Origin: Gracilariopsis chorda
Lineage: Eukaryota > Rhodophyta > Florideophyceae > Gracilariales > Gracilariaceae
DNA length: 64,000 bases
Assembly: GCA_003194525.1 (NCBI GenBank)
Contig: NBIV01000291.1
Coordinates: forward strand, 23,540-87,539
Reading direction: 5' to 3'
Every line of letters begins with the position of its first letter. Positions within the stretch are counted from its first letter, which is position 1. This document shows positions 1 through 64,000 of the stretch, one piece after another. The translations under genes and the position numbers were made by a program. The notes below the pieces were generated by a model, which worked only from the letters and a program-made list of their open reading frames with translations, had not been told where the DNA came from and searched no databases.

Positions 1-1998
1 TGCAATGGGTCCATATGAAAACCCAAAAAGGCTCTTTTGAAGTTGGCAATAGTTGCAAGACGGTCAAAACCGAATTCTGGAAAGCTGAACTTCGTTCAGC
101 GCAGGTCTCTCTTCACAAAACGGACTTGCGACCTATTTTGAAGCTTCAAAGTCACTCGTTAAAGTTTACGTTCATGGTTACCATTGACACTGTCACACCT
201 ACTACCAAGCCTTCACAATACATGTCCATCCCAACATCAAAGAAATCAGATCAGATCCTTCACAACCTTCTGCTACTCACGTGTCCGAGGCCTGCGTCTC
301 AGTATCTTCGAAAGTCATCTGAAAGAAGTCCAGCGGACAGCTCTTCTCGTTCTCATACACCTCCCTCGCCCCATTCCAGCTCCCCATCCTCGCCAGCGAA
401 CTGTTTCAAAACTGTCAGCCTAACTCCTTCTCGTCCTGAAATATCTTACTTATTGTGACAAGAATGCTATGTAGCCTGCACTAAGAAGCCCTTATCAAAC
501 AGAATAGTTTGTTCACCGGGACGCACTACTATCCTGCAAATTAAACGTTCCAGCTTTGCAGTAAGCACTGTGAAACTTTGAACTTCTTCCTCAACAAAAA
601 CGAGACATGTATAGTGCCATACACTAGAGAACAAGAGCGTTAGAATGCTTCGTATCTACAAACAAGCAGTTGGAGAACTCTGCTGAATCTCATGGAACAT
701 GGTTCCGACCACATGTGTGTGCTAAAAGGTAGAAGCTTGGCGTGGGGATGATTTTACTGTACACCACTTCCCTGGGAATTCTTACCACTGAAAACGCAAA
801 CTGAAAACAGCGAGTTCTTTACGAGCCGCACACAACGTGGAGGCATGAATTGCAATGTGCTTTATCAACAAAAGAGTTATTAGCGGTCGTAGTCAGGTTC
901 ATTCAGCGATAGACCTGAACATTGCAGAAAGGAGCACGTGTCGCCCAGAGTCATTAAACATGGGAAAGCAAGACAAGCACATGTAGCATGACTTGCAAGG
1001 TGCGAAAAAGAGACCACGCTCTCTGCGCACATTACGAGCTATAATAAAATTCAGGAACTAAGTCCATAATAATAGGCAGAATCTGGCTCGTTAACACAAA
1101 ATTGACGCAGCGAAGATTGTTCAGACAGACAAATCTAGTATAAGCTCAAGACGTACAAAAGTTTCCAACATTCTGCCCTGTTTCTTTTGTGCTTCACAAA
1201 TATCAGCAAACAATACCTCCAGTTGCGCTGTCCCGGAAGACGGCTTAGCAGACCTTCGTACCGTCCAGCATCAATTCTGCTCTGGCAACAATACGTATTC
1301 TTCAAAAATGAAGATTCATTCTCGGCAGCAGTGCAGCCGGCAGAAGAATCCACTATCTCTCTGGGATACAAAGAAAATTGTGATTCTTCTTTCTGCAACG
1401 CACGGATTCCATGGGATCATCCAGGAATTGAGAAAATAACAAACTCGGGAGGGCATATGGCCTTGCTGGTTTTTGCTACTTACCAGCGTCAGAAAAGAGA
1501 AGTTAAGAATCTAAAGCAAACCACGAATTGCAGTGCTTCAACAAAGAAGCATGGCCGTTTGAAAAAATTCAGCATGGAGTTTCGCTCGCGCTTCCTTTCC
1601 AACTCAACGTCTTGTGCAGGATACGGCTGCTTCGTTTGTTTTCCTACCTTGCCTCATCTATTCATTTACAAATACAAGTACAACCGTCTACTTTACACGG
1701 TGAGAGAGACAAACAACAGTTTAAGAAAAGTACTCAAAAGCGTCGCGCTAGTCTCAACTACAATGCAGAAAATAATCAGCAGCTCCTTTATTTGGTAGCG
1801 GATATTGAACGGCTTGGTAGAAACCATTGGAACAGAGTTGCAGAACAGTTTACGCAGTAGGCTGAAGAGAACGACTGACCACAAATTAACGCAAACATTT
1901 TTAAGGATACGTTTGATCACCTCGCTTCCAAAAAGAAACCAACCGGAGATCCACATATTCCGCCGGAACTGCATCCAGCGAAAAGATTATATCGTGAT
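1..1998. other. Gene-poor stretch, nothing recognised
   Basis: No reading frame here resembles a known protein. The open frames are short, overlap on both strands and lack recognisable motifs. Composition is mixed and slightly AT-rich. It is probably decayed transposon DNA like the following 16 kb. Confidence 0.4.
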
Positions 1999-2540
1999 AT
2001 GAAGGCCAAAGCACAGGCGAGTGTGCTCGAAACTCACGGTGAGAACCTTCCACTGCCCGAGAAAGAAATGGAAAAACCAAGAAAACGTCTGGTGTGGTCG
2101 GTGAAAGTAGGAAGAGGAAATTACCAGATAATCCCATGCTTCAATTGGCGAAACGAATGCAGGTATATGTTGCAAAACACATGGAAACTATGAAGACGAT
2201 CATGCTTGATACTACTGAGTTTATCAAGAGTCCTTTGCAAACCGAAGGAAGTGCTGTATCTATACCGGGTTTTCAAGACTTGATTTGGAAAGAAACGGAA
2301 ACGGCAATACGTAAAGTTGTTAAGGAGCTTTTAACTCGACATAATTTTTATCCGAGTGCTGCAAATGCACCAGCAGTGCTGCCTACTATAGGAGAAATAT
2401 TCCAATCCTCTCCTGAACAAGAACAGTGTTTACAGGAATCTGAGAGTGAGATAAAGATGCAATGGGTTTGCATCGGCCTTAGTAAGGGGAAAGGCCATAC
2501 ACTATGGATGAGTAACAAAGTAAAAAGATACGTACAGTGA
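1999..2540 (+). pseudogene. Unrecognised coding remnant in two frames
   Basis: Two overlapping plus-strand frames (1999-2193 and 2094-2540) can be read as one protein broken by a frameshift near 2090-2100. The first ends in a Lys/Arg-rich stretch (EKPRKRLVWS). The second continues with a charged helical segment of about 148 residues, including ETETAIRKVVKELL around residues 65-80. No family is recognised. The smooth amino-acid composition of the second part suggests a real but decayed coding sequence, possibly transposon-derived. Spurious open frames remain possible. Confidence 0.25.
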
Positions 2541-3040
2541 TGATTAATATACTATTATTTGATATAACCAGACTAGTAAAAGCGGAATTTAGATAAGCTA
2601 GTGAAACAGTCGTTGAGATTGGTAAGTCCTTGATCATAATGCTGATGGAAAGTGTTCAGAGCAGTGTACGTCGACAACAGCAGCAGTTACGTTGATTTTG
2701 GCGGGGCCTATGCGTTTCCGCACCATTTTGACATGGACGTAGACGAGTATGCATGGGAAGTGGGTGACGCAGTGGCGCACCTTTACCTGGCCAGAAGCGT
2801 GTGGCTTCTTGAACGGGCGTTTTCGGATTCTCATCCCTGTGTGGAGGGAGTGCCCATGAGTAGACTGCTGCAGCAAGAATGGGTGTAATTTGTTGACAAA
2901 GAGGTATCGGAATGGATGTTAAACGATCAGAAGGCACAGAAAAGCATTTGAACGCACCCTGAGCTGCTTTTCGATACATTCCACGAGTGATGGACGTGGG
3001 AGCCATGAGAAGTGACGCAAAGTGATGACGAGGGTGCTTA
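2541..3040. other. Spacer, no gene recognised
   Basis: Open frames exist on both strands around 2652-3078 but overlap each other and show no family motif. Nothing else is supported. Confidence 0.4.
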
Positions 3041-3044
3041 ATGC

Positions 3045-3140
3045 AGCGAGTTGGCCGAGCGCTGTAGTGGTGGCGCAAATAGCTTTGTGGAAACGCCAGG
3101 GTTCCACTCTGGAACTCCCACAGTTGTGTGCCTGCGCATT
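3045..3140 (+). repeat. tRNA-derived SINE-like segment with Pol III A and B boxes
   Basis: An A-box-like motif, TGGCCGAGCGCTG (3052-3064), is followed about 40 bp later by a B-box-like motif, GGTTCCACTCT (3100-3110, 9 of 11 matches to the GGTTCGANTCC consensus). The GGCCGAG start is typical of Leu/Ser-type tRNAs. The acceptor ends do not pair and the T stem is imperfect, so this is not a functional tRNA. A tRNA-derived SINE head or a tRNA pseudogene fits best. No second copy was seen in the window. Confidence 0.4.
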
Positions 3141-3695
3141 CAAATGCTGAGTACCGTCACGCCAACCGCAACGTCAAGTGGTGTGCTCTTCTTGCTCTGC
3201 CATTCCGTCCTTGCCCGCCACTCGACCCATCCTCACGGGCTTTCCAAATACGTCACTGCGTTCTCACTGCCACCCCTCTACGCATCCCCGCGCACACCCT
3301 CCCCATCAATCCCAACTCTCATCATGTCTGCTCCCCAGCCGCAACCTCACGTTACTGTACTGCTTCCACCCCTGGCTCCAGTACCACTGCTCAGTGTGTC
3401 CGCCTCTTTTGCTGCCACTCACTGGTGTTCTCTACGAGTACCACACCTTCAACCCTGCCTCCCTGCGTTCCAATGGCACCTTATTGCAAGGTACGTCTAA
3501 GCCAACAGCCACTGCTTTATAAAGACCGCCTGATTCTATTCAAAATTGCATTGTTTGAGGCCTATGGCTTTGGCAACAGCGTTTATGCCATTTACGTAGT
3601 TCACGACCTTGTTGCCACCGTTTAATAGAAAAAGGGGGCTCAAAAAATGTATACACTGTAGGTACGTGATACCATCAACCACATCCCGAACATTT
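3141..3695. other. Spacer after SINE-like segment
   Basis: C-rich sequence with overlapping short frames of low-complexity Ser/Pro/His composition. No gene recognised. The proximal part could be the body of the SINE-like element. Confidence 0.35.
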
Positions 3696-4620
3696 TCATA
3701 CCTCAAACACTGACCCTGTCTCATAAAACACAGTTCCACGTGTGCGGTAGTTCATTAACTGACAGCAAATCGCAATTATATCAAACCGTCTCCCACTATC
3801 AGCTGGTATGATCGTACTACGTCTTCTGAAAGGAATTTTTAACGCGTGTACACCCCACCCCGCAGACTGGCGGTAAGCAGGATATATTTTCTCAAGTAGA
3901 CAGTCCATTGCCGCCATCTCTATAGACCTCGGCACCTGTTTCGCTTCGTTCAACTTCTCAGAGCGCATCAATTTCCTATTTGTTAATCTTAGGATGGCTG
4001 CGCATGCACTATCACCAATGATTGGGTACCCCGGTTGCGTGACCTCATCAGACAAACGTGGCCAGTAGAGACCAGAAACCCCTACAATTTTGGAGTCGTG
4101 CCATGAGCATGTATAATTGATCGCTGCATGGATGATTTCCCCATAGACGTTACACATGTGTAACATTTCATTTCAATTGTACCAAATCCCCCTTCTGGCG
4201 GTCCGTAGATATGGCCGAAATGAGTCGAATAAAGCCCTATTGGACCTAAACCCAGGATTGGAGCTTCCGGAATAGGCTTTACAGCAATATAAAGAACGTC
4301 AACACCACTCCACACCCTCACCCTCCATGACAAAAAAAATGTCATGCGCCCCTAGCAGGACTGCAAAATGGGGATCGATTGCCATCTTCTTGGGATGGGT
4401 TCCAATTTTTTCCCAAGTCGAAGTAGTCTTCCTCGAAGCTCGGTGTGTCCGTATAGTAGCGCATGATAATATTCTTCTTCAGATAACTGCTTCGGTTGTC
4501 CTCGTAGGCCGACCGAGCAATTGAAAGATCTTCTGCAGACAGTATATAGCCCCTCCAGCTTAGACGACAGGATGCGGCGGAGCGAACGGACGCAGCAGGT
4601 ATAGAACGCTTCAATAATTG
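3696..4620 (-). pseudogene. PIF/Harbinger-type (DDE_4) transposase remnant
   Basis: Three minus-strand frames (4614-4342, 4345-4082, 4166-3696) together look like one decayed transposase broken by at least two frameshifts. The last 156 codons carry family landmarks: GEIIHAAINY, then SWHDSK, SGLYWP, IGDSA (second catalytic Asp) and RQSAGWGV, where the family has its catalytic Glu (here Gly). It ends with a helical CCQLMNYRTR motif. The upstream frame (SYLKKNIIMRYYTDTP) is protein-like but not diagnostic. Such transposases cut DNA at short inverted ends and normally work with a Myb-like partner, which is not seen here. The missing Glu and the frameshifts make it inactive. Confidence 0.6.
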
Positions 4621-6504
4621 GAATTCACGACACGAGTATCACGTTGTTGTGTGCTTAGCACTCACAACACTTATATTGTCCTTTCGGAAAGAAGAGACAT
4701 GAAACTTGGAAGTAAGGAGTGTTGACGATAATGTAAACCGATCCGATAATCACTACTTCCAGTCAAACCACTGCACACACGTGGACGGCACAACTTTTGT
4801 TGGTTTTAGAGCTTTCTTGTATAATTTGCATCATTTTTCGCCGGCACAGGACGGTTCTTTGTTATAAATTTCTTCGTATGAAGCCAAATGCGGCGTCGCA
4901 TCGATTCTTCTTATGCCCATAAACGATGAAGTAGAGATTAATCTCGCATCATGACACAAAAGGCCAGCATTCATAGCATATACCGATTCATGTTTTCGCC
5001 GGCACAATTGTCGCCGTGTAGACAAATTATCCTGACATTCGATAGAGTAGGAACGTTCTTATGACTCTCCATACAGTGGAACAGCATAGACCCAAACTCG
5101 TTCCTACTTTTTTTGTTCAGCTTTCTGGTAAACCATACACAAACGTTTTGTTGAAATTACTGCTGTGAACTCCGAAAATTTTGAACTTGAGGGCGATAAC
5201 AAAATGCGGCTGTCTAGGCTTTTGAAAGAGGTGAGGCAGTAAAATATTTTATGCAAAGGAAAACTTCAAGTGCAACTTACCCTTGTTTGGATAGAGGATT
5301 TATAGAACCGAAATTCCTGGCCAGCTTCTTCTCTGTGCCTACTGCGCACGCGCGAAGGCGATTCAAGAATCGTAGCATTGGTGGCACTCGACACAAGACA
5401 TGAGAGCTCAATGCACGTGTCGTAGAAATCACTCCCGCTCTAGAGAATGCGAAGGGTTGGTGGGTGCGAACGCCAGACTTTTACAAAGCTGTTCTGCAAT
5501 AGATTGCGTTGGTAGAAAAACAAGTTGATAGCTTGTTCCATCCATGATGTCCCGCCAATCAAAGCAGTACTTCTCTTAGACATTTTCGCGCGTTCTCTCA
5601 CTTGGAAAGCAGTGGATAGGGTTTTCGTCAGCACACCCTCGGACGGTGGGGCACGGTATGGCGTTGATTTCACCATAGCGCTTCAGGAATACAAGGGCAA
5701 GAACGATCTGTACTGTCAACGTCCCTTTGGGGTTGGCTTTAGCACCGCCATTGGCAAGCTGAAAACGTTCGGAGCTTGCCATCATCTTGCCGAGACGGTT
5801 GATATTGCACAGATGCATCTGAACTATCGCAAAAAATACAGCTCGAAATTCGCCCCTACCGCGTATGCAATACCTTGTAGTACAGTAGGAATCCTTATAC
5901 GTGCTTTGAGTGCGTTTCCGAGATCTCGTATGACCCCGCAGCAGCTCATTCGTGTCGGCCTGATGTGAAGTAACTGCCAGTGTTATTGCGCGCGCTGTGA
6001 AACTGCGGTCAGTTTCAGAGAGCAGTGCAAAACTCTTTGCCAGCTCTATCATATCCAGAATGGCGCACGTACGTTTACAGAGACACTGAGACATTGGAGT
6101 GTCAAAGAAGCGTATTGCGTTGCAGTTATAAACTCCATGGCGTTTGTCATCTTAATTGAAAGCTGCAAGGACGATTTCCGCTAACTGAGTGAGTTCGCTG
6201 CTCTGAAGAGTCAGGGAGGTGCCATCATCGACCACTTCAGATATAGCGACAGGGGCTGCCACGAAGAGGTCCTTTTCTTGTAAGTCCTAAAGTGTAAAGG
6301 GGTCGCGGAGCTGCATGAAGAGGTGTGGGTGACGATGGAGCTTGTGGGATTTGGTTCATTGTGGTGGGGGAATGGACCTGAAAAATGAGATAAAACGATG
6401 CTTTCTACTTTTTGCCAGACAATGCTGGCGTTTCGCAAATCTTTGTGGACGAAATATCGTCTGCTTGTAACCGCCGTAGAATCGCGCGTTTTCAGCCGTT
6501 CAAT
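4621..6504. other. Spacer, no gene recognised
   Basis: Frames at 5525-5968 (+) and 6094-5576 (-) overlap on opposite strands and neither matches a known family. Nothing else is supported. Confidence 0.4.
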
Positions 6505-7063
6505 TTAGGACAGCCACCAACGGAAAGCTGAGATCTTTAGCTTTGTAGCGATGTATTGATCTCCCATTGGACGTAATACTGCATTTGGACAAATTGAAAT
6601 AGAACGGCGCACACATGAACAGGTTCGTAACCTCTGTATGCTGCGTATATCTTTTGAAGTAAGAGTTCTGGAGGTTAAAATCATCGTTACCTGCACAACA
6701 GAAACGCCCATCATCAACAACTTCAAATACACCCTTCTAGTACATGGCTGCTTCTGGTTTTGACTGCTTCAGATTTGTTGCAGAGTCATGCATCTGAAGT
6801 ACAGGTGGCCATTCAATACGAGCTTCCCGCATGGGTACGGCATTTAGAGCTCTTAACATCACCACTAATCCGTGTTTCAACCACGCACTCACGCTAGATG
6901 GCACAAGGCCGAATATTGGGCAAAGCGAGTACATCACATCCGCCGTTCTCACAGAACACAGCACCAATCCCAGAAGCTCCACTGATCGCAAACCTGCTTT
7001 CCGTCCCCTGTTGTTGGCATGCTTGGAATATGGTGAATGATGTTCACAAGTTTTGTAGTACAA
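6505..7063 (-). pseudogene. N-terminal half of a PIF/Harbinger-type transposase
   Basis: The minus frame from 7063 reads IFGLVPSSVSAWLKHG, the helix-turn-helix-like segment that precedes the catalytic core in DDE_4 transposases. It then has REARIEWPP and a stop (6737-6739). Reading through that stop in the same frame gives GVFEVVDDGRF (first catalytic Asp region) and NLQNSYFKRYTQHTEVTNLF, the conserved block after it. The C-terminal catalytic half is absent. It is in the same orientation as the remnant at 3696-4620 but covers the other half of the protein, so the two may be pieces of related but separate insertions. Confidence 0.55.
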
Positions 7064-7201
7064 TAGGTACTATATATGCTCCTAAGGATGGGCTGTTACG
7101 GAAGATTCCTAACGGAGTATCAGTATTTTGGAACTGGTGCCACGTAGCACATAACTCCAGAGAAATCGTTACAGCGGACTGTATTTCGATTAGGGAGAAT
7201 A

Positions 7202-7616
7202 ACCTAACTTGGATTTTTATAGGCTACAATAGATACTTTCCGTCGAGCTCAGCTCGCGGTACTATATATAGTGCGTCGCTGGAGCTACACCTCCGGAAGT
7301 AAACCAAGCACCCTCAAGGTTTGTTGTATTGCGTCTGGGTAAACCTTGTGATACTCATCTTCAGGTACACTATTATGTCATGCTCTAGGTGTGGTTCCTA
7401 GGCCGCTGATACCCAGCGCGTCCCATAGCCGCGCCTGTAGGATTATCTTCCGCCCAGTGAACTTGCCCTTCACTTGGTGCTTTCGCATCTTCTTTCAGGA
7501 ATTCCCCGGTCACCGCTCCTATATTAGGGAGACCATCACCTATTGGAACCCATCTGTTAGGCCGAATCTAAATGTCCCATTTTACGGAAGTTGTGCTCAC
7601 CACTGGGGATACAACA
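7202..7616 (-). repeat. Relic (solo) Ty1/copia-type LTR
   Basis: This segment is the reverse-complement match of the LTR at 30843-31257. On the minus strand it starts TGTTGTATCCCCAGTGGTG at 7616, and similarity continues for roughly 400 bp with only small gaps. Shared stretches include CACTATATATAG-type sequence and CAGCTCGCGG. No internal retrotransposon sequence is recognisable next to it, so it is probably a solo LTR left by recombination. The left boundary is approximate. Confidence 0.6.
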
Positions 7617-10600
7617 TGGTTTATTCGCGTCGCCACAGTTTTGAACAATATGGCCGAAACATGGTCAGAATATGGCCTAATTGTGCCATGACGTTGAACA
7701 AAATTTGTTTCTCTTCACCAAATACACGTCCTCGTAAATTTTGGACTTAAACGGCCACATTTTGGCCAGATTTTGGCTATACTTGGATCATTTATAGTAT
7801 TCATAGGGTTCCACAAAGTAGCCCTCTTGTACTATATCTTTATATTCTGCACTGCTATTCTCGCATTTTAGATTTGATCAAAGTCTACAATCAGTTTGAG
7901 TTTGAGCAGCGTATGGTACAACAAGGTGATTTCCTCAAAACCAATAGTGTCGTTGACGCTTCCAAGAAGAACAGAGTCTCCATCATCAAAGACATTTACT
8001 CTAGAACCTCCAGCGAAGCCTTATTGGTCTCAATGACTTTACTCTAAAGAAATGTTTGGAATAACGGAAGTGCCGGTCGATTGTAAACAGATGAAGTGGA
8101 GGATAGAATGATGTCCAACGGATATCAAATGGTGTGCACAGAATGTTCGCTTTTGCACCCTCTGGAGGTGTCGCTTTGTGGACTGGGTGGGGCGGCACAG
8201 GAGTGCTCATGGAGCGCTTAAGGTACATCGTGCTCTCCCATTCTACTGTCATTGCTGCCCATAGACTCTTCTCATATTCCAAATGCAATCCCCGCGTCGT
8301 ACAGAAAATGAAAAAATCAGAAAAGGAAAGTGCGAGAGTTCCACGTTGGAGCCAGCGCGGAGTACGTTTTGAGGCTCTACGGAGCTTGAGGGCCGAAAGC
8401 TGGGCACTCAATTTGCCCGTACGAAGCTTTAATTTGTTTGACGGTCAACGTTATCACCGTCTCAATCCAATTCGTCAAGTGCAGTAGCATGCAAGGCAGG
8501 CTTCACCACCTTCTTCTTTTCAGTCTTACTTGTAGCCACACTCATTCCTGTCTCCCTTTTTGAAACCAGAGTGGATCAGTGGCCGCATTACAGTTCGTCA
8601 GACGCATGGAGCTGCAATTTCCGTCCGCTGGCTCCCAGTCTCCTCCGCCTCAATGTCACTCTGGCTACGAAGCGCCATCATTGACGTATCGTAGAGGTAT
8701 ATACTGGCAGCCACCATCTCCCTCAGAGTGCTCGGCGGCTTCTCAGGACACTGGAAGGCGTAAGAATACTCAGCTCTCATATTGCCAGTGGTCATCGTCT
8801 TCCAGACGAACCATCAACTGGACATCCTGGAGTTTAGATGCACTCAAAGAGTGGCCCTGTATCGCCTCGCACAGCCCCTTCCCAATACCATTCGCAGCAA
8901 CCGAAAACTTTCAGGTGCGGAGTCCCAACTCTGTCCCTCTCATTCCTCTTCCCTACCTTCAGAAAAGGTACACCAACCACCAGACCTACAGACCCACGCG
9001 CTATTTCACACTGACTTTGCCCTTCTGGGTATCGTCCGTGTTTGACATAACGGTGATGTTTTGTTCGGCAAGACTATGCTAGAGTCTTTCTATACTAGCC
9101 AATTTCTAGCAGTTCTTATAAAATCCGAGGACTATTGTGCTATTGTGAGCCAGTACTGTTTCTGGTTTATTGTTAACAACGAACGCTCTCTCCACTTCCG
9201 CTTATTTTTCGGATTTTCAAGTTCAAGTTTAAATCGAATTTGCTGCTTCCCTCATTTCCTGGGGCAAGAATTTTCTGTCCAGCCACTCATATACCCTAGT
9301 GTCTATTTTTCGTTGACCTTATATGAGGTTAGATATAAACTTTTCTATAAAACAAAAATTTGAAACATTTCTTATAGGTTTTTGTACCATATTATTCGGA
9401 AACACAGCCGCTGCTAAGGCGTTGAACAGGCATAAGATTTGTAACACAGACATGCACGTTAAATATAAAAGCAAATGCCCTTAAATGCTCAAAAAGTAAG
9501 CAAAAAAATACTTTCTGACTTTGCAGTAAAAGAATATGTACATATCAGTATGTAAAGCAGCTAAATTAGTAAAATTTGCTAACACTGTTTAGGAAGCGCT
9601 GGAAATCAGTAGAGTAGTTATTACTGCCAGTATCATGAGTCGTTTTGGCTATAAAAACTCTCAAGAAGGCTTTTATTTTTCCCAATAGTTAAATCTACGC
9701 AACTTTGGCTTTCTCATCCGCTTTGAAGCTTCTGCGCTTCACAAAACCTTCGGACAACGGAGCTTGTAGCTGTAAAATTACATATATAACAAATCATCTA
9801 TGACTGTTTCTGAGTAACACCGAAATTTCTTTGCAGATTGCGAATGGTAGAATATAGATGTTTTGAAAGCAAGCACCATCAGATACTAATTTGGTTAAAT
9901 GTTTGGATGTTCCTCTGGCCCTTTATGAGGTCAGCAAGCCGGTCGGATAGACATTGCTTTAGGTGTTTTGGAGTTTACGATACCTTCAGTATCCTTTTCA
10001 CTCGCCTTTCATGGGTACCCCCTGGTAGCGGCGCGGGTGGTCGTGGGGTTATACTGCGCCCGAGTTGTAACCACAAACAATTTTATTTTGATTATTTTTG
10101 GTGGGGGTTATCCCTTCAACCCTCCACATCCGTTCCTTGCACTTCATATTTTTTGGTGAAGAAAACATCACAAACTCATTTATTCCGTGCCTAATCCGTC
10201 AACCCACAACCCCTTACACTCGAACACGTCCAAAACGACTAAGCCGGTGCAGTCGGGACCTCCCGTTCTATCGGCCCACAAAATGGACCAATAATTGAAC
10301 CGTTTTGGCGACCAGTTTACCCAGCCGTCATATGCAGAATCTTTAAAGATGTGTGGAGGTTGCAAACGATCAGATGCCATTTATGCTGCGCGTAGCGGGG
10401 CTGTTTGCACGAACATGGGCCAAAACACCATATGATAGTTCCAAATAACAGAAGAAATATCAAGAGAATTGTCTAGTGGTACAAGATCTTTGCAACCTCT
10501 GAGAGGAAGACTAAGCACCATTAGACCAAACACAAAGTGCTTACCAAATAGTAAACTTGAAACAAAAACCACGGAGCATCTTGCACGCCGGCGACCACTG

Positions 10601-10900
10601 TGGCAATTAAAAGCGTTCGTATTTATTCACATACGGCCGGCAAGTAGACCACAAAACCATCACGACAACGGCAGGCGGTGGTCAGAAACCAATCAAATAG
10701 TTTGCTTGGTTGAAAATACATTAACTGCGTTATTCGTTCTCGTGCACGCAGTATAGATTTTGCTCAATCGTTTCTTCTTGTGTTGCTGTTATTTGACTTC
10801 GTTACGCACCAACTCAGTAGTGACCCAGACGGCAGTATTCCAGCTACTTTTCCGTCCGGTTCATGTCCATTCATAAGGAACATCTGAGATCGACGTAAAA
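7617..10900. other. Gene-poor stretch with an AT-rich island
   Basis: No coding region is recognised. Short frames at 8001-8487, 8579-9082 and 9838-10298 overlap in conflicting frames. About 9300-9850 is clearly AT-richer than its surroundings and nearly free of open frames. Probably old transposon debris. Confidence 0.4.
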
Positions 10901-10907
10901 TGCCACG

Positions 10908-12496
10908 ATGTACGAAGGGTCCGCATTCATAGGGGATGAAGACATCACACAGAGAGAATTGGTGCTTAGTGCGGTACGAATGACAAAGCGGCGTTGTATT
11001 GTACCCCATATTGACGGAATATACTTGCACGGTAACCGAAAAGTGGTGGGTGCGGATGGTCAGCGGCGACGTTTTCGAGCCTACATCAAGAAGGCAATAG
11101 GTAAATGCATCCGAAAGCGAAGAAAATGATAAGCGCAGCGAATATCAAAACTGGCCAGGGCAGGTGATGTTCTGCATGAGAATGAACCGCACCAAATTCC
11201 ATCGACCGGAAGCGAGCCCATGGAACAGTCACTGCGACACATTTCAATATCAAGCAGTGCAATCACAGCGATTAACACCCCAAATAGGCTTGAATTACCA
11301 CCATCAACGCCTCAGAGTAGGTATCCTCGTCGGAAAAGGCGGTCCTGGTCTTAAATTGTGCGAGACCTGGATGAAATGAGGAAGGAAAGCAACCATTCTA
11401 CAATGCAAACCCCAAGCTGGGAATTTGAGAGTATTACCTAAATCGTTCCGTGTCGCTTCAGTGGTCCAGAACGTTACAACTTGGCACGCATCTCTGGGCA
11501 TGTTAAACAATTATCGGCGGCCAAAATGGTCACGCTCATCGGTCCCGTGTTATATCATTGGTGCAACGAACGCCCTGGGGCAGAGCTGAATCAAGAAATA
11601 ACCACACGATATGGGCTATACGATGACGACGGTGGCGAAATATAGTCTGTTGATGAAATTATGTACAATGACCAAAGTACAGTCGGTCGAGGCTATAAGG
11701 GGCTACGCATCCTGTCCGGACCGGCGTATTACGCTCGTAACAGAGAAAACCAGAGTGGGGCTGGAGCCGAGTGCAGCTGAACAGTTTAACTGGATTGGGA
11801 CTTGCCGTGGCTCTCAAAACAGAGGGTATTTGGGATGGTCGCCTCTTATGCCACCTCCAGCACTCCGGAAATGAGACTGCATCGGTTCCAGAGCATGATA
11901 CCAGTGCCATGGACGATTTGGAAAAGCATTGTGTGGAACACTCCAAAGTTCCAATTTGGGTGTCCACTCCTGGGCATCGGCCATATTTTGAAGGCACGGC
12001 GGTGCACCGATTGAACAATTCACGTATTCTAATTCATAATAATGCACAATTCTGGATTCAAACGTCTCTACTGAATGGAGTGGAGAGAGTTGCTGGTGAA
12101 CAGTATGTCAAAACAGACATGTTGGCGACAGAGCTTTCTGCCTTATTGAATTTTGCAGAAGCATCATAGTGGCCCCTTCAGAACGCTGGGGCAGTGAGAC
12201 TTTCGCATATGGACCAGAGAAAGCTTGGAACAGATGAAACCACGTGTGTGACAATTCAAACGACTGGTATCTATCTTATGCGACTTCGTGCAAGGAACTT
12301 GGACCATGTTATTTGCATCGATGCTCAAGAGCAACAAATACTTGACGCAATGGAACCATGTCCACTGAAGCTTTCTGCCGAGGCAATTAGGAGCTGTGCA
12401 GGTGATGCCACCAACGACCCTCGCGTAATAGAACTGCGAAGGGTGCTATTTGTTGGTGTCTCCGTTGCTCGCTATAAGAGGAAACCCAAAAGTTGA
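10908..12496 (+). pseudogene. Decayed unrecognised protein gene, plus strand
   Basis: From 11771 to 12496 one frame is open for about 241 codons apart from a single TAG at 12167-12169. Both halves read like real protein, for example EQYVKTDMLATELSALL before the stop and CVTIQTTGIYLMRLRARNLD after it. Upstream, 10908-11129 and 11611-11874 supply further protein-like pieces in other frames, which suggests frameshifts. No family was recognised. It lies immediately downstream of the 3' side of the minus-strand copia element and may be an older transposon or host gene disrupted in this graveyard region. Confidence 0.3.
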
Positions 12497-12566
12497 AGTC
12501 ACTCAGGCAAGTAGTAGAAGAAACAACTAAGCTTAGCCAAATCCTGAAACACGATTAATGGGTGAA

Positions 12567-14180
12567 CTAATTGCTATTCGTGACGCGCTTTGCGAAGACC
12601 AATAAGTCGCGCGGAAGCAGGCCACTTCGCATGATTTCGTTCAACTTGCGAAACATCACAACGTTCCTCTTCGTGAGAACGTCCGCCACGTTACTTGATC
12701 CTTGAACCCATTGCAGGACTGAGATCTCACCGGTCTCAAATGAATCACAAAGGCTTGCGAGGTTGGGCCTGAGTCGATAGTCCCGTCCCTCATGGAGAGT
12801 TGTGATTGTCGAATGGAGACCATAGGAGTCCACTGTTAAAACCAATGACAAATTCACTTTTGTGCCATATGCATTTACGATGCACGAGTTCATCAAGTAT
12901 TCTCGATCCACAGAAAGCGCTGCAGCCAGTATTTCAGCTCCTATCGAGTTGAACGAAAGTATGGCTTGTTTGGCACTTGTCCAATCCAGAACATGGTATA
13001 TGCTTCTTCCACCCCCGGATGGCATCAAAAGGCCAGAAACATACCCAGTTTGCCCATAAGACGTCTTAACTTGACTGGCATCCGAGAAAGCTAAATAACG
13101 CGGAAGGAGATCAAGAGGTGGAACGCTAGCGTAACGGATGTTTGGTGTGAGTGATAGTGCTTCGCGAAGGACATGATTCGCGAGAAGTAGGTCTGACACT
13201 TGAAGCCTTGAAATGCGTTGTTGAAGGTAGCTCGCAGCAAAGGAAGCTTGCGTAAGGACACCGTGCCCTAAAAAGTTAAGGGATCCCGCTAACAATAGAA
13301 ATTCTTTCCGTTCGGCAGCAGTACATGATACGTCGAATTCTTTTCGGAGGACCTGCGTCACCTCTATCTGGTTTATCGTATCCGTATACTCTTGCATATC
13401 CAGCGTGATCGCCCCGTGTTCATGGCGGAGTATTCGAAGACGATTGAAGATCATTTGTGAAGAGCAGTCAAAGTTTCCCACCGTGAACCTGCTTCCAATC
13501 TTTTTGTGGAATAAAGAGAGTTCATGTGGTGGACCAGCCATAAAAAGTTCATCGACAAATTTGGCCAACGAAAGACGAATAAAGCGATTATCATGTCGCA
13601 ATATGAACAGCTGTGGGAGTCCGAAAACGACTGGAATATTGTTCTCGGACATCCAGCGTTCTATTGACAGCTGCCAGAGTCTTCCGCACTTGACAAGGCC
13701 ATATGTTGGGCCGAGAAAGTTCCAGACGATGCTAGGCCGTGCCCAGCCTCTCGGCGGGACCATGAAGATATCTCTTTCAAGTTTGCCCCGTTGAAGGTAG
13801 GCTCTTTTGATATCTAATGTGGCCAACGGAAAATTCAAGGAAGCAGCGATCGAGAGTACAATTCTGATCACTGGGAACTGTGCCGAGGACGAATCTTTCC
13901 TGATGCCTTCCTTCTCACGGTCACGGCTACCATGTGGGACGAAACGACACTTGAGACGTGGGACACCCATCTACCCATCATCGTTGAGGTGAAAGAAATG
14001 ATGAGAGGAGACGATGTTGTCGTTTCTCGGCAGTGAAGAAGGCAGCACCTCTGCATAAGAACCGTGGTAAACTGTTTTCTCTTTCGAGATGGCCTTGTCG
14101 ATTATCCATCGTGGGAAGAGCTTTATTTGGGATTTCGAGACATGGTCTTTTCCAAGCACCTGCTTTGTTTGTCTCAACAA
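12567..14180 (-). pseudogene. Ty1/copia reverse transcriptase-RNase H
   Basis: This is the RVT_2 reverse transcriptase and RNase H of a copia element. The 467-codon frame 13970-12567 shows CRFVPHGSRDREKEGIRKD, then ATLDIKRAYLQ (first catalytic Asp), a palm motif KFVDELFMAG where YVDD-type enzymes have two Asp (here Asp-Glu), and an RNase H half with LAFSDAS, GAEILAAAL and SSNVADVLTK. The same frame continues upstream to 14180 (SKSQIKLFPRWIIDKAISKE) across one TAG at 13973-13971. The enzyme would copy element RNA into DNA in cytoplasmic particles. The VDE motif and the stops suggest a defunct copy. Confidence 0.8.
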
Positions 14181-14183
14181 CTC

Positions 14184-14903
14184 TTATTCCGATGGCCGCA
14201 GATTACATGGTGGAGTGGCAGCTTTTAGGATCGTAGAACCTATGTCCTTCTCAGGACGAGGAGGGTTATGAGCTTTCCCAATGTCCAAGGCTGGGAGCTC
14301 AATTACCTTAGGATTTTCCCCTGTAATCATTGACCGAACGTTCGGATGGTAGGACCACAGAGAGTTCTTGGATGAGTTCATCAGAAAGTCAATGCTACCC
14401 TTGTTCATCGTCTCGTGATTTGGATCAGCGGGAGCTGGGCTGTCATCTACTTCTGGTACGGTTTCCTCATTTTCATGAGGCTCATTTACAAAAGAATACG
14501 AGATCAAAGATTCGCTGCTGCGTACGGAATTAAAACCCATCTGGCCAAGCTCCATCAAGAGTGACGACTTTGGCACAAGTCTCACATCTTCATAGGCAGC
14601 ACGAATGCTCGGTCCCTGCTGCTCCTGGTTGGAGGAGAGTAGGAGGGAATGTTCCTGGGCTTCAAAAACGTATGCCGCTTTCCATACTCCAAACTTCGGT
14701 CTTCGTTTGAAGCAGTATACTGGAGTTTGTTTTGGGGAATGGGTTGAAGAGAAAACTCGTGGGGACCGGTTTTTGTGTAGGATCTGGATGGCCCGTCGGG
14801 CACACTGTTCATAATAAGCGTCCAATAGCTTTTCCGTAGTCGGAGTTTGTGGTAGGCTCATCAGGCTTGGCGTATAACCACGCACAAGTTCGAAGCAACT
14901 CAC
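14184..14903 (-). pseudogene. Copia integrase C-terminal and linker region
   Basis: This 239-codon frame is the stretch between the integrase core and the RT of the copia element. It starts with CFELVRGYTPSL, the typical end of the integrase fold, and has KFGVWKAAYVFEAQ in the middle. The rest is a poorly conserved acidic linker (HENEETVPEVDDSPAPADP). It lies in the same frame as the integrase above and the RT below, separated only by TAG (14918-14916) and TAA (14186-14184). The original element therefore had one long pol frame. Confidence 0.6.
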
Positions 14904-14915
14904 CTTTCTGCCACC

Positions 14916-15872
14916 CTACATGAAGTTGCTCAGAAAGGCGGCTCTAAAGAGTATCTCCGCATAAGTGAACTCGGAGCTATGAGTTGCTGCGTAGTAGTGC
15001 GCATCTTGAAGAAGTCTCGTCACGATGGGCCTGACAATAGAATTCTTCGACTCGACCACACCCATCTTATTGTGTCTTTGAGCTGGTCGTGGCTCGAAAG
15101 GGATGGAGTGTACGGCCAGGAAGTCCTTGAAGACCCCTTTGTCGAATTCCGGGTCCCCGGACAACGAGTGCGGAGGACCACATACATTGAACCATTGATG
15201 CTCGAAAGCAATCTTCACTTCCCTCAGCTCAAGAGTCTCCAGCATAACTGCGGCAGAGTACGCCGATGAGAGGTATACCATGTGTAGAATGGGTAGGTTC
15301 CCCATTTTCGAAATGAAGAAGAAATCAATCTGCACATGAACATTGAATGGAACGAGTAACCGACGGAAAGAGACTTTCTGTAAAGATAACGGACGTATAG
15401 TACTCTTGCATATGGTGCACTTCTCCACAGCAGCCTTTAACGCCTGTTGAAGCACGGGGGTCAACACGCCCGCACGCCGGCGCACCTCAGTCATGTCATC
15501 CATGGTCAGATGAGTAAAGCCGTGAAGCTTCGCAGCGAACCAGCCACAAACTTTGCCGTCTGTATACTTCTCCTGTAGAGCCTTTGAAGTTGCATTCTCA
15601 AGGAGGCTGCTATAGGAATGGAAGTAAGAACGAATGGATTCGTCAGAAGTCGGCACTGCAAGTAGTCTCGTTCTTATGCTGTCCTCAGGGTCACCTAGAA
15701 GGCGTGAGCTATATGTCCGGAGGCTCAGTTGAGACTCGGCGAGTACGCCTTTTGGAAGGACAAGAGCCGAGCTTTGCTGAGTAGGTTGCCTTTGTGCAGT
15801 AGATCGTTGCCTAAAACCAACAAACCATCTCTGTCTCCATATAAAATGGAATCCACGCCTACCGACCTTCAA
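14916..15872 (-). pseudogene. Ty1/copia integrase
   Basis: Integrase of the same copia element. A degenerate zinc-binding region (LHGFTHLTMDDMTEVRRRAG ... KCTICKSTIRPL) is followed by the catalytic core. The first Asp is in VQIDFFFI, the second in LSGDPEFDKG, and the Glu is in KMGVVESKNSIVR, so the DDE triad is intact. The frame begins near 15872, just after a frameshift that joins it to the protease, and runs in phase into the linker and RT frames. The protein would insert the DNA copy into host chromosomes. Confidence 0.75.
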
Positions 15873-16164
15873 CGTCCACTACTGCAAGGTCCCAAATTTC
15901 AAACAAAATACGGGCGTCATCACAGTTGGTTCCATACCCATTGTAGAAGGGTTCTCGGTCCAGTGGGCAAAGTGTGAAGGGTATTCCGAGTGCCAAAGCT
16001 ACATGGACAGCCGATTGAATGCCCCCAACATTTAGGGGGGACCAGACATCAACAACCGGTTGGGGTCGTTCATCCATAGAATGAACGGCTTGGCTCCACG
16101 CCGAACGATTAGGCTTGATTGCTGTTCGAAAACGTAGAGCCCTTGCGAAAAAATGCATCAGCAC
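15859..16164 (-). pseudogene. Copia protease-like domain
   Basis: About 100 codons between the Gag zinc knuckle and the integrase, where copia elements carry their aspartic protease. The sequence VVDVWSPLNVGG occupies the place of the usual D-T/S-G active-site loop, and WDLAVVDVEGR lies near the end. Position and hydrophobic pattern fit a protease, but the Gly after the catalytic Asp is not recognisable (Trp instead). A frameshift near 15860 leads into the integrase frame. Confidence 0.45.
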
Positions 16165-16179
16165 TCTTCTTTTTCTCCG

Positions 16180-16900
16180 TGATTCCCTTAGCCAGGCGAT
16201 TCATCTTATCAAGGTAGGTCTCTCCACCATTGAATGAGCAATCTTTCAAGTAGCGGAAGTGCTCTGGTGAATCGCAGTGCCAACAAAATCCATGAGTACG
16301 TTTGTTTCGTCTCTCGGAACGACAAATATTCCCGCTCTTGTCCTTAGAGGCCCCAGAAGACGAATGTTTTCTCTTATTTATCTATTTGGGACGGGAACTG
16401 GATGAATTGTTGCGGGCTTCCTGCTCCGTCGAGCCAACTCCATAAGACAACAGTGCTTTGTGGACACGTTCCTGAACCATAGTTTCGATACCGTTTCGTG
16501 AAATATCAGCCAAAGCCTGCTTTGTCGCCGAAGAGAGAGATTAAAGAACCGAAACGGCGTCATCCATCTGCAATACAACTCTTGGATTGGGGGGTTTGGA
16601 GATTGCCTTGATAGTTTCAGGCTTGATGTCTCCTTTCTTCTTAGGAAAACTAGTGGTTTGCAGCGCTAGCCTGTCGGAAATCTCTTTGATGTTCCTCCGG
16701 TAATCCTGTAGAAGAGTTTTCAAAGACTCGTTTTCTTCGGGAATTTGGATGGGTTCGAGCGTGCTGATAAGGGAGGTTGAAACCTCTCTAATCTTCTTGA
16801 TGACCGTGAAACCTACTTTGTTGTCGTCGAAAACCACTTTTATTCGATCTAGACGAGATTGAACTTGCGACAAAAGCTGAAGAACTGGGCTGTGGAGCGT
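16180..16900 (-). pseudogene. Copia Gag with CCHC zinc knuckle
   Basis: This is the structural Gag region, broken across frames. A helical segment (16873-16541, QVQSRLDRIKVVFDDNK...) is followed downstream by a zinc knuckle read around 16310-16220: C-W-H-C, His four residues later, then Cys (C-x2-C-x4-H-x6-C, in GFCWHCDSPEHFRYLKDC). Gag would package element RNA. Several stops and frameshifts separate the pieces. Confidence 0.55.
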
Positions 16901-18325
16901 ATTCTCGGTTAGGTTGGCATTATTAATTAACGTAATTGATGAGACGTCTCTAATATGGCTGTAAGTCTCAGGTAACGTATTAGTAAGGTGATTAGAAGGC
17001 AGTCCACGGAAGCGATCCGCAAATGAAACTAAATATTCTTGCTAACGACGAAGACAGCTAGATAATTTGTTGAAAGAGCATATCAAACGATTAACCATAG
17101 AAGTCGGAGATTTCGTGGCTATGAAGTCAGCTATTTACTGGACGGTCTGAATTTGGTGATCTTTGCGAAAGTCAATTTGACGTTTTGCTTGAGCTTCTTC
17201 AACAATACTTTTCTGCACCGGAAAAGAACCTTGTTCGATCAGAAGACGTCCAAGTATGGTGAACTTTGTTTTTTACCGTTTAACGGCACTTTTTTCCGCT
17301 GTTATGCGGATCGAGTCAATTCACTCAGATAAATTGTGATGTTACTGAAGTAAATGAGATGCACTTTTGAACGTTGGAATGTTGTCCAAATTTTGCATCG
17401 TAGACGAAGATGGCTTTGGGCACATAACTGAGCTAGCGTGTAGTAGAAGACGCGTGCAAAACATGAGCAGTAAAGTTTTGTCATCTCTGAGCGCCAGAAA
17501 ACGTAATTGAGAGTAATCGTCCTCTTGCCGCCCTCCTTCTTCTGGGATCCTTCCCGGAGTGAGGCAGGGTTGACGTTTATTGTTTTCCGGAGAGCTCAGC
17601 GAGCTGCTTGCGAGCAGCGCAAGCTCACAAAACCTCACGTAAGGTTCGCAGTCGTCTTAGAGTCAAGTGCCGCAGACATGAGCTAATTATCCGTCTATTT
17701 CACACTTATGTCAGCCGTTTTGCGTACCCTATTCATCGTGTGGTACGTGGCTACGAAAAACGCTACGAGTTTCGTGCGGCGTAATTCTTCCAATGGCGGG
17801 AAACCGTCCAAAATATCCCCATGTCCAAAATTAAGCCGTTGAGAAGATATGTGATACGCTACAATGAGGCCTTCCCTTACCAATTTCCACATGTGTCCTG
17901 GACAGTAATGCCATTGCACTGCTGTAATGAACCCAAGGGAGGTGAGGCATCGGTGCGGGGGCACCGGACTAGCTTGTGAATCGCTTGTGCTCGTCGCGTT
18001 TGTGGCAGTCGCAGCGCCTCCCTCTCTGTCCGTCGGTGTGCCCGCCTTGGCATTTTCGTCTCTTCCGAGAGGCATGCGTGACCCATCGTAGTATCTACAC
18101 ACCAATACTTGCGTCACCATTCCCCGTCAGCCTCTCGCCCTTTCCTCGCCACCATAACACGCTCCACAAGTACACGTACGGCTCGTGGCGCTGCCAACTT
18201 GACACACTCCTACTCAAAACACAGCTCAACGTCCTGCCCCGCGAAACATTCGCATTAGCGCGTTGCGGCCAACAGTCGAGACTTGAAAACGTCCCACATT
18301 CACCCGCTATTCGCTTCAGAAACGC
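16901..18325. other. Spacer between copia element and ZUP1-like gene
   Basis: The 5' LTR of the copia element should lie within about 16.9-17.6 kb, but no matching copy was found near 12.5 kb, so boundaries are not given. A minus frame at 18120-17695 overlaps a plus frame and shows no family motif. The last part is probably the promoter and 5' UTR of the gene starting at 18326. Confidence 0.4.
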
Positions 18326-19510
18326 ATGAGTTCCCAACAAAACTCGTGCCCCATTTGTAACCAATCTTTTCCTGGGGACCTGCGTCAGCTTGAGAGGCAT
18401 GTCAACAATCATCTAGATGCCGCAGAAAACCAACTCTCACCACCACCATCACAAGAACCAACCCCCTCCTCTGAAAATCTCCGACCCAATGGCTCTCTGC
18501 ACCACAATGGAGTCCTTATTAACGATGACGACGACGAAATTCAAAAGGTTGATCCTGCCAGAGCCATCTTACGACAGGTGGAGCAAAATGACGCAGCGCT
18601 AGCAAGGGCATTGGCCAACACTGATCAGGATTGGTCTAAACACAAGTCCACGGCTCAGAGCTCTAGGTTTGCGGACTGCATTGAGCACTGCTACGAGAAC
18701 ATCCTGCGTCGCATAATGCCAAACATGGATGTCTTTGATCAATCTCTGAAGAACATCCATCTCTGCGCTCGATTAGACCTTTATTCCAGCAACATCGCCG
18801 GTCTAGGTTGGGACTGCGGTTATCGAAACATTCAAATGCTCTTCAGTTGTCTGTTATACCACCCAGCATCAACTTCAATTCTAGCGCACGCAGGCATCAG
18901 AGAGGTACCAAGCATCCCGGAAATCGCCGCCGGAATCGAATCCGCATGGCGCAAAGGATTGGATCCAGAAGGCTGTGCAACCTTTGGAGGCACGTTAACA
19001 GACAAGGAGGTTTGGATAGGTGCCACAGAAACGTTTGTGTTTTGTAGAAGTTTGAATCTCAACGCCTTTGTCACCGACTTTGAAACGCCCACTCAAGCCG
19101 AACGAAAACAGATGTTTCAATGGATTTACAAGCACTTTGAACAATCTTGTGCGCGTCGAAACTGTTCTCTGCACCTCCCGAGAAAGGCACGTGCCGTGCC
19201 AAGGACCATTGTGTGTCCCTTATTCTGCCAGTGGCAGGGCCACTCCGTCACTATAGTTGGCGCTGAGAAAACCACAGCTGGAGATATTTTTCTCGTTGTC
19301 CTTGACCCCTCACGTGGATTTCACAAAAGCATTGTTGAAAGTCGCCGACATGACCCCAACCTATTTCTTCGCAGGGTCGACCATCCTCAGTTTTCTCACC
19401 CGCGATTTCAGTTCGTCTCGGTGCTTAGAGGGAAAGCAGATGAACAGCCCAGTAAAATGGGTACACGGAAGAGATTACTTAGAAGACTGCGCTTCGGAGC
19501 ACCGTCCTAG
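18326..19510 (+). CDS. ZUP1/UfSP-family cysteine peptidase (peptidase C78) with N-terminal zinc finger
   Basis: A 394-residue intronless protein of the peptidase C78 family. An N-terminal C2H2-type ubiquitin-binding zinc finger (C8, C11, H25, H29) precedes an acidic linker and a possible ubiquitin-interacting helix (about residues 78-98). The catalytic domain has GWDCGYRNIQML with the nucleophile C164, QWQGHSVTIVG with H306, and VVLDPSRG with D327, the expected Cys-His-Asp order. Known C78 members with this zinc finger (ZUP1/ZUFSP) cleave Lys63-linked ubiquitin chains in DNA-damage responses, while UFM1-specific relatives lack the finger. ZUP1 is therefore the likelier identity. Human ZUP1 is longer with more fingers. 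The start is the first ATG (18326). It faces MED14 tail to tail. Confidence 0.85.
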   Translation: MSSQQNSCPICNQSFPGDLRQLERHVNNHLDAAENQLSPPPSQEPTPSSENLRPNGSLHHNGVLINDDDDEIQKVDPARAILRQVEQNDAALARALANTDQDWSKHKSTAQSSRFADCIEHCYENILRRIMPNMDVFDQSLKNIHLCARLDLYSSNIAGLGWDCGYRNIQMLFSCLLYHPASTSILAHAGIREVPSIPEIAAGIESAWRKGLDPEGCATFGGTLTDKEVWIGATETFVFCRSLNLNAFVTDFETPTQAERKQMFQWIYKHFEQSCARRNCSLHLPRKARAVPRTIVCPLFCQWQGHSVTIVGAEKTTAGDIFLVVLDPSRGFHKSIVESRRHDPNLFLRRVDHPQFSHPRFQFVSVLRGKADEQPSKMGTRKRLLRRLRFGAPS

Positions 19511-19812
19511 TGTACCACTATTGTAGACTAACTCAAAAAGTTACGAATCGTTCTTGCGACTCTCAAGTTAGGCAAATCGGCTGTGCTTGCAGCTCTGCTA
19601 CCTTTGAGCTTGTTGGGTGCCGTTTAAACCAGAGAAACGACACAACAGAGGTCACGTGGGAACTCAAGTCAAAATGCGTTTGCAATGTTTGCCAGAGCGC
19701 GCCATCGTACCAACCCTCAACGATGCAGCGCACTTTGTGCGATCTCTTCAAGTCATGCTTTACATAGTAACGAGTCAGTTACGGGGGTAATGAGTGCAAC
19801 GATTGCGGTATT
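19511..19812. other. Convergent intergenic spacer
   Basis: About 300 bp between the stop of the C78 peptidase and the stop of MED14. It must hold both 3' UTRs. The open frame at 19510-19767 has no family resemblance and is not called. Confidence 0.5.
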
Positions 19813-22800
19813 CTAAGTACGTTCGGTTGATGCAGCCGAAGATACCAAACGCGACAAGAATGTTTCGAGCATTTCCATCTTAAGCACAATTGTGGAATCA
19901 GCCCTTTGTGGCTCGGCATATCCGTCCCTCACCACAGACGCCACGACTTCGTCCCATTTTGGAAGCGACACATAATCATTTCCTCGCCCTGAGGTTCCAG
20001 GACCAGAGGAGTGGTTGCGAGTAACAAATCCCTGCTGAATCATAACAGAAGTGGCTCGTCCTACGTCTATCACCGTGACAAGCCCACCTCCACCACGAGC
20101 ATCCACATCTACAGCATGCGCGACTTTGTGGCATCGAACTCCTTGTCTGACTTCTGTCTTTGCAGCCCCAGGCTGGGGATGACCTCTGGTGCCCAGGTCA
20201 ACAAAACCAGCAAACATAGCGCGCACTCTGAGAGCAGTTAGGAAGCGTATTCTCCCGTTCACTTTCTCTCGTACCGCGCTTTCCGCTGCCGCGGCAACAG
20301 GACATGCTCTTTCCAATAAACCAGCCAACACCCCTCCCACTTGTCCACCAGACGCGTCCAGCGCCTCTTCTATCAGGGGTGCTAATTGTTCCATGGTCTG
20401 TTTTGAGGGAGAAAATGATAAGCTGAAGCCACCACTGTTGCCCTTGGAGTATACATATTCAACCGTAGCGGTATACTGCGGTTTCGGTGGCGGCACGCCT
20501 GGTACAGCAACACCCTGATTTGGTCCGTAGGGTCCAATGCCGACAACGATACGCACTGGAGAGCGTCGTAGAACTCTGTAGAATCGCGAGGGTGGAACAC
20601 CGCGGGCCAGCGCCGCAGCCGTGCGGGCTCGTGTTAGATCTCGAAAGAAACTACACACTGACTCAGGATTTGCTGACGGGTATGTGAAAGTCAGTTGAGA
20701 ACCTGTACATGACACTCCAACAGACCACAGATTTCCAGTCCCGCGTGATTTTGAACTACATCGTGACCGCGCACTTCCATCTGGCACTGCGACGGAGTCA
20801 GTGCTGTCAAATATAGAAGGCAGCAAGGAAAACCGTACCTGCCAAACATCGTAGCCGCGTAGTAACAGCTCGGCTCTTCGGACGGGTAGTGGTTCACATT
20901 TGACCCTCAAAAGAACCCGCGACGCCGATTCCAGATGCAAGTCGCTGTCCTCACTCGTCCGCATGTGATGCATTTGGGCAAACACGCTAGCCCTGTAAAA
21001 TGCCCGAATGAGTGAATCACGTTTGAGGCGCCGTTCCACAACCTCTCTGGTCACCGCCCATGCCGCAGCAGCGGCGGCAGTGCCACTATATCTGTCTATA
21101 CTATCGGTCTCCGTGTTCTGAACAGACCGTGAGGTCGTTTTACAACCTTCTTCATCTCGAGCCCCAATACGCCAGTCTCCGCCCGCAAAAGAGCTTTCCT
21201 GTATGAAGACCAACGAATCACTGGTGGTGGCGTACGTGAGGCGCGGTCGTTTCGATGAACTGCTCCTGTCAAAGCCACGAGCGCTTGCAGTACGGTACCG
21301 TGATGAGGACGTAGTACCCACCCGTAGGCCGTTCAGTGCGTCTTTCGAGTTTGGAGGTGGTGATAGAGTTAAAAATCGTCGCGGGGCGCGTCGCTCTAAT
21401 GGCGCGAACGGGGGTACAAGTTGACTTGCAGCGCGATCACGTGACGCCGTAGCCGCCACTGAAGCCGTACCGGGTGGCAATGTATTGGAGACCCCAATGT
21501 CCAACGCACATACAGAGCGAGCAGCAGAGTCGAGCTTCACTCTCGCGCGGATGACTTCGAACGCGCGTATACACGCGTCAATTTCCTGGGACTTGGATTC
21601 AAACTGGCGTGCACCGACCCACACATTGGAATCACTTTCCCGTCGCAAAGGGACAGCAAGCGCCGCAGCTCCATACGGTCTTATTCTCAAACCGCCTGTA
21701 AGGTTGTAGATTCTAAAATCAATTCCAGTAGCACTCGATCCGCCGAATCGAATGGACACGACATCATTCGCAGAAACGCATCGTTCAGCAGCTTGATCGT
21801 TGCGCGCGATTCTGGACTCGGAGAGCATTATGCAGGAGGGGTCGACACGGAGCTGCGAAGCACGTTCAAGAAAGGCATTGGAAATACTGGTTATCCTCGC
21901 ACAGCTTCGAAGTTTGATGCAGGCGCAGAGTTGATCTTCCAGATTGAGGCGATTCATTTGTAACACAAAACTGGGGTGAGGCTTGCCTAGTTCGACAGCA
22001 TTAGGCAAAGCAGGTTCATGAACGCACGATATGCAAGCACGATCCACATCACGAAAGCGCTCAGTTTGCGGGTGTGTTGGGGTTTCAGCGTCGGGAGAAG
22101 CAACTGAGATGGTACTTGGATACTGTTGTATACGAATTAGAGCTGGGTGCCTGTGTGGCAACCAGTAGGAGATAGTTAACGGAGTGTTTCGAGGAGGGTT
22201 TGGGTCGGCACCCTCTACCTTGATATGAGCGCTCCATGGCCCATCGCACAGCGCTCGAGCTTGTGCTCGTAAACAATCCATAGCTAAAGGGGCGCACACC
22301 TCATCCGCCATCATGTCACGCAAGGCGCAAATCATAATGCTGCATGAATTAACATCGGAGTTGGACTTGGTCATGGCGCGAACGGCCTTGAGGGCAGTGC
22401 TCATGCGGTCGTCAGCCATGCGGCGTAGCAGTGCGTGCTGTTTAGAGGTGAGATTGGAGGTTTGGCCGTTTACCGTTGTTCGTTGCGAACTCCAGTGCGA
22501 ATCATCGTCTTGAGGGGCGTCAATGTGACTAGCAACGAAGACGCGTATGGAATGGACGCGCAGCAAGGCGAGATGAGGATCGAGGCTATCCAGTGAGACA
22601 TCGGCGGCCCATAGTGCGGGAACGCCGATTGAAACGCACACATCGGCCAGTCCGGAGCGCCACGACAAGACCTGCACAGCGCCGATATGAAGCTGAGACT
22701 CGCGCACACAGTTGCGGGTGGCAATTCCTAAGCGTTCAGTAACGGACGGGGACACGGCTCCAAGCGAGAACGAAGAAGGCTTGGGAGGACGTGCGGAAGG

Positions 22801-23386
22801 TGTGGTAATAGAAGGTGTGAGCTGTTGTGTAACCTCGCTGAAATCCGGTGTGAGACGTGGTCGTTTCAAAGGGCGTGGATTTTCAGGCTTGGAGTGGGAG
22901 GTTGAATGCGGGGGGTGGGAGGCGGATTTGGTTAAGAGAGTGACGGCGGAAGCAACTGCAGGACGCGTGGTGAGTTTGTTGGAGAGATAGGCGCTTATGT
23001 CCCAGAGGTTGTCGACGGTGTCTTCGAATACTTGGGCATTTGCTATGGCGGCGTCTTCGACTAGGTTTGCGCGCGCGGCTGTGGTTCCCTGGAGCTTGTG
23101 CCATCGTAGAACGGCGAGCAGACGGGCAAATGCGTGGCGGGCGTTAATTGCATACTTGAGCAGAAAGCTCTTCTTGGTGGCGTCATCCTGTTGTGAGGGG
23201 GGTGTTTTGTTTGTTAGCAGACGTGATTGGTGGTGAGGTTGGGGCAGGTAATGAGGGTGTGTGGGGGGTTGTGGTGCGTACCTTGTTGGGAAGCGCTGTG
23301 AGAATCTGTCGCAACTGTTGGTAAGAAACAGTACACGCTTTGGAGGTTATGGAGGCGAGGCTGTATTCGTGCGGTGGGGAGTCCAT
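19813..23386 (-). CDS. MED14: Mediator complex subunit 14, one intron
   Basis: The tail/backbone subunit of Mediator, which bridges transcription factors and RNA polymerase II in the nucleus. Exon 1 is 23386-23282 (35 codons, from ATG), exon 2 is 23187-19813, giving 1159 residues. The 94-nt intron starts GTACGC, has a branch-like TGCTAAC and ends ACAACAG; it interrupts after a complete codon. The diagnostic N-terminal helical domain spans the splice: SYQQLRQILTALP, then KKSFLLKYAINARHAFARL and LLAVLRWHKL, followed by FEDTVDNLWDISAYLSNKL. The rest is long and weakly conserved with Ser-rich linkers, as usual for MED14. The region before residue 142 is invisible without the intron. A diverged protein, so identity rests on the N-terminal block. 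Confidence 0.72.
23188..23281 (-). other. Spliceosomal intron of MED14
   Basis: On the minus strand, GT at 23281-23280, AG at 23189-23188, length 94 nt, phase 0. A CTAAC branch-point core lies about 25 nt before the acceptor. The intron is C-rich and cannot be read through in the exon frame. It is the only intron supported in the window. Confidence 0.75.
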
Positions 23387-24842
23387 CCAAAGGGGGGTTG
23401 GAGGAAGAACAACGAAGAGGGGAAGGAGGGGAGGGTGATATAATGGTGAACGGATATGGCGGGTGAGCGGAGGGGCGCAGGGGGCTTAACACGGGGTAGG
23501 AGCACGAGGGTTTGATCACGGGGCAGCGTATGCGACCGGGGAAGGTGAGAGTGCGGGGAGGAGAAGAGTGGAGGGGAATGGGGAGATGGAGTTGGCAAAT
23601 GGAGCTCGCAGCGTGGCGAGTGGCGCGCGCGGGAGAGGCTGTGCGAATTTGAAGCGCGGCGGAGGGGGCGGTATGTAGATACCGTTGGTAGCGCGAAACG
23701 ATCCCAATGTCGAACCAAGCGACACGAACACAAGCATACATTTGTACCCTTGTAAACTCCCTCAGTCGAGCGGAAAAGCAGAGAATAATAATTTGTTCTT
23801 CGCCCAACTGTTGCAACCGCCGCGCGCGCCAAATGCGGCCGCCTTCGTATTATTCGAGTAGGTGCGCGCTGTATGTTGATAGCCGCCCCCAGCGCGAAAA
23901 TACGTGGACATCGTGTCAACGTATGCTGCGCCAAAGCGTTGTGCTGCGCGTTGCGCTTTGTAGCGCGGCGTACGTGCTCAGGCGCAGCGGCGTGGTCTCC
24001 GCTGGAAGCGGGTCTACGTTGGGAGCACGCTGCCATTGACGCTCACATGAGCCGCCCTACCTCTATCCCCGTAGCGCCTGAAGCGGCGGGCATTACGTCA
24101 TGGAGTCGATAAACATGCCGCTACCCTCGGTGCCACAACGCTGCTCGACGCCCGTCACGTGGCAGTTGCACCGACGCCAATTGCACCTTCGTCCCCCTGA
24201 TGTAAGCCATACAACTGCCCTCTCGCCGTCTTCGCCTCAATGTTTTACCTGCGCGACATATTGTTATCAACTCGATGGAACAACTTTTTCTGCATTAAGT
24301 GCGCTCCTCGCCTACAGATACGCGCCCACACGAGTCGCAATTCACCTGTCGCTCAATTACACCGCGAAGAGGGTTAGCTTTTTCGAACTCGTCCCGCCGC
24401 GTGCTGACACTGCACCAGTAAACCTTCACCATTCCGCAAAACTCTAGTGCAAGCATAGCTGCACCTCCTCTGCAACGTCCTCTCACCCTGCACCTGTAAC
24501 GACAAACGTCCCACCCTTCTATCGACATCGATCACTGAACGCTGTCATGCCCATCCGCCTCCCCGTCGCCCACAAGGCACACACCCATTTCCCACATATT
24601 TTCTCGTTGCATGAAACCCACCCTGGGATGAAGAACCTCCTGACTGTACCCACAAGGACCGATTCCCGCGCGCCCCAGAGCAGGTCGCTCACGCAGCCAA
24701 TCAACGCTAGGAGTTCAACCCAACCGCACACCATGGTTCTCTACCCTAATAATTGCTCACTTGACCACAGTTTTGCAACCCCTTACTCTTCTGTCAATCA
24801 TCTTCATCAACAAAACTTTCAGAACCATAACGCAACACATTC
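23387..24842. other. GC-rich upstream region of MED14, no other gene seen
   Basis: Probably promoter and 5' UTR of MED14 followed by C-rich intergenic DNA. Overlapping open frames on both strands (23.2-24.7 kb) have Arg/Ala/Pro/Ser-rich composition expected of GC-rich non-coding DNA. No gene is supported. Confidence 0.4.
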
Positions 24843-24914
24843 ACGATATATATTAAAAAAGTTGGAGTCACTGACAAATAATAAAAAAATATTCCGTTTC
24901 TAACTCTAAAAATT

Positions 24915-25103
24915 ATGAATTTAACGCTTACTAAATTTAATCTAGAATCTAGAATGGGAAAAGGTAAGGGAGCTGTATCTACAAAAGCATTATATATTAG
25001 ACCAGGAATGATTTTATTTGAATTTGAATACATAACCGATCAGCAAATGGGAAATCTTTTTCTTACATTTCGAAACAAATTCTTTACAATTAATATGAAT
25101 TAA
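24915..25103 (+). pseudogene. rpl16: Mitochondrial ribosomal protein L16, C-terminal fragment (NUMT)
   Basis: The frame contains SRMGKGKGA and then IRPGMILFEFEY, the two landmarks of the L16 C-terminal half (the RMGKGKG loop and the PG-ILFE strand). It runs to a natural stop at 25103. The N-terminal half is absent. In a mitochondrion this protein is part of the large ribosomal subunit near the peptidyl-transferase centre. Here it is a non-functional nuclear copy. Confidence 0.8.
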
Positions 25104-25130
25104 GAGAATTTTATAAAATATAAGAATTGG

Positions 25131-25199
25131 GATAAAAACTCAATAATTGAGTGTCAGTTTGTGGCACTAACCATTGCAAGTTTAAATCCCGTTTCTATC
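25131..25199 (+). tRNA. Mitochondrial tRNA-His (GTG) remnant in NUMT
   Basis: Acceptor arms GATAAAA and TTCTATC pair except for one position. A D arm CTCA/TGAG follows, then an anticodon arm with loop TTGTGGC (anticodon GTG, one mismatch in the stem). The T loop TTTAAAT sits between poorly paired stems. Position between rpl16 and cox1 on the same strand supports a mitochondrial tRNA gene that has since mutated. Not functional. Confidence 0.5.
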
Positions 25200-25235
25200 G
25201 TCTTAAGTTTGGGTTAAAAATTTTTAATCATATTT

Positions 25236-25364
25236 TTATATTATGGAATTTTCATTTCATCAATTGTTTTCATATTGAATCTTTTAAACAAACCGTAACG
25301 ATATTGGAACTTCTTGCTTAAGTTTTGATACCTTTACAGGGGTTTAGGTGGTATTATGTCCATG
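25236..25364 (+). pseudogene. cox1: Mitochondrial cox1, N-terminal fragment (NUMT)
   Basis: With TGA read as Trp the frame gives W-I-F, then TNRNDIGT (cox1 has a conserved T-N-H-K-D-I-G-T here) and, after a one-base loss near 25344, GGIMSM. The next codons of cox1, LIRM, occur at 29664-29675. The gene is thus interrupted exactly after ATG at 25362-25364 by the tyrosine-recombinase retrotransposon. Confidence 0.8.
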
Positions 25365-25549
25365 AAAATGAAGATTCAAGTACGATTTATTTGACTAAAG
25401 ATTTCGGCCAATTGAAGGTGGAAAGAAAGAAAGAAATACCCCAAGGTCCCGAGGGACCACAAAGAAGAGAGAGAGACATGTTGAGGAAACAAACTGAGGC
25501 CTGTTGGCGAGCCGAAGAGTGTCAGTGTGCATGCGGGCGGATGAGGGGG

Positions 25550-25715
25550 GAGAGAAATAGACATGAGGAGGGAGTCGGGCGCCGCCGGTTACGAGCGTAG
25601 CTCGTCGCTAAGTACCGACTGCGGCGCCTCGACACGTGTGGTAGCTGTACTGTACGACCAGCTCCACGCTACTTCCCAACATATCTTCATCAGCATACAC
25701 ACTGTACACAAAATG
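25550..25715 (-). repeat. Inner direct repeat (A2) of the DIRS/PAT-like element
   Basis: 166 bp, identical over its whole length to 29498-29663. It contains the small palindrome CGAGCGTAGCTCG. It is followed by ATGAAAATGAAG overlapping its end, the string also found at the outer 3' end of the element (25362-25373). Confidence 0.9.
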
Positions 25716-25750
25716 AAAATGAAGTACCAAAACAGGCGGAGGTGCGAATC

Positions 25751-26865
25751 TCAGGAAGGACGGAGATGAGCAAAGAACCATCGCGAGTGGTCGGTAGGGA
25801 CAATTGAACTGTCCAGATAGACGCGAAGCATGGCTTCGCTTTCCCAGTCTAAGCGGCGCATTGTCCACTCCTTAGAGAGGCCAAGGCCGAGCAGCTCGTT
25901 GCATCCCCCTATGCGAGGGCTTTGCAAAGTAAACCGGCAACCTGTGGAAGGAACCCCGTTGACCAGCGCCATGGAGCGGTCCAGAGCATCCGAGAGACTT
26001 AGATTCATCACTGCCTCGGGGTCCGTATGCGAGCAAACCCATTTCTTGATAAGAGCAAACGGGTTCTCCGGTTCCCAAGTCTCGGCGCTTGCGTAGCGAA
26101 GCATTAAAGGTCGCCTTATGGATTTCCCCTTGCGCCGGAATATTGACGCCACAATGAGGCCATCGGAGATAGCCACGTCTCGACGACGCAGATTGTTGAC
26201 GCTCACTGCTCGAAGCTGAAACACAAAGGCGAAAACTGTAGCTGCGCAAGCATCGAGATCGATCTGGTCGTCGGAGGTCAGGCCAGCAGCCACAACTTTT
26301 GCAATGAGCGACGCAGGGCAGCCCACACGGATCACTCGAACAGAACCATCGGTCTCCATACGTCTTGCATAAGCCTTCATAAGTGCGCGTACCATCGGTG
26401 TCTCGGTAGGTGACGGAAGGAAGTGAAGCTCATGATACCTTGAGACGGCTGAAATGTATGTGGAAGAGAGTCGTCAGAGACCTGTCCTTCGATAGAAAGA
26501 AACCCGATGTAGGCGAGCACGTCCCCTTCCGTTGCTGGAAGTGGGATGCGCATGTCCTCGTCACAGAAGCGCAACCATTTTGCAACTTGACTTGCTCTTG
26601 TGGTCCATGTATTCTCGGACCACCCCAACTCGGACAAGAGCCATTCTGCCTCTTCTCCACCACCGGTATTGGTAGTGAAACCTGTCCGACCTAGCACAGC
26701 TGCCCGGATACCGCTCACCCATTCCCCTCGAGTCCGACTTCGGCCACCACCAGACGCCAGTCTGGATTGGACCGGTTTCTTGTGAGGTGGTCTAGGCTGG
26801 CGTCCAGGAGATGCATCGCTGATGCTAAGCCTCTCAATCGCGCGAACCAGGCCTGGGCTGGCCAA
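25751..26865 (-). pseudogene. Tyrosine recombinase of the DIRS/PAT-like element
   Basis: A site-specific recombinase that would insert the circular DNA copy. The N-terminal SAM-like core-binding region (WLLSELGWSENTWTTRASQ, then EGDVLAYIGFL) lies in one frame. A one-base frameshift near 26472 moves into the 25751 frame, giving YISAVSRYHEL and the catalytic domain. That domain has the box I Arg in FQLRAVSVNNLRRRDV, SPRIGG with the box II Arg but Gln at the position of the usual His, the LDWESEAML helix and the Tyr nucleophile in RVYLD. The gene overlaps the end of the RT frame. The frameshift, and perhaps the His>Gln change, suggest loss of activity. Confidence 0.8.
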
Positions 26866-28787
26866 AAGGGTGCGATCAGAACTCCTCGTGCTCACTCCGT
26901 CTCGATCTTGCGGACGGTGATCTGGAGGAAGTCGAAGGGCGGGTTCCAAAGGCGCGCTTTGCCGTTGCCCCAGTATGTCTGCAGCTGGTCGCGGATCTGC
27001 TTGAGTCGGGCCGGACGAGTCTCGTTCATGGGCCGGTTGTAGAATGAGGGTGAGTCGAGATGATAATGCTCCTGTATGGACGCCAGCAGCTGCTGCGAGA
27101 CCTGAACGTCGCCCGGGTCCCACGTCCGAGACAGCGCGTCGGCATAGCGGTTGACCGCTGACGGTATCCAACGCGCGTCCAAGCGCACGTTCAAGGCGTG
27201 CAACATCTTCTGCAACTTGCGCAGCTCTGCCATCATCGCCGGGCTGGCGGATACCATGCTGTTCAGTATGTACACGACCGCCTGATTGTCCTCGTGGAGT
27301 AGCAGGCGTCGTATTTGGCGGTCGGACACGTAGGCAGCAAAGGATCGGGCCAGAAGCAGTCAAACTGCGCGAAGCTCTCGTAGGGTGATGGACTTGGCGC
27401 GGTCGGCCGCGCTCCACAAACCTTGAGCCACCCACGAACTCGGGGACCCGGGGGCCATGTTGGTTCCGAGGGTTCCACCATAGCCGACGTCCGCTGCGTC
27501 GCTGTGCATGGAGAGGTCCGGACTCGACGGCTGTATATCGCGACCCTCTCCCCGGGTCAAAGAGCGCAAGAAGCGCAAGTCGCGGATGGACTGGTGCGAC
27601 AGCCGCACAGACGACTCCCGTGCTGTAGTACGGCGGAAAAGTCCGCGTGGTAGCGCCTGGACCTCGCAGGCTCGGCCCGCGGCGCTCGCCGGGGACTTTT
27701 TCCGGCGTGCCTCGCACTCCGCCCCGGCCATATCGAAGAAAAGGGACCGAGTGTAGAAGCGAGCGAGCGGTAGCGCCAACGTCAGCGAGACACAGACACC
27801 GCAGAAGTGTCGTAGCAGTGCGAGCGACACACGCCTCCGATTCAGTTGCGATAGGAGCAGCACCTTCTTCGCGAGCCGCCATACATGCGCCACCTTGCGA
27901 TCGGAAACGTAAACGCGCATGTCCACGGTGTCCAAGTGCATTCCCAGGTGGTCCAGTCGCTGTGCACCAGTCCAAAAGCCCTTCTCCTTGTGTCGCACGA
28001 TCCCTAACCGACGCATGAGTCGGTCTACCACACCCTGTGCGGCGGTCACGTCCTTCAAGGTCGCGGCTCTCCCGGGCCTCGACGGTGCAATCAGAAAGTC
28101 GTCCAGATACGGGAGGACGCGGTACCCGCACTTGTCGCGTAAGTGCCGTACGAAGCCGCGAAGCATCTTCGTGAACCACAGTGGGGATCGCCCCCACCCG
28201 AACGGGAGCGCAACACAGCGGTAGAAATGCCCTTCGTAATGGAAAAGGAAGAAGTCCCGCATATCCGGGTGCAGGTAGAAGTGCCGGTACCCCGCCTTGA
28301 TGTCGAACGAAAGCAGATAGTCGCCCGGCTCCGCCTCCACCGCGAAGGACGGAATGGTATCCATCTTGATGCTGCCTTTCGGCCAGTGTTTGCTCTGCTT
28401 CGCCAGATTCACGACGAACCGGCCCTTCTTCTCGATGTCGTCCCCTTGCCAGACGACGAACGCTGATGAGACCAGCCGACCACGTGTCACCATCTCCATG
28501 GCATGTTCGCGCCCGACTTCCTCGTACACACCTTCCTTCAAGCCCTTCGCCAGATCGGCCAGACCGAACGCCCTGTCTTCCTCTCTTTGGGGGATAGCGG
28601 GGAGTACCTCGCCCTTCGTGAATGCCACTTCCGGCATGTCCCGGATACCGAACTTGATCATCCGGCAGAGGTCCTCCGACGTCCCAAGGACTGAGCGCCA
28701 GGCGCCCGCCCTCAACGACGTCCCGCGCCAAAGCGACCGTCTCCCGACAGTCGCTTCGACGGATTGCGCCTCGGTGAGCGCAATCAT
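26715..28787 (-). pseudogene. Reverse transcriptase-RNase H of the DIRS/PAT-like element, two in-frame TGAs
   Basis: One frame of about 690 codons starting at ATG 28787, four bases inside the Gag stop (ATGA overlap). RT motifs: LSFDIKAGYRHF, CVALPFGWGRSP and YLDDFLIA. RNase H motifs: MHSDAADVGYGG, ITLRELRAV and HEDNQAVVYILNS, ending with the VLIAPFWPAQAWF block usual for DIRS RTs. TGA at 27362-27360 (after LRAV) and TGA at 26894-26892 (after KIETE) interrupt the frame, but the homology continues in phase past both. Each is one C>T step from CGA (Arg). The frame ends at 26717-26715 inside the recombinase gene. Confidence 0.85.
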
Positions 28788-29431
28788 TCCGTATCGGCAG
28801 CGCTGCCTTTCGCGCTGCCTCCATTCTTGTACTTCTGGGCTGTTTTGTTCGCCTTCTCCAGGCGATTCTTGGCGAGTTGCTTGGCGGCCTCGAACTCCAA
28901 CTTAGTGGACAGGGCCTCTCGGGCGGTACGGTATGACTCGGAGTGTACGGCATCGTGGCCCTGCTCGACGACAAACGCCATCTGCTTTGCCTCCTCCATC
29001 CCCTTTTCCGTGATGTCCCGAAAGTACTGAGCTCTCATAAGAAGAACCTCCAGAGACGCCTTCAAAGACGTCTCCACAAGTGCCAGACGGCGAGTGATGG
29101 TGTCGAGGTCGTCGGTTCCCTCCTTGCACAGCATGAGGGCGGCGAGTCCGGTCTCAAGCCAAACCCCCGCGCCGTTGATGTACTCCCATTCTTTGACCGA
29201 GCGTCGGTCCTTAGTCTTCAACTCGACGGTAAAAGCGTCCATGGGCGGTTTGAAGAACGCCATGTGCGTGATCGGGACATAAGGCCCGCGCTGAAAGACG
29301 CTTCCTTCTCCGACGAGTTTTGCTGCATTCAACTCGTTGACCACCGCGGCGAAGTCGTGCCCGGTGGGCTTGGCAGTTGCCCACATACCGCGGAGGGCGG
29401 CCGGGGCGGACGAGTTAGCACTGTCGCTCAT
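28784..29431 (-). CDS. Gag-like first ORF of the DIRS/PAT-like element
   Basis: A 215-residue protein from ATG 29431; a longer reading would need a TTG start. It has no zinc knuckle. The middle shows WEYINGAGVWLETGLAALMLC, and the C-terminal half is a long charged helix (SLKASLEVLLMRAQYFRDI ... LEFEAAKQLAKNRLEKANK), likely a coiled coil for particle assembly. Its stop overlaps the RT start, so RT could be made by re-initiation. Function is inferred from position as the first ORF. Unlike RT and recombinase it is uninterrupted. Confidence 0.6.
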   Translation of the reverse strand: MSDSANSSAPAALRGMWATAKPTGHDFAAVVNELNAAKLVGEGSVFQRGPYVPITHMAFFKPPMDAFTVELKTKDRRSVKEWEYINGAGVWLETGLAALMLCKEGTDDLDTITRRLALVETSLKASLEVLLMRAQYFRDITEKGMEEAKQMAFVVEQGHDAVHSESYRTAREALSTKLEFEAAKQLAKNRLEKANKTAQKYKNGGSAKGSAADTE

Positions 29432-29497
29432 GCTTCGCGCTACGATCGCACGTATACTGAAGTTGTCACCGCCCAAGAGTGATGGGGGAATTTCTCA

Positions 29498-29663
29498 GAG
29501 AGAAATAGACATGAGGAGGGAGTCGGGCGCCGCCGGTTACGAGCGTAGCTCGTCGCTAAGTACCGACTGCGGCGCCTCGACACGTGTGGTAGCTGTACTG
29601 TACGACCAGCTCCACGCTACTTCCCAACATATCTTCATCAGCATACACACTGTACACAAAATG
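29498..29663 (-). repeat. Outer direct repeat (A1) of the DIRS/PAT-like element
   Basis: Identical copy of 25550-25715, at the 5' end of the element. It ends in ATG and is followed directly by the resumed mitochondrial cox1 sequence (TTAATTCGTATG). Confidence 0.9.
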
Positions 29664-29745
29664 TTAATTCGTATGAAATTGGGTGAACCAGAAAATCAAT
29701 TACTTCTAGGCAATCATTAACTTTATACCTTTTAAATTACTGCAT
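29664..29745 (+). pseudogene. cox1: Continuation of the NUMT cox1 fragment
   Basis: The frame reads LIRMKLGEPENQLLLGNH, then stop codons where cox1 has Gln and Leu (CAA>TAA and TTA>TAA type changes), with LY and ITA preserved between and after. This is the direct continuation of the cox1 start at 25236-25364. Similarity fades by about 29745. Confidence 0.8.
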
Positions 29746-30842
29746 TGGAATCAGTGCCAAAAGCGTAGCAAATAGTATTGACAATTAAAAGCAGACCTTA
29801 AAGTTTGGTACTATAAATGAACGTGCAATATGCCACAAAAGTTTCAATTCTTACAGTGTTGCAATGTTTTCAGCTATATAATTCAAATGACACAAAGATA
29901 TAGTACTCTCAATACACAATTAACACAATAAAATCACTTCGTTTTTTGAACTGTTCTTGACATGAAAAATTTCGAAATAGGTTTAAGAGTTCATTTTGAA
30001 AAGTTTTAAAATTTAAGTAAGGACCTGAAACTATAAAACTTTAATTATTTTAATAAATGATTTGTCTGAGATAGTTCAGATGTAAATCGTTTTATGAATA
30101 CTATATAATAAAGAGCTTTCCATGTTTTTGATATTTTTATGGCTTACTTCTAAATTTCTTGATTTGGATATACGGGGTTTCATAAGAACCGTGAAGTAAA
30201 CGAAAATGATATTGAAGAAACGATGCAGAGGTGCCTCTTTACTTAGGGCACTTTGGCATCATTTTTGTAGTGTGGTGGTCACACTCACGCATGAACTTTT
30301 GTATTAGTCTCCAAAATTCTTCCATGGTTGCGAAATACCTGCTTCTGAGGCCTTTAATGTGATCCACGGACCAAACGACAGTTTGCAGTTGTCGTTGCTA
30401 TCAGATTCAGCAGCTTTCAGTTCTACAAAAGCCACAAGTATCATCGTGTAAGGGAAAAAAGAAGAAGACGACTATGACCAATACTTGAAGGACGCGAATG
30501 AAGCGAATAATGAGGACGACGATGAAAAGTATGACGTAGAATAAGCGGCAGGGACGTCTTTTTGCAACATACCATAGGAGAGCTCTATGATTGGGGGCGT
30601 AGAGCAACGAAGCGAATAGAGAGAGCAGAAGCATCAGACTATATTTCATGGCATTACCAGTGAGCCAGCAAAGTTGAAAGCTTAGCGCACCCTCTTCTCT
30701 ACTGTTAACAAAGACCAGTGACGTGTGATCAGAATTGCAGGCAGTAATGTTGACGCTTGCTCCTGGCCACGCGTGTGGTGGTCGCAGGTCCAAGAAGATG
30801 TAAGGCTTGCTTACTTAAAGCAGTAGAGTGTGAAGCAAGGTC
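29746..30842. other. AT-rich spacer, no gene recognised
   Basis: Strongly AT-rich up to about 30200, perhaps more mitochondrial DNA decayed beyond recognition. After that the composition becomes mixed. A minus frame at 30793-30407 is hydrophobic but matches nothing known. Confidence 0.4.
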
Positions 30843-31257
30843 TGTGGTACAGCCAGTGGTGAGCACAACATCCGTAAAATAGGACTTTTAGATTCAGCCT
30901 AACAGATGACTTCCCGTAGATGGTGGTCTCCCTATTATAAGAGCGGAGACTGGGGGAATCCTGAAAGTAGATCTGCAAGCACCAAGCGGAGAGCAGGTTT
31001 ACTGGGCGGACGATAATCCACCAGGCGCTGCCATGAGACGCGCTGGGTATCGGTAGCTTAGCAGCCACACCTAGAGGATAACTTAATAGTGTACCTGAAG
31101 GTGAGTATGACGAGGTTGAACCAGACGAACTAGAAGAAGCCTGGGTGCTTGGTTCATTTCCCCGGAGGTGGACCTCCAGCAGTGCACTATATACAGTGCC
31201 GCGAGCTGACCTCGACAGAAACTATCTACTGTACCGTATTGTAGCATTCGAGATGCA
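30843..31257 (+). repeat. Ty1/copia-type LTR (5' LTR orientation)
   Basis: 415 bp beginning TGTGGTACAGCC and ending GAGATGCA. It is followed directly by a primer-binding-site-like sequence and is the homologue of the inverted relic at 7202-7616. Only about 200 bp of possible internal sequence follows before the gypsy LTR candidate, so the rest of the element is missing. Confidence 0.6.
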
Positions 31258-31270
31258 TTGGTATCGGATC
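31258..31270 (+). promoter_or_regulatory. Primer-binding site of the truncated copia element
   Basis: TTGGTATCGGATC directly after the LTR terminal CA resembles TGGTATCAGAGC, the usual complement of the initiator tRNA-Met 3' end in copia elements. Confidence 0.55.
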
Positions 31271-31464
31271 ACCGAATGATGAGTTAAGTCGAGGACGACA
31301 TTCATAGCTTTCGGCTACAGTACCTGGCTGTCCAGCGAGGACTATGAAGGGAACCCCTTTATGGAGGAATGTGGACTACGAATAGTAATTTGGCACTGCA
31401 CTGCCGTGAATGGTACTGTAGTAGGCCTCCACTAGTTATTTATTTTATTTTCTTATATTTTATT

Positions 31465-31840
31465 ACTGTAGTTAGTGGAGAGCCACACATTTAGACCATA
31501 CAGTCAGACTACTGAGTGGCTTCGCAGCCTAGGAAAAGGCCACCTGCCCAGGTGAGGGAGGCGAAGGCCAACCAACACCCTCAGCTCTTGACCCTTTGGT
31601 CAGACCGTCAGGAATCCTAAGTCGTTTACGACACAGGGGCACCTATAGTAACAGTACTTAATCGTTTCTGAGCTATAGCTCTTTGTTCCGAGGGTATCCT
31701 CACGTGTTTTACAGCTGACTGTTCTCGTTTTGCTCTTTTGTTTATTGATATTGTTGTGTTTGCCACAGGACTGTCTGATACTCTTATCTTTTGGTTACGT
31801 TGAGTCTCCGCTCTCGGATACGCTGTTCACACACGTGACA
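31465..31840 (+). repeat. Candidate 5' LTR of gypsy element 1
   Basis: Starts TGTAGTTAGTGG and ends ACGTGACA. It is followed by TTGGTACTGCTGGTGC (31841 on), a plausible tRNA primer-binding site. No second copy exists downstream because the 3' end of the element is lost, so the boundaries rest on TG...CA and primer-site position only. Confidence 0.4.
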
Positions 31841-32515
31841 TTGGTACTGCTGGTGCTCCCACCTTGGCACTGATCTTCTAGTCCCGTTTCCCGCAAGGCA
31901 ACACCCACATTCGTGGTTCGTTTGTGGCTTTCCACCCCGCTACCGAGGTCCTTACAGGCATTAGTGGAATACCACATAAACTGGTCTCCCGACCTAGAAG
32001 ATCAGTTTGCCGCTTTGGTGTGGTTCGGTTACTCGCTTTCGAGAAGTCTTGTGTGTTGTTCACATCGTCTTTTCCGGAGTCGGACTTTACTCGCGCCATT
32101 GATATTTGGAACGCAGTTGGAACCGTCGTTACGCACTCTGTTGAGACAGAAGGCTCACAGGTCTGAACCATACTGTTCACTCGTTATATCAGAGATTTGA
32201 AGTTTGGAAAGTTTGTTTTCTGTTGTGTTTCTGAGTGCAGAAGTGCTTTGTTGTTATCGTTATCGATTTGTTGTGAAGTTTGTTTTCTGTTTTGTTTTCT
32301 GAGTGCAGAGGAGTTGTCGTTGTCGACCTTGTTGGTTTTTGTCGATTGCCACTCTCTTTGCGCTACGTGTTCGTTTTGTATTGCGTTATTCGCTGAACGA
32401 TCTGAAACGCCAATGGGTATTCGGTCGTTATGCAGAAAAGAAGCCGGTCTAGTTCAGGAAAGCCTGATGCGGCTGGTAGTCGTTTAGTAACGTCTACAGA
32501 GGCGGGCAACGGCTT

Positions 32516-34536
32516 ATGTCAGCAAGTAGTGAAGTTGAGGTCGACAGGAGGGGGCTGAAACACCTTCCGAGGTACCAACACCCGCTGCCCGTGAGGGTTC
32601 GTCGTCAACGGACGTTCTACGTGCTGAAATACAGCGGCTCCGTGCGGAATCTGCGTCGCAGAAGTTCCGTCTGGAGGAAATGCAAAGTCAAGTGAACTTG
32701 TTAGATTCGTCATTGGAGAAGTTGAAGCGAGAGCAGATTGCTCTGAAGAACAGAATAGATGATTCTCAGATGGCTGATGTCGTTCGGACAGTACGAGAAG
32801 ACGTCAACCGCCTGATGGAAATGCAAGGAAACGTTTTTAGTACCCCATCGGCAATACCGGTCACTGTTGAGGAGGTCCTCTCACGCGTTAATCCTCGCCT
32901 GGAACGACTTGAGAACGTGGTGAACACACCTGTGCAAGCAGAACGTTCAGAAGCGCAAGCGGTTGGTCCAACCGAAGCCCTTTCGAAAAGGAAAGAACGG
33001 AAGAAGCAGTCTTCAAAGCGGTCTAAGAAGTGGAAGTCCACAAGGCCTGATGATTCTGATGAGAATTCGGAGTATTCCGATGATGATGACTCTTCTTCGG
33101 AGAGTTCTGAGGACGATTCGTCAGAGGACGACAGTAGCTCGAGTGACGAGGAAGAATCTCGTCGCACGAGAAGGAGGAACAGTGGTAACTCAGTTTTGTG
33201 TCTCAAGAAGGGACCTTCCCACCGGGGAATGAACCGCCTTTCGTGTACGAATCCGCTTTATGGGAAGATTACCGATTATCGGTACTATCGATCACGCGTT
33301 CGTAAAACAAAGCGGTCAGGTCACGAGACGGGTAAAGTGAGGGATCACATTCGCCGATTGAAAGTTGGTTTGGATGAACTCACCTTTGATGGGACGGATC
33401 CCATAGTCATCTTTGAGTTTTTGAGTCGGTTCGTCATAGACGCAGACACTCTCAAGGTTAGCGAAGTGCAGGCGTTCGTGGCTTTACCGCACTTTCTGCA
33501 AAGGCTCGCACTGGAACAGTATCATGCTGTCAGCGGTTCGCTGAATGCAGATGATGGTGGAGTCACCTGTTGGTCTGAGGCTGTTCAGTATTTGTTGCGT
33601 AGCTACGCTACTTCGAACCCCATTCTTCGGGCAATCTTGTATATCAGGGATGTTACCCAGAAGGATATAGAGGCAGAGGTGGGGTACAGCTCGAGGCTGA
33701 ATAGTGCAACAATTCGTTGCGGTAATGTTCACAGTATGGATGACAAGATGACGCTTTACATCGATGGGCTAGATAAGACTATCAATTCACTTGTTGCCCG
33801 TCATCGGGAACGGCATCCTCGAATTCGCTTCTTGGAGCTTATTCAATTCGCACAGGCGGAAGGAGATGCGGTCCGAGCCCGCATTGGAGTGGGCTCTGCA
33901 ACCCGACGTCTTGGGACGTACAACACTAAAGATGCAAGTGTGCAGCGTGTTGCAAAGAGGGGCAAAGCCATGTATCTGGAATCGCCAGAGGATTCGCGCC
34001 GTTCGACGCAGACGCCACGGGAAAGCCATGCGGAGCATGATGCTGTGCAGTATCTGGATGAACCAGTTGGATCAATACCGACCACGGAGTTGCCTTCAAC
34101 TGAGTCTCTTCAGGATTCTGAACTGATGGCTATGGAACCACGCAGGTATAAGTACCAAAGAAATGCGGTCGTCCCGCCCCCAGGAGAGATAACTGAGAAG
34201 AGACCGGGTTGGGTAAACAATCGCTTGGTAGGCAACTACCAGAGGCAACATAACAGGGAAGGCCTGATTTGTTATAGCTGCTATGCTAGACACCATCTGT
34301 CGGCAGAGTGCACGCTGTCTGTCAGAATCCTTGGTCAGGTCATCCTGAATTATGAAGCCCTTTCGGAAGCTGAACGTGCCCGTGTACCGGCTAATTCGTA
34401 TTGGCAGGCCAAAGCTTGGGTTACAGCAGACGCCAGACGCCAAGGGGAACTCCAGAAGGTGGAGCAAGGACGCGCTGACGCGAAGATGGGGAACGCACCG
34501 GTGGTAGTTCCTAGGCCCGCTGAATCGGGAAACTAG
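32516..34536 (+). pseudogene. Gag of gypsy element 1
   Basis: The structural protein of a Ty3/gypsy element. The uninterrupted frame from ATG 32680 has 618 codons. In the same frame the sequence upstream (TDVLRAEIQRLRAESASQKF) extends the coiled coil, so the true start is probably near ATG 32516 with one break near 32535. Order: coiled coil, an acidic Ser-rich stretch (codons about 120-160), the Gag core (FDGTDPIVIFEFLSRFV ... LRSYATSNPILRAIL), and a CCHC zinc knuckle CYSCYARHHLSAEC near codon 530. It is homologous to Gag of the chromovirus at the right edge. It would package element RNA. Confidence 0.8.
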
Positions 34537-34699
34537 AGGAGGGAGTCCTCAGGGGGACAGTAAAGATCTATCCCATCCTACTGGCCGGGGTTTCGACGTT
34601 GCCCCGCTCCCGGGATTTTAAACCCAAGGTCCTTCTGAGATCAGAGAGATCTTCGAATGTCGGAAAACGAATGCAGCTCGACTGCGCTTTGAAAAGCCC

Positions 34700-35645
34700 T
34701 TGGAGACGATATGTGTGCCCAGGAAGACGGACGGACTACGTCATGATTATGGCCCGCAGGAATTATAAGGTCTATGCCGACATCGGCTTGTCAAAGTCTC
34801 TCCTGTTACGCAGGCTGGCAGTTCTAACACTGGCGCTGGGCCAAACTTCATCAGATTGTCTGAACTACAATCTGACGAGCGAGCTCGAACCAGGAGGCAT
34901 GCTTACCGGATATCCGGGATGCAAACAAGAGACCCATCAAGTCTATTGGAACGATAAAACTTGTCGTTCAACTTGGAAATCATGTTGTCATGATGCAGTT
35001 TGTAGTGTGTACCACGTTAGCTGCACCACTTGTGCTGGGTTGCGATTATTGTGACAGGTTTGTCGAAGCAATTCGTCCGAAGAATCGGGAAGTTGAGTTG
35101 GACGACGCGTCCATTGTACCGATAGTACGGAGGCCATTGAATCGTTCAAACGCAGCTGCTCCATTACCGCCTTCGCAGGAATACGAAGCCCCGAAGGGCA
35201 GGACTTCACCACGTATTCATGTGTCTCAGATGACTGTGGTGCCTCCCCAACATCAGGCTTGGATAACAGTTACGACTGCGAAGCATGGACTTGTTATCAT
35301 TCAGCCGAACTCGGCACTTTATCATACCCATGGAATACTCGTCGCTAACGGCATTGCCCAAATGGATCCCAACAGGCCATTCAAAATCCTGGTGAACAAC
35401 ACCGGAGTCAATGAGTGCAGACTACACAAGAATCAGGTTCTTGGAACCGCTCTGCCACACCCTTCGGTGGTCATACCTACTCATGTTATGACGCAGACGT
35501 CTTGGGAATTTCATCTCAGAGTGATTCGCAGCCGGCACCAGCACAAACAGCAACGGACAACCTGAAGGAGGAGAAGGTTTCCAAGAAGGAATCTGAAGAA
35601 GCCCTCGAGGGCGTGAAGATGGGACAAGTTCCTGAGGAGTATCGC
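34700..35645 (+). pseudogene. Protease and spacer region of gypsy element 1
   Basis: A retropepsin homologous to the intact one at 62381-62953. NYKVYADIGL is followed by AVL, but the codon of the catalytic Asp has lost one base (34826-34828), so the D-T-G triplet is read out of frame. LGCDYCDRFVEAIRP near 35035-35090 marks the end of the protease. The frame 34990-35565 continues with a linker shared with the other gypsy element. Without the Asp, Gag-Pol could not be processed. Confidence 0.65.
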
Positions 35646-35663
35646 TAGAGATTACGCAGCCTA

Positions 35664-37290
35664 TTGCTGAAGTTTTCACATATGTGGAATGGCCACCTTG
35701 GCCAAATTGCTGCAACAGAGCATCACATCGACGTGTTGCCGGGCACTAGACCCATCGCCCAACCGCCATATCGGGCAGAGCCGCGCGCTCGACAAATCGA
35801 ACAGGAACATGTTGATTCCATGCTGGAAAAGGGAATTATTGAGCCAACTCAAACAGCATGGGCCTCACCCGTGGTGTTAGTTCTGAAAGCAGATGGATCG
35901 TTACGCTTTTGCGTCGACTACAGGAAGCTGAACGCAGTAACAGTGAGGGACACGTATCCTTTGCCGCGCATGGATGAATGCATCGACAGCCTTGGAGAAG
36001 CCAAAGTTTTTACTACGCTTGACGCAAATTGGGGTTATTGGCAAGTGCTCGTTGCACCGAAAGACCGCGACAAGACCGCTTTTGTTCGTCACGCAGGATT
36101 ATATCGCTTTAAGCGAATGCGTTTTGGTTTAACCAAAGCTCTGGCGACGTTTCAGCGCGCAATCGATATCATACTCTGATATTATAAGTGGAAGACTTGT
36201 TTAGTCTTTTTGGATGACATCATTGTCTATAGTCGAAACATGGAAGACCATTTCTCTGATGTCGAGGCAATCCTCAAGCAATTGGATGATGCGGGAATCT
36301 CATCAAAGATTAAGAAGTGTGAATGGTTCACGAACCAGGTGAAGTACCTTGGACACCGGATCAATCCGGGAACCGTGGAAATCGAGGAAACAGAGACCGC
36401 TGCAATACGTGAAGCAAAACCTCCGCGGACACAGACGCAACTACGTGCCTTTTCAGGACTCTGTAAAGTGTACAGGAGATTTGTTCCACGCTATTCGCAC
36501 GTCGCTGCACCTCTGAACGCTTTATTGAAGAAAGGTGAACCCTCACAGTTGAAGGAATTCGGGGAAGCCGAAACGGACGCTTTCGAAACACTGAAGCAGA
36601 TGCTGACCTCAGCCCCAGTGCTACGACTTCCGAAACCGGATCTACCCTTTTCCGTCGACACGGATTCTAGTGATTACCAAGTAGGGTGTGCCCTTTTTCA
36701 AACGCACGAAGACGGTAAGCATTATCCTATTGGATATTGGTCTCGTTCACTGCATCAGGCAGAGAAGAACTACTCCGTTTCCGAAAAGGAATGTTTAGCT
36801 GTAGTATGGGCTCTTACGACTTTTAGGCCTTACCTACAGGGGGTACACTTCACCGTCAACACGGATCAATCTTGCTTAAGATGGCTTATGTCAATTTCTG
36901 ACCCTTCAGGACGCTTAATGCGCGGGCGGCTACGTCTTTCTGAATTTGACTTCGCAGTCAAATACAAGAAAGTGACCTGTAATGTCCACGCTGACGGGCT
37001 TTCGTGGCTCGAAACTCTGGGCGAAACCCAATTGGAAATTGATGATGACATCCCTTGTCTTACAATGGAAGAGCTGGTATCTCCAGAGATAGAAGTGGAA
37101 ACTTGGGACGAAGACGATAACGTCATGGATGTACTGATAGCACAGACAACGGATATTGATGCTGATCGGCAGCTCGAACGAATTACGCTCGAGGAGCTAC
37201 TCCGTGAACAGTTCACTGACGCTTTTTGTGCGGCAATCCGCTCACTTGTTAACGGGGGGAGGTGCTACCTGTTCGTCTCGACGATCGCGG
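35664..37290 (+). pseudogene. Reverse transcriptase and RNase H of gypsy element 1
   Basis: RT motifs: ASPVVLVLKADGSLRFCVDY, FTTLDANWGYWQV (catalytic Asp), MRFGLTKALATFQRA and VFLDDIIVYSR (F-L-D-D). A TGA at 36177-36179, just before the LDD strand, interrupts the frame; CGA would give Arg. The connection and RNase H follow: FSVDTDSSDYQVG, SVSEKECLAVVWA and NTDQSCLRWLMSI. A one-base gain in the G run at 37254-37259 ends the frame early (37298). The enzyme is related to that of the right-edge chromovirus over its whole length. Confidence 0.85.
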
Positions 37291-37938
37291 AATATTAGTT
37301 CGAACTGTCGAAGCCTATTGGCAGATTGTAATACCACACTCTCTCAAGAGCAGGGTACTGTATCTGGCGCATTATTCTCAGCTATCTGGTCACCCAGAGG
37401 GTACGAAGCTTTACCTAAGCCTAAGAAGAGACTTCTATTGGCCAACATTGGCGATGGACTGCCACGCGACGGCTAAGTTGTGCGCAACGTGCGCTAAGAA
37501 CAGAGTGAAATTGTGGAAGAAGAAGAAGCCGCTGAAGCTATTTCCGGCGAAGGCGCCTTTGGAGTATGTGAGCATAGATATACTTGGAGAATTAATTCGC
37601 TCTAAGTGAGGGAACAGGTACCTCTTGGTAATTACTGATCGCTTCTCGAAGCTGGTGAAAACTGTTCCGCTTAAACGGATTACAGCTCCCGTGATCGCAC
37701 GAGCTTTTATCCACCATTGGGTTTACTACTACGGACCCCCGAATAATCTGCTCTCAGATAACGGAAAGCAATTTTTTGCTCGCTTCTTTTAGGATGTATG
37801 CAGGATACTGGGTGTTAAGAACGTGTTTACCACGACATATCATCCGCAGTGCAACGGCCAGGTGGAACGGTACAACCGTACTATACTAGCCGCCCTCCGG
37901 CACTACATTTCTGACCACCCGAAGGATTGGGATCTAGG
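37262..37938 (+). pseudogene. Truncated integrase of gypsy element 1
   Basis: The HHCC zinc finger (HYSQLSGHPEG ... CATCAKN) is followed by the catalytic core with SIDILGE (first Asp), LSDNGKQFF (second Asp) and NGQVERYNRT (Glu). In-frame stops are TGA 37607-37609 (CGA-like) and TAG 37791-37793 (CAG-like, in FF-stop-DVCR). The sequence stops matching integrase right after PKDWDL at about 37938, where its relative continues with YADAVTYAYNTQ. What follows is unrelated, so this marks a deletion or recombination junction. Confidence 0.8.
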
Positions 37939-38235
37939 GCAAATCCTCCAACCAGCGAAGGAACCGGCGTGTGGATTGACGGAATTTCCACCTCAGAATC
38001 ATAATCGGAGACGTGCACTCGTGGCACCTTCGGCGCTCTCCCTTCAATACGGTGGGGAAAAGCAACATATGCTCGTCTGTCATCGTCATCGTTCGGAATT
38101 CCCCTGATGGGGTACAACTCATCCTTTTCATAGTCATACCACAGGAATCCCGGAGTTCCAGACCAGCCCAACTGAAGGTTGTAATCAAGAAGAGCCTCCG
38201 CTTCGTCAGCACTCCACGTGATGCCGTTGAAAAGG
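37936..38235 (-). pseudogene. Unrecognised coding fragment abutting the broken integrase
   Basis: On the minus strand one frame is open for about 100 codons and looks like real protein: FNGITWSADEAEALLDYN, GWSGTPGFLWYDYEKDEL and VSDYDSEVEIPSIHT. It begins after a stop at 38237 and ends in the gypsy integrase at the junction near 37936. No family was recognised. It may be a piece of another mobile element or a captured host exon. Confidence 0.35.
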
Positions 38236-39540
38236 TTTTAAACACCTAAGAAGCATATATAACGTATCATGGCCACCGTAAGGGGACGTAAACCACCATT
38301 GTAGGCTGGCATGACGAGTCCTATTAGAGGCGATAATCGCACCTCCGCGTATAGAGGACACCCTCGTCTGACGCCTGAAGGTACGCCATAAGGGCCCCCA
38401 AAGCGGACTCCGTAGAGGCAATCGACATAACGAAACCTCTCAGGGGTGTAAAATGCGAAGAGGAGTGGCCTAAATCTCAGGTTAGGCCATACCCAATGGT
38501 CTTGTCAGAATTTTACAATTGCGACGTAGTATTTGGAACACTGATTTGAAGACATATCCTGAAACTCCGTGTCATGCCATCAAAAGAAGAATCCAAACGT
38601 GTTCGTGATACGGGTTTCGTCCGCGGAGTTATACTGTAGCTACAAAACGTTTTTTGTGCATGCTAGTGGAACACGTGCAGTGTTATCCCTGGGCTGGCAC
38701 TGTAAAACACCTATTGGTGACAAGAAAGAACATTTTGAAGCCCACAGTATTTGGTCAGAAATGAAATAATGCGGCTACACTATACTCGTGCGATCCAAAA
38801 TAAAATAGCAACAGTGATAAATGTGGTTTATGTTAAATGTTTTTTCAGGGTTTAGGGGTTTTTAGGACCAATTTAATATGGCCAACGTTATATACAGTCA
38901 CAAGGTGTACAAATCTATCACTTCGCCTGCATTGATTGGTCCACAGATCCCTCTTGTGCAATCGCTTTTGCTAACTTCTAGCGTTGATTGGCTGTGTGAA
39001 AAACCTGCTCTGGAGAGCCTGGGAAGCAGTCCTCCACGCATCACCACTCGCTGAACGAGAAAGAGCTCCGGCCTCTGATTGGTGGACCTTGCACTTCTTT
39101 TCACTGCAAGTGGGTTCAGCCCGTGCACGTTTATCACCAGACAAAACGTATTACAGCACGCACGTGTAACACTCAAGTACCCTTTCGTGCAAAACCCATT
39201 TTCCTGTCACTAATCTTTTACCCTTGGGTGCTTTCCTTCCGTCCAATACGTTCATATCTGAATACAAACCTTCGTATCCAATTCTTTCTTCTTCCCCACC
39301 TGCAACAGTCGTAAGCATAATACGTACGTTCTTATCGCGCATGTCGTTTGGTTTGTTTCCTTCATCTGGTTCACATTATTCCACTCGTTTTAAGCAACGC
39401 ATCCATTCATCCAAAGACTTCCACCTCCTCCTGCAAATACATTCTATCCAATCCACCCAAGTCACGCCTTCATCCACATCCTGCGCAGACACCGAGCGCG
39501 CAACCCGCTTGCAAAACAAACATACCACTCCAACATCTCC
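38236..39540. other. Spacer with promoter-like part, upstream of the 39.5-kb gene
   Basis: No coding region is recognised in 38236-38880. The last 600 bp contain three TGATTGG motifs (listed separately) and C/T-rich sequence leading to the ATG at 39541, as expected of a promoter and 5' UTR. Confidence 0.45.
38933..39082 (+). promoter_or_regulatory. Three inverted CCAAT boxes
   Basis: TGATTGG, the reverse complement of CCAATCA, occurs at 38933-38939, 38985-38991 and 39076-39082. Three copies within 150 bp, 460-610 bp upstream of the ATG at 39541, are a typical NF-Y-type promoter arrangement. They probably drive the gene at 39541. Whether they act is an inference. Confidence 0.5.
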
Positions 39541-40764
39541 ATGGGAATTCCCATAGAACCACGTCTCAGTAATGCCGCCCTCGTCAAGAGGCAGCGATTA
39601 GCCGCCTTGCGAAGGACCCGTCATGCATTTCGTTGCGTCGCCCCCGGACAGCCAACACCCTACGGCATTTGTCAACAAAATCTTGACAATCTCATTTCAC
39701 ACGCCCTACAACATCCGCCTCAATCCGCACGTCTCATCCTGGTCTGCAAGGATCTGTCCACACCCGTTCCGGTCACCTCAAACACCTCATCATTCATACG
39801 ACTCATTCCCATTTTCATGCGACACGCCCGGCTAGCCAGGATCTCAAGTAACATTTCCGCCTCCCGCACTCACCTTGCAGATCCATCATCACGCCATACA
39901 AATTCGTCCAACCATCCAAACAGCTCTCACCGCGCCCACGTTCACAGAGCTGCATCCATGCGCGCTGCCATTGCCAGAGAGTCGCGTGTGACAGCGCTTC
40001 TGCAATTTAATAGGATCACTGCTCCATATACCAGTACCACGACACCTAATCAACCACTCAACGCTTCACGTCGTGCCTCAGCTTCTTTGCAAGACATTCA
40101 GCCACGCGTATTATATCACCACCCCACCGCTCTACACCCTTCCATGCACGACATACGCCATGCTTTGCGACAATCTATGCTGCTAATCGCTTCTGCGAAT
40201 AGCCCTTCGCGTGCTCAGCTTTGGGGTAGATTTCATGATCCAGTTGCATCAGATACCACCACCACAAACAACAACAGTTCCAACAACGACATCAGTTCCA
40301 ACAACAACAACAGTAACCACAACCGCAGCAACAATGAGCAAGACAGCCCACCAGATTCCCAAGGGCCCAACGCACGACCCCGACGGGCGACGTCAACAAA
40401 CAGCGCAAACAGATCTAGAACCAACACACTCATGTCCGACAAGGCCATCTCTATCTTGTACGAAGTTGACACCGGTTGCCTTTGGGAACTGGGTTGTTGG
40501 GCAGGAATTCAGCACTTGGGAAGGGCTGGCATATTCGGAATCCTGGTAGAGGTGCTGGAGAAAACCTCTCAAGTACCAGGTTCGCCAGTAGAAGCGCTTT
40601 GTATTCGGGATAACCTTTTTTCTTACTCCACAGTACGAGGAGGGGTAAGACTCCTGAAGGAGCTGTCCGGCCAGCTTATTGACAACTATGATCGTGCTAG
40701 TAACTTCTTCGTTCACCCCATGAATGACCAACGGGTGCAGATAATTGTATCTCCGCAGCCCTAA
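39541..40764 (+). CDS. Orphan protein with Asn-rich linker
   Basis: 407 residues, intronless, from ATG 39541. The N-terminal half is basic, Ser/His-rich and probably disordered. About residues 238-270 form a Thr/Asn-rich low-complexity tract coded by ACA/AAC-type repeats. The C-terminal 100 residues look folded: ISILYEVDTGCLWELGCWAG, GILVEVLEKTSQVPG and GVRLLKELSGQLIDNY. No family is recognised. The gene converges on the minus-strand gene at 40969 with about 200 bp between the stops. It belongs to the gene island of 39.5-49.7 kb, and its smooth composition and CCAAT-box promoter argue that it is real. Confidence 0.55.
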   Translation: MGIPIEPRLSNAALVKRQRLAALRRTRHAFRCVAPGQPTPYGICQQNLDNLISHALQHPPQSARLILVCKDLSTPVPVTSNTSSFIRLIPIFMRHARLARISSNISASRTHLADPSSRHTNSSNHPNSSHRAHVHRAASMRAAIARESRVTALLQFNRITAPYTSTTTPNQPLNASRRASASLQDIQPRVLYHHPTALHPSMHDIRHALRQSMLLIASANSPSRAQLWGRFHDPVASDTTTTNNNSSNNDISSNNNNSNHNRSNNEQDSPPDSQGPNARPRRATSTNSANRSRTNTLMSDKAISILYEVDTGCLWELGCWAGIQHLGRAGIFGILVEVLEKTSQVPGSPVEALCIRDNLFSYSTVRGGVRLLKELSGQLIDNYDRASNFFVHPMNDQRVQIIVSPQP

Positions 40765-40968
40765 CCTGTAGTGGTTATTCCATATATGAATCTAACTATC
40801 TTAGGATGACCTACGTTACACATTATTATCATGTTGGAAACCTTTGCGACTGACCTCTATACCGTTTCAAACGCGAAACGGAAATCATGCAAGAAAATAG
40901 AAAAGAACAAACTTAACTGGATGGATGACTCGACCGTCACGTTCAGGTTAATGGTTACGATGAACACC

Positions 40969-41850
40969 TCACAAACGCGGGCTTTGATCGATGGGGTCGA
41001 CATGTAATGAATCTGGAGGCCTGAGGGTTTCGCTTGGGCGACCTCCGAACTGCGATATGACCTTCTGGTTGAGTGCTGCGGCAACTGCCTGAACTCGGCA
41101 ATGCGTGTCACGATTCAAAGTATGCATTCTCTTCGCTAACGCAAACATGTGATGAGTGTCTAGGATGTAGGTGTTCAAAACGTCGGTAGACTGTTGAAGC
41201 AGTTGTTGCGGTTCGGAAAATTGCTCTTCTTGAGCGCTGTCGTCGAGCTTGGGCCACTCTACAGGAGGCTCGGAAATTTCAACGACGTTGTTCCACATGT
41301 CGAGCTCATCCATGCAGGCCTTTCCGAGTTGGTCCATTTGAGCGATTTTGAGGTCGATCTGCTCCTTTTCCGGATTCGATTGCCACTGCTGCACTTCTGG
41401 AGAGTGGTAGTTTTTGACAAATTCGTCGACTCTCTCCATGATGAGTTGGGAATCTTGCTGCAGCTTGGCGCGCATTTGCTCGGATGCATTGGGGTCGCTC
41501 TTCTCAATAGTGCTCGCAATCGCTAGATGAACGAATTTGTGGATTTTGTCCGGGATTGGAAGGGAGTCATGAATCTGGGTGTGAAGAGGAAGCCGACGCT
41601 CTCGTGTTTTCTTTCGCGCGGGACCTGTGGAAGTAGGTTTCGGTTTGGGGGTGGAAGGCTTGGCGCTATGTGCGGGTTCGGTGTGGGCGGCAGTGGGGCG
41701 GTCCTGAAGATTGGTGCATTCGCGGAGCGGGGGTCTCGGTGGGAGTTGCGACTGTTTCGGCTTTGACGAAGAGGAGAGAAGCGAGAGGCGGCGCTTCTTG
41801 GTTCTCTGAAACTGGAAGGCACCGATGTCTATGGACTGTCTGGGCCTCAT
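40969..41850 (-). CDS. Helical orphan protein, possibly Dsn1/Mis13-like kinetochore subunit
   Basis: 293 residues from ATG 41850; a longer open frame up to 42147 lacks an ATG at its start and is not used. The N-terminal third is basic and disordered (TKKRRLSLLSSSSKPKQ). The C-terminal two thirds are helical: LHTQIHDSLPIPDKIHKFVHL, then a segment with MERVDEFVKNY and LGKACMDELDMWNNV. The pattern of an RRxS-type basic stretch followed by a short conserved helix and coiled coil recalls Dsn1 of the Mis12 kinetochore complex, but no residue-level signature confirms it. Treat the name as a suggestion. Confidence 0.4.
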   Translation of the reverse strand: MRPRQSIDIGAFQFQRTKKRRLSLLSSSSKPKQSQLPPRPPLRECTNLQDRPTAAHTEPAHSAKPSTPKPKPTSTGPARKKTRERRLPLHTQIHDSLPIPDKIHKFVHLAIASTIEKSDPNASEQMRAKLQQDSQLIMERVDEFVKNYHSPEVQQWQSNPEKEQIDLKIAQMDQLGKACMDELDMWNNVVEISEPPVEWPKLDDSAQEEQFSEPQQLLQQSTDVLNTYILDTHHMFALAKRMHTLNRDTHCRVQAVAAALNQKVISQFGGRPSETLRPPDSLHVDPIDQSPRL

Positions 41851-43753
41851 CGGTGGAGCAGTACGCGGGACGCAAGTGGAAGGGGGGTTAAGACGAGGGA
41901 GAAGGCTGAAGAATGCAAGTTTGAACGAAGCGAAAGCGCGGGAGAGGGTATACGGGTGCTGAACGCAAAGGCAGAAGGTGAGGTTGTGGTTCCTTACAAG
42001 AAGAGCTGGCGGTGTTACGATAAGTGTTTGGCGTGCAGATTCAAATTTGAAGTGAGGTGTGCGGCGGAGTTTAGAAAGATGAGTGGACAGGTGTACACGT
42101 TGAAAGGTCATCCTGCACAGTGTACCGTTTTCGACGGTGACGGTCAAGCTTCCTCTGTGATTCGGCAGTCATTGTTGACACTGAGGCGGTACCGTTGCCT
42201 GTAGAATGCGTAAGGTTGTTATGTTGTGACGAGCACGTTAAGAGTATGTGTAAGGTGTGGTGCGATGGGCAGGTCTCTGATGGACACAGAAGGTGGAGGA
42301 GGGCGCGCAAGTGAGGTTAGAGACGTGTTGAGGGGGACTTGCGATGCCGCTATGCACGCAAACGGGAGTTTGACATGACCCGGAATGGCGTGAGCAGGAG
42401 CGAAGGGTACAGTATAGGTGAAGAAGCGACGGTAGCATGATTCGGGTAACGTTTTACCATCATTAAAATGTATACTTAGAACAAGGGGAAGCAAGATTGG
42501 AGGCTCAAGGACAAACTCAAGGTCGGAGAGCGAGCTACGAGAGACGGCTCGTGAAACTTGGTGCGGCAGAGCAGATTGGTATAACCCAAGCAGGCGATAT
42601 TTTTGTATTGCGCGTACGTTAATGTTTGCGGAACAAGCCAAGTTTTGCACACAAGTGGGGACGGAGTTTGTTCAAAGTGGATTAAAGCTATCTGTTGGTT
42701 GACGGTGAAGAAGATGTCTCGTGCCTTTTGGGTTTTTGGGAGCGTGTTTGTGAAATATTATTGGGGAGATGTAAGAAGAGACTGGCGATGAGGGTCCTGG
42801 GTGGTGAGGGGTGGGGCGATGAATGGATGTGGCAGTGCGTGCGGTGGATTAAATTCAGCTGCGATTAATATTTTTAATTCACGTGTGGGGGGGCGCGACC
42901 TGGCTGACTTGATTTGACAAAGTGGCAGCCAACGTTGTTCGGGCTGGGCGGTGGCGGTGCGTATGAAGCGGCGAGGAGCACCGCGGGGCGTTGACTTACA
43001 GGCGGTGCGCGGCGGTGGCGCCGCATGATGAATCAAAGAGCGCACGGCCGCACGGGCGGCTGCGTCTACCAGCGCGTTGGCATAAGCGACGCGCTCCTCG
43101 GCGGTGGCGCCGACAGCCCGACGTGGCGCCGTGGTCTCCGTCCCCGCATGCTTCGCGCCCTCGCGTCATGTTCCCGGGGTACGGTGCGCATGACAACGCC
43201 GCCAACGCCGCCGCGGCGAGCAGCGTCAGCAGAAAAGTTATGGCGGCCGCGCCCCGGCCGCGACGGCGTCGCCGCCCAGCGACCAGCGAAGCACGCGCAA
43301 CTTTGGGCGCAGCCAGCGTGGCGGCGTCCAACGGCGGCTGGCATCTGGCAGCGCGTGCGCCAGCGTAGACCCAACGCCCAAAACGGGTTGCAACTCTCCG
43401 CCACGCTCCCCCCCCCCCTCCCCCGCACCGACCAGACGCATCATGTCGCCGTGCACTCGCGCGGCGCGGCGCGTGTCGCGCGCGTGTGGCTCATACGCGA
43501 CTTGCTTTTGAAACTGCACAAGGAAGCAGCGCCGCACAATGACACTTCGCGTCGCCAGCTGAATCCGTGCTCCCAACTCGTCTGCGCTAACATGCCACCG
43601 AAAACATACATCATTGCCACAGTGCGCTCCGACGCTACCCCGCGCTCTGCCCCTGCCTTCCCTCAAGTCTGTTATCGCCACTTCAATCGCTAACTCAGCA
43701 CTCGTTCCACCTCCCCTTCCCCTCATTCGTCTCACTTCCCTTCTCGGCTGTCG
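41851..43753. other. Divergent intergenic region
   Basis: Between two genes pointing away from each other. 41.9-42.9 kb is of mixed composition. 42.9-43.5 kb is very GC-rich with alternating open frames on both strands (Ala/Arg/Pro-rich), typical of non-coding GC-rich DNA and a likely promoter area for both neighbours. A C run lies near 43407-43424. Confidence 0.4.
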
Positions 43754-45000
43754 ATGATGGCTCATCACACTCTTTCACCTCACGAGGAGCTCTCTGCCTC
43801 CGCCCTCTTCCTCCCCATCCCCTCCTTCTACGAACGAAAGCTTCGTGAAGCTTCTCGTCCAGCACTCTCTGATCGAGACGATCATATCTGTTCCGAGCCC
43901 TCCGATGACGGAGCCGAACGTCGCTACAGCGACCTCTCCTTCCATTCCGACAACACACTGATCAACTCCACCACCACCACAACCAACAACAACAACAGCG
44001 ACACTTCCTTCCATCCAATACCCCAACACACTCTCCCTCCCCACAACATTCACAGCCCTGCCCACGCTTCAAGCCTCAACCCATTCGTGAAACCCCTACT
44101 TTCATCGTTCAGGCAAGACCCCCTCCAACTGCCTCCGTCCCCTCCTCAACAACCCCGAACACACGCTCAAGCCCCCATCAGGAAGCGCCGCCGACCTCTC
44201 AACCGCCCCCACAACCAACCCCACCCCGTTCCCGCCCAAAGCTATCCAAATCCCCGTTGCCCAAGCCCGTTCAGAGCACCGATGCCGAAACTCCCTGCAC
44301 CCTTTACACCGCCACCCCCTCTACAAGCACTCCTTCCTTCGAATTTGAGTTCACCCACCCCAACAAGTTCTCCAACGCCAAGAAGCCCAAGCCCAAACCC
44401 GCTCCGTCCACACCTCGCAGCAAACGCACTTCGCTCTGGAATCTCTTCACCAGCAAAAGAAACCCCAGAAACCGCCCCGACCAAAAGCAAGACACTTCCG
44501 AACACGCTCCACAAGAGCCTCACCACCATTCAAGCAGACTAAAGTCCCTCAAACTCATGAGAAGATCAAGTCTCAGAACGCCTTCCGCTTATCCAACCTC
44601 CCGCGCCTGTCAAGCAGCTGCTCGAGAAGCCAAGGCAGCAACTGCAAGATCCTCTAATCAAAAGCGCCGACTATCTCGTTCATGTTGTAAGAGACGCTCT
44701 TCAGTTGCTTCTAATGCTGTTGATCACCATTTGCACGCTTCTCATACAGCAGAATCTTTATCTTTCAGCCATTTGGCACATACTCCCAGGGATCGAATTG
44801 CGTATTACACAGAAGATAAACGGGAAGCTAGTTCATTTGCTGGATATCGTGGACGTATTTTCTTTACTAATGAGGGCTCATCGGTCAGTTCTTCTTCGGA
44901 TCGTGAGGAAGATGCTGTGCATGTCGTTCCGGATTCTAACATATACTTGACTAGAAGACAATTGCGTACTATGCGCTACAAGGGGCAGATACGACGGTAA
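43754..45000 (+). CDS. Disordered orphan protein gene, coding changes frame
   Basis: Two overlapping plus frames: 43754-44542 (262 codons) and a second frame open from about 44089 to 45000. The first starts well (MMAHHTLSPHEELSASALF) and is Ser/Pro/Asn-rich. The second is more protein-like after 44250 (SFEFEFTHPNKFSNAKKP, SKRTSLWNLFTSKRN) and ends with SNIYLTRRQLRTMRYKG. One gene crossing frames through a small unseen intron or an indel between about 44090 and 44300 is the simplest reading; two overlapping spurious frames are less likely. No family recognised. T runs follow the stop (45003-45030), and the gene converges on Derlin. Confidence 0.45.
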
Positions 45001-45745
45001 CTTTTTTTCTTTTTTGGTTGCTTTTTTTGGTTATTTGTAACCCTTGTACTGTAGTTTTTCTTTCCTGTTTAGTGCAAACAGATGTAGGAGATAAACATGC
45101 ATTTCGTACCGTTGCGTCTCTGCGTGCGCTCTTATGAGTAACTTTTCATCATGGGGCGGCGAGTGTTCAATTTGAACAGTTCAATATGCAGTCACCGTAT
45201 GTCCAACTGTTTCATGAAACGGTGTCTCTTTCAAATATGCTATTTCATTGAGTCTCTTTGGATGTACTTGCGTGGATGAAGTAGGAATCGCAAGAGAAAA
45301 CGGACACAAAGCTATTGTCGGGGCCCGGTTGCCAACTTTCACCGACTCTCGCGCCTTCGTCGTCCTAGAGTAGTACTTACCGAACGACCGTTCGGCACGA
45401 TCGCTCTGGAAAACAAACCATGAGATGGGCGGCGATGGATACGAAGCGTAGCCTGATGTGTCCCAAGACTTGTTGTATCCTTCCGTTTGCGTATCTCGAT
45501 GCGGCAACAATGATGCGCGTACCCTACTCTTTAGACAACAAAACAGTATTGGCAATCGCTTCTTCCAAGTTTAGTCTTTTAGGTGTGGTTAGCAATGACT
45601 CATGCCCGGTGTGCAAGAAAGTCATTCTTATTCGTCTCAATACGCGTTTGCTGAACGATATATATACAGCCCAACAAGAAGGCGTTGAACAACAGGGTGA
45701 ATCAGTAAGGAGGTGTTGCAAAAAAGAATCTCCACCACGGTCGTT
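45001..45745. other. Convergent intergenic spacer
   Basis: Between the stops of the disordered orphan and Derlin. T-rich after 45003. Short open frames on both strands show no family motif. Confidence 0.45.
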
Positions 45746-46489
45746 CTATTGATTTGCGCCTCCGTCTAACATGCGACCCTGTCCCCAGCCGCCCCCTCTT
45801 CTCGCGTTGGCTCCGTCCGCTTGTTGTGGTACAGCTTGATAGGCGTGATCGTCAAAGTCATCATTATTGCCTACTAGGAGTTTGAGTATTCTTGGCGTCT
45901 TCAGTAATGATATTCCTGTCATGGCTGGGTAGACATCGGCCATGTAGTAGTACACATGTCCGGCTAGAATGCCCAGTAGATCCATTGAAGGTGACGATCC
46001 AAACACAAACGAGAACAGTAGTAACACCCAGGGGAGGTAAGGCGCTCGAAAAGTAAGTACACCAAGGAATCCAACCATCTGACGTGAATTCCGTCTGCCC
46101 CATACGTATACCATCATAAACGTGAGACTAGGCCCTAGAAAATCAATCGAGGCAAACGGAGACATGAGCACAAGCCATGCGGCGCCGAAAAGAAGCATAT
46201 ACAGAAAGTCTGCAGTGCGTCCCCTAAACGAGTTTGTTTCGAGCAAATTCGAATACCGATATAAGAAGAACATATGGAAAAGAAAGTCGAGCGTAAAGTT
46301 ACCAAAGAAAAGAAAGTTGGTGAACAAGCGCCATACGTGTGCTTGCGTCAAGATTAGGGCCCAGTCGAGGTAGAGCTTGTATGGGGTGATGACTTCAAGA
46401 GCGACGGCACTGGTTGTTAGAACGGAAAGACAGATATAAGACCGTGTTACTGGTGGGATTGAATTCCACCATTCTTCGAAAAGCGTCAT
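45746..46489 (-). CDS. Derlin, ERAD membrane pseudoprotease
   Basis: 247 residues of a Der1/Derlin rhomboid-like protein of the endoplasmic reticulum membrane. Derlins pull misfolded proteins out of the ER with Cdc48/p97 for proteasomal degradation. Hallmarks in order: WWNSIPPVTRSY at the N-terminus, VWRLFTNFLFFG (the conserved WR motif), FLFHMFFLYRYSNLLE, FRGRTADFLYMLL, YVWGRRNSRQMVGFLG, APYLPWVLL and GHVYYYMADVYP (the GxxxG-like rhomboid region without catalytic Ser). Six hydrophobic segments fit the fold. The C-terminus is Gly/Arg-rich and lacks an obvious p97-binding SHP box. The start is ATG 46489; an upstream in-frame GTG is not used. No introns. Confidence 0.96.
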   Translation of the reverse strand: MTLFEEWWNSIPPVTRSYICLSVLTTSAVALEVITPYKLYLDWALILTQAHVWRLFTNFLFFGNFTLDFLFHMFFLYRYSNLLETNSFRGRTADFLYMLLFGAAWLVLMSPFASIDFLGPSLTFMMVYVWGRRNSRQMVGFLGVLTFRAPYLPWVLLLFSFVFGSSPSMDLLGILAGHVYYYMADVYPAMTGISLLKTPRILKLLVGNNDDFDDHAYQAVPQQADGANARRGGGWGQGRMLDGGANQ

Positions 46490-47774
46490 TCTCGGGAAGC
46501 TCGGGTCTTTCACCCACGCTTTATCAGGAGTTTGCGGAGCTCACAAATCTGCTTTTTGTAGATAGAATGTGCTTGACTATTTGGTTTCGATGTAGGGCTA
46601 GCGGAACGGACAGATCACTGTCGATGGACGAGTTGAAGCAAACACTTTGTGCAACGAAATGCACGGCAGACTGAACCCAGAGAATAGTCGTACAGCGCAA
46701 CAAGCAACCGGAGTGTTACACAGCAGGTTAACTACGGCGATGAGATGCCAGAAAGCGCCAGCGATTCACCATGAAGAAAGCATCGCGATTTGGATCATGA
46801 TACGCACGCTGGGATGACGATCGCCCACTCAAGTCCATACATGTCGAAAATTGATTGCATTCTTGAGAAGCGATGCCCCACAGCCAGGTAGGCCAGCTGC
46901 AGCAAAAACCAAGGCGCACAAGAACAGCCAGATATATGACGCGGCAAGATGCCTTATCGCGAATACAAGGGGGCATTACATAAGCCGTGCGGCTCAGATG
47001 AAAGGGTCCAGTGGACCGGGGCGCTGTAGGTCAGCTTCTAGAGCTGGCATTTGAGGGACTGCTGGACCGATGATTTTTAGACATTCAAAATAACCAAAAT
47101 GTTCCTGATATAAATAAAAACAAACGGCGAATCGTGGTGATGTGTCTATAGATCCTCGTATTGTCCGCAAAGGAAAAAAGAGCGGTACTGAGGGAATAGA
47201 GATAGAATTATGGATGGTTGGCCGTCCCAACACCCTTCGCGAAATTGCTAACCTTGTGCAGAATTACTCTTAAAACCCCAGATATCTTGACCGAATCTTA
47301 GCCTTAACAATTTGAGCAGTTTCATGAACGTTGTCAACAAAATTTGACAAAGCGGTGTCATTTTGAATCGGTGCTCCAAACGCCTTAATAGAATTTTGGA
47401 AACGGTCCACTCCTTCAGATCCTGTAATTTGAATACAATTTGGGAGAAGCGTGAACAGGGTATTCGCCCTCAAACAGCCATGAATCCATCAAGATCTTTT
47501 TGGTTCCAAGATATTCTATTCTACCAACAGAATTCCGCACGAGCCGAGAATGGATCCCTCTGAGGCAGTCGCAGTTCCTAGCTAGAAGGGTTTTGAAACA
47601 ATGTCAATGACAGCATCTGGTAACCAACATCATCATCTCACCAGAGAACTGTGCTCCTCCCCAATGACATGCAATTTGGTGGCATAACTAAGAGCACTTG
47701 GATAGGAACCGCTCTGACTGCGAATCGAACCACGTGCTAAACCGCTTTGTTCAGTCCTCAGCAAGAACCTGTAG
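46490..47774. other. Divergent intergenic region
   Basis: Between the 5' ends of Derlin and the 628-residue orphan. The short minus frame 47473-47270 (EGVDRFQNSIKAFGAPIQND) is protein-like but isolated. No gene is called. Confidence 0.4.
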
Positions 47775-49661
47775 ATGCAAACGGCATTTTGTGAAGCTCT
47801 TCCGGTGCATCATGTTGGTTTTTGTCGCCCTGTACCTTTAACACTCCTGGGTCCGAAATGCTGCGCATCTCGACCACCTCAGGAGGCTACTGCAACGAAG
47901 GCACGGCCATCAAAGAGGAAGAGGTCTAGACCTCGCGCTTCTCCACCGCCAAAACCTACACGGGAACTGACAGCAGCTGAGCTTTCGACAATGATCTCGC
48001 AAACGCTTGGTTTGGATATTATCAAGTCTGACTTGCAGCGAATTACTACTTTCCTTCGTTCTTTCGTGAAGGTCAGAGCAATCAACGCAAATGAGTACCC
48101 ATCAACGTCTCAACGGAACGAACTAAGTAACAAACTCAACACCGATGAAAGCGAACTACATCGGAATAACGAGTTATCTCCATTTCAAGGGAGTGCAAAA
48201 GGTACAGACTCACAACTATTGACCGCACAACTGAACGATCAACTCAAGCCGCGAAGCAAGATCGGGAGAGCGGTGGCTTCGAAATACATCGAAGTAAGGG
48301 GAACATTTGACCGTACATTTGAGGGCGTTTCGTTGGCTACAGAGGCATTGTTTCTGAGCGTTCTTGCTCGCGCCGGGACTGCTATATATTACATTCTACA
48401 AGCAAGCGATAAAGCATTTCCCGCACTAAGCACTGGCCCTGTCAAGCGCGTTGCTGAGCAGATGGTACACAATGAATGGTCTCCGCTGAAGACTTTTGAG
48501 TGGCAGACCGCTGCTTTATCGAATGTGCAGATGTTGCGCGATAATCGTCGTAGCCGAATCGCATACATTGAACAGTATCTCAGAGGAAATCCTGGTGGGA
48601 CGTACACCCAAGCTCTGTCTCTTCTTTCTCGCGGTGCCAACTCAACATTCAGCGTTTTTGAGACCACAACCCCGGTACTGTTTCGGGGCGCTTCGAAAGT
48701 TGCAAGTGCTAGTTTTAGAGCGTTCAGAGCAGCCAGTCAAGGAAAAGGGAACAAGAAGAAAGGCACTTCACCAGAGAACCAAAAAGGTTTACCGATAGCC
48801 GCCTCGTGGTCCACTGCCCCAGATCTTGGGAGCTTCGCACCGTCTGATAAGAAAAGAGTACCAAAACGCACGTCAAGTTCAAGAATCTCGACCATGCTCA
48901 GTGGTCAATTAGCCGCCAAGGTAGTATTACCAAGTAATCCGATTGTACCCAAGCGAAGGCGATCAGCTATCTCAGGCAAGGCGGAGACTCCGGGAAAGAC
49001 AGGAAAAAGACCTAGCACGGATGTAAATGGACAGACGGAAAATCATATGCTTCAGAAAGGAGGGGCCGTTCTTGGAGTGGGAATGCTGATGATGGCTATT
49101 AGTGGGCTTTCCTTACCCACTTATATAACTGTCTCAGCCGTTTTGGTTACTACGATGGGCGTGACACAAGCTAGAGCAGCGGAAATGAAAGGCGAGATTT
49201 ACCAAAAAGCAAGGGAGGCATTTCGTCAAAGCAAGTCAGTTCGCAAGCTCGAAACCATCATCAAACCAAGTAACACTCCAGCAACCCAAAGATACACGGG
49301 AGAAAACAAGAAATCCTTAAAGGCTGCATTCACCGATCAGTTTGAACTGGTTTCGGTTTCAATGTCTAGCGCCCAAAGAACACGAAAAAGAGAGATCGTG
49401 CCAAAACCAGTTGAGGTGGAGCCCGAAGATATCATAGCGGTCGATGTAGAAGCGTTTTCAGTCTCTCGGCCTGAGCCAAGCATTTTATCCGCGCCGATTC
49501 TCGGACAAGTTCTGAACCATACGGACGAAGTAGCATTTGCTGTAGAGAAGCTCTCAGACCAGTTGTCTTATCGGCTACGTTCAATACTAGGAGCGCGCCA
49601 AGAGAGCAGTTCTTGGATTCTTCTGAAGTCATTTATCGAACATACATCAGACTTTTCCTAA
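47775..49661 (+). CDS. 628-residue orphan with one hydrophobic segment
   Basis: Intronless frame from ATG 47775. A Cys-containing N-terminus without strong charge is followed by a basic stretch (SKRKRSRPRASPPPKP, about residues 46-62), possibly an organelle-targeting peptide or a nuclear localisation signal. Residues about 150-330 look folded (SKIGRAVASKYIEVRG ... FSVFETTTPVLFRG). One hydrophobic stretch lies near residues 427-462 (GGAVLGVGMLMMAISGLSLP and beyond) and could form one hairpin or one to two membrane spans. The C-terminus is mixed and helical. No family is recognised. A membrane role, possibly plastid, is only a guess. Confidence 0.6.
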   Translation: MQTAFCEALPVHHVGFCRPVPLTLLGPKCCASRPPQEATATKARPSKRKRSRPRASPPPKPTRELTAAELSTMISQTLGLDIIKSDLQRITTFLRSFVKVRAINANEYPSTSQRNELSNKLNTDESELHRNNELSPFQGSAKGTDSQLLTAQLNDQLKPRSKIGRAVASKYIEVRGTFDRTFEGVSLATEALFLSVLARAGTAIYYILQASDKAFPALSTGPVKRVAEQMVHNEWSPLKTFEWQTAALSNVQMLRDNRRSRIAYIEQYLRGNPGGTYTQALSLLSRGANSTFSVFETTTPVLFRGASKVASASFRAFRAASQGKGNKKKGTSPENQKGLPIAASWSTAPDLGSFAPSDKKRVPKRTSSSRISTMLSGQLAAKVVLPSNPIVPKRRRSAISGKAETPGKTGKRPSTDVNGQTENHMLQKGGAVLGVGMLMMAISGLSLPTYITVSAVLVTTMGVTQARAAEMKGEIYQKAREAFRQSKSVRKLETIIKPSNTPATQRYTGENKKSLKAAFTDQFELVSVSMSSAQRTRKREIVPKPVEVEPEDIIAVDVEAFSVSRPEPSILSAPILGQVLNHTDEVAFAVEKLSDQLSYRLRSILGARQESSSWILLKSFIEHTSDFS

Positions 49662-50125
49662 TAGTTTTCCATACTTCAAAGCCGTTTTACGCCCTCATAG
49701 TCTAGTTAAGGATACTGGAGGAAAGCTTTCGCATTCCTACCAATCTATTCATGTGAACTTTTTCTGTTGTGCATGTAGTACTCCGTGTGTACACTGTGAG
49801 CCGTGGCCGCCCGAAATCTAAAGGAGCACCAATATGTTTAGGATAGTCGTTTCTTCTCAAGAGCGCCCAACGCATTCTCAAGGAGCGGGGCCGCTCTTGT
49901 TATTTGAGAAACTCGACGACTGAAAGAAAAAGGATATGCTCCTATCTTCTTATGCATCTTGGCTCAAGGGCACATGCAGTCCCGCCCGTCGAGGTGTGCC
50001 GACCTTCCGAAAAGCCTACAAAAGACTATGAAGTTACGCTGGATCAGGAAGCCAAATGGAGATGTGATTGGGTCTAGTAGGGGAATTTAGCGATCGAATA
50101 GATGATTAGCCTTCCACTTCTAGAA
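49662..50125. other. Spacer, no gene recognised
   Basis: 3' flank of the 628-residue orphan. Contains no convincing frame. Confidence 0.45.
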
Positions 50126-50180
50126 AGTTAGTACCGCTGCCTCGGAATTAGAGGCACGTCCCCGTAAACACACATACACA
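50126..50180 (+). repeat. 3'-tail hairpin motif of a non-LTR element, copy 1
   Basis: TACCGCTGCCTCGGAATTAG and the following AGGCACGTCCCCGTAAAC match, with a few changes, the sequence at about 51026-51066. Each contains a small hairpin around CGGAATTAG. In the second copy it follows the RT C-terminus, so this copy is probably the tail of an adjacent lost element. Confidence 0.45.
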
Positions 50181-50334
50181 CACATCTTGGCGCAGAACGA
50201 CATGCAGAGTTGACCGAAGAGAGACAGAAGACAAGCTACCCAAAGAAGGTCTCGGGCTCGAGAGCCAAACCCTTCATCAGTGATGTCCCAGAACAAGTAA
50301 AGGACATCATATAGTTTCGAAAAGCAGAAGTTAC

Positions 50335-50595
50335 GCCTTCGCAAATCTACGTAGGGCACACCCCGAAGCTTCATCTGGTTGCTACCTACACAGAAGGAAA
50401 GCTGTCACAGTGCGACTGCAACACACACACTACCAATGATGTGGAACATTTTAGGCTGCGTTGCGCAAAGTGGACGGAATCTAGAAGACGCGAGCTCCCT
50501 GCTCTGCAGAAAGAAGAGGTAAGACTTTAGCGGAGATAGTCCGTCAGTGGCCACAAAAGATGTTAGCTTTCCTGAGGAGAGAGAGGTTTTTCAAA
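50335..50595 (+). pseudogene. C-terminal stump of a non-LTR retrotransposon protein, copy 1
   Basis: The frame reads AGHTPKLHLVATYTEGKLSQ, then CDCNTHTTNDVEHFRLRCAK and ESRRREL, the C-x-C...H...C ending common to LINE-type reverse transcriptases with RNase H. It closes with VRQWPQKMLAFLRRERFF. The catalytic RT domain is absent, as in 5'-truncated LINE copies. Confidence 0.5.
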
Positions 50596-50695
50596 TGAAA
50601 ACCCACTATCAGCATGCCGTAACCAGGAATAATGAACCCACAATAAAGAAGAAGAAAGAAGGTCTTTCCTTACCTTTGGCAGATCAAGAAAAGGC

Positions 50696-51066
50696 CGCCA
50701 GTGGAAGTACTGGAATCGCTGGAAGAAGGGGTTCCCCTTCGAGCTGCGCAAATGGCTCTTTCACAACTTTTCGCGGGACATGCGATAGGACTGCACCCTG
50801 TTTCTACTTATCTGTTGAACAGAAACAGCACCAGTCCGTTAGAGCTCAGGCACCGAATTGAAAACACCATTGATCACTTTGTAGAGAGGTGTACAAAACG
50901 CTCCCGACGAGATGATTTTCCGTCTGCAAGGGAAAGACAGAGACTAGTAGTCACAGGAGTAGTGAAGAAATGGCAGAAGAGGGTGTGGGAATTCTTGAGG
51001 AGATAAAAATTCTTTAAGAGCCCCTACCACGCTTTCGGAATTAGTAGCGTGCTCCCGTAAACGTAC
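50696..51066 (+). pseudogene. C-terminal stump of a non-LTR retrotransposon protein, copy 2
   Basis: A second, diverged copy of the same ending: ALSQLFAGHAIGLHPVSTYL, IENTIDHFVERCTKRSRRDD and VVKKWQKRVWEFLRR, then a stop. The first Cys pair has been lost. It is followed by the 3'-tail hairpin motif (about 51026-51066) also present at 50126. Two 5'-truncated copies lie in tandem, in the same orientation. Confidence 0.5.
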
Positions 51067-51426
51067 GAAGGATAAAGGGTTACCGCTACATACATCTCTC
51101 TCTATTACGAACACGCATACATTAAAGAACCCCAACAACCAACAATACTTGCTCTTATACCGTAGCCCCGACCTTGTACACGTAGGCTTGAGTTTGACCG
51201 TTCCTGTAGAGGCAAAAGCTGGCTCGAGTAGCTCGTGTACGGTGTGGGGGGTGAAAGGGAGTCGAAAGCGGGTGCTTTTGTAACACCTGCGGAATCTATC
51301 TATCCCGTTTGGTGTACATGTGGCACTCTCGAGTACTGGTAACAGGGTTAGGATCGCTAGCAGTCTACACGGAGAAGGAAACACCGCAGTGAGTTAGCAA
51401 TTGCTACTACATGGACTAGCGGTCAC
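51067..51426. other. Spacer, no gene recognised
   Basis: Between the non-LTR stumps and the pogo/Tigger element. Minus frame 51384-50944 is a shadow over the stump and has no motif. Confidence 0.4.
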
Positions 51427-51478
51427 ACCGGCTTTATTTGAGAAATGGGTTAAGCAATCATACCGGCTTTATTTGAGA

Positions 51479-51496
51479 AATGGCTCAATTTGAGAC
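51479..51496 (+). repeat. Left terminal inverted repeat of the pogo/Tigger element
   Basis: 18 bp, AATGGCTCAATTTGAGAC, perfectly complementary to 53650-53667. Confidence 0.8.
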
Positions 51497-51624
51497 GGCA
51501 TGGATTTCGAAAGTGGAATCTCGTATCTCCAAGATTCCATTTAGGTCCACTCCACCATAACCTAGCCTAGCACACGCCAGCACCATTCCATTGCTCTTGG
51601 CCTCCTCCAGAATCTTTGAACACG

Positions 51625-53505
51625 ATGCCTCCTTCAATGCGGCGGCAAACTGCCCGAATTAAAGCCCAAGCCGAGCATAGAACAAGCGAACAAGCCAACA
51701 GACAGCGCGCAGTTACATTCTTCAAGAATGGGAAAAAACCACGAGCAGTTGCTTCTTTGTGTACTCTTTCTCGTGCAATAACGTACCTACTGTTTGCAGC
51801 CTACAAGAACAATAAAAAATCAAAACTATCCAGACTGCTCGATCCCGTACAAAATCGACCAGGTAGGCGACCAGTTTTCACGAAGTCCGATGAAATGACA
51901 ATTGTTGCTCGCCCGTTGTTTGCGGCAAGTCGGGAACCCGCACTTGATACAAACAACATGAAAAGCCTTATGGCTGAGGTTGCAGCTGACGGAAGTTCTG
52001 GCTATAAACATGCGCTTCCATCTGATGATGCACTTCGGTCCTTTAGTGCACGAAACAGAACACTAACATTTAGATCTGCTGAACGTATGTCACAGAAGTA
52101 CTTTGAGGGTGAGAACCTAAATCACGTAGCAACACTGAGAAATGCCTTCATTGAGCTTTGAGCGCAGGAACCAGATCTGTTTGAAGACCAAGATAGAATT
52201 TGGAACTTAGATGAAACCAGCGTCAATGCACAACATGGTAAGAAAGTTAAGGTTTTCTCTTCTGCTCACACTCATTATTCTAGAAGAAGACACGACTTGA
52301 AGGACAATGGTAAACATCTCACCGCAGTTATTATTGCCTCTGTAACTGGCAAGAAATCCCCACCATTCCTAATCGCTGCAGGACAGAAAACGATGCAAAC
52401 TTGGATGGATGCTGTGGAACCAAGTGTGATTAGGCTACTCCCAGAACGATACGAATGGCTAGCAAACCTGACATGGATACCACAAGGAACCACAGTCCGA
52501 TGTACACCGAAAAGATCAATGGATTCCACAACATTGAAGTACTTGATCGAGCACTTTGCAGAGTATGTACGCAACTTTTTGCCAGCGTCGAAGTCAATTC
52601 TGCTCCTTCTGGATGGACATAGCTCACGAAAGGGAAGGTAATGAATTGAAGTGTGTCAGAAGTACAATATACATGCCATTCAGCTTCTCGCGAATACCTC
52701 GCACTTCTTGCAGCCATGTGATTCTCATATCAACAAGAAGTTCAAAGAAGAAACGCGCGTGCTTCGTGACCAGCTATTAATTAGCGGAGAGTTCACGCAT
52801 GCAAATATGGCTTTCAAAGTGAAACTTGCTGTGAGCGGGTATCGTGCTGTTACTGCTGAAGTAATTAGAAACAGTTTCAAGGATGTAGGGTTGTGGCCCT
52901 GTGAGCAAGAGTTTCTAAAGAAGCTGAGAATGAGATTGGAGTGCCGTGTCCAGGAAGAAAATGACTGGTTTGAACCAGACAGAAAACAGACTAAAACTTC
53001 AGCTCGCTTGCGATGTAGCGATACAAGTATTTGTAACAAGGTCCGAGCCATGTTGCGTAGTGAACAGGATCCGACGATTGCGCTGAGTGCCGTCGAGAAT
53101 ATTCTGCAGAACAACCGCACCATGAACAGAATTTTGTCGGAATGTGCTCCTTTGCGTGCACCTGTTCGTATCGTGAAATCAAAAAGACCATATCTTGGGG
53201 GAACCCCCGCTCGTTGGCTAACAAAGCCAGTATGCTGTCCCAAGCCGGGCAATGATGCCAACTCTGACAAAGAAAATCAAGTTCCGGGTAATGCAGGGAA
53301 GGGTTCTGTACGGAAAAGACGCAAAGGAACTGGTAGGAAGAAGGTGTTGCCCTCGATTTTCCAATGCAAAATTGACGACGAAAAGTCAATTCGCTCACTT
53401 ATTGAACGTCGTGTGGCATTGAGATCTTCTGCAATGGCAATGAGAGACAGCGGAGAGACCACAGAAGGCGCAAGAGCATTGTTTCGTATCCGCTTGCCTC
53501 ATTGA
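51625..53505 (+). pseudogene. pogo/Tigger (CENP-B-like, DDE) transposase, three in-frame stops
   Basis: One frame of 627 codons from ATG 51625. The N-terminus is helix-turn-helix-like and basic (MRRQTARIKAQAEHRTSEQ, then a segment with RPGRRPVFTKSDE). The DDE core has IWNLDETSVNAQHGKK (first Asp), SILLLLDGHSSRKG (second Asp) and ANTSHFLQPCDSHINK (third Asp), all in order. The C-terminus is basic, like those of Tigger proteins. Stops: TGA at 52159-52161 (one C>T from CGA), and adjacent TAA-TGA at 52639-52644 (consistent with CAA-TGG). Otherwise there is no frameshift, so the copy died by point mutation only. The enzyme would excise and reinsert the element. Confidence 0.8.
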
Positions 53506-53649
53506 GAGAGGCAAGTTAACATATGTGAAGTTAGAAGCTTGCGTCTCAAATAAACCCACATTGTTCAAGTGGAGCGTCGACGACGTTTGTTGAGGGTGTT
53601 TTTTTGTGATTTCAGGGTCAAAATCGCACTTCTTTGAGACGCAATTTTT

Positions 53650-53667
53650 GTCTCAAATTGAGCCATT
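53650..53667 (-). repeat. Right terminal inverted repeat of the pogo/Tigger element
   Basis: 18 bp, perfect reverse complement of 51479-51496. Confidence 0.8.
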
Positions 53668-54009
53668 CTGATTGCTAATCTAACACGAGTGGTTTGCCAA
53701 AACGATGGCTGATGTAGAGCCAAATCTGTTTTTCGTTTTTGTAGTAGTTAGCCAATTTTTGGTTTTATAAAATTGCGACTTCTAGCGTAGATCCAAACTA
53801 CTAGTGTCTATCTGACCAGAGACCTCATATGAGGTCATTTTTCATTACTCTAGAACTTTATCAAAACCTTAAAACTTTTCCAAAAAACTTTTTCACTTTG
53901 ATCTTCTCATCATGTCTTCTACGCCGGCAGCGCTGAACCATGTCCACAACACATCACCAACAGTCGTAGCTGTCACATCAAGCACTATCGTCAACAACAC
54001 TCGTACACA
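53668..54009. other. Spacer, no gene recognised
   Basis: Short flank between the Tigger element and the coding remnant at 54010. T-rich with no motif. A frame from 53912 overlaps the remnant in a different phase. Confidence 0.4.
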
Positions 54010-54500
54010 ATGGCCCCGTCCACAGATATTCACAGAACTGTTGGAACAACTATCAACAGCTGTGCTCGTCTGGTTACAAATGACGCTGAATGCAAACTTT
54101 ACTATGGATCTCTATGAAAGTCAACAACGGTACAAGGTTCTGTCCTCAATGTTGACATTCGAAAGGTCAACAATCGAAATCTCACTTTTCTGAATGTGAA
54201 GTTTAGTCTACCGAACCGAGAAAAAGAAGTAACTCTACCTCTATCTAGTGTCAAACTAAGTACCGGTGTTGACAAAGCCGTTAATGCTGCAGAAGAGCCT
54301 ATTACCGAGTTTGAACCCATTAATACGCAAAATGTGGAGGAAGATGCTCTTGTGACACCGTCTCAGATGCAAGTTTTGCAGCCGCAAGCAAGTTCATTAA
54401 GCGAAAATGCACCTGTCCAATCAACTGTGATTCATGGTCGTGTGTGGGAAACCTGTACGACGTTGAGTCCTCTGAATGGTTGTATGCAAGTGCATCAGTG
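54010..54500 (+). pseudogene. Unrecognised N-terminal gene fragment cut by gypsy element 2
   Basis: From ATG 54010 one frame reads MAPSTDIHRTVGTTINSCAR and AECKLYYGSL, then TGA (54115-54117), and continues in phase with VLNVDIRKVNNRNLTFLNVK, FSLPNREKEVTLPL and ITEFEPINTQNVEEDALV. The TGA is one C>T step from CGA. The frame is protein-like until about 54500 and then enters the LTR region of the right-edge gypsy element. It resembles the N-terminal part of a transposase or Gag-like protein, but the family is not recognised. Confidence 0.4.
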
Positions 54501-54544
54501 GAAAGTGGTTGGCCCCGCCGGAGATTTTATCTCACCGCGTCACG

Positions 54545-55351
54545 TGTGGTGCAATGCCCCAAAGGGGAAAAACACCGAAAGACGTCCGGGATCTTCCTCT
54601 CACGAGGTAAACCCAGTTGGGTAGAGCCCTCCCAGAGGTGTCACGGCGAAGCCGGTTTGTAAGACCAGGGACACCTGTCGCGACTCGCGCAGGGAGGTGA
54701 AGGCGAAGAATCGGTATCCGCGTGAGCGGGGTGTGATCCTCAGTAGAGGTATGTTTCCACGTAAGTGGGGGTGTGTGAGCGGATGCGCACACGAGGGCCG
54801 CGGATAGCGGGAGGTGCTACCCTAAAAAGGGGAAAGAGGAAGGACGAAGTGGGTCGCGAGAGCGACGAGCAGATACGGCAATGCCGGTGGACAGGACTCC
54901 CTATACAGGGCGAAACACCAATATGATTGGAACAATTATACTCCCAGTGATGGGTTTCTTTAGATGTGCAAGGGGGTTAGATGTCCCGTGGTTTACGGCG
55001 TTTCCCTCCAAGGAGGAGTAGAGTACGCGCGCAAGCGGTAAAAACTAGAGCCAATTCCCCAGGTTGGGGTCCCTTGTTGGGGAAGGTTTACTGGTGCGAC
55101 GGCAGTGCGCCGTCGCACTAAGTACTAGCTTCCCAGAAATGGGTGTGAAAATAATAAATAATATTAGCTAAAATACTCCACATTTCGTGGCAACATCCAC
55201 TACTGTGGCCAACCGCCAATTGACCCAAAACCGTGTCCCACGTGTCCATATCCACCATAGTGGGGCGTAGTTCATATACACACTACACAACCGATAATAT
55301 CGGGAAAGCGTTCAAGTACCCAGAATCCCTCCCTGAGGGCGTTGCACTTCA
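54545..55351 (-). repeat. Probable 3' LTR of gypsy element 2 (chromovirus)
   Basis: On the minus strand the segment would begin TGAAGTGCAACGCC at 55351, three bases after a run of eight G (purine tract), and end near 54545 (CA on the minus strand). The other LTR lies beyond the window, so the ends are inferred from TG...CA and the purine tract only. It contains no coding frame but is full of micro-hairpins, including a 10-bp stem at 55094-55118. Confidence 0.5.
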
Positions 55352-55353
55352 TA

Positions 55354-55362
55354 TCCCCCCCC
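55354..55362 (-). promoter_or_regulatory. Polypurine tract of gypsy element 2
   Basis: Eight consecutive C on the plus strand, hence GGGGGGGG on the coding (minus) strand, immediately before the inferred 3' LTR. This is the expected site and composition for priming plus-strand DNA synthesis. Confidence 0.55.
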
Positions 55363-55408
55363 TTAAGACGGGAAAACAACCGCGGACGCGGAGGATTCCC
55401 AGACGAAA

Positions 55409-55978
55409 ATGGGTGATAAAAGCGCGTGCTTTGTCTCCGGTTCTCCGGTAAATCCCTCTGCACCAGAGTCATCAAGCACACAAACGACAACAACAGCCAC
55501 CCTCCAAAAGGGAAAAATGAACGACGACAACAATATCGACAACCACAGCCAACCTCCAAGTCTTCTCGGGCGATACACCACCGGTTTCCGGTCAGTTCCC
55601 CTGCCTCAGGGCGATCGAAATCCGGTACAACCGGGGAATATGGCTGCTGCAGCCGACCATCCCTTCGCACTACCACCTTCGGTGGTGTCCTCCGGAACCA
55701 CTCCGGTGTCCAACTGGCCAACCTACAACACCCTGGTGGGGCTCAACCCGATGAATCGGAATCACGCGTCGCGCCTGCGCCTTGCCCCGTGGTTTCACCC
55801 GGTCGCTGTCCTCAATGAGGGATTGGTCACCGCTTATGCGGATGGTTCAGACACCCTTCCGGGGATCTGCCCAGAGCAGTCACCACATCGTGGGATTGGC
55901 GTCACCGGATTGCGATTCCGCGTCACCACCTCCGAAGAAACTCGGGCGAGACCGTCACTGCGGCACAGACCGCGTTGA
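55409..55978 (+). CDS. Antisense ORF 1 of gypsy element 2
   Basis: 189 codons from ATG 55409 on the strand opposite to pol, starting just inside the purine tract. The N-terminal third is Ser/Thr/Gln/Asn-rich and likely disordered (SSTQTTTTATLQKG). The rest includes WPTYNTLVGLNPMNR and LAPWFHPVAVLNEGLV. The stop (55976-55978) lies six bases before the ATG of antisense ORF 2, suggesting coupled translation or an original single frame. No family recognised. Confidence 0.45.
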   Translation: MGDKSACFVSGSPVNPSAPESSSTQTTTTATLQKGKMNDDNNIDNHSQPPSLLGRYTTGFRSVPLPQGDRNPVQPGNMAAAADHPFALPPSVVSSGTTPVSNWPTYNTLVGLNPMNRNHASRLRLAPWFHPVAVLNEGLVTAYADGSDTLPGICPEQSPHRGIGVTGLRFRVTTSEETRARPSLRHRPR

Positions 55979-55983
55979 CGCGC

Positions 55984-57195
55984 ATGGCGTATCAACGGCA
56001 GAGCCGGGCTCCATTCGATGTACCGGTCCCACCGGAGTTTGGCTTCGACGTTAGCTACTTCCGCACTCGCGGGGAGATTGGGTACGGCGAGAACCTGTTC
56101 CGCCTCGAGACCCTCGCTTGGAGGAATTTCCCCGCAGCGCGGCAAGAGGCTCTTTGCTGGGAGCGACCGATTATTCGGGCGGAGTTCAGGTACCTTCCCC
56201 GGCAATACCGTTCCAACTTTCTCCAAAACTTCATCCGCTACGAGCGGCGTTGGCGATCCCGATTCGGGTATTTTATCCCGTATCAGAACGTGGAGATAGA
56301 GCGGATTGCGCCGCCTCACCAACTAGGTCGGTATGTAGCACTCCCCGACTGGTGGCGCTTCCATGAAGCCTGCCGGGGGTGCTACAAAGAACTCCCTCCG
56401 GTACTTACGTACCTCGGTTCGCTGCTCCTGCAGGATCCCCGGTCGGGGTTGTGGTCCGTAGTGGTTACGGAGTGGGCGGCCCGCAGTGCGGCTTATATCC
56501 TCAAAGAGGGGTACGACCAGTATCGTCTCTGGTTCCTTCAACCGCGTGTGCGGGCAGCGATCCGAAACCTGGATCTTCGCATCCCCCTTGGGGGCCAGGC
56601 CAACAATGAAGAGGTCCTCCAATTACTTGGGTACATCGACAGCGTTAGCTGGAGTGAGGTCCCGCTGGAGCAAAGCGGTCGTCTGGATGGCGGCAGCGGT
56701 AACACCGGTGGCCCGGGACTCGGTAGAAACACCGCCCTTGCGGGGGATTTTATCTACTTCGACCCCTGGGAGTTCCGGGAAATTTCCTCCGAGGAGGCGC
56801 GCGAGCTTCGCGATACGCCCCGGCATGTGCCGGAAGACCACCCGGTGGGGTACGTCGATTCCGACGACTACTACCGCGCATACGGCGGGGATGACCCAAT
56901 GGTCGATAACGAACCGGAAGAACCCGGGGAGATGGACGTAGAGGAAACCGGCGCTAGCGCGGAAGCTTTCCCAGAGGGGGTATCTCCGGCCGAGCCGGCT
57001 GCTGACCCTTCAACGGCAAGTGCCGGACCTTCTATCCCCAGCGGGGTGACGGCGAATGAAAACGAAATCATCGCACGTTTCCTCCGGGGTGCCGGTCTTA
57101 GCGCTGCCGAGGTATCGGGGGATGTCACCACCATGGCGGACGTGTTGGCCTACCGCCTTGCTGGGGGTTACGCCCCGGACGATGGGGGTGAGTGA
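55984..57195 (+). CDS. Antisense ORF 2 of gypsy element 2, 403 residues
   Basis: An intact plus-strand frame between the end of pol and the 3' LTR, running opposite to gag-pol. Start chosen at ATG 55984 (MAYQRQSRAPFDVPV); a TTG nine bases upstream is not used. The N-terminal 240 residues are rich in aromatic residues and Arg and look folded (GYGENLFRLETLAWRNFP, NFIRYERRWRSRFGYFIPY, YVALPDWWRFHEACRG). Then come a Gly-rich linker, an acidic tail (DEN/EEP-rich, about residues 300-345) and a small C-terminal helix (ENEIIARFLRGAGLSAAEV). No known family. Extra antisense ORFs in this place are known in some plant gypsy elements with unclear roles. It is unbroken while pol is full of frameshifts. 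Confidence 0.55.
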   Translation: MAYQRQSRAPFDVPVPPEFGFDVSYFRTRGEIGYGENLFRLETLAWRNFPAARQEALCWERPIIRAEFRYLPRQYRSNFLQNFIRYERRWRSRFGYFIPYQNVEIERIAPPHQLGRYVALPDWWRFHEACRGCYKELPPVLTYLGSLLLQDPRSGLWSVVVTEWAARSAAYILKEGYDQYRLWFLQPRVRAAIRNLDLRIPLGGQANNEEVLQLLGYIDSVSWSEVPLEQSGRLDGGSGNTGGPGLGRNTALAGDFIYFDPWEFREISSEEARELRDTPRHVPEDHPVGYVDSDDYYRAYGGDDPMVDNEPEEPGEMDVEETGASAEAFPEGVSPAEPAADPSTASAGPSIPSGVTANENEIIARFLRGAGLSAAEVSGDVTTMADVLAYRLAGGYAPDDGGE

Positions 57196-57386
57196 AACCT
57201 CTAGTCCAGTTTCCTGGTTCTTCTTTCCCTGGCTATGCCAGTTAGTGTAGTGTAGTATTGTGGGGAGCTAGCTGCTCCCTTGAATAAACTTTCCCGTTTA
57301 GAACGGTGCTTCTCGGTTGAGTTCCCCGTCTTCGACGGACCTTGTCTTGTTATCCTTTCCTTTCGCTCTCCGCTCGCGCGGCAACG
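57196..57386. other. Gap between antisense ORF 2 and chromodomain
   Basis: About 190 bp holding the convergent ends of antisense ORF 2 and pol. No separate feature. Confidence 0.5.
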
Positions 57387-57977
57387 TTACCCAACTTGGG
57401 CATTTACCAGCGTGGCTGGAGCTGCAGTTCCCGTTTGACGGTGGTATCTCACGACCTGCGACCGTGGGAGGTGTTCCATTGGCTCCCACGTATCCCCACT
57501 GGGGTCGTACCCGTACCAGCGGACGCGGTATTGTAGAATACCATCCTGGTCCCAGGTGTGTCCGACAAGTCGGTCTACTACGAACTCTCGTTCGTAGACC
57601 TGCCGGCCGTGCCGGGTGGTGGTTGTAATCCCTGGCGAGGGTTGCCCGCGGTGCGGTATAATGTCCCTTAGCAGGGTGTTCGGCGATAACCCCGACGTTG
57701 CCGTGCGCTGTCCTAGTGGCCGCTGCTCATGCGGGAAAATATCCCTCAAGAGGGTGTGTGGTGCCATGGTTTTCACCGGCAAGTCGTTCCCCAGAGGAGT
57801 GTCGTTGTTCCCGTCTTCACGGTAGGCCCGGCGAACCGCCAGTCGGCGGGGGACTTGGGTTCCGCCTTCGCGGATGAGCGCACGAACCGCGAGTTTGCGG
57901 GAAGATGACCGCTCCTGCGGGATCGGCATTTCCACAATCCCCTGGGGGTCCCGTGCGACATGGTGATTGGGTGGCAA
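57387..57977 (-). pseudogene. Chromodomain end of gypsy element 2 pol
   Basis: The frame carries a chromodomain: YEREFVVDRLVGHTWDQDG, LQYRVRWYGYDPSGDTWEP and LPRSQVVRYH, matching the usual Y-x-V-E-x-I ... V-K-W-x-G-Y ... TWEP pattern. A chromodomain at the integrase C-terminus defines chromoviruses and steers insertion to modified histone H3. It is separated from the integrase frame by a one-base shift in the G run at 57944-57948. Confidence 0.85.
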
Positions 57978-59983
57978 ACCGGCTCCCTGCCAGGCGCACG
58001 AGCGCTCTGCACCATACGTTCCGGCGATGCCGTGGTGTCCCCGGCTACTGACGGGTTGCCTGGGGCTAACTCCGGTACACCGGTTTTTTGGTCAAAATTC
58101 CCCTCTGGGGGGTTCCGGGCAGGTGCCGATGACACCCTTTTCAGGGGAATTGCCGCTGAGCGCAGTGCACCATCTCCGTGAGGAGGAGCAGCGTCCGGTA
58201 CGACCGGTTTCGAGCGTGCGATGGCGCGCGTTATTCCCGAGTTCCTCGGTTCTTCGCCGCAGCGATGCGGGGGTTGGCGCAAATTATTCCCCGTAGCGGG
58301 GGCTTTGATTCCGTCAACGACGGGAGGCGTTTCCGGTGCTTGCGAGCCAGGGCTTAAAGCTTCGACTGCAGCTTGGCCGCCTTTTTCCCCAAGAGGGGTG
58401 TGGGTATTCCCCTGTGAGGCCGGCGTATCTGGGCGCCCCTTCTCCGCAGGGCGCGGGTCTGATCGACCTGATTGAACCGCTTCCGCGGGGACTTCCGCCA
58501 ACGGCGGCTTCGAGGCATCGGGCGATTGCCTTTCCGCTGCTGCGGTATTGGAGTGAGGCTTCTCGTTTTCCCGTGACAAACGGTGTATTTGCCGCTTTTG
58601 CGGGGCCTGCGCGTCTGGTTCCTGTTGCACAGCACTGCCCGGGAACGAGGGATTAGTGTTGCGTGACATACTCCGTGCTCCACGGTCAGTGTTCCGTATG
58701 TTACGGTGTGTTTCCCGTTGCGACGGTGATATCGTTCCTCGAAAACGAGTGTTCTCCTCCCCCTCCTTAGACGGAGCGGCGGGATAAGGGATAACATTCC
58801 CCGCCTGGCGGGTATAGATGCGCGCCAGTGGGGCAGACGTGGTAGGGGCGGGCGCTGAGGGGCCCGAATTACCCGGCTGAGCCGGTGAGTCCGACAGAGT
58901 CGGTAGGTCTGAGAGTCCCCGGCTGGGGTGTGGTAGTACCGTAGGTCTAGTACTCCCGGATTGTTCCGGTGTAGCGGAGTCCGTAGAAACGGGGTTGCCT
59001 GGATCCAGGACTACCTCTGACGAGGGAGGAGGGGCAAGGACAACACGATCACGGGAAATCCGTTCGTGCGTGTCGCCCATCTCTACCACGACAGTGTCGG
59101 TGTTAACAGAGATGACCTTGAAGGGTCCATCCGCCACAGGCGAGAGTTTGTGACGCTTCTCCCGTTCCGGGTTGTAGTACTCCTTCCTGATGAAGATGTA
59201 GTTATTCGCCCGAATCGGGGACGGTTTTCCTCGCAAGCGAGCATCAAAATCCCGCTTGTAAGCGGCTTGGGCCCGTGCCATAGACTTCCGCGCAGCGGGG
59301 ACCAGCTTGGAAAGCCATTGCTTCCATTGCTGCCGGTAGATACCCACAGATGGGAAATTGTCCAAGGTAGCTTGGGGTTCCAGCGCCACAGGCAGGGGTG
59401 TTCTAGATAGAACTAACTCGAATGGCGAAACTCCGGTAGTCCGGTGTACCTGCGTATTGTACGCGTAGGTTACCGCATCAGCGTAGAGATCCCAATTCGT
59501 TGGGTGGTCAGCGACGTAGGAACGTAACGCCGCGAGTAACGTCCGGTTAAACCGGTCAACTTGCCCATTACACTTGGGGTGGTAGGTAGTCGTGAAAAAG
59601 TTCTTGACATCCAGGGTGCGACAAACATCCTGGAAGAACTTGCTCACGAACTGCTTCCCGTTGTCGGAGAGCACCTCTACAGGGGGACCGTAGACAAAAA
59701 TCCAGTGCGTCACCAGAGCCTGGGCCACCGTGAGAGCGGTTATCCTCCGAAGAGGGACAGTCCGTACCAGCTTAGAAAAGCGGTCGGTAATGACAAGTAG
59801 AAACTTGTTTCCACGGTTCGTGGTGAGTAATGGTCCGAGAATATCGATCGCGATAAACTCGAGCGGCGCCCTTGCGGGGAATAGTTTCATCTTCTTCGCA
59901 TTTTTGCGGAGTTTGACGCGATTCTTCGCGCATTCGCTACAAAACCCACAGTTGCGTAGCAATCCACCGCCATTGCGGGCCAA
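57773..59983 (-). pseudogene. Integrase of gypsy element 2 with long disordered C-terminus
   Basis: Catalytic core: FIAIDILGP (first Asp), LSDNGKQFVSKFF (second Asp) and CNGQVDRFNRTLL, where gypsy integrases have the catalytic Glu (Q-V-E-R; intact in element 1) and here Asp. The GPY/F-type module follows (SPVADGPFKVISVNTDTV ... RISRDRVVLAPP). Then comes about 370 residues of Pro/Ser/Arg-rich disordered sequence before the chromodomain frame. The N-terminal zinc finger is split: its Cys pair (CGFCSEC) is here, its His part in the frame above, owing to a frameshift near 59945-59972. Confidence 0.85.
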
Positions 59984-60890
59984 TAGAAATCCCTTCGCAG
60001 GGTTAGGTAGAGTTTCCTCCCACCTGGATGACCTCCAATGGGGGCGTAGTGTGATAGATGTAACACCCGCGATTGCAGGGAATGTGGTACCACAATCTGT
60101 GGGCGGGCTTCGACCTTTCTTACGAGGTAGCCTTTGTCGTTTACCCCGAAAGGGAGATCTTCACCACCGTTGATACGGGCACGAATTCTCGTACAGAATG
60201 GGTCGCCGAATTGTTCTCGGATCATTTCTTCCGGTGATACCGGTACAAAGTTTCCCGGTAACGGGTTCTCAGATTTATCTCGCGATGCGAGTAGTTCGTC
60301 AAAATCAGCATCCTCGTCCCAGGTTTCTGGCCTGGCCTCGACGGCATGTTCCGTATCATCCGGGTCTATAGCCATGAAGCATGGGACTTCATCATCCTCC
60401 GTTGGGAGTGCTTCCCCACTTGTGGGTAACCGCGATAAAGCGTCGGCCTGGGTGTTCTGCGCACCCTTTTTATAAATGACTTGAAAGTCATATTCCGCGA
60501 GGCGGAGTCTCCAGCGCATGAGGCGTCCCGACGGGTCGGAGATATTCATCAACCACCTCAATGAGGAATGATCCGTGTACACGGTGAAGTGAATTCCCAT
60601 AAGGTAGGGGCGCAGAGTGGACATCGCCCATACGACGGCGAGGCACTCTTTCTCCGATACGGAGTAGTTCCGCTCATGAACATTGAGCGAACGTGACCAA
60701 TAACCAATTGGATGTCGTTCCCCCTCGGGGGTGGTTTGAAAAAGAGCACACCCGACTTGGTAGTCGCTCGAGTCCGTATCTACGGAGTATGGCAACCCAC
60801 GTTTTGGGAGATGTAGGATTGGTGCTGATGTGACAGCCTCCTTTAAGGAGTTAAAAGCTTCCGATTGCTCGGGCGTAAATGTTCCCAGTT
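59887..60890 (-). pseudogene. RNase H and integrase zinc-finger start of gypsy element 2
   Basis: RNase H with PYSVDTDSSDYQVG, SVSEKECLAVVWA, YTDHSSLRWLMNIS and TQADALSRLP. Downstream, HYAPIGGHPGGRKLYL is the His half of the integrase finger. The frame is linked to RT by a one-base shift in the G run at 60893-60897. It aligns without gaps to the RNase H of element 1 over at least 110 residues. Confidence 0.85.
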
Positions 60891-61694
60891 TTGGGGGTTC
60901 CCCTTTCGCAACAACGCGTTCAGGGGCGCTGCAGTATCCGAAAAGTTCGGGATAAACCGTCGATAGACGTTGACCAGCCCCAGAAAGGAGCGCAGTTCCG
61001 TTTGAGTACGGGGTTCTTTCGCCTCAACGAGGGATTTGACTCGAGCTTTCTCGATCGCTAACCGTCCAGGACGGATAATATGACCCAGATACTTCACAGT
61101 ATCTGTGAAAAACTCGCATTTCCTCAACTTGAGGGTAATTCCCGCATCGCGGAGTACGGTCAGCACGTCTCGGACGTGAGTGAGATGGTCGTCCAACGAG
61201 TTGGAGAAGATGATAATATCATCAAGGTAGACCAGACAACTCCGCCACTTAAAGCGGTTGAGTAGAATATCTACTGCACGCTGAAAGGTGGCGGGGGCGT
61301 TGGTTAACCCAAATGGCATCCGCTTGAAGCGGTACGTTCCTGCGTGGCAGGTGAATGCGGTTTTGTCGCGATCCTCCTGTCTGACAGGTACTTGCCAATA
61401 TCCCCAATTGGCATCAAGGGCCGTGAACACGGTGGCGTCTCCAAGGGAGTCAATGCACTCGTCCATACGAGGGATGGGGTACGTGTCCCTAACAGTCACG
61501 GCATTGAGCCGGCGGTAGTCGACACAGAACCTCCAGGTTCCGTCGGCCTTTAAAGCCAGTACAACTGGGGATGCCCAGGGTGATTGAGCGGGCTCAATCA
61601 CACCTGCGCGCAGCATCTTGTCCACTTGGGACTGCTCCTCTTCCCGAGCTTTCGGACCTGCCCTGTAAGGGGGGTTGTGCAACCGGTCGCGCAC
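60843..61694 (-). pseudogene. Reverse transcriptase of gypsy element 2
   Basis: Complete RT fingers-palm: ASPVVLALKADGTWRFCVDY, FTALDANWGYWQVPV (catalytic Asp), MPFGLTNAPATFQRAV and VYLDDIIIFS (Y-L-D-D), then the connection domain CEFFTDTVKYLGHIIRPG. All catalytic residues are intact, unlike element 1. Both ends are frameshifted: at the C run (plus-strand G run 61670-61675) near its N-terminus and at 60893-60897 near its C-terminus. Confidence 0.9.
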
Positions 61695-62380
61695 CGGGGA
61701 TTAAATCGATCCGGTGTTCCGTTGCATTAATCTCGCCAAGCGAGCCATCCCACATTGTGGTGAATTCCCGTAACATAGTACGGAGTTTGTCGCGGTGCGA
61801 CTCTGGCACGTGGCTGAAGTCCAGCGCTTCAAGTGCTTTTTCCGGATCAATCCGGTCGTTGCTCGATGGAGCATTGTCCTGTGGAACAGGTGTGGTTCGC
61901 AATTCCAATTCCGAGTTACTCGGTATGTTCGACGCTGAAGTAGCGGTTTCCTCCCCCTCCTTAGACTTGACGTCTTCGGACGGCGGGGCGAACTCCTCAG
62001 AAGAGGTGGTAACTCCGAGTACATCGGCGGCTGTCATCTTTGTTGGCAGCATTCCCATAGGATGGGGGGTTACACTCCCAATTACTTGGTGTTTGACCAG
62101 ATACTGGGCGTGTTTGCCAAGGTTGGCAACCAATAGCCGGAAAGGGACATCCGGGGAAATGGAGACAATTCCATTAGCCAGCGCCAGCTGGGATTTCTCG
62201 TACAACGAGGCGAGGGGTTGTATAACCCGAAGACTGTGTTGACGGGAATTTTACCTGCACCCAGACTTGGGACTCAGCCGGTATAGAAACCGAGGCAGCG
62301 ACGCGGAGCTTGGTGGACTCGCGGGACGCGGGCGGTGGTTCCTGCGCAGCAGGGAGCGGAACTTGTTTCCGAGAGGACCG
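61594..62380 (-). pseudogene. Linker between protease and RT of gypsy element 2
   Basis: The frame 62205-61594 has YEKSQLALANGIVSISPDVP and LLVANLGKHAQYLVKHQVIG, homologous to the HGLVIIQPNSALYHTHGILV region of element 1. It ends with LDFSHVPESHRDKLRTMLRE and EHRIDLIPGARPVAQPP, which lead into RT. Several breaks separate it from the protease above. Confidence 0.7.
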
Positions 62381-62953
62381 CTATAGCGGGCGGCGAACAA
62401 TCGGAAACGACGATCCGTCGTCAAGTTCTACACGCCTGAGGCGGGGCCTGATTGCGTCGACAAATCTGTCGCAGTAATCACATCCCAGTATGACTGGTGC
62501 TTCCAATGAACGGCAAACGATGAAGTCCAACTTCATCACAGAGGTACCAAGTCTCACGACGAGGTCCACTGTGCCCACCGTTTGTAACGGATTGTTGTTC
62601 GCATCCGAAATGTCGGGGACCGCGTCAGAGCGGATACACGACCGCACAAGCGGGGGTAACAATGATTCCACAACAAAGTTGGGGCCTGCACCTGTATCCA
62701 GGACGGTGAGAAACCTCACCATAAACTGGGGGTCAAGGCCAAGGTCGGCATAGACCTTATAATTGCGCTTGGCCAAGACCAAGACTCTACCGGGAATCCG
62801 GGGATTTTTACTCCGTATCCACGGGCGACGCAACACACCGAGGTGCGCAGAGTCCGCGTCAACGGTGTCTTTCCTCGAGAGGACTTTCACCGGGGAGCGA
62901 GGCGAGGACGCCTCGGGCGCCAACAGCCTCGTTCTTGAGGACGCCTCTCCCAA
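62381..62953 (-). pseudogene. Aspartic protease of gypsy element 2
   Basis: A retropepsin-like domain that would cut Gag-Pol. NYKVYADLGLDPQF precedes TVLDTGAGPNFVVES with the intact D-T-G active site. LGCDYCDRFVDAIRP closes the domain. The frame ends at a TAG (62383-62381) lying inside a perfect 12-bp palindrome (62378-62389). Frame breaks on both sides keep it from being read with gag or RT as it stands. Confidence 0.8.
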
Positions 62954-62970
62954 AGGGGAGACTCCCTCAG

Positions 62971-64000
62971 TTAGTTTTCCGCCTTCGGCGGTGGGTTGGT
63001 TTCCTCGACAACGAGTGCTTCATCCCGTTGACGGGGGTTTCTATCCGCATAAGCGGGGGTTGCAACGGATGGTTGCGTGATCTCCCGAATCGGGGTGTAT
63101 GAAGCTTGCCGCGCACGCGGGGTCTGTGGTAGGTCGTGGGAAAAGTCCGTTTTAACACGGAGGCAGGAAGCCGTCGGGACGGAACGTTTCTCCTCTGGAG
63201 TGAGGGCCTCATAATTTTCCACCACCTTGGCCATATCCTTCAGTGAACAAATACACTGAGGAGAGGTATGGCCATGGGCATAGCACAGGTGGCAAATGAG
63301 AGCCAGCACCGCGACACGCGGATTATTATTCCGAGTATCGGAGAAGCGAACCGCAGGGCGGGTGTCAGTTCATCCAGGCCGTTGATAACGGGATTGAACG
63401 TTTGAAAACGGGAGTCGTTGGGGTTGAACCCGACTGTTACCACCGTATAGAACGGGATCTTCTGTTCCCGTATCATGGGTCATCTCCGTCGTTGACGGTA
63501 ACTCACTGGTGGGTATCGACACACCATCCCCCTGCGCTAAATGCACGGTATCAAATCCCTGTCCAGGGTTCCCATCCGCGGTGAGCGGGAGAGAGGAAGC
63601 TTCGCTTTCCAGCAACAATGCCTTGGCGGATTTAGACCGATTGTTCGGAGTTCTTGCACGAAGTGCATCCCCTTCCGCTCGAGCGTGTTGGACCAGCTCG
63701 AGGTAGGTGATCCTTCGCTTGTCCTCCCGATAACGGGTAACTAAACTCCGGATTGCCGGGTCAAGATCATCAATGAACATGGTACTGCGCTCCCCAGCGG
63801 GGTATACGTTACCACATCTGTGGAAAGCCTTGTTAAGGCGCACCGAGTAATCGGTCTCGGTCTCTCCAGCACGCTGGCGTGTATCTCGCAAAGCGAGGAT
63901 AGCCTGCTGAATAGCGGTGTTGGTGCGTAGGAGCGCAGAAGATACTGCACAGCCTCCGGCCAGCAAGTAACTCCTCCCTCGGAGGCGCGAGAAGATCCTC
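62971..64000 (-). pseudogene. Gag of gypsy element 2, cut by the window edge
   Basis: Gag core in frame 63966-63370 (DTRQRAGETETDYSVRLNKA, STMFIDDLDPAIRSLVTRYR, LVQHARAEGDALRART), homologous to Gag of element 1. Upstream, CWPEAVQYLLRSYAPT lies in another frame, joined by a shift near 63921. Downstream, a CCHC zinc knuckle CHLCYAHGHTSPQC is in frame 63309-62971. At least two frameshifts separate the pieces. The N-terminus and the 5' LTR lie beyond 64000. Confidence 0.75.

Follow-up and report, generated by a model that had tools for sequence, protein, structure and literature searches.

A dense array of short, perfect hairpins runs through el2, a Ty3/gypsy chromovirus of Gracilariopsis chorda, and, in another grammar, through el1, a degraded related element. 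Both lie in the window, a 64,000-nucleotide stretch of contig NBIV01000291.1 (positions 23540-87539). The array is real and wider than first described, and together with its matched arms it points to a self-recognition or packaging code. In agreement with the first-pass annotation of this DNA, we found no such array described for any retroelement in the literature searched, which covered few subscription papers.

Hairpin density and the elements that carry it

Our main count took perfect 4-bp stems with loops of 3-5 nt and gave 44.6 stems per kb in el2 and 35.7 in el1, against 13.3 in the remaining window. The first-pass annotation had reported micro-palindromes recurring through the LTR, both antisense ORFs and pol of el2, which this count bears out, and about 18 of them in 54557-55143, where we list 22 non-overlapping stems (at least 4 bp, loops of 2-8 nt). 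It had also seen few stems in el1. This does not hold, and the property is not unique to el2: el1 has 2.5 times the stems of its shuffled versions, and el1 and the 22 further RT-RNase H pieces examined are enriched 1.9-5.0-fold; for one degraded piece (L055) the z against codon shuffles is only 1.6. With loops of 2-6 nt, 4-bp stems number 60.9 per kb in 54545-64000, 48.7 in 31465-37938 and 21.9 in the other 47.2 kb; dinucleotide shuffling predicts about 22 for el2 and 20 for el1. The non-overlapping count gives 36.8, 30.3 and 16.5-18.8 per kb for el2, el1 and the rest, so that el2 exceeds host DNA by about 18-20 stems per kb and el1 by 12-14. This amounts to about 170-190 extra hairpins in the 9.5 kb of el2.

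The elements stand above these controls, as the first-pass annotation had expected of the comparison with shuffles and host genes: no hairpin excess appears when the sequence is shuffled by dinucleotide or by codon, nor in host ORFs or in three other transposons. In 19 random genome stretches of 10 kb (190 bins of 1 kb), the median was 13 stems (loops of 3-5 nt), and bins with at least 30 stems occurred in just three stretches (L028, L037 and L038), all of which hold el2-family copies. The excess of 4-bp stems is 2.9-3.8-fold at loops of 3-5 nt in el2, and 1.6-, 4.5- and 2.9-fold at loops of 3, 4 and 5 nt in el1; it has vanished by loop 9 in both. The array covers gag, pol, antisense gene, spacer and LTR alike. 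Stems are spaced slightly more regularly than chance would give (about 1.8-1.9 SD), and no clear period emerges. Outside the elements, the GC-rich bin 43001-44000 contains 31 stems, and its long-loop controls are also high (6.5 per loop, against 11, 10 and 10 at loops 3-5).

The assignment of el2 as a gypsy chromovirus, made at first pass, is upheld by its Pfam domains (Table 1), by the order RT-RNase H-integrase with a chromodomain at the integrase C-terminus, and by an LTR with a polypurine tract, read as a pyrimidine tract on the plus strand immediately right of the 3' LTR. The LTR ends and this tract are by-eye readings joined to the alignment border of the L037 copy, and refer to the one LTR seen, since el2 is truncated by the contig end at 87539 and its 5' LTR lies beyond. 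The left border at 54545 is where a copy in L028 and the LTR copy in L037 both begin to align. The putative Gag, whose start also lies beyond the contig end, has one zinc knuckle of the form CX2CX4HX4C; nothing in the protease-like/Gag region exceeds the Pfam cut-off. The antisense ORF is open over 609 codons in L037. It has no Pfam or PDB match, and its predicted structure (mean pLDDT 30.7) is uninformative. Rfam yields no match above the gathering score in 54400-64000. No RT relatives were found in the viral contig or genome contig collections searched; protein relatives occur in red algae, including Agarophyton chilense and Chondrus crispus.

Table 1. Features of the two elements, in window coordinates. 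Ratios and z values refer to hairpin stems, z being taken against codon shuffles.
Feature	Position	Strand	Remarks
el1, degraded related chromovirus	31465..37938	+	hairpin array with other grammar; z 6.1-8.4 for three pieces
Hairpin CTGA-CCCT-TCAG, el1 RNase H SDPSG codons	36898..36909	+	homologous to 60528-60539
el2, Ty3/gypsy chromovirus	54545..64000	-	pol-sense on minus strand; micro-hairpin array throughout
3' LTR of el2	54545..55351	-	TG...CA ends; L037 LTR copy aligns over this span; ratio 4.6
Antisense ORF downstream of pol	55367..57195	+	broken in this copy; hairpin-rich, ratio 3.2; z 6.1 (piece 55819-57192), 7.9 (L037)
Chromodomain frame, integrase C-terminus	57390..58091	-	Pfam Chromo 1e-10
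Integrase core (rve)	57776..60160	-	Pfam rve 1e-11; 95 stems vs 34.9 in shuffles, z 9.8
RNase H and integrase zinc-binding domain	59890..61023	-	Pfam RT_RNaseH, Integrase_H2C2; z 8.0
Hairpin CCGAC-CC-GTCGG, el2 RNase H SDPSG codons	60528..60539	-	homologous to 36898-36909
Reverse transcriptase	60846..61700	-	Pfam RVT_1 1.1e-37; z 10.2
Protease-like region and Gag	62384..63999	-	named by eye from translations; z 7.8 and 6.2

Matched arms and the strand that folds

The RT-RNase H pieces examined fall into two clade-specific grammars. That of el2 is CCNN(N)-loop3/4-(N)NNGG, the form first noted: both inner pairs are complementary in 52% of 167 CC-N8-GG sites, against 8% of 92 in positions 1-31000. 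In el1, G-C pairs adjoin loops of 4-5 nt. No common loop motif is apparent, the shared features being the CC/GG base or the G-C next to the loop, plus loop size. The stems are perfect, one-mismatch forms not being in excess, and a further Watson-Crick pair beyond a 5-bp stem is less frequent than in controls, both in el2 (15.8% of 114 vs 23.1%) and in el1 (14.3% of 49 vs 21.3%). The finding that 9 of 173 CC-type hairpins have an outer Watson-Crick pair was rejected as evidence of a cap, because the greedy procedure prefers longer CC stems and in part produces this figure itself.

Mobile palindromes of the REP or DHE kind are inserted as units and leave gaps in homologues. This pattern is absent here: homologous stems align base to base, and when 23 RT-RNase H sequences are aligned by codon, each has gaps in 57-84 of the 1143 columns. 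The proposal that stems differ by substitution rather than insertion, and that synonymous choice matters, is borne out, as codon shuffles lose stems and the SDPSG codons show a synonymous pair change. There el1, said to have no stem, in fact carries one like el2, so that T-A and C-G have been swapped via two synonymous changes.

Comparisons between families and between copies bear on selection. Pairs changed on both sides are still Watson-Crick in 72 of 103 cases, against 116 of 309 controls, as anticipated if stems change together, and single breaks of homologous stem pairs amount to 13% against 46%; the covariation counts are ordered pairs of six families and are not independent. Taken by itself, covariation from one clade to the other does not reach significance (12/23 vs 28/81; 12/24 vs 26/82; p=0.15 for each). 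Fifty stem places are common to at least two of the six families, a rate of 16.7 per loop length where controls give 2.1, and the fraction with both-sides change is similar to that of controls (16/50 vs 28/101). Stem-pair change per base is about half that of controls in L037 (0.035 vs 0.065) and L038 (0.029 vs 0.058) and is not reduced in L028; compensated pairs within the el2 family are few (5 in four comparisons). Of six comparisons of fourfold sites, three show less divergence within stems (12/34 vs 59/93; 11/36 vs 43/80; a trend only, 4/68 vs 13/109) and three show no reduction. Stop-free el2-clade pieces at 94% identity retain 602 of 693 stems, against 1544 of 2190 controls. Degraded el1-clade copies also keep stems better than controls (590/848 vs 2196/4034), which we count against the reading favoured below. 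The covariation and the lower fourfold divergence support selection for base-paired structure, and natural selection on pairing, with two coevolving arms and a clade-specific grammar, is the reading that fits. The stems look selected rather than a mutational by-product.

As to which molecule folds, a 3' A flank in el2 is strongly biased to the pol-sense strand (121 vs 40 in mirror position, p=1e-9). It keeps this direction in the LTR (11 vs 3, p=0.01) and in the antisense ORF, where coding is reversed (13 vs 5, p=0.06), which suggests that the genomic RNA of el2 is the folding molecule. There is no such asymmetry in el1 (63 vs 70), nor a significant one in two short el2-clade pieces (L056, 14 vs 6; L057, 8 vs 5). 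G-U is not favoured over A-C in stems on either strand (35:36 and 46:31, against 311:386 and 366:347 in controls). Folding of 100-nt windows of the sense strand is mildly better than in shuffles (mean z -0.96 in el2, -0.22 in el1), and these values make global RNA folding stability a weak candidate for the target; extreme folding is confined to pairing within a 16-nt span. Of the first-pass suggestion of selection for RNA structure, the part on selection for pairing is supported; the folding molecule may be RNA or single-stranded DNA.

Candidate explanations

Chance, base composition or codon usage has a negligible probability: G+C is higher in el2 than in most of the window, but the excess is missing from dinucleotide and codon shuffles, at long loops, in host ORFs and in other transposons, which refutes this explanation. 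A mutational by-product, in which the element's reverse transcriptase folds back, switches template and so makes near-palindromes perfect with no selection involved, was raised at first pass as quasi-palindrome correction and is highly improbable. The perfection of the stems would suit it, and comparable events can make and repair stems in other genes (PMC8794818). However, 211 private changes in 20 recent copies neither create nor spare stems beyond the random rate (13 gains where 15.3 are expected, and 74 losses where 77.4 are). Counted stem by stem, all 20 gains came from a single change each (with 77 losses), and between families multi-base one-arm gains are not in excess (64 of 370 gained stems vs 381 of 2382 controls). 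Template switching is largely refuted by these counts, its signature, a multi-base change in one arm copying the other, being absent from private changes as well. Binding or modification sites on DNA were also proposed at first pass. A dimeric protein or a modifying enzyme acting on double-stranded DNA would account for the partly fixed CC...GG with its dyad symmetry; this is quite improbable, because the inner bases of the arms are arbitrary yet complementary and covarying, several spacings are in use, and the el2 flanks are strand-asymmetric.

Two further explanations involve folding itself. Hairpins in the intra-particle cDNA might be recognised by integrase, nucleocapsid or reverse transcriptase for coating, protection or strand transfer. 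The lack of G-U preference on either strand and the extreme local folding on both strands, also with DNA parameters, favour this, and DNA mini-hairpins prefer loops of 3-4 nt, as found in el2; the asymmetric 3' A flank speaks against it, though one cDNA strand could yield the same, and we consider it somewhat unlikely. An unlikely alternative is a shield against the host, in which tiny capped hairpins, too short for dsRNA sensors, would block pairing with small RNAs or antisense transcripts. It would explain why 5-bp stems are extended less often than controls and why all parts of the element are covered; the antisense ORF makes antisense RNA of the 3' part plausible, and the family is successful, with at least 40 matches at 98-100%. 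Yet a shield would need neither a clade-specific grammar nor fixed loop lengths, and the copia element and second gypsy element tested have no array.

The reading we favour, plausible if short of probable, is that the hairpins are dispersed Gag-binding sites on the element's single-stranded genomic RNA. An RNA-binding protein encoded by the element would attach to each hairpin with low affinity; by analogy, the simplest candidate is the zinc knuckle of Gag. Such weak sites, being numerous, could jointly let Gag select, coat and compact its own RNA and shut out other RNAs, in the way of the dispersed packaging signals of some RNA viruses, and the clade-specific grammar would be a lock co-evolved with each clade's Gag key. 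It is possible, if somewhat doubtful, that a clade of retrotransposons spreads a self-recognition code over its whole genomic RNA, as hundreds of capped micro-hairpins in coding, antisense-coding and LTR sequence, and that the grammar has diverged between two clades sharing one genome so that the protein of each element recognises its own RNA.

To our knowledge, the choice of their own RNA by LTR retrotransposons is poorly known beyond yeast and retroviruses. Packaging and dimerisation signals of Ty1, Ty3 and HIV-1 lie in the structured 5' end (PMC11381356). Here, selection on structure shows in the sequence itself, el2 having one excess hairpin about every 50 nt. If the array is such a code, it would be a structural watermark separating self from non-self among retroelements. 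Since two clades of one genome use different codes, recognition can be tested with each hairpin type against each Gag. Synonymous sites of a mobile element also seem to be subject to selection, and this would distort dating and dN/dS.

Relation to known systems

Genome-scale ordered RNA structure (GORS), a feature of persistent RNA viruses, is defined by excess folding energy in long windows. The array resembles it in that internal pairing is in excess over the whole genome, and differs in that 100-nt windows fold in a weakly unusual way and what stands out is 4-5-bp stems with loops of 3-5 nt. Roquin with its CDE and SLBP with the histone stem-loop, which has A-rich flanks, also read the shape of small hairpins, but at a single site or few sites per RNA rather than in an array. 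The RNA hairpins formed by template switching likewise are perfect short stems arising in evolution (PMC8794818), whereas their mutational signature is absent here. Structured genomic RNA is also a feature of Ty3, itself a Ty3/gypsy element like el2. SHAPE-MaP revealed a mosaic of structured and loose regions in it, the structured 5' end being where packaging, dimerisation and primer annealing take place; unlike here, no hairpin array is described in the portion of that work at hand (PMC11381356).

Closest are the dispersed packaging signals of single-stranded RNA viruses (MS2, STNV, parechovirus and enterovirus E), many short stem-loops spread genome-wide (PMC6281560 and related papers). The array differs in number, with its extra hairpins set against the 60 contact regions reported for parechovirus, in belonging to an LTR retrotransposon, in being known here from sequence alone, and in lacking a shared coat-protein motif, usually in the loop; its shared feature is instead the stem ends and the size of stem and loop. 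As in those viruses, many short stem-loops, apparently under selection, are distributed genome-wide and through coding sequence, degenerate in sequence and sharing a recognisable feature.

The element family and its neighbours

The chromovirus el2, in a host genome of 91.3 Mb, has the order 3' LTR, antisense ORF, integrase with chromodomain, RNase H, RT, protease-like region and Gag; the last two were identified by eye, and Gag reaches the contig end. Among the matches listed, the named relatives of the RT are Agarophyton chilense and Chondrus crispus, and the best named Derlin homologues of the window are those of the red algae Timspurckia, Porphyridium and Pyropia, with higher-scoring matches also present; these homologies identify the host as a red alga. 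A 901-base el2-family piece occurs at 98-100% identity in at least 40 genome places (40 scored of 1153 candidates), which is a recent burst. A single CX2CX4HX4C knuckle was recognised by eye in the translated Gag of el2 and in that of its relative el1.

Changes in the antisense ORF, by codon position, number 24/9/41 against the L037 copy and 10/9/20 against the L028 copy, a pattern suggesting that it is coding. It had no match in Pfam or PDB, and structure prediction was uninformative. The term "antisense ORF" is used in a paper on plant Retand elements (PMC11963269).

A genome search with RVT_2 (150 matches scored of 2239 candidates) placed many matches in open frames of 1345 codons, so copia has probably been recently active too. 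A perfect 166-bp direct repeat, its copies about 4 kb apart, possibly represents the LTRs of a small element. The 628-aa host ORF has one relative besides itself, at 64% identity (7997 candidates scored of 5.8 billion proteins).

Features of the window and of other stretches of the same genome (L037, L038)
Feature	Position	Strand	Remark
el2	54545-64000	-	Ty3/gypsy chromovirus; window right end to contig end
el2 3' LTR	54545-55351		
Antisense ORF, el2 copy	55367-57195	+	between integrase and 3' LTR
Antisense ORF, L037 copy	L037:7607-9433	-	609 codons open
el1	31465-37938	+	older, broken relative of el2
SDPSG hairpin, RNase H	60528-60539 (el2); 36898-36909 (el1)		
Copia-type RVT_2 ORF	12567-15872	-	without micro-hairpins (copia tested on window pieces)
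Plavaka-type transposase	L038:6360-8648		763 codons open; stem density at background
Second, distant gypsy lineage	L037:1-1902		RNase H and integrase matches; without hairpins
166-bp direct repeat	25550-25715; 29498-29663		perfect
Host ORF	47775-49661	+	628 aa
GC-rich host region	42001-44000		

Density and grammar of the hairpins

Perfect 4-bp stems with loops of 3-5 number 44.6 per kb in el2 and 35.7 in el1, against 13.3 in the rest of the window. Relative to dinucleotide shuffles, 4-bp stems at loops 3, 4 and 5 were in excess 3.3-, 3.8- and 2.9-fold in el2 and 1.6-, 4.5- and 2.9-fold in el1; in both, the excess had vanished by loop 9. Host regions had counts close to their own shuffles, and bins of at least 30 stems occurred in 3 of 19 random 10-kb stretches (L028, L037 and L038), all holding el2-family DNA. 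Against codon shuffles preserving protein and codon usage, five gag-pol pieces of el2 reached z of 6.2-10.2, three pieces of el1 reached 6.1-8.4, and two copies of the antisense ORF had 6.1 and 7.9; the stem ratio of the el2 LTR was 4.6. For nine RT-RNase H sequences from the clade, z was 4.8-10.8, save the degraded L055 (1.6), which with L052 was the least enriched RT-RNase H piece (ratios 1.9 and 2.1, both with stops). The control set, comprising two ORFs of the second gypsy, the Plavaka transposase, copia pieces (the RVT_2 ORF and two adjoining ORFs without Pfam match) and six host ORFs, had stem ratios of 0.5-1.5, and the z extremes, 2.3 and -1.9, both came from copia pieces. The first-pass annotation's claim that stems are denser in el2 than in shuffled controls or host genes is thus upheld. 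The GC-rich host region has raised raw stem counts, with long-loop controls high as well and no tandem repeat called.

Stems of el2 start with 5'-CC and end with GG-3' (C at the outer two positions in 88% and 82% of 80 4+4 hairpins), their interior letters being arbitrary yet complementary; stems of 4 bp carry loops of 3 or 4, those of 5 bp loops of 3, less often 4. Loops in el1 are of 4 or 5, and the loop-adjoining pair is G-C in about half. Stems of 5 bp are extended less often than controls (15.8% vs 23.1% in el2, 14.3% vs 21.3% in el1). Among 20 further RT-RNase H pieces of the genome (representatives 54-94% identical in nucleotides), this grammar tracks clade: outer C and loops of 3-5 mark the el2-like pieces, L057 (73% identity) among them, and the el1-like ones place G close to loops of 4-5.

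Mutation, selection and turnover

The array is almost certainly a selected base-paired feature. A mutational origin of the stems is very unlikely. One 3.9-kb piece was compared in 20 copies, which carry 211 private substitutions, L020 alone contributing 67. These created 13 stems, where random placement predicts 15.3 (sd 4.3), and destroyed 74, where it predicts 77.4 (sd 8.5); 83 shared variants destroyed 19, where 29.9 (sd 5.5) are expected. New mutations thus fall without regard to stems, and the shared variants tend to spare them. Recounted stem by stem, private changes yielded 20 gains, each through one change, and 77 losses. Stems gained between families had no excess of one-arm multi-base changes (64/370 vs 381/2382 controls). 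Where stop-free pieces of the el2 clade are 94% identical, 602/693 stems persist against 1544/2190 long-loop controls; in L037 and L038, bases inside stems have changed at about half the control rate. Fourfold-degenerate sites differ less within stems in L048-L053 (12/34 vs 59/93) and el1-L045 (11/36 vs 43/80), with a trend in el2-L056 (4/68 vs 13/109) and no reduction in the remaining three comparisons. For L045 and L052, a stop-bearing pair at 92% identity, stem persistence is 14/32 in one direction (controls 0.55) and 14/23 in the other (controls 0.46). Selection is less well fitted by L028, where stem change equals control (0.030 vs 0.030), by stop-bearing el1-clade pieces, which among themselves also keep stems more often than controls (590/848 vs 2196/4034), by stop-free to stop-bearing comparisons (420/519 vs 1728/2252, little difference) and by stop-free el1-clade pairs at 98% (406/454 vs 1886/2150, hardly different).

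Covariation was scored in six families (el1, L045, L048, L053, L057 and L056; two pieces with stops), on stems that share three pairs between two families. Counted over ordered family pairs, which are not independent, the fourth pair, where both its bases differ, is a Watson-Crick pair in 72/103 vs 116/309 controls; a lone change disrupts the fourth pair in 13% vs 46%. The signal weakens towards five degraded pieces (36/68 vs 112/291; single breaks 21% vs 33%) and is not significant between clades alone (12/23 vs 28/81; 12/24 vs 26/82). Counting each place once, 50/169 stem places are common to at least two families (per loop length, 16.7 against 2.1 for controls); 16 of these 50, at 15 separate sites, changed on both sides. 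Control stems, few of which are shared, have a similar fraction (28/101); what is in excess is therefore the number of shared stems. Stem positions are replaced over time: between clades (el1, L045, L048 and L053 paired with L057, L056 and el2), 7-19% of stems are kept vs 0-4% of controls; density and grammar, not fixed positions, are therefore kept. The SDPSG site has a perfect stem in 11/11 stop-free sequences, one pair being T-A or C-G (G-C in L053); among pieces with stops it is kept in 7/12, perfect pairing being lost in L043, L044, L052, L054 and L055.

Folding molecule and possible function

Dangling 3' purines stabilise RNA helices in particular. On the pol-sense strand of el2, A follows the stem 121 times vs 40 at the mirror position (p=1e-9), and the counts for the antisense ORF (13 vs 5) and LTR (11 vs 3) point the same way; we lean towards genomic RNA as the folding molecule. 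Part of this signal is a general tendency for A after GG: 36% overall, 30% where a CC..GG site lacks inner pairing, and 45-59% at hairpins. Folding as single-stranded DNA, against which the el2 asymmetry counts, keeps a sizeable share of the probability. Several observations count against RNA or are neutral: el1 lacks the asymmetry (63 vs 70), it is not significant in L056 and L057, G-U pairs are not preferred in stems, and both strands fold locally to an extreme degree, with DNA parameters as well.

An array in every element part seen, a clade-specific code of size and sequence, and bounded stems together suggest that an element-encoded protein recognises the hairpins. By analogy, our tentative best guess is that they would be dispersed, putative Gag sites for RNA packaging; the hairpin-free second gypsy lineage offers a natural comparison for Gag differences. 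A literature search, covering subscription journals poorly, returned nothing resembling such an array. The hairpin array differs in a defining trait from each of the two nearest kinds, from genome-scale ordered RNA structure (GORS) in its weak 100-nt folding and from packaging signals in having no apparent loop motif; its working may be akin to that of packaging signals.
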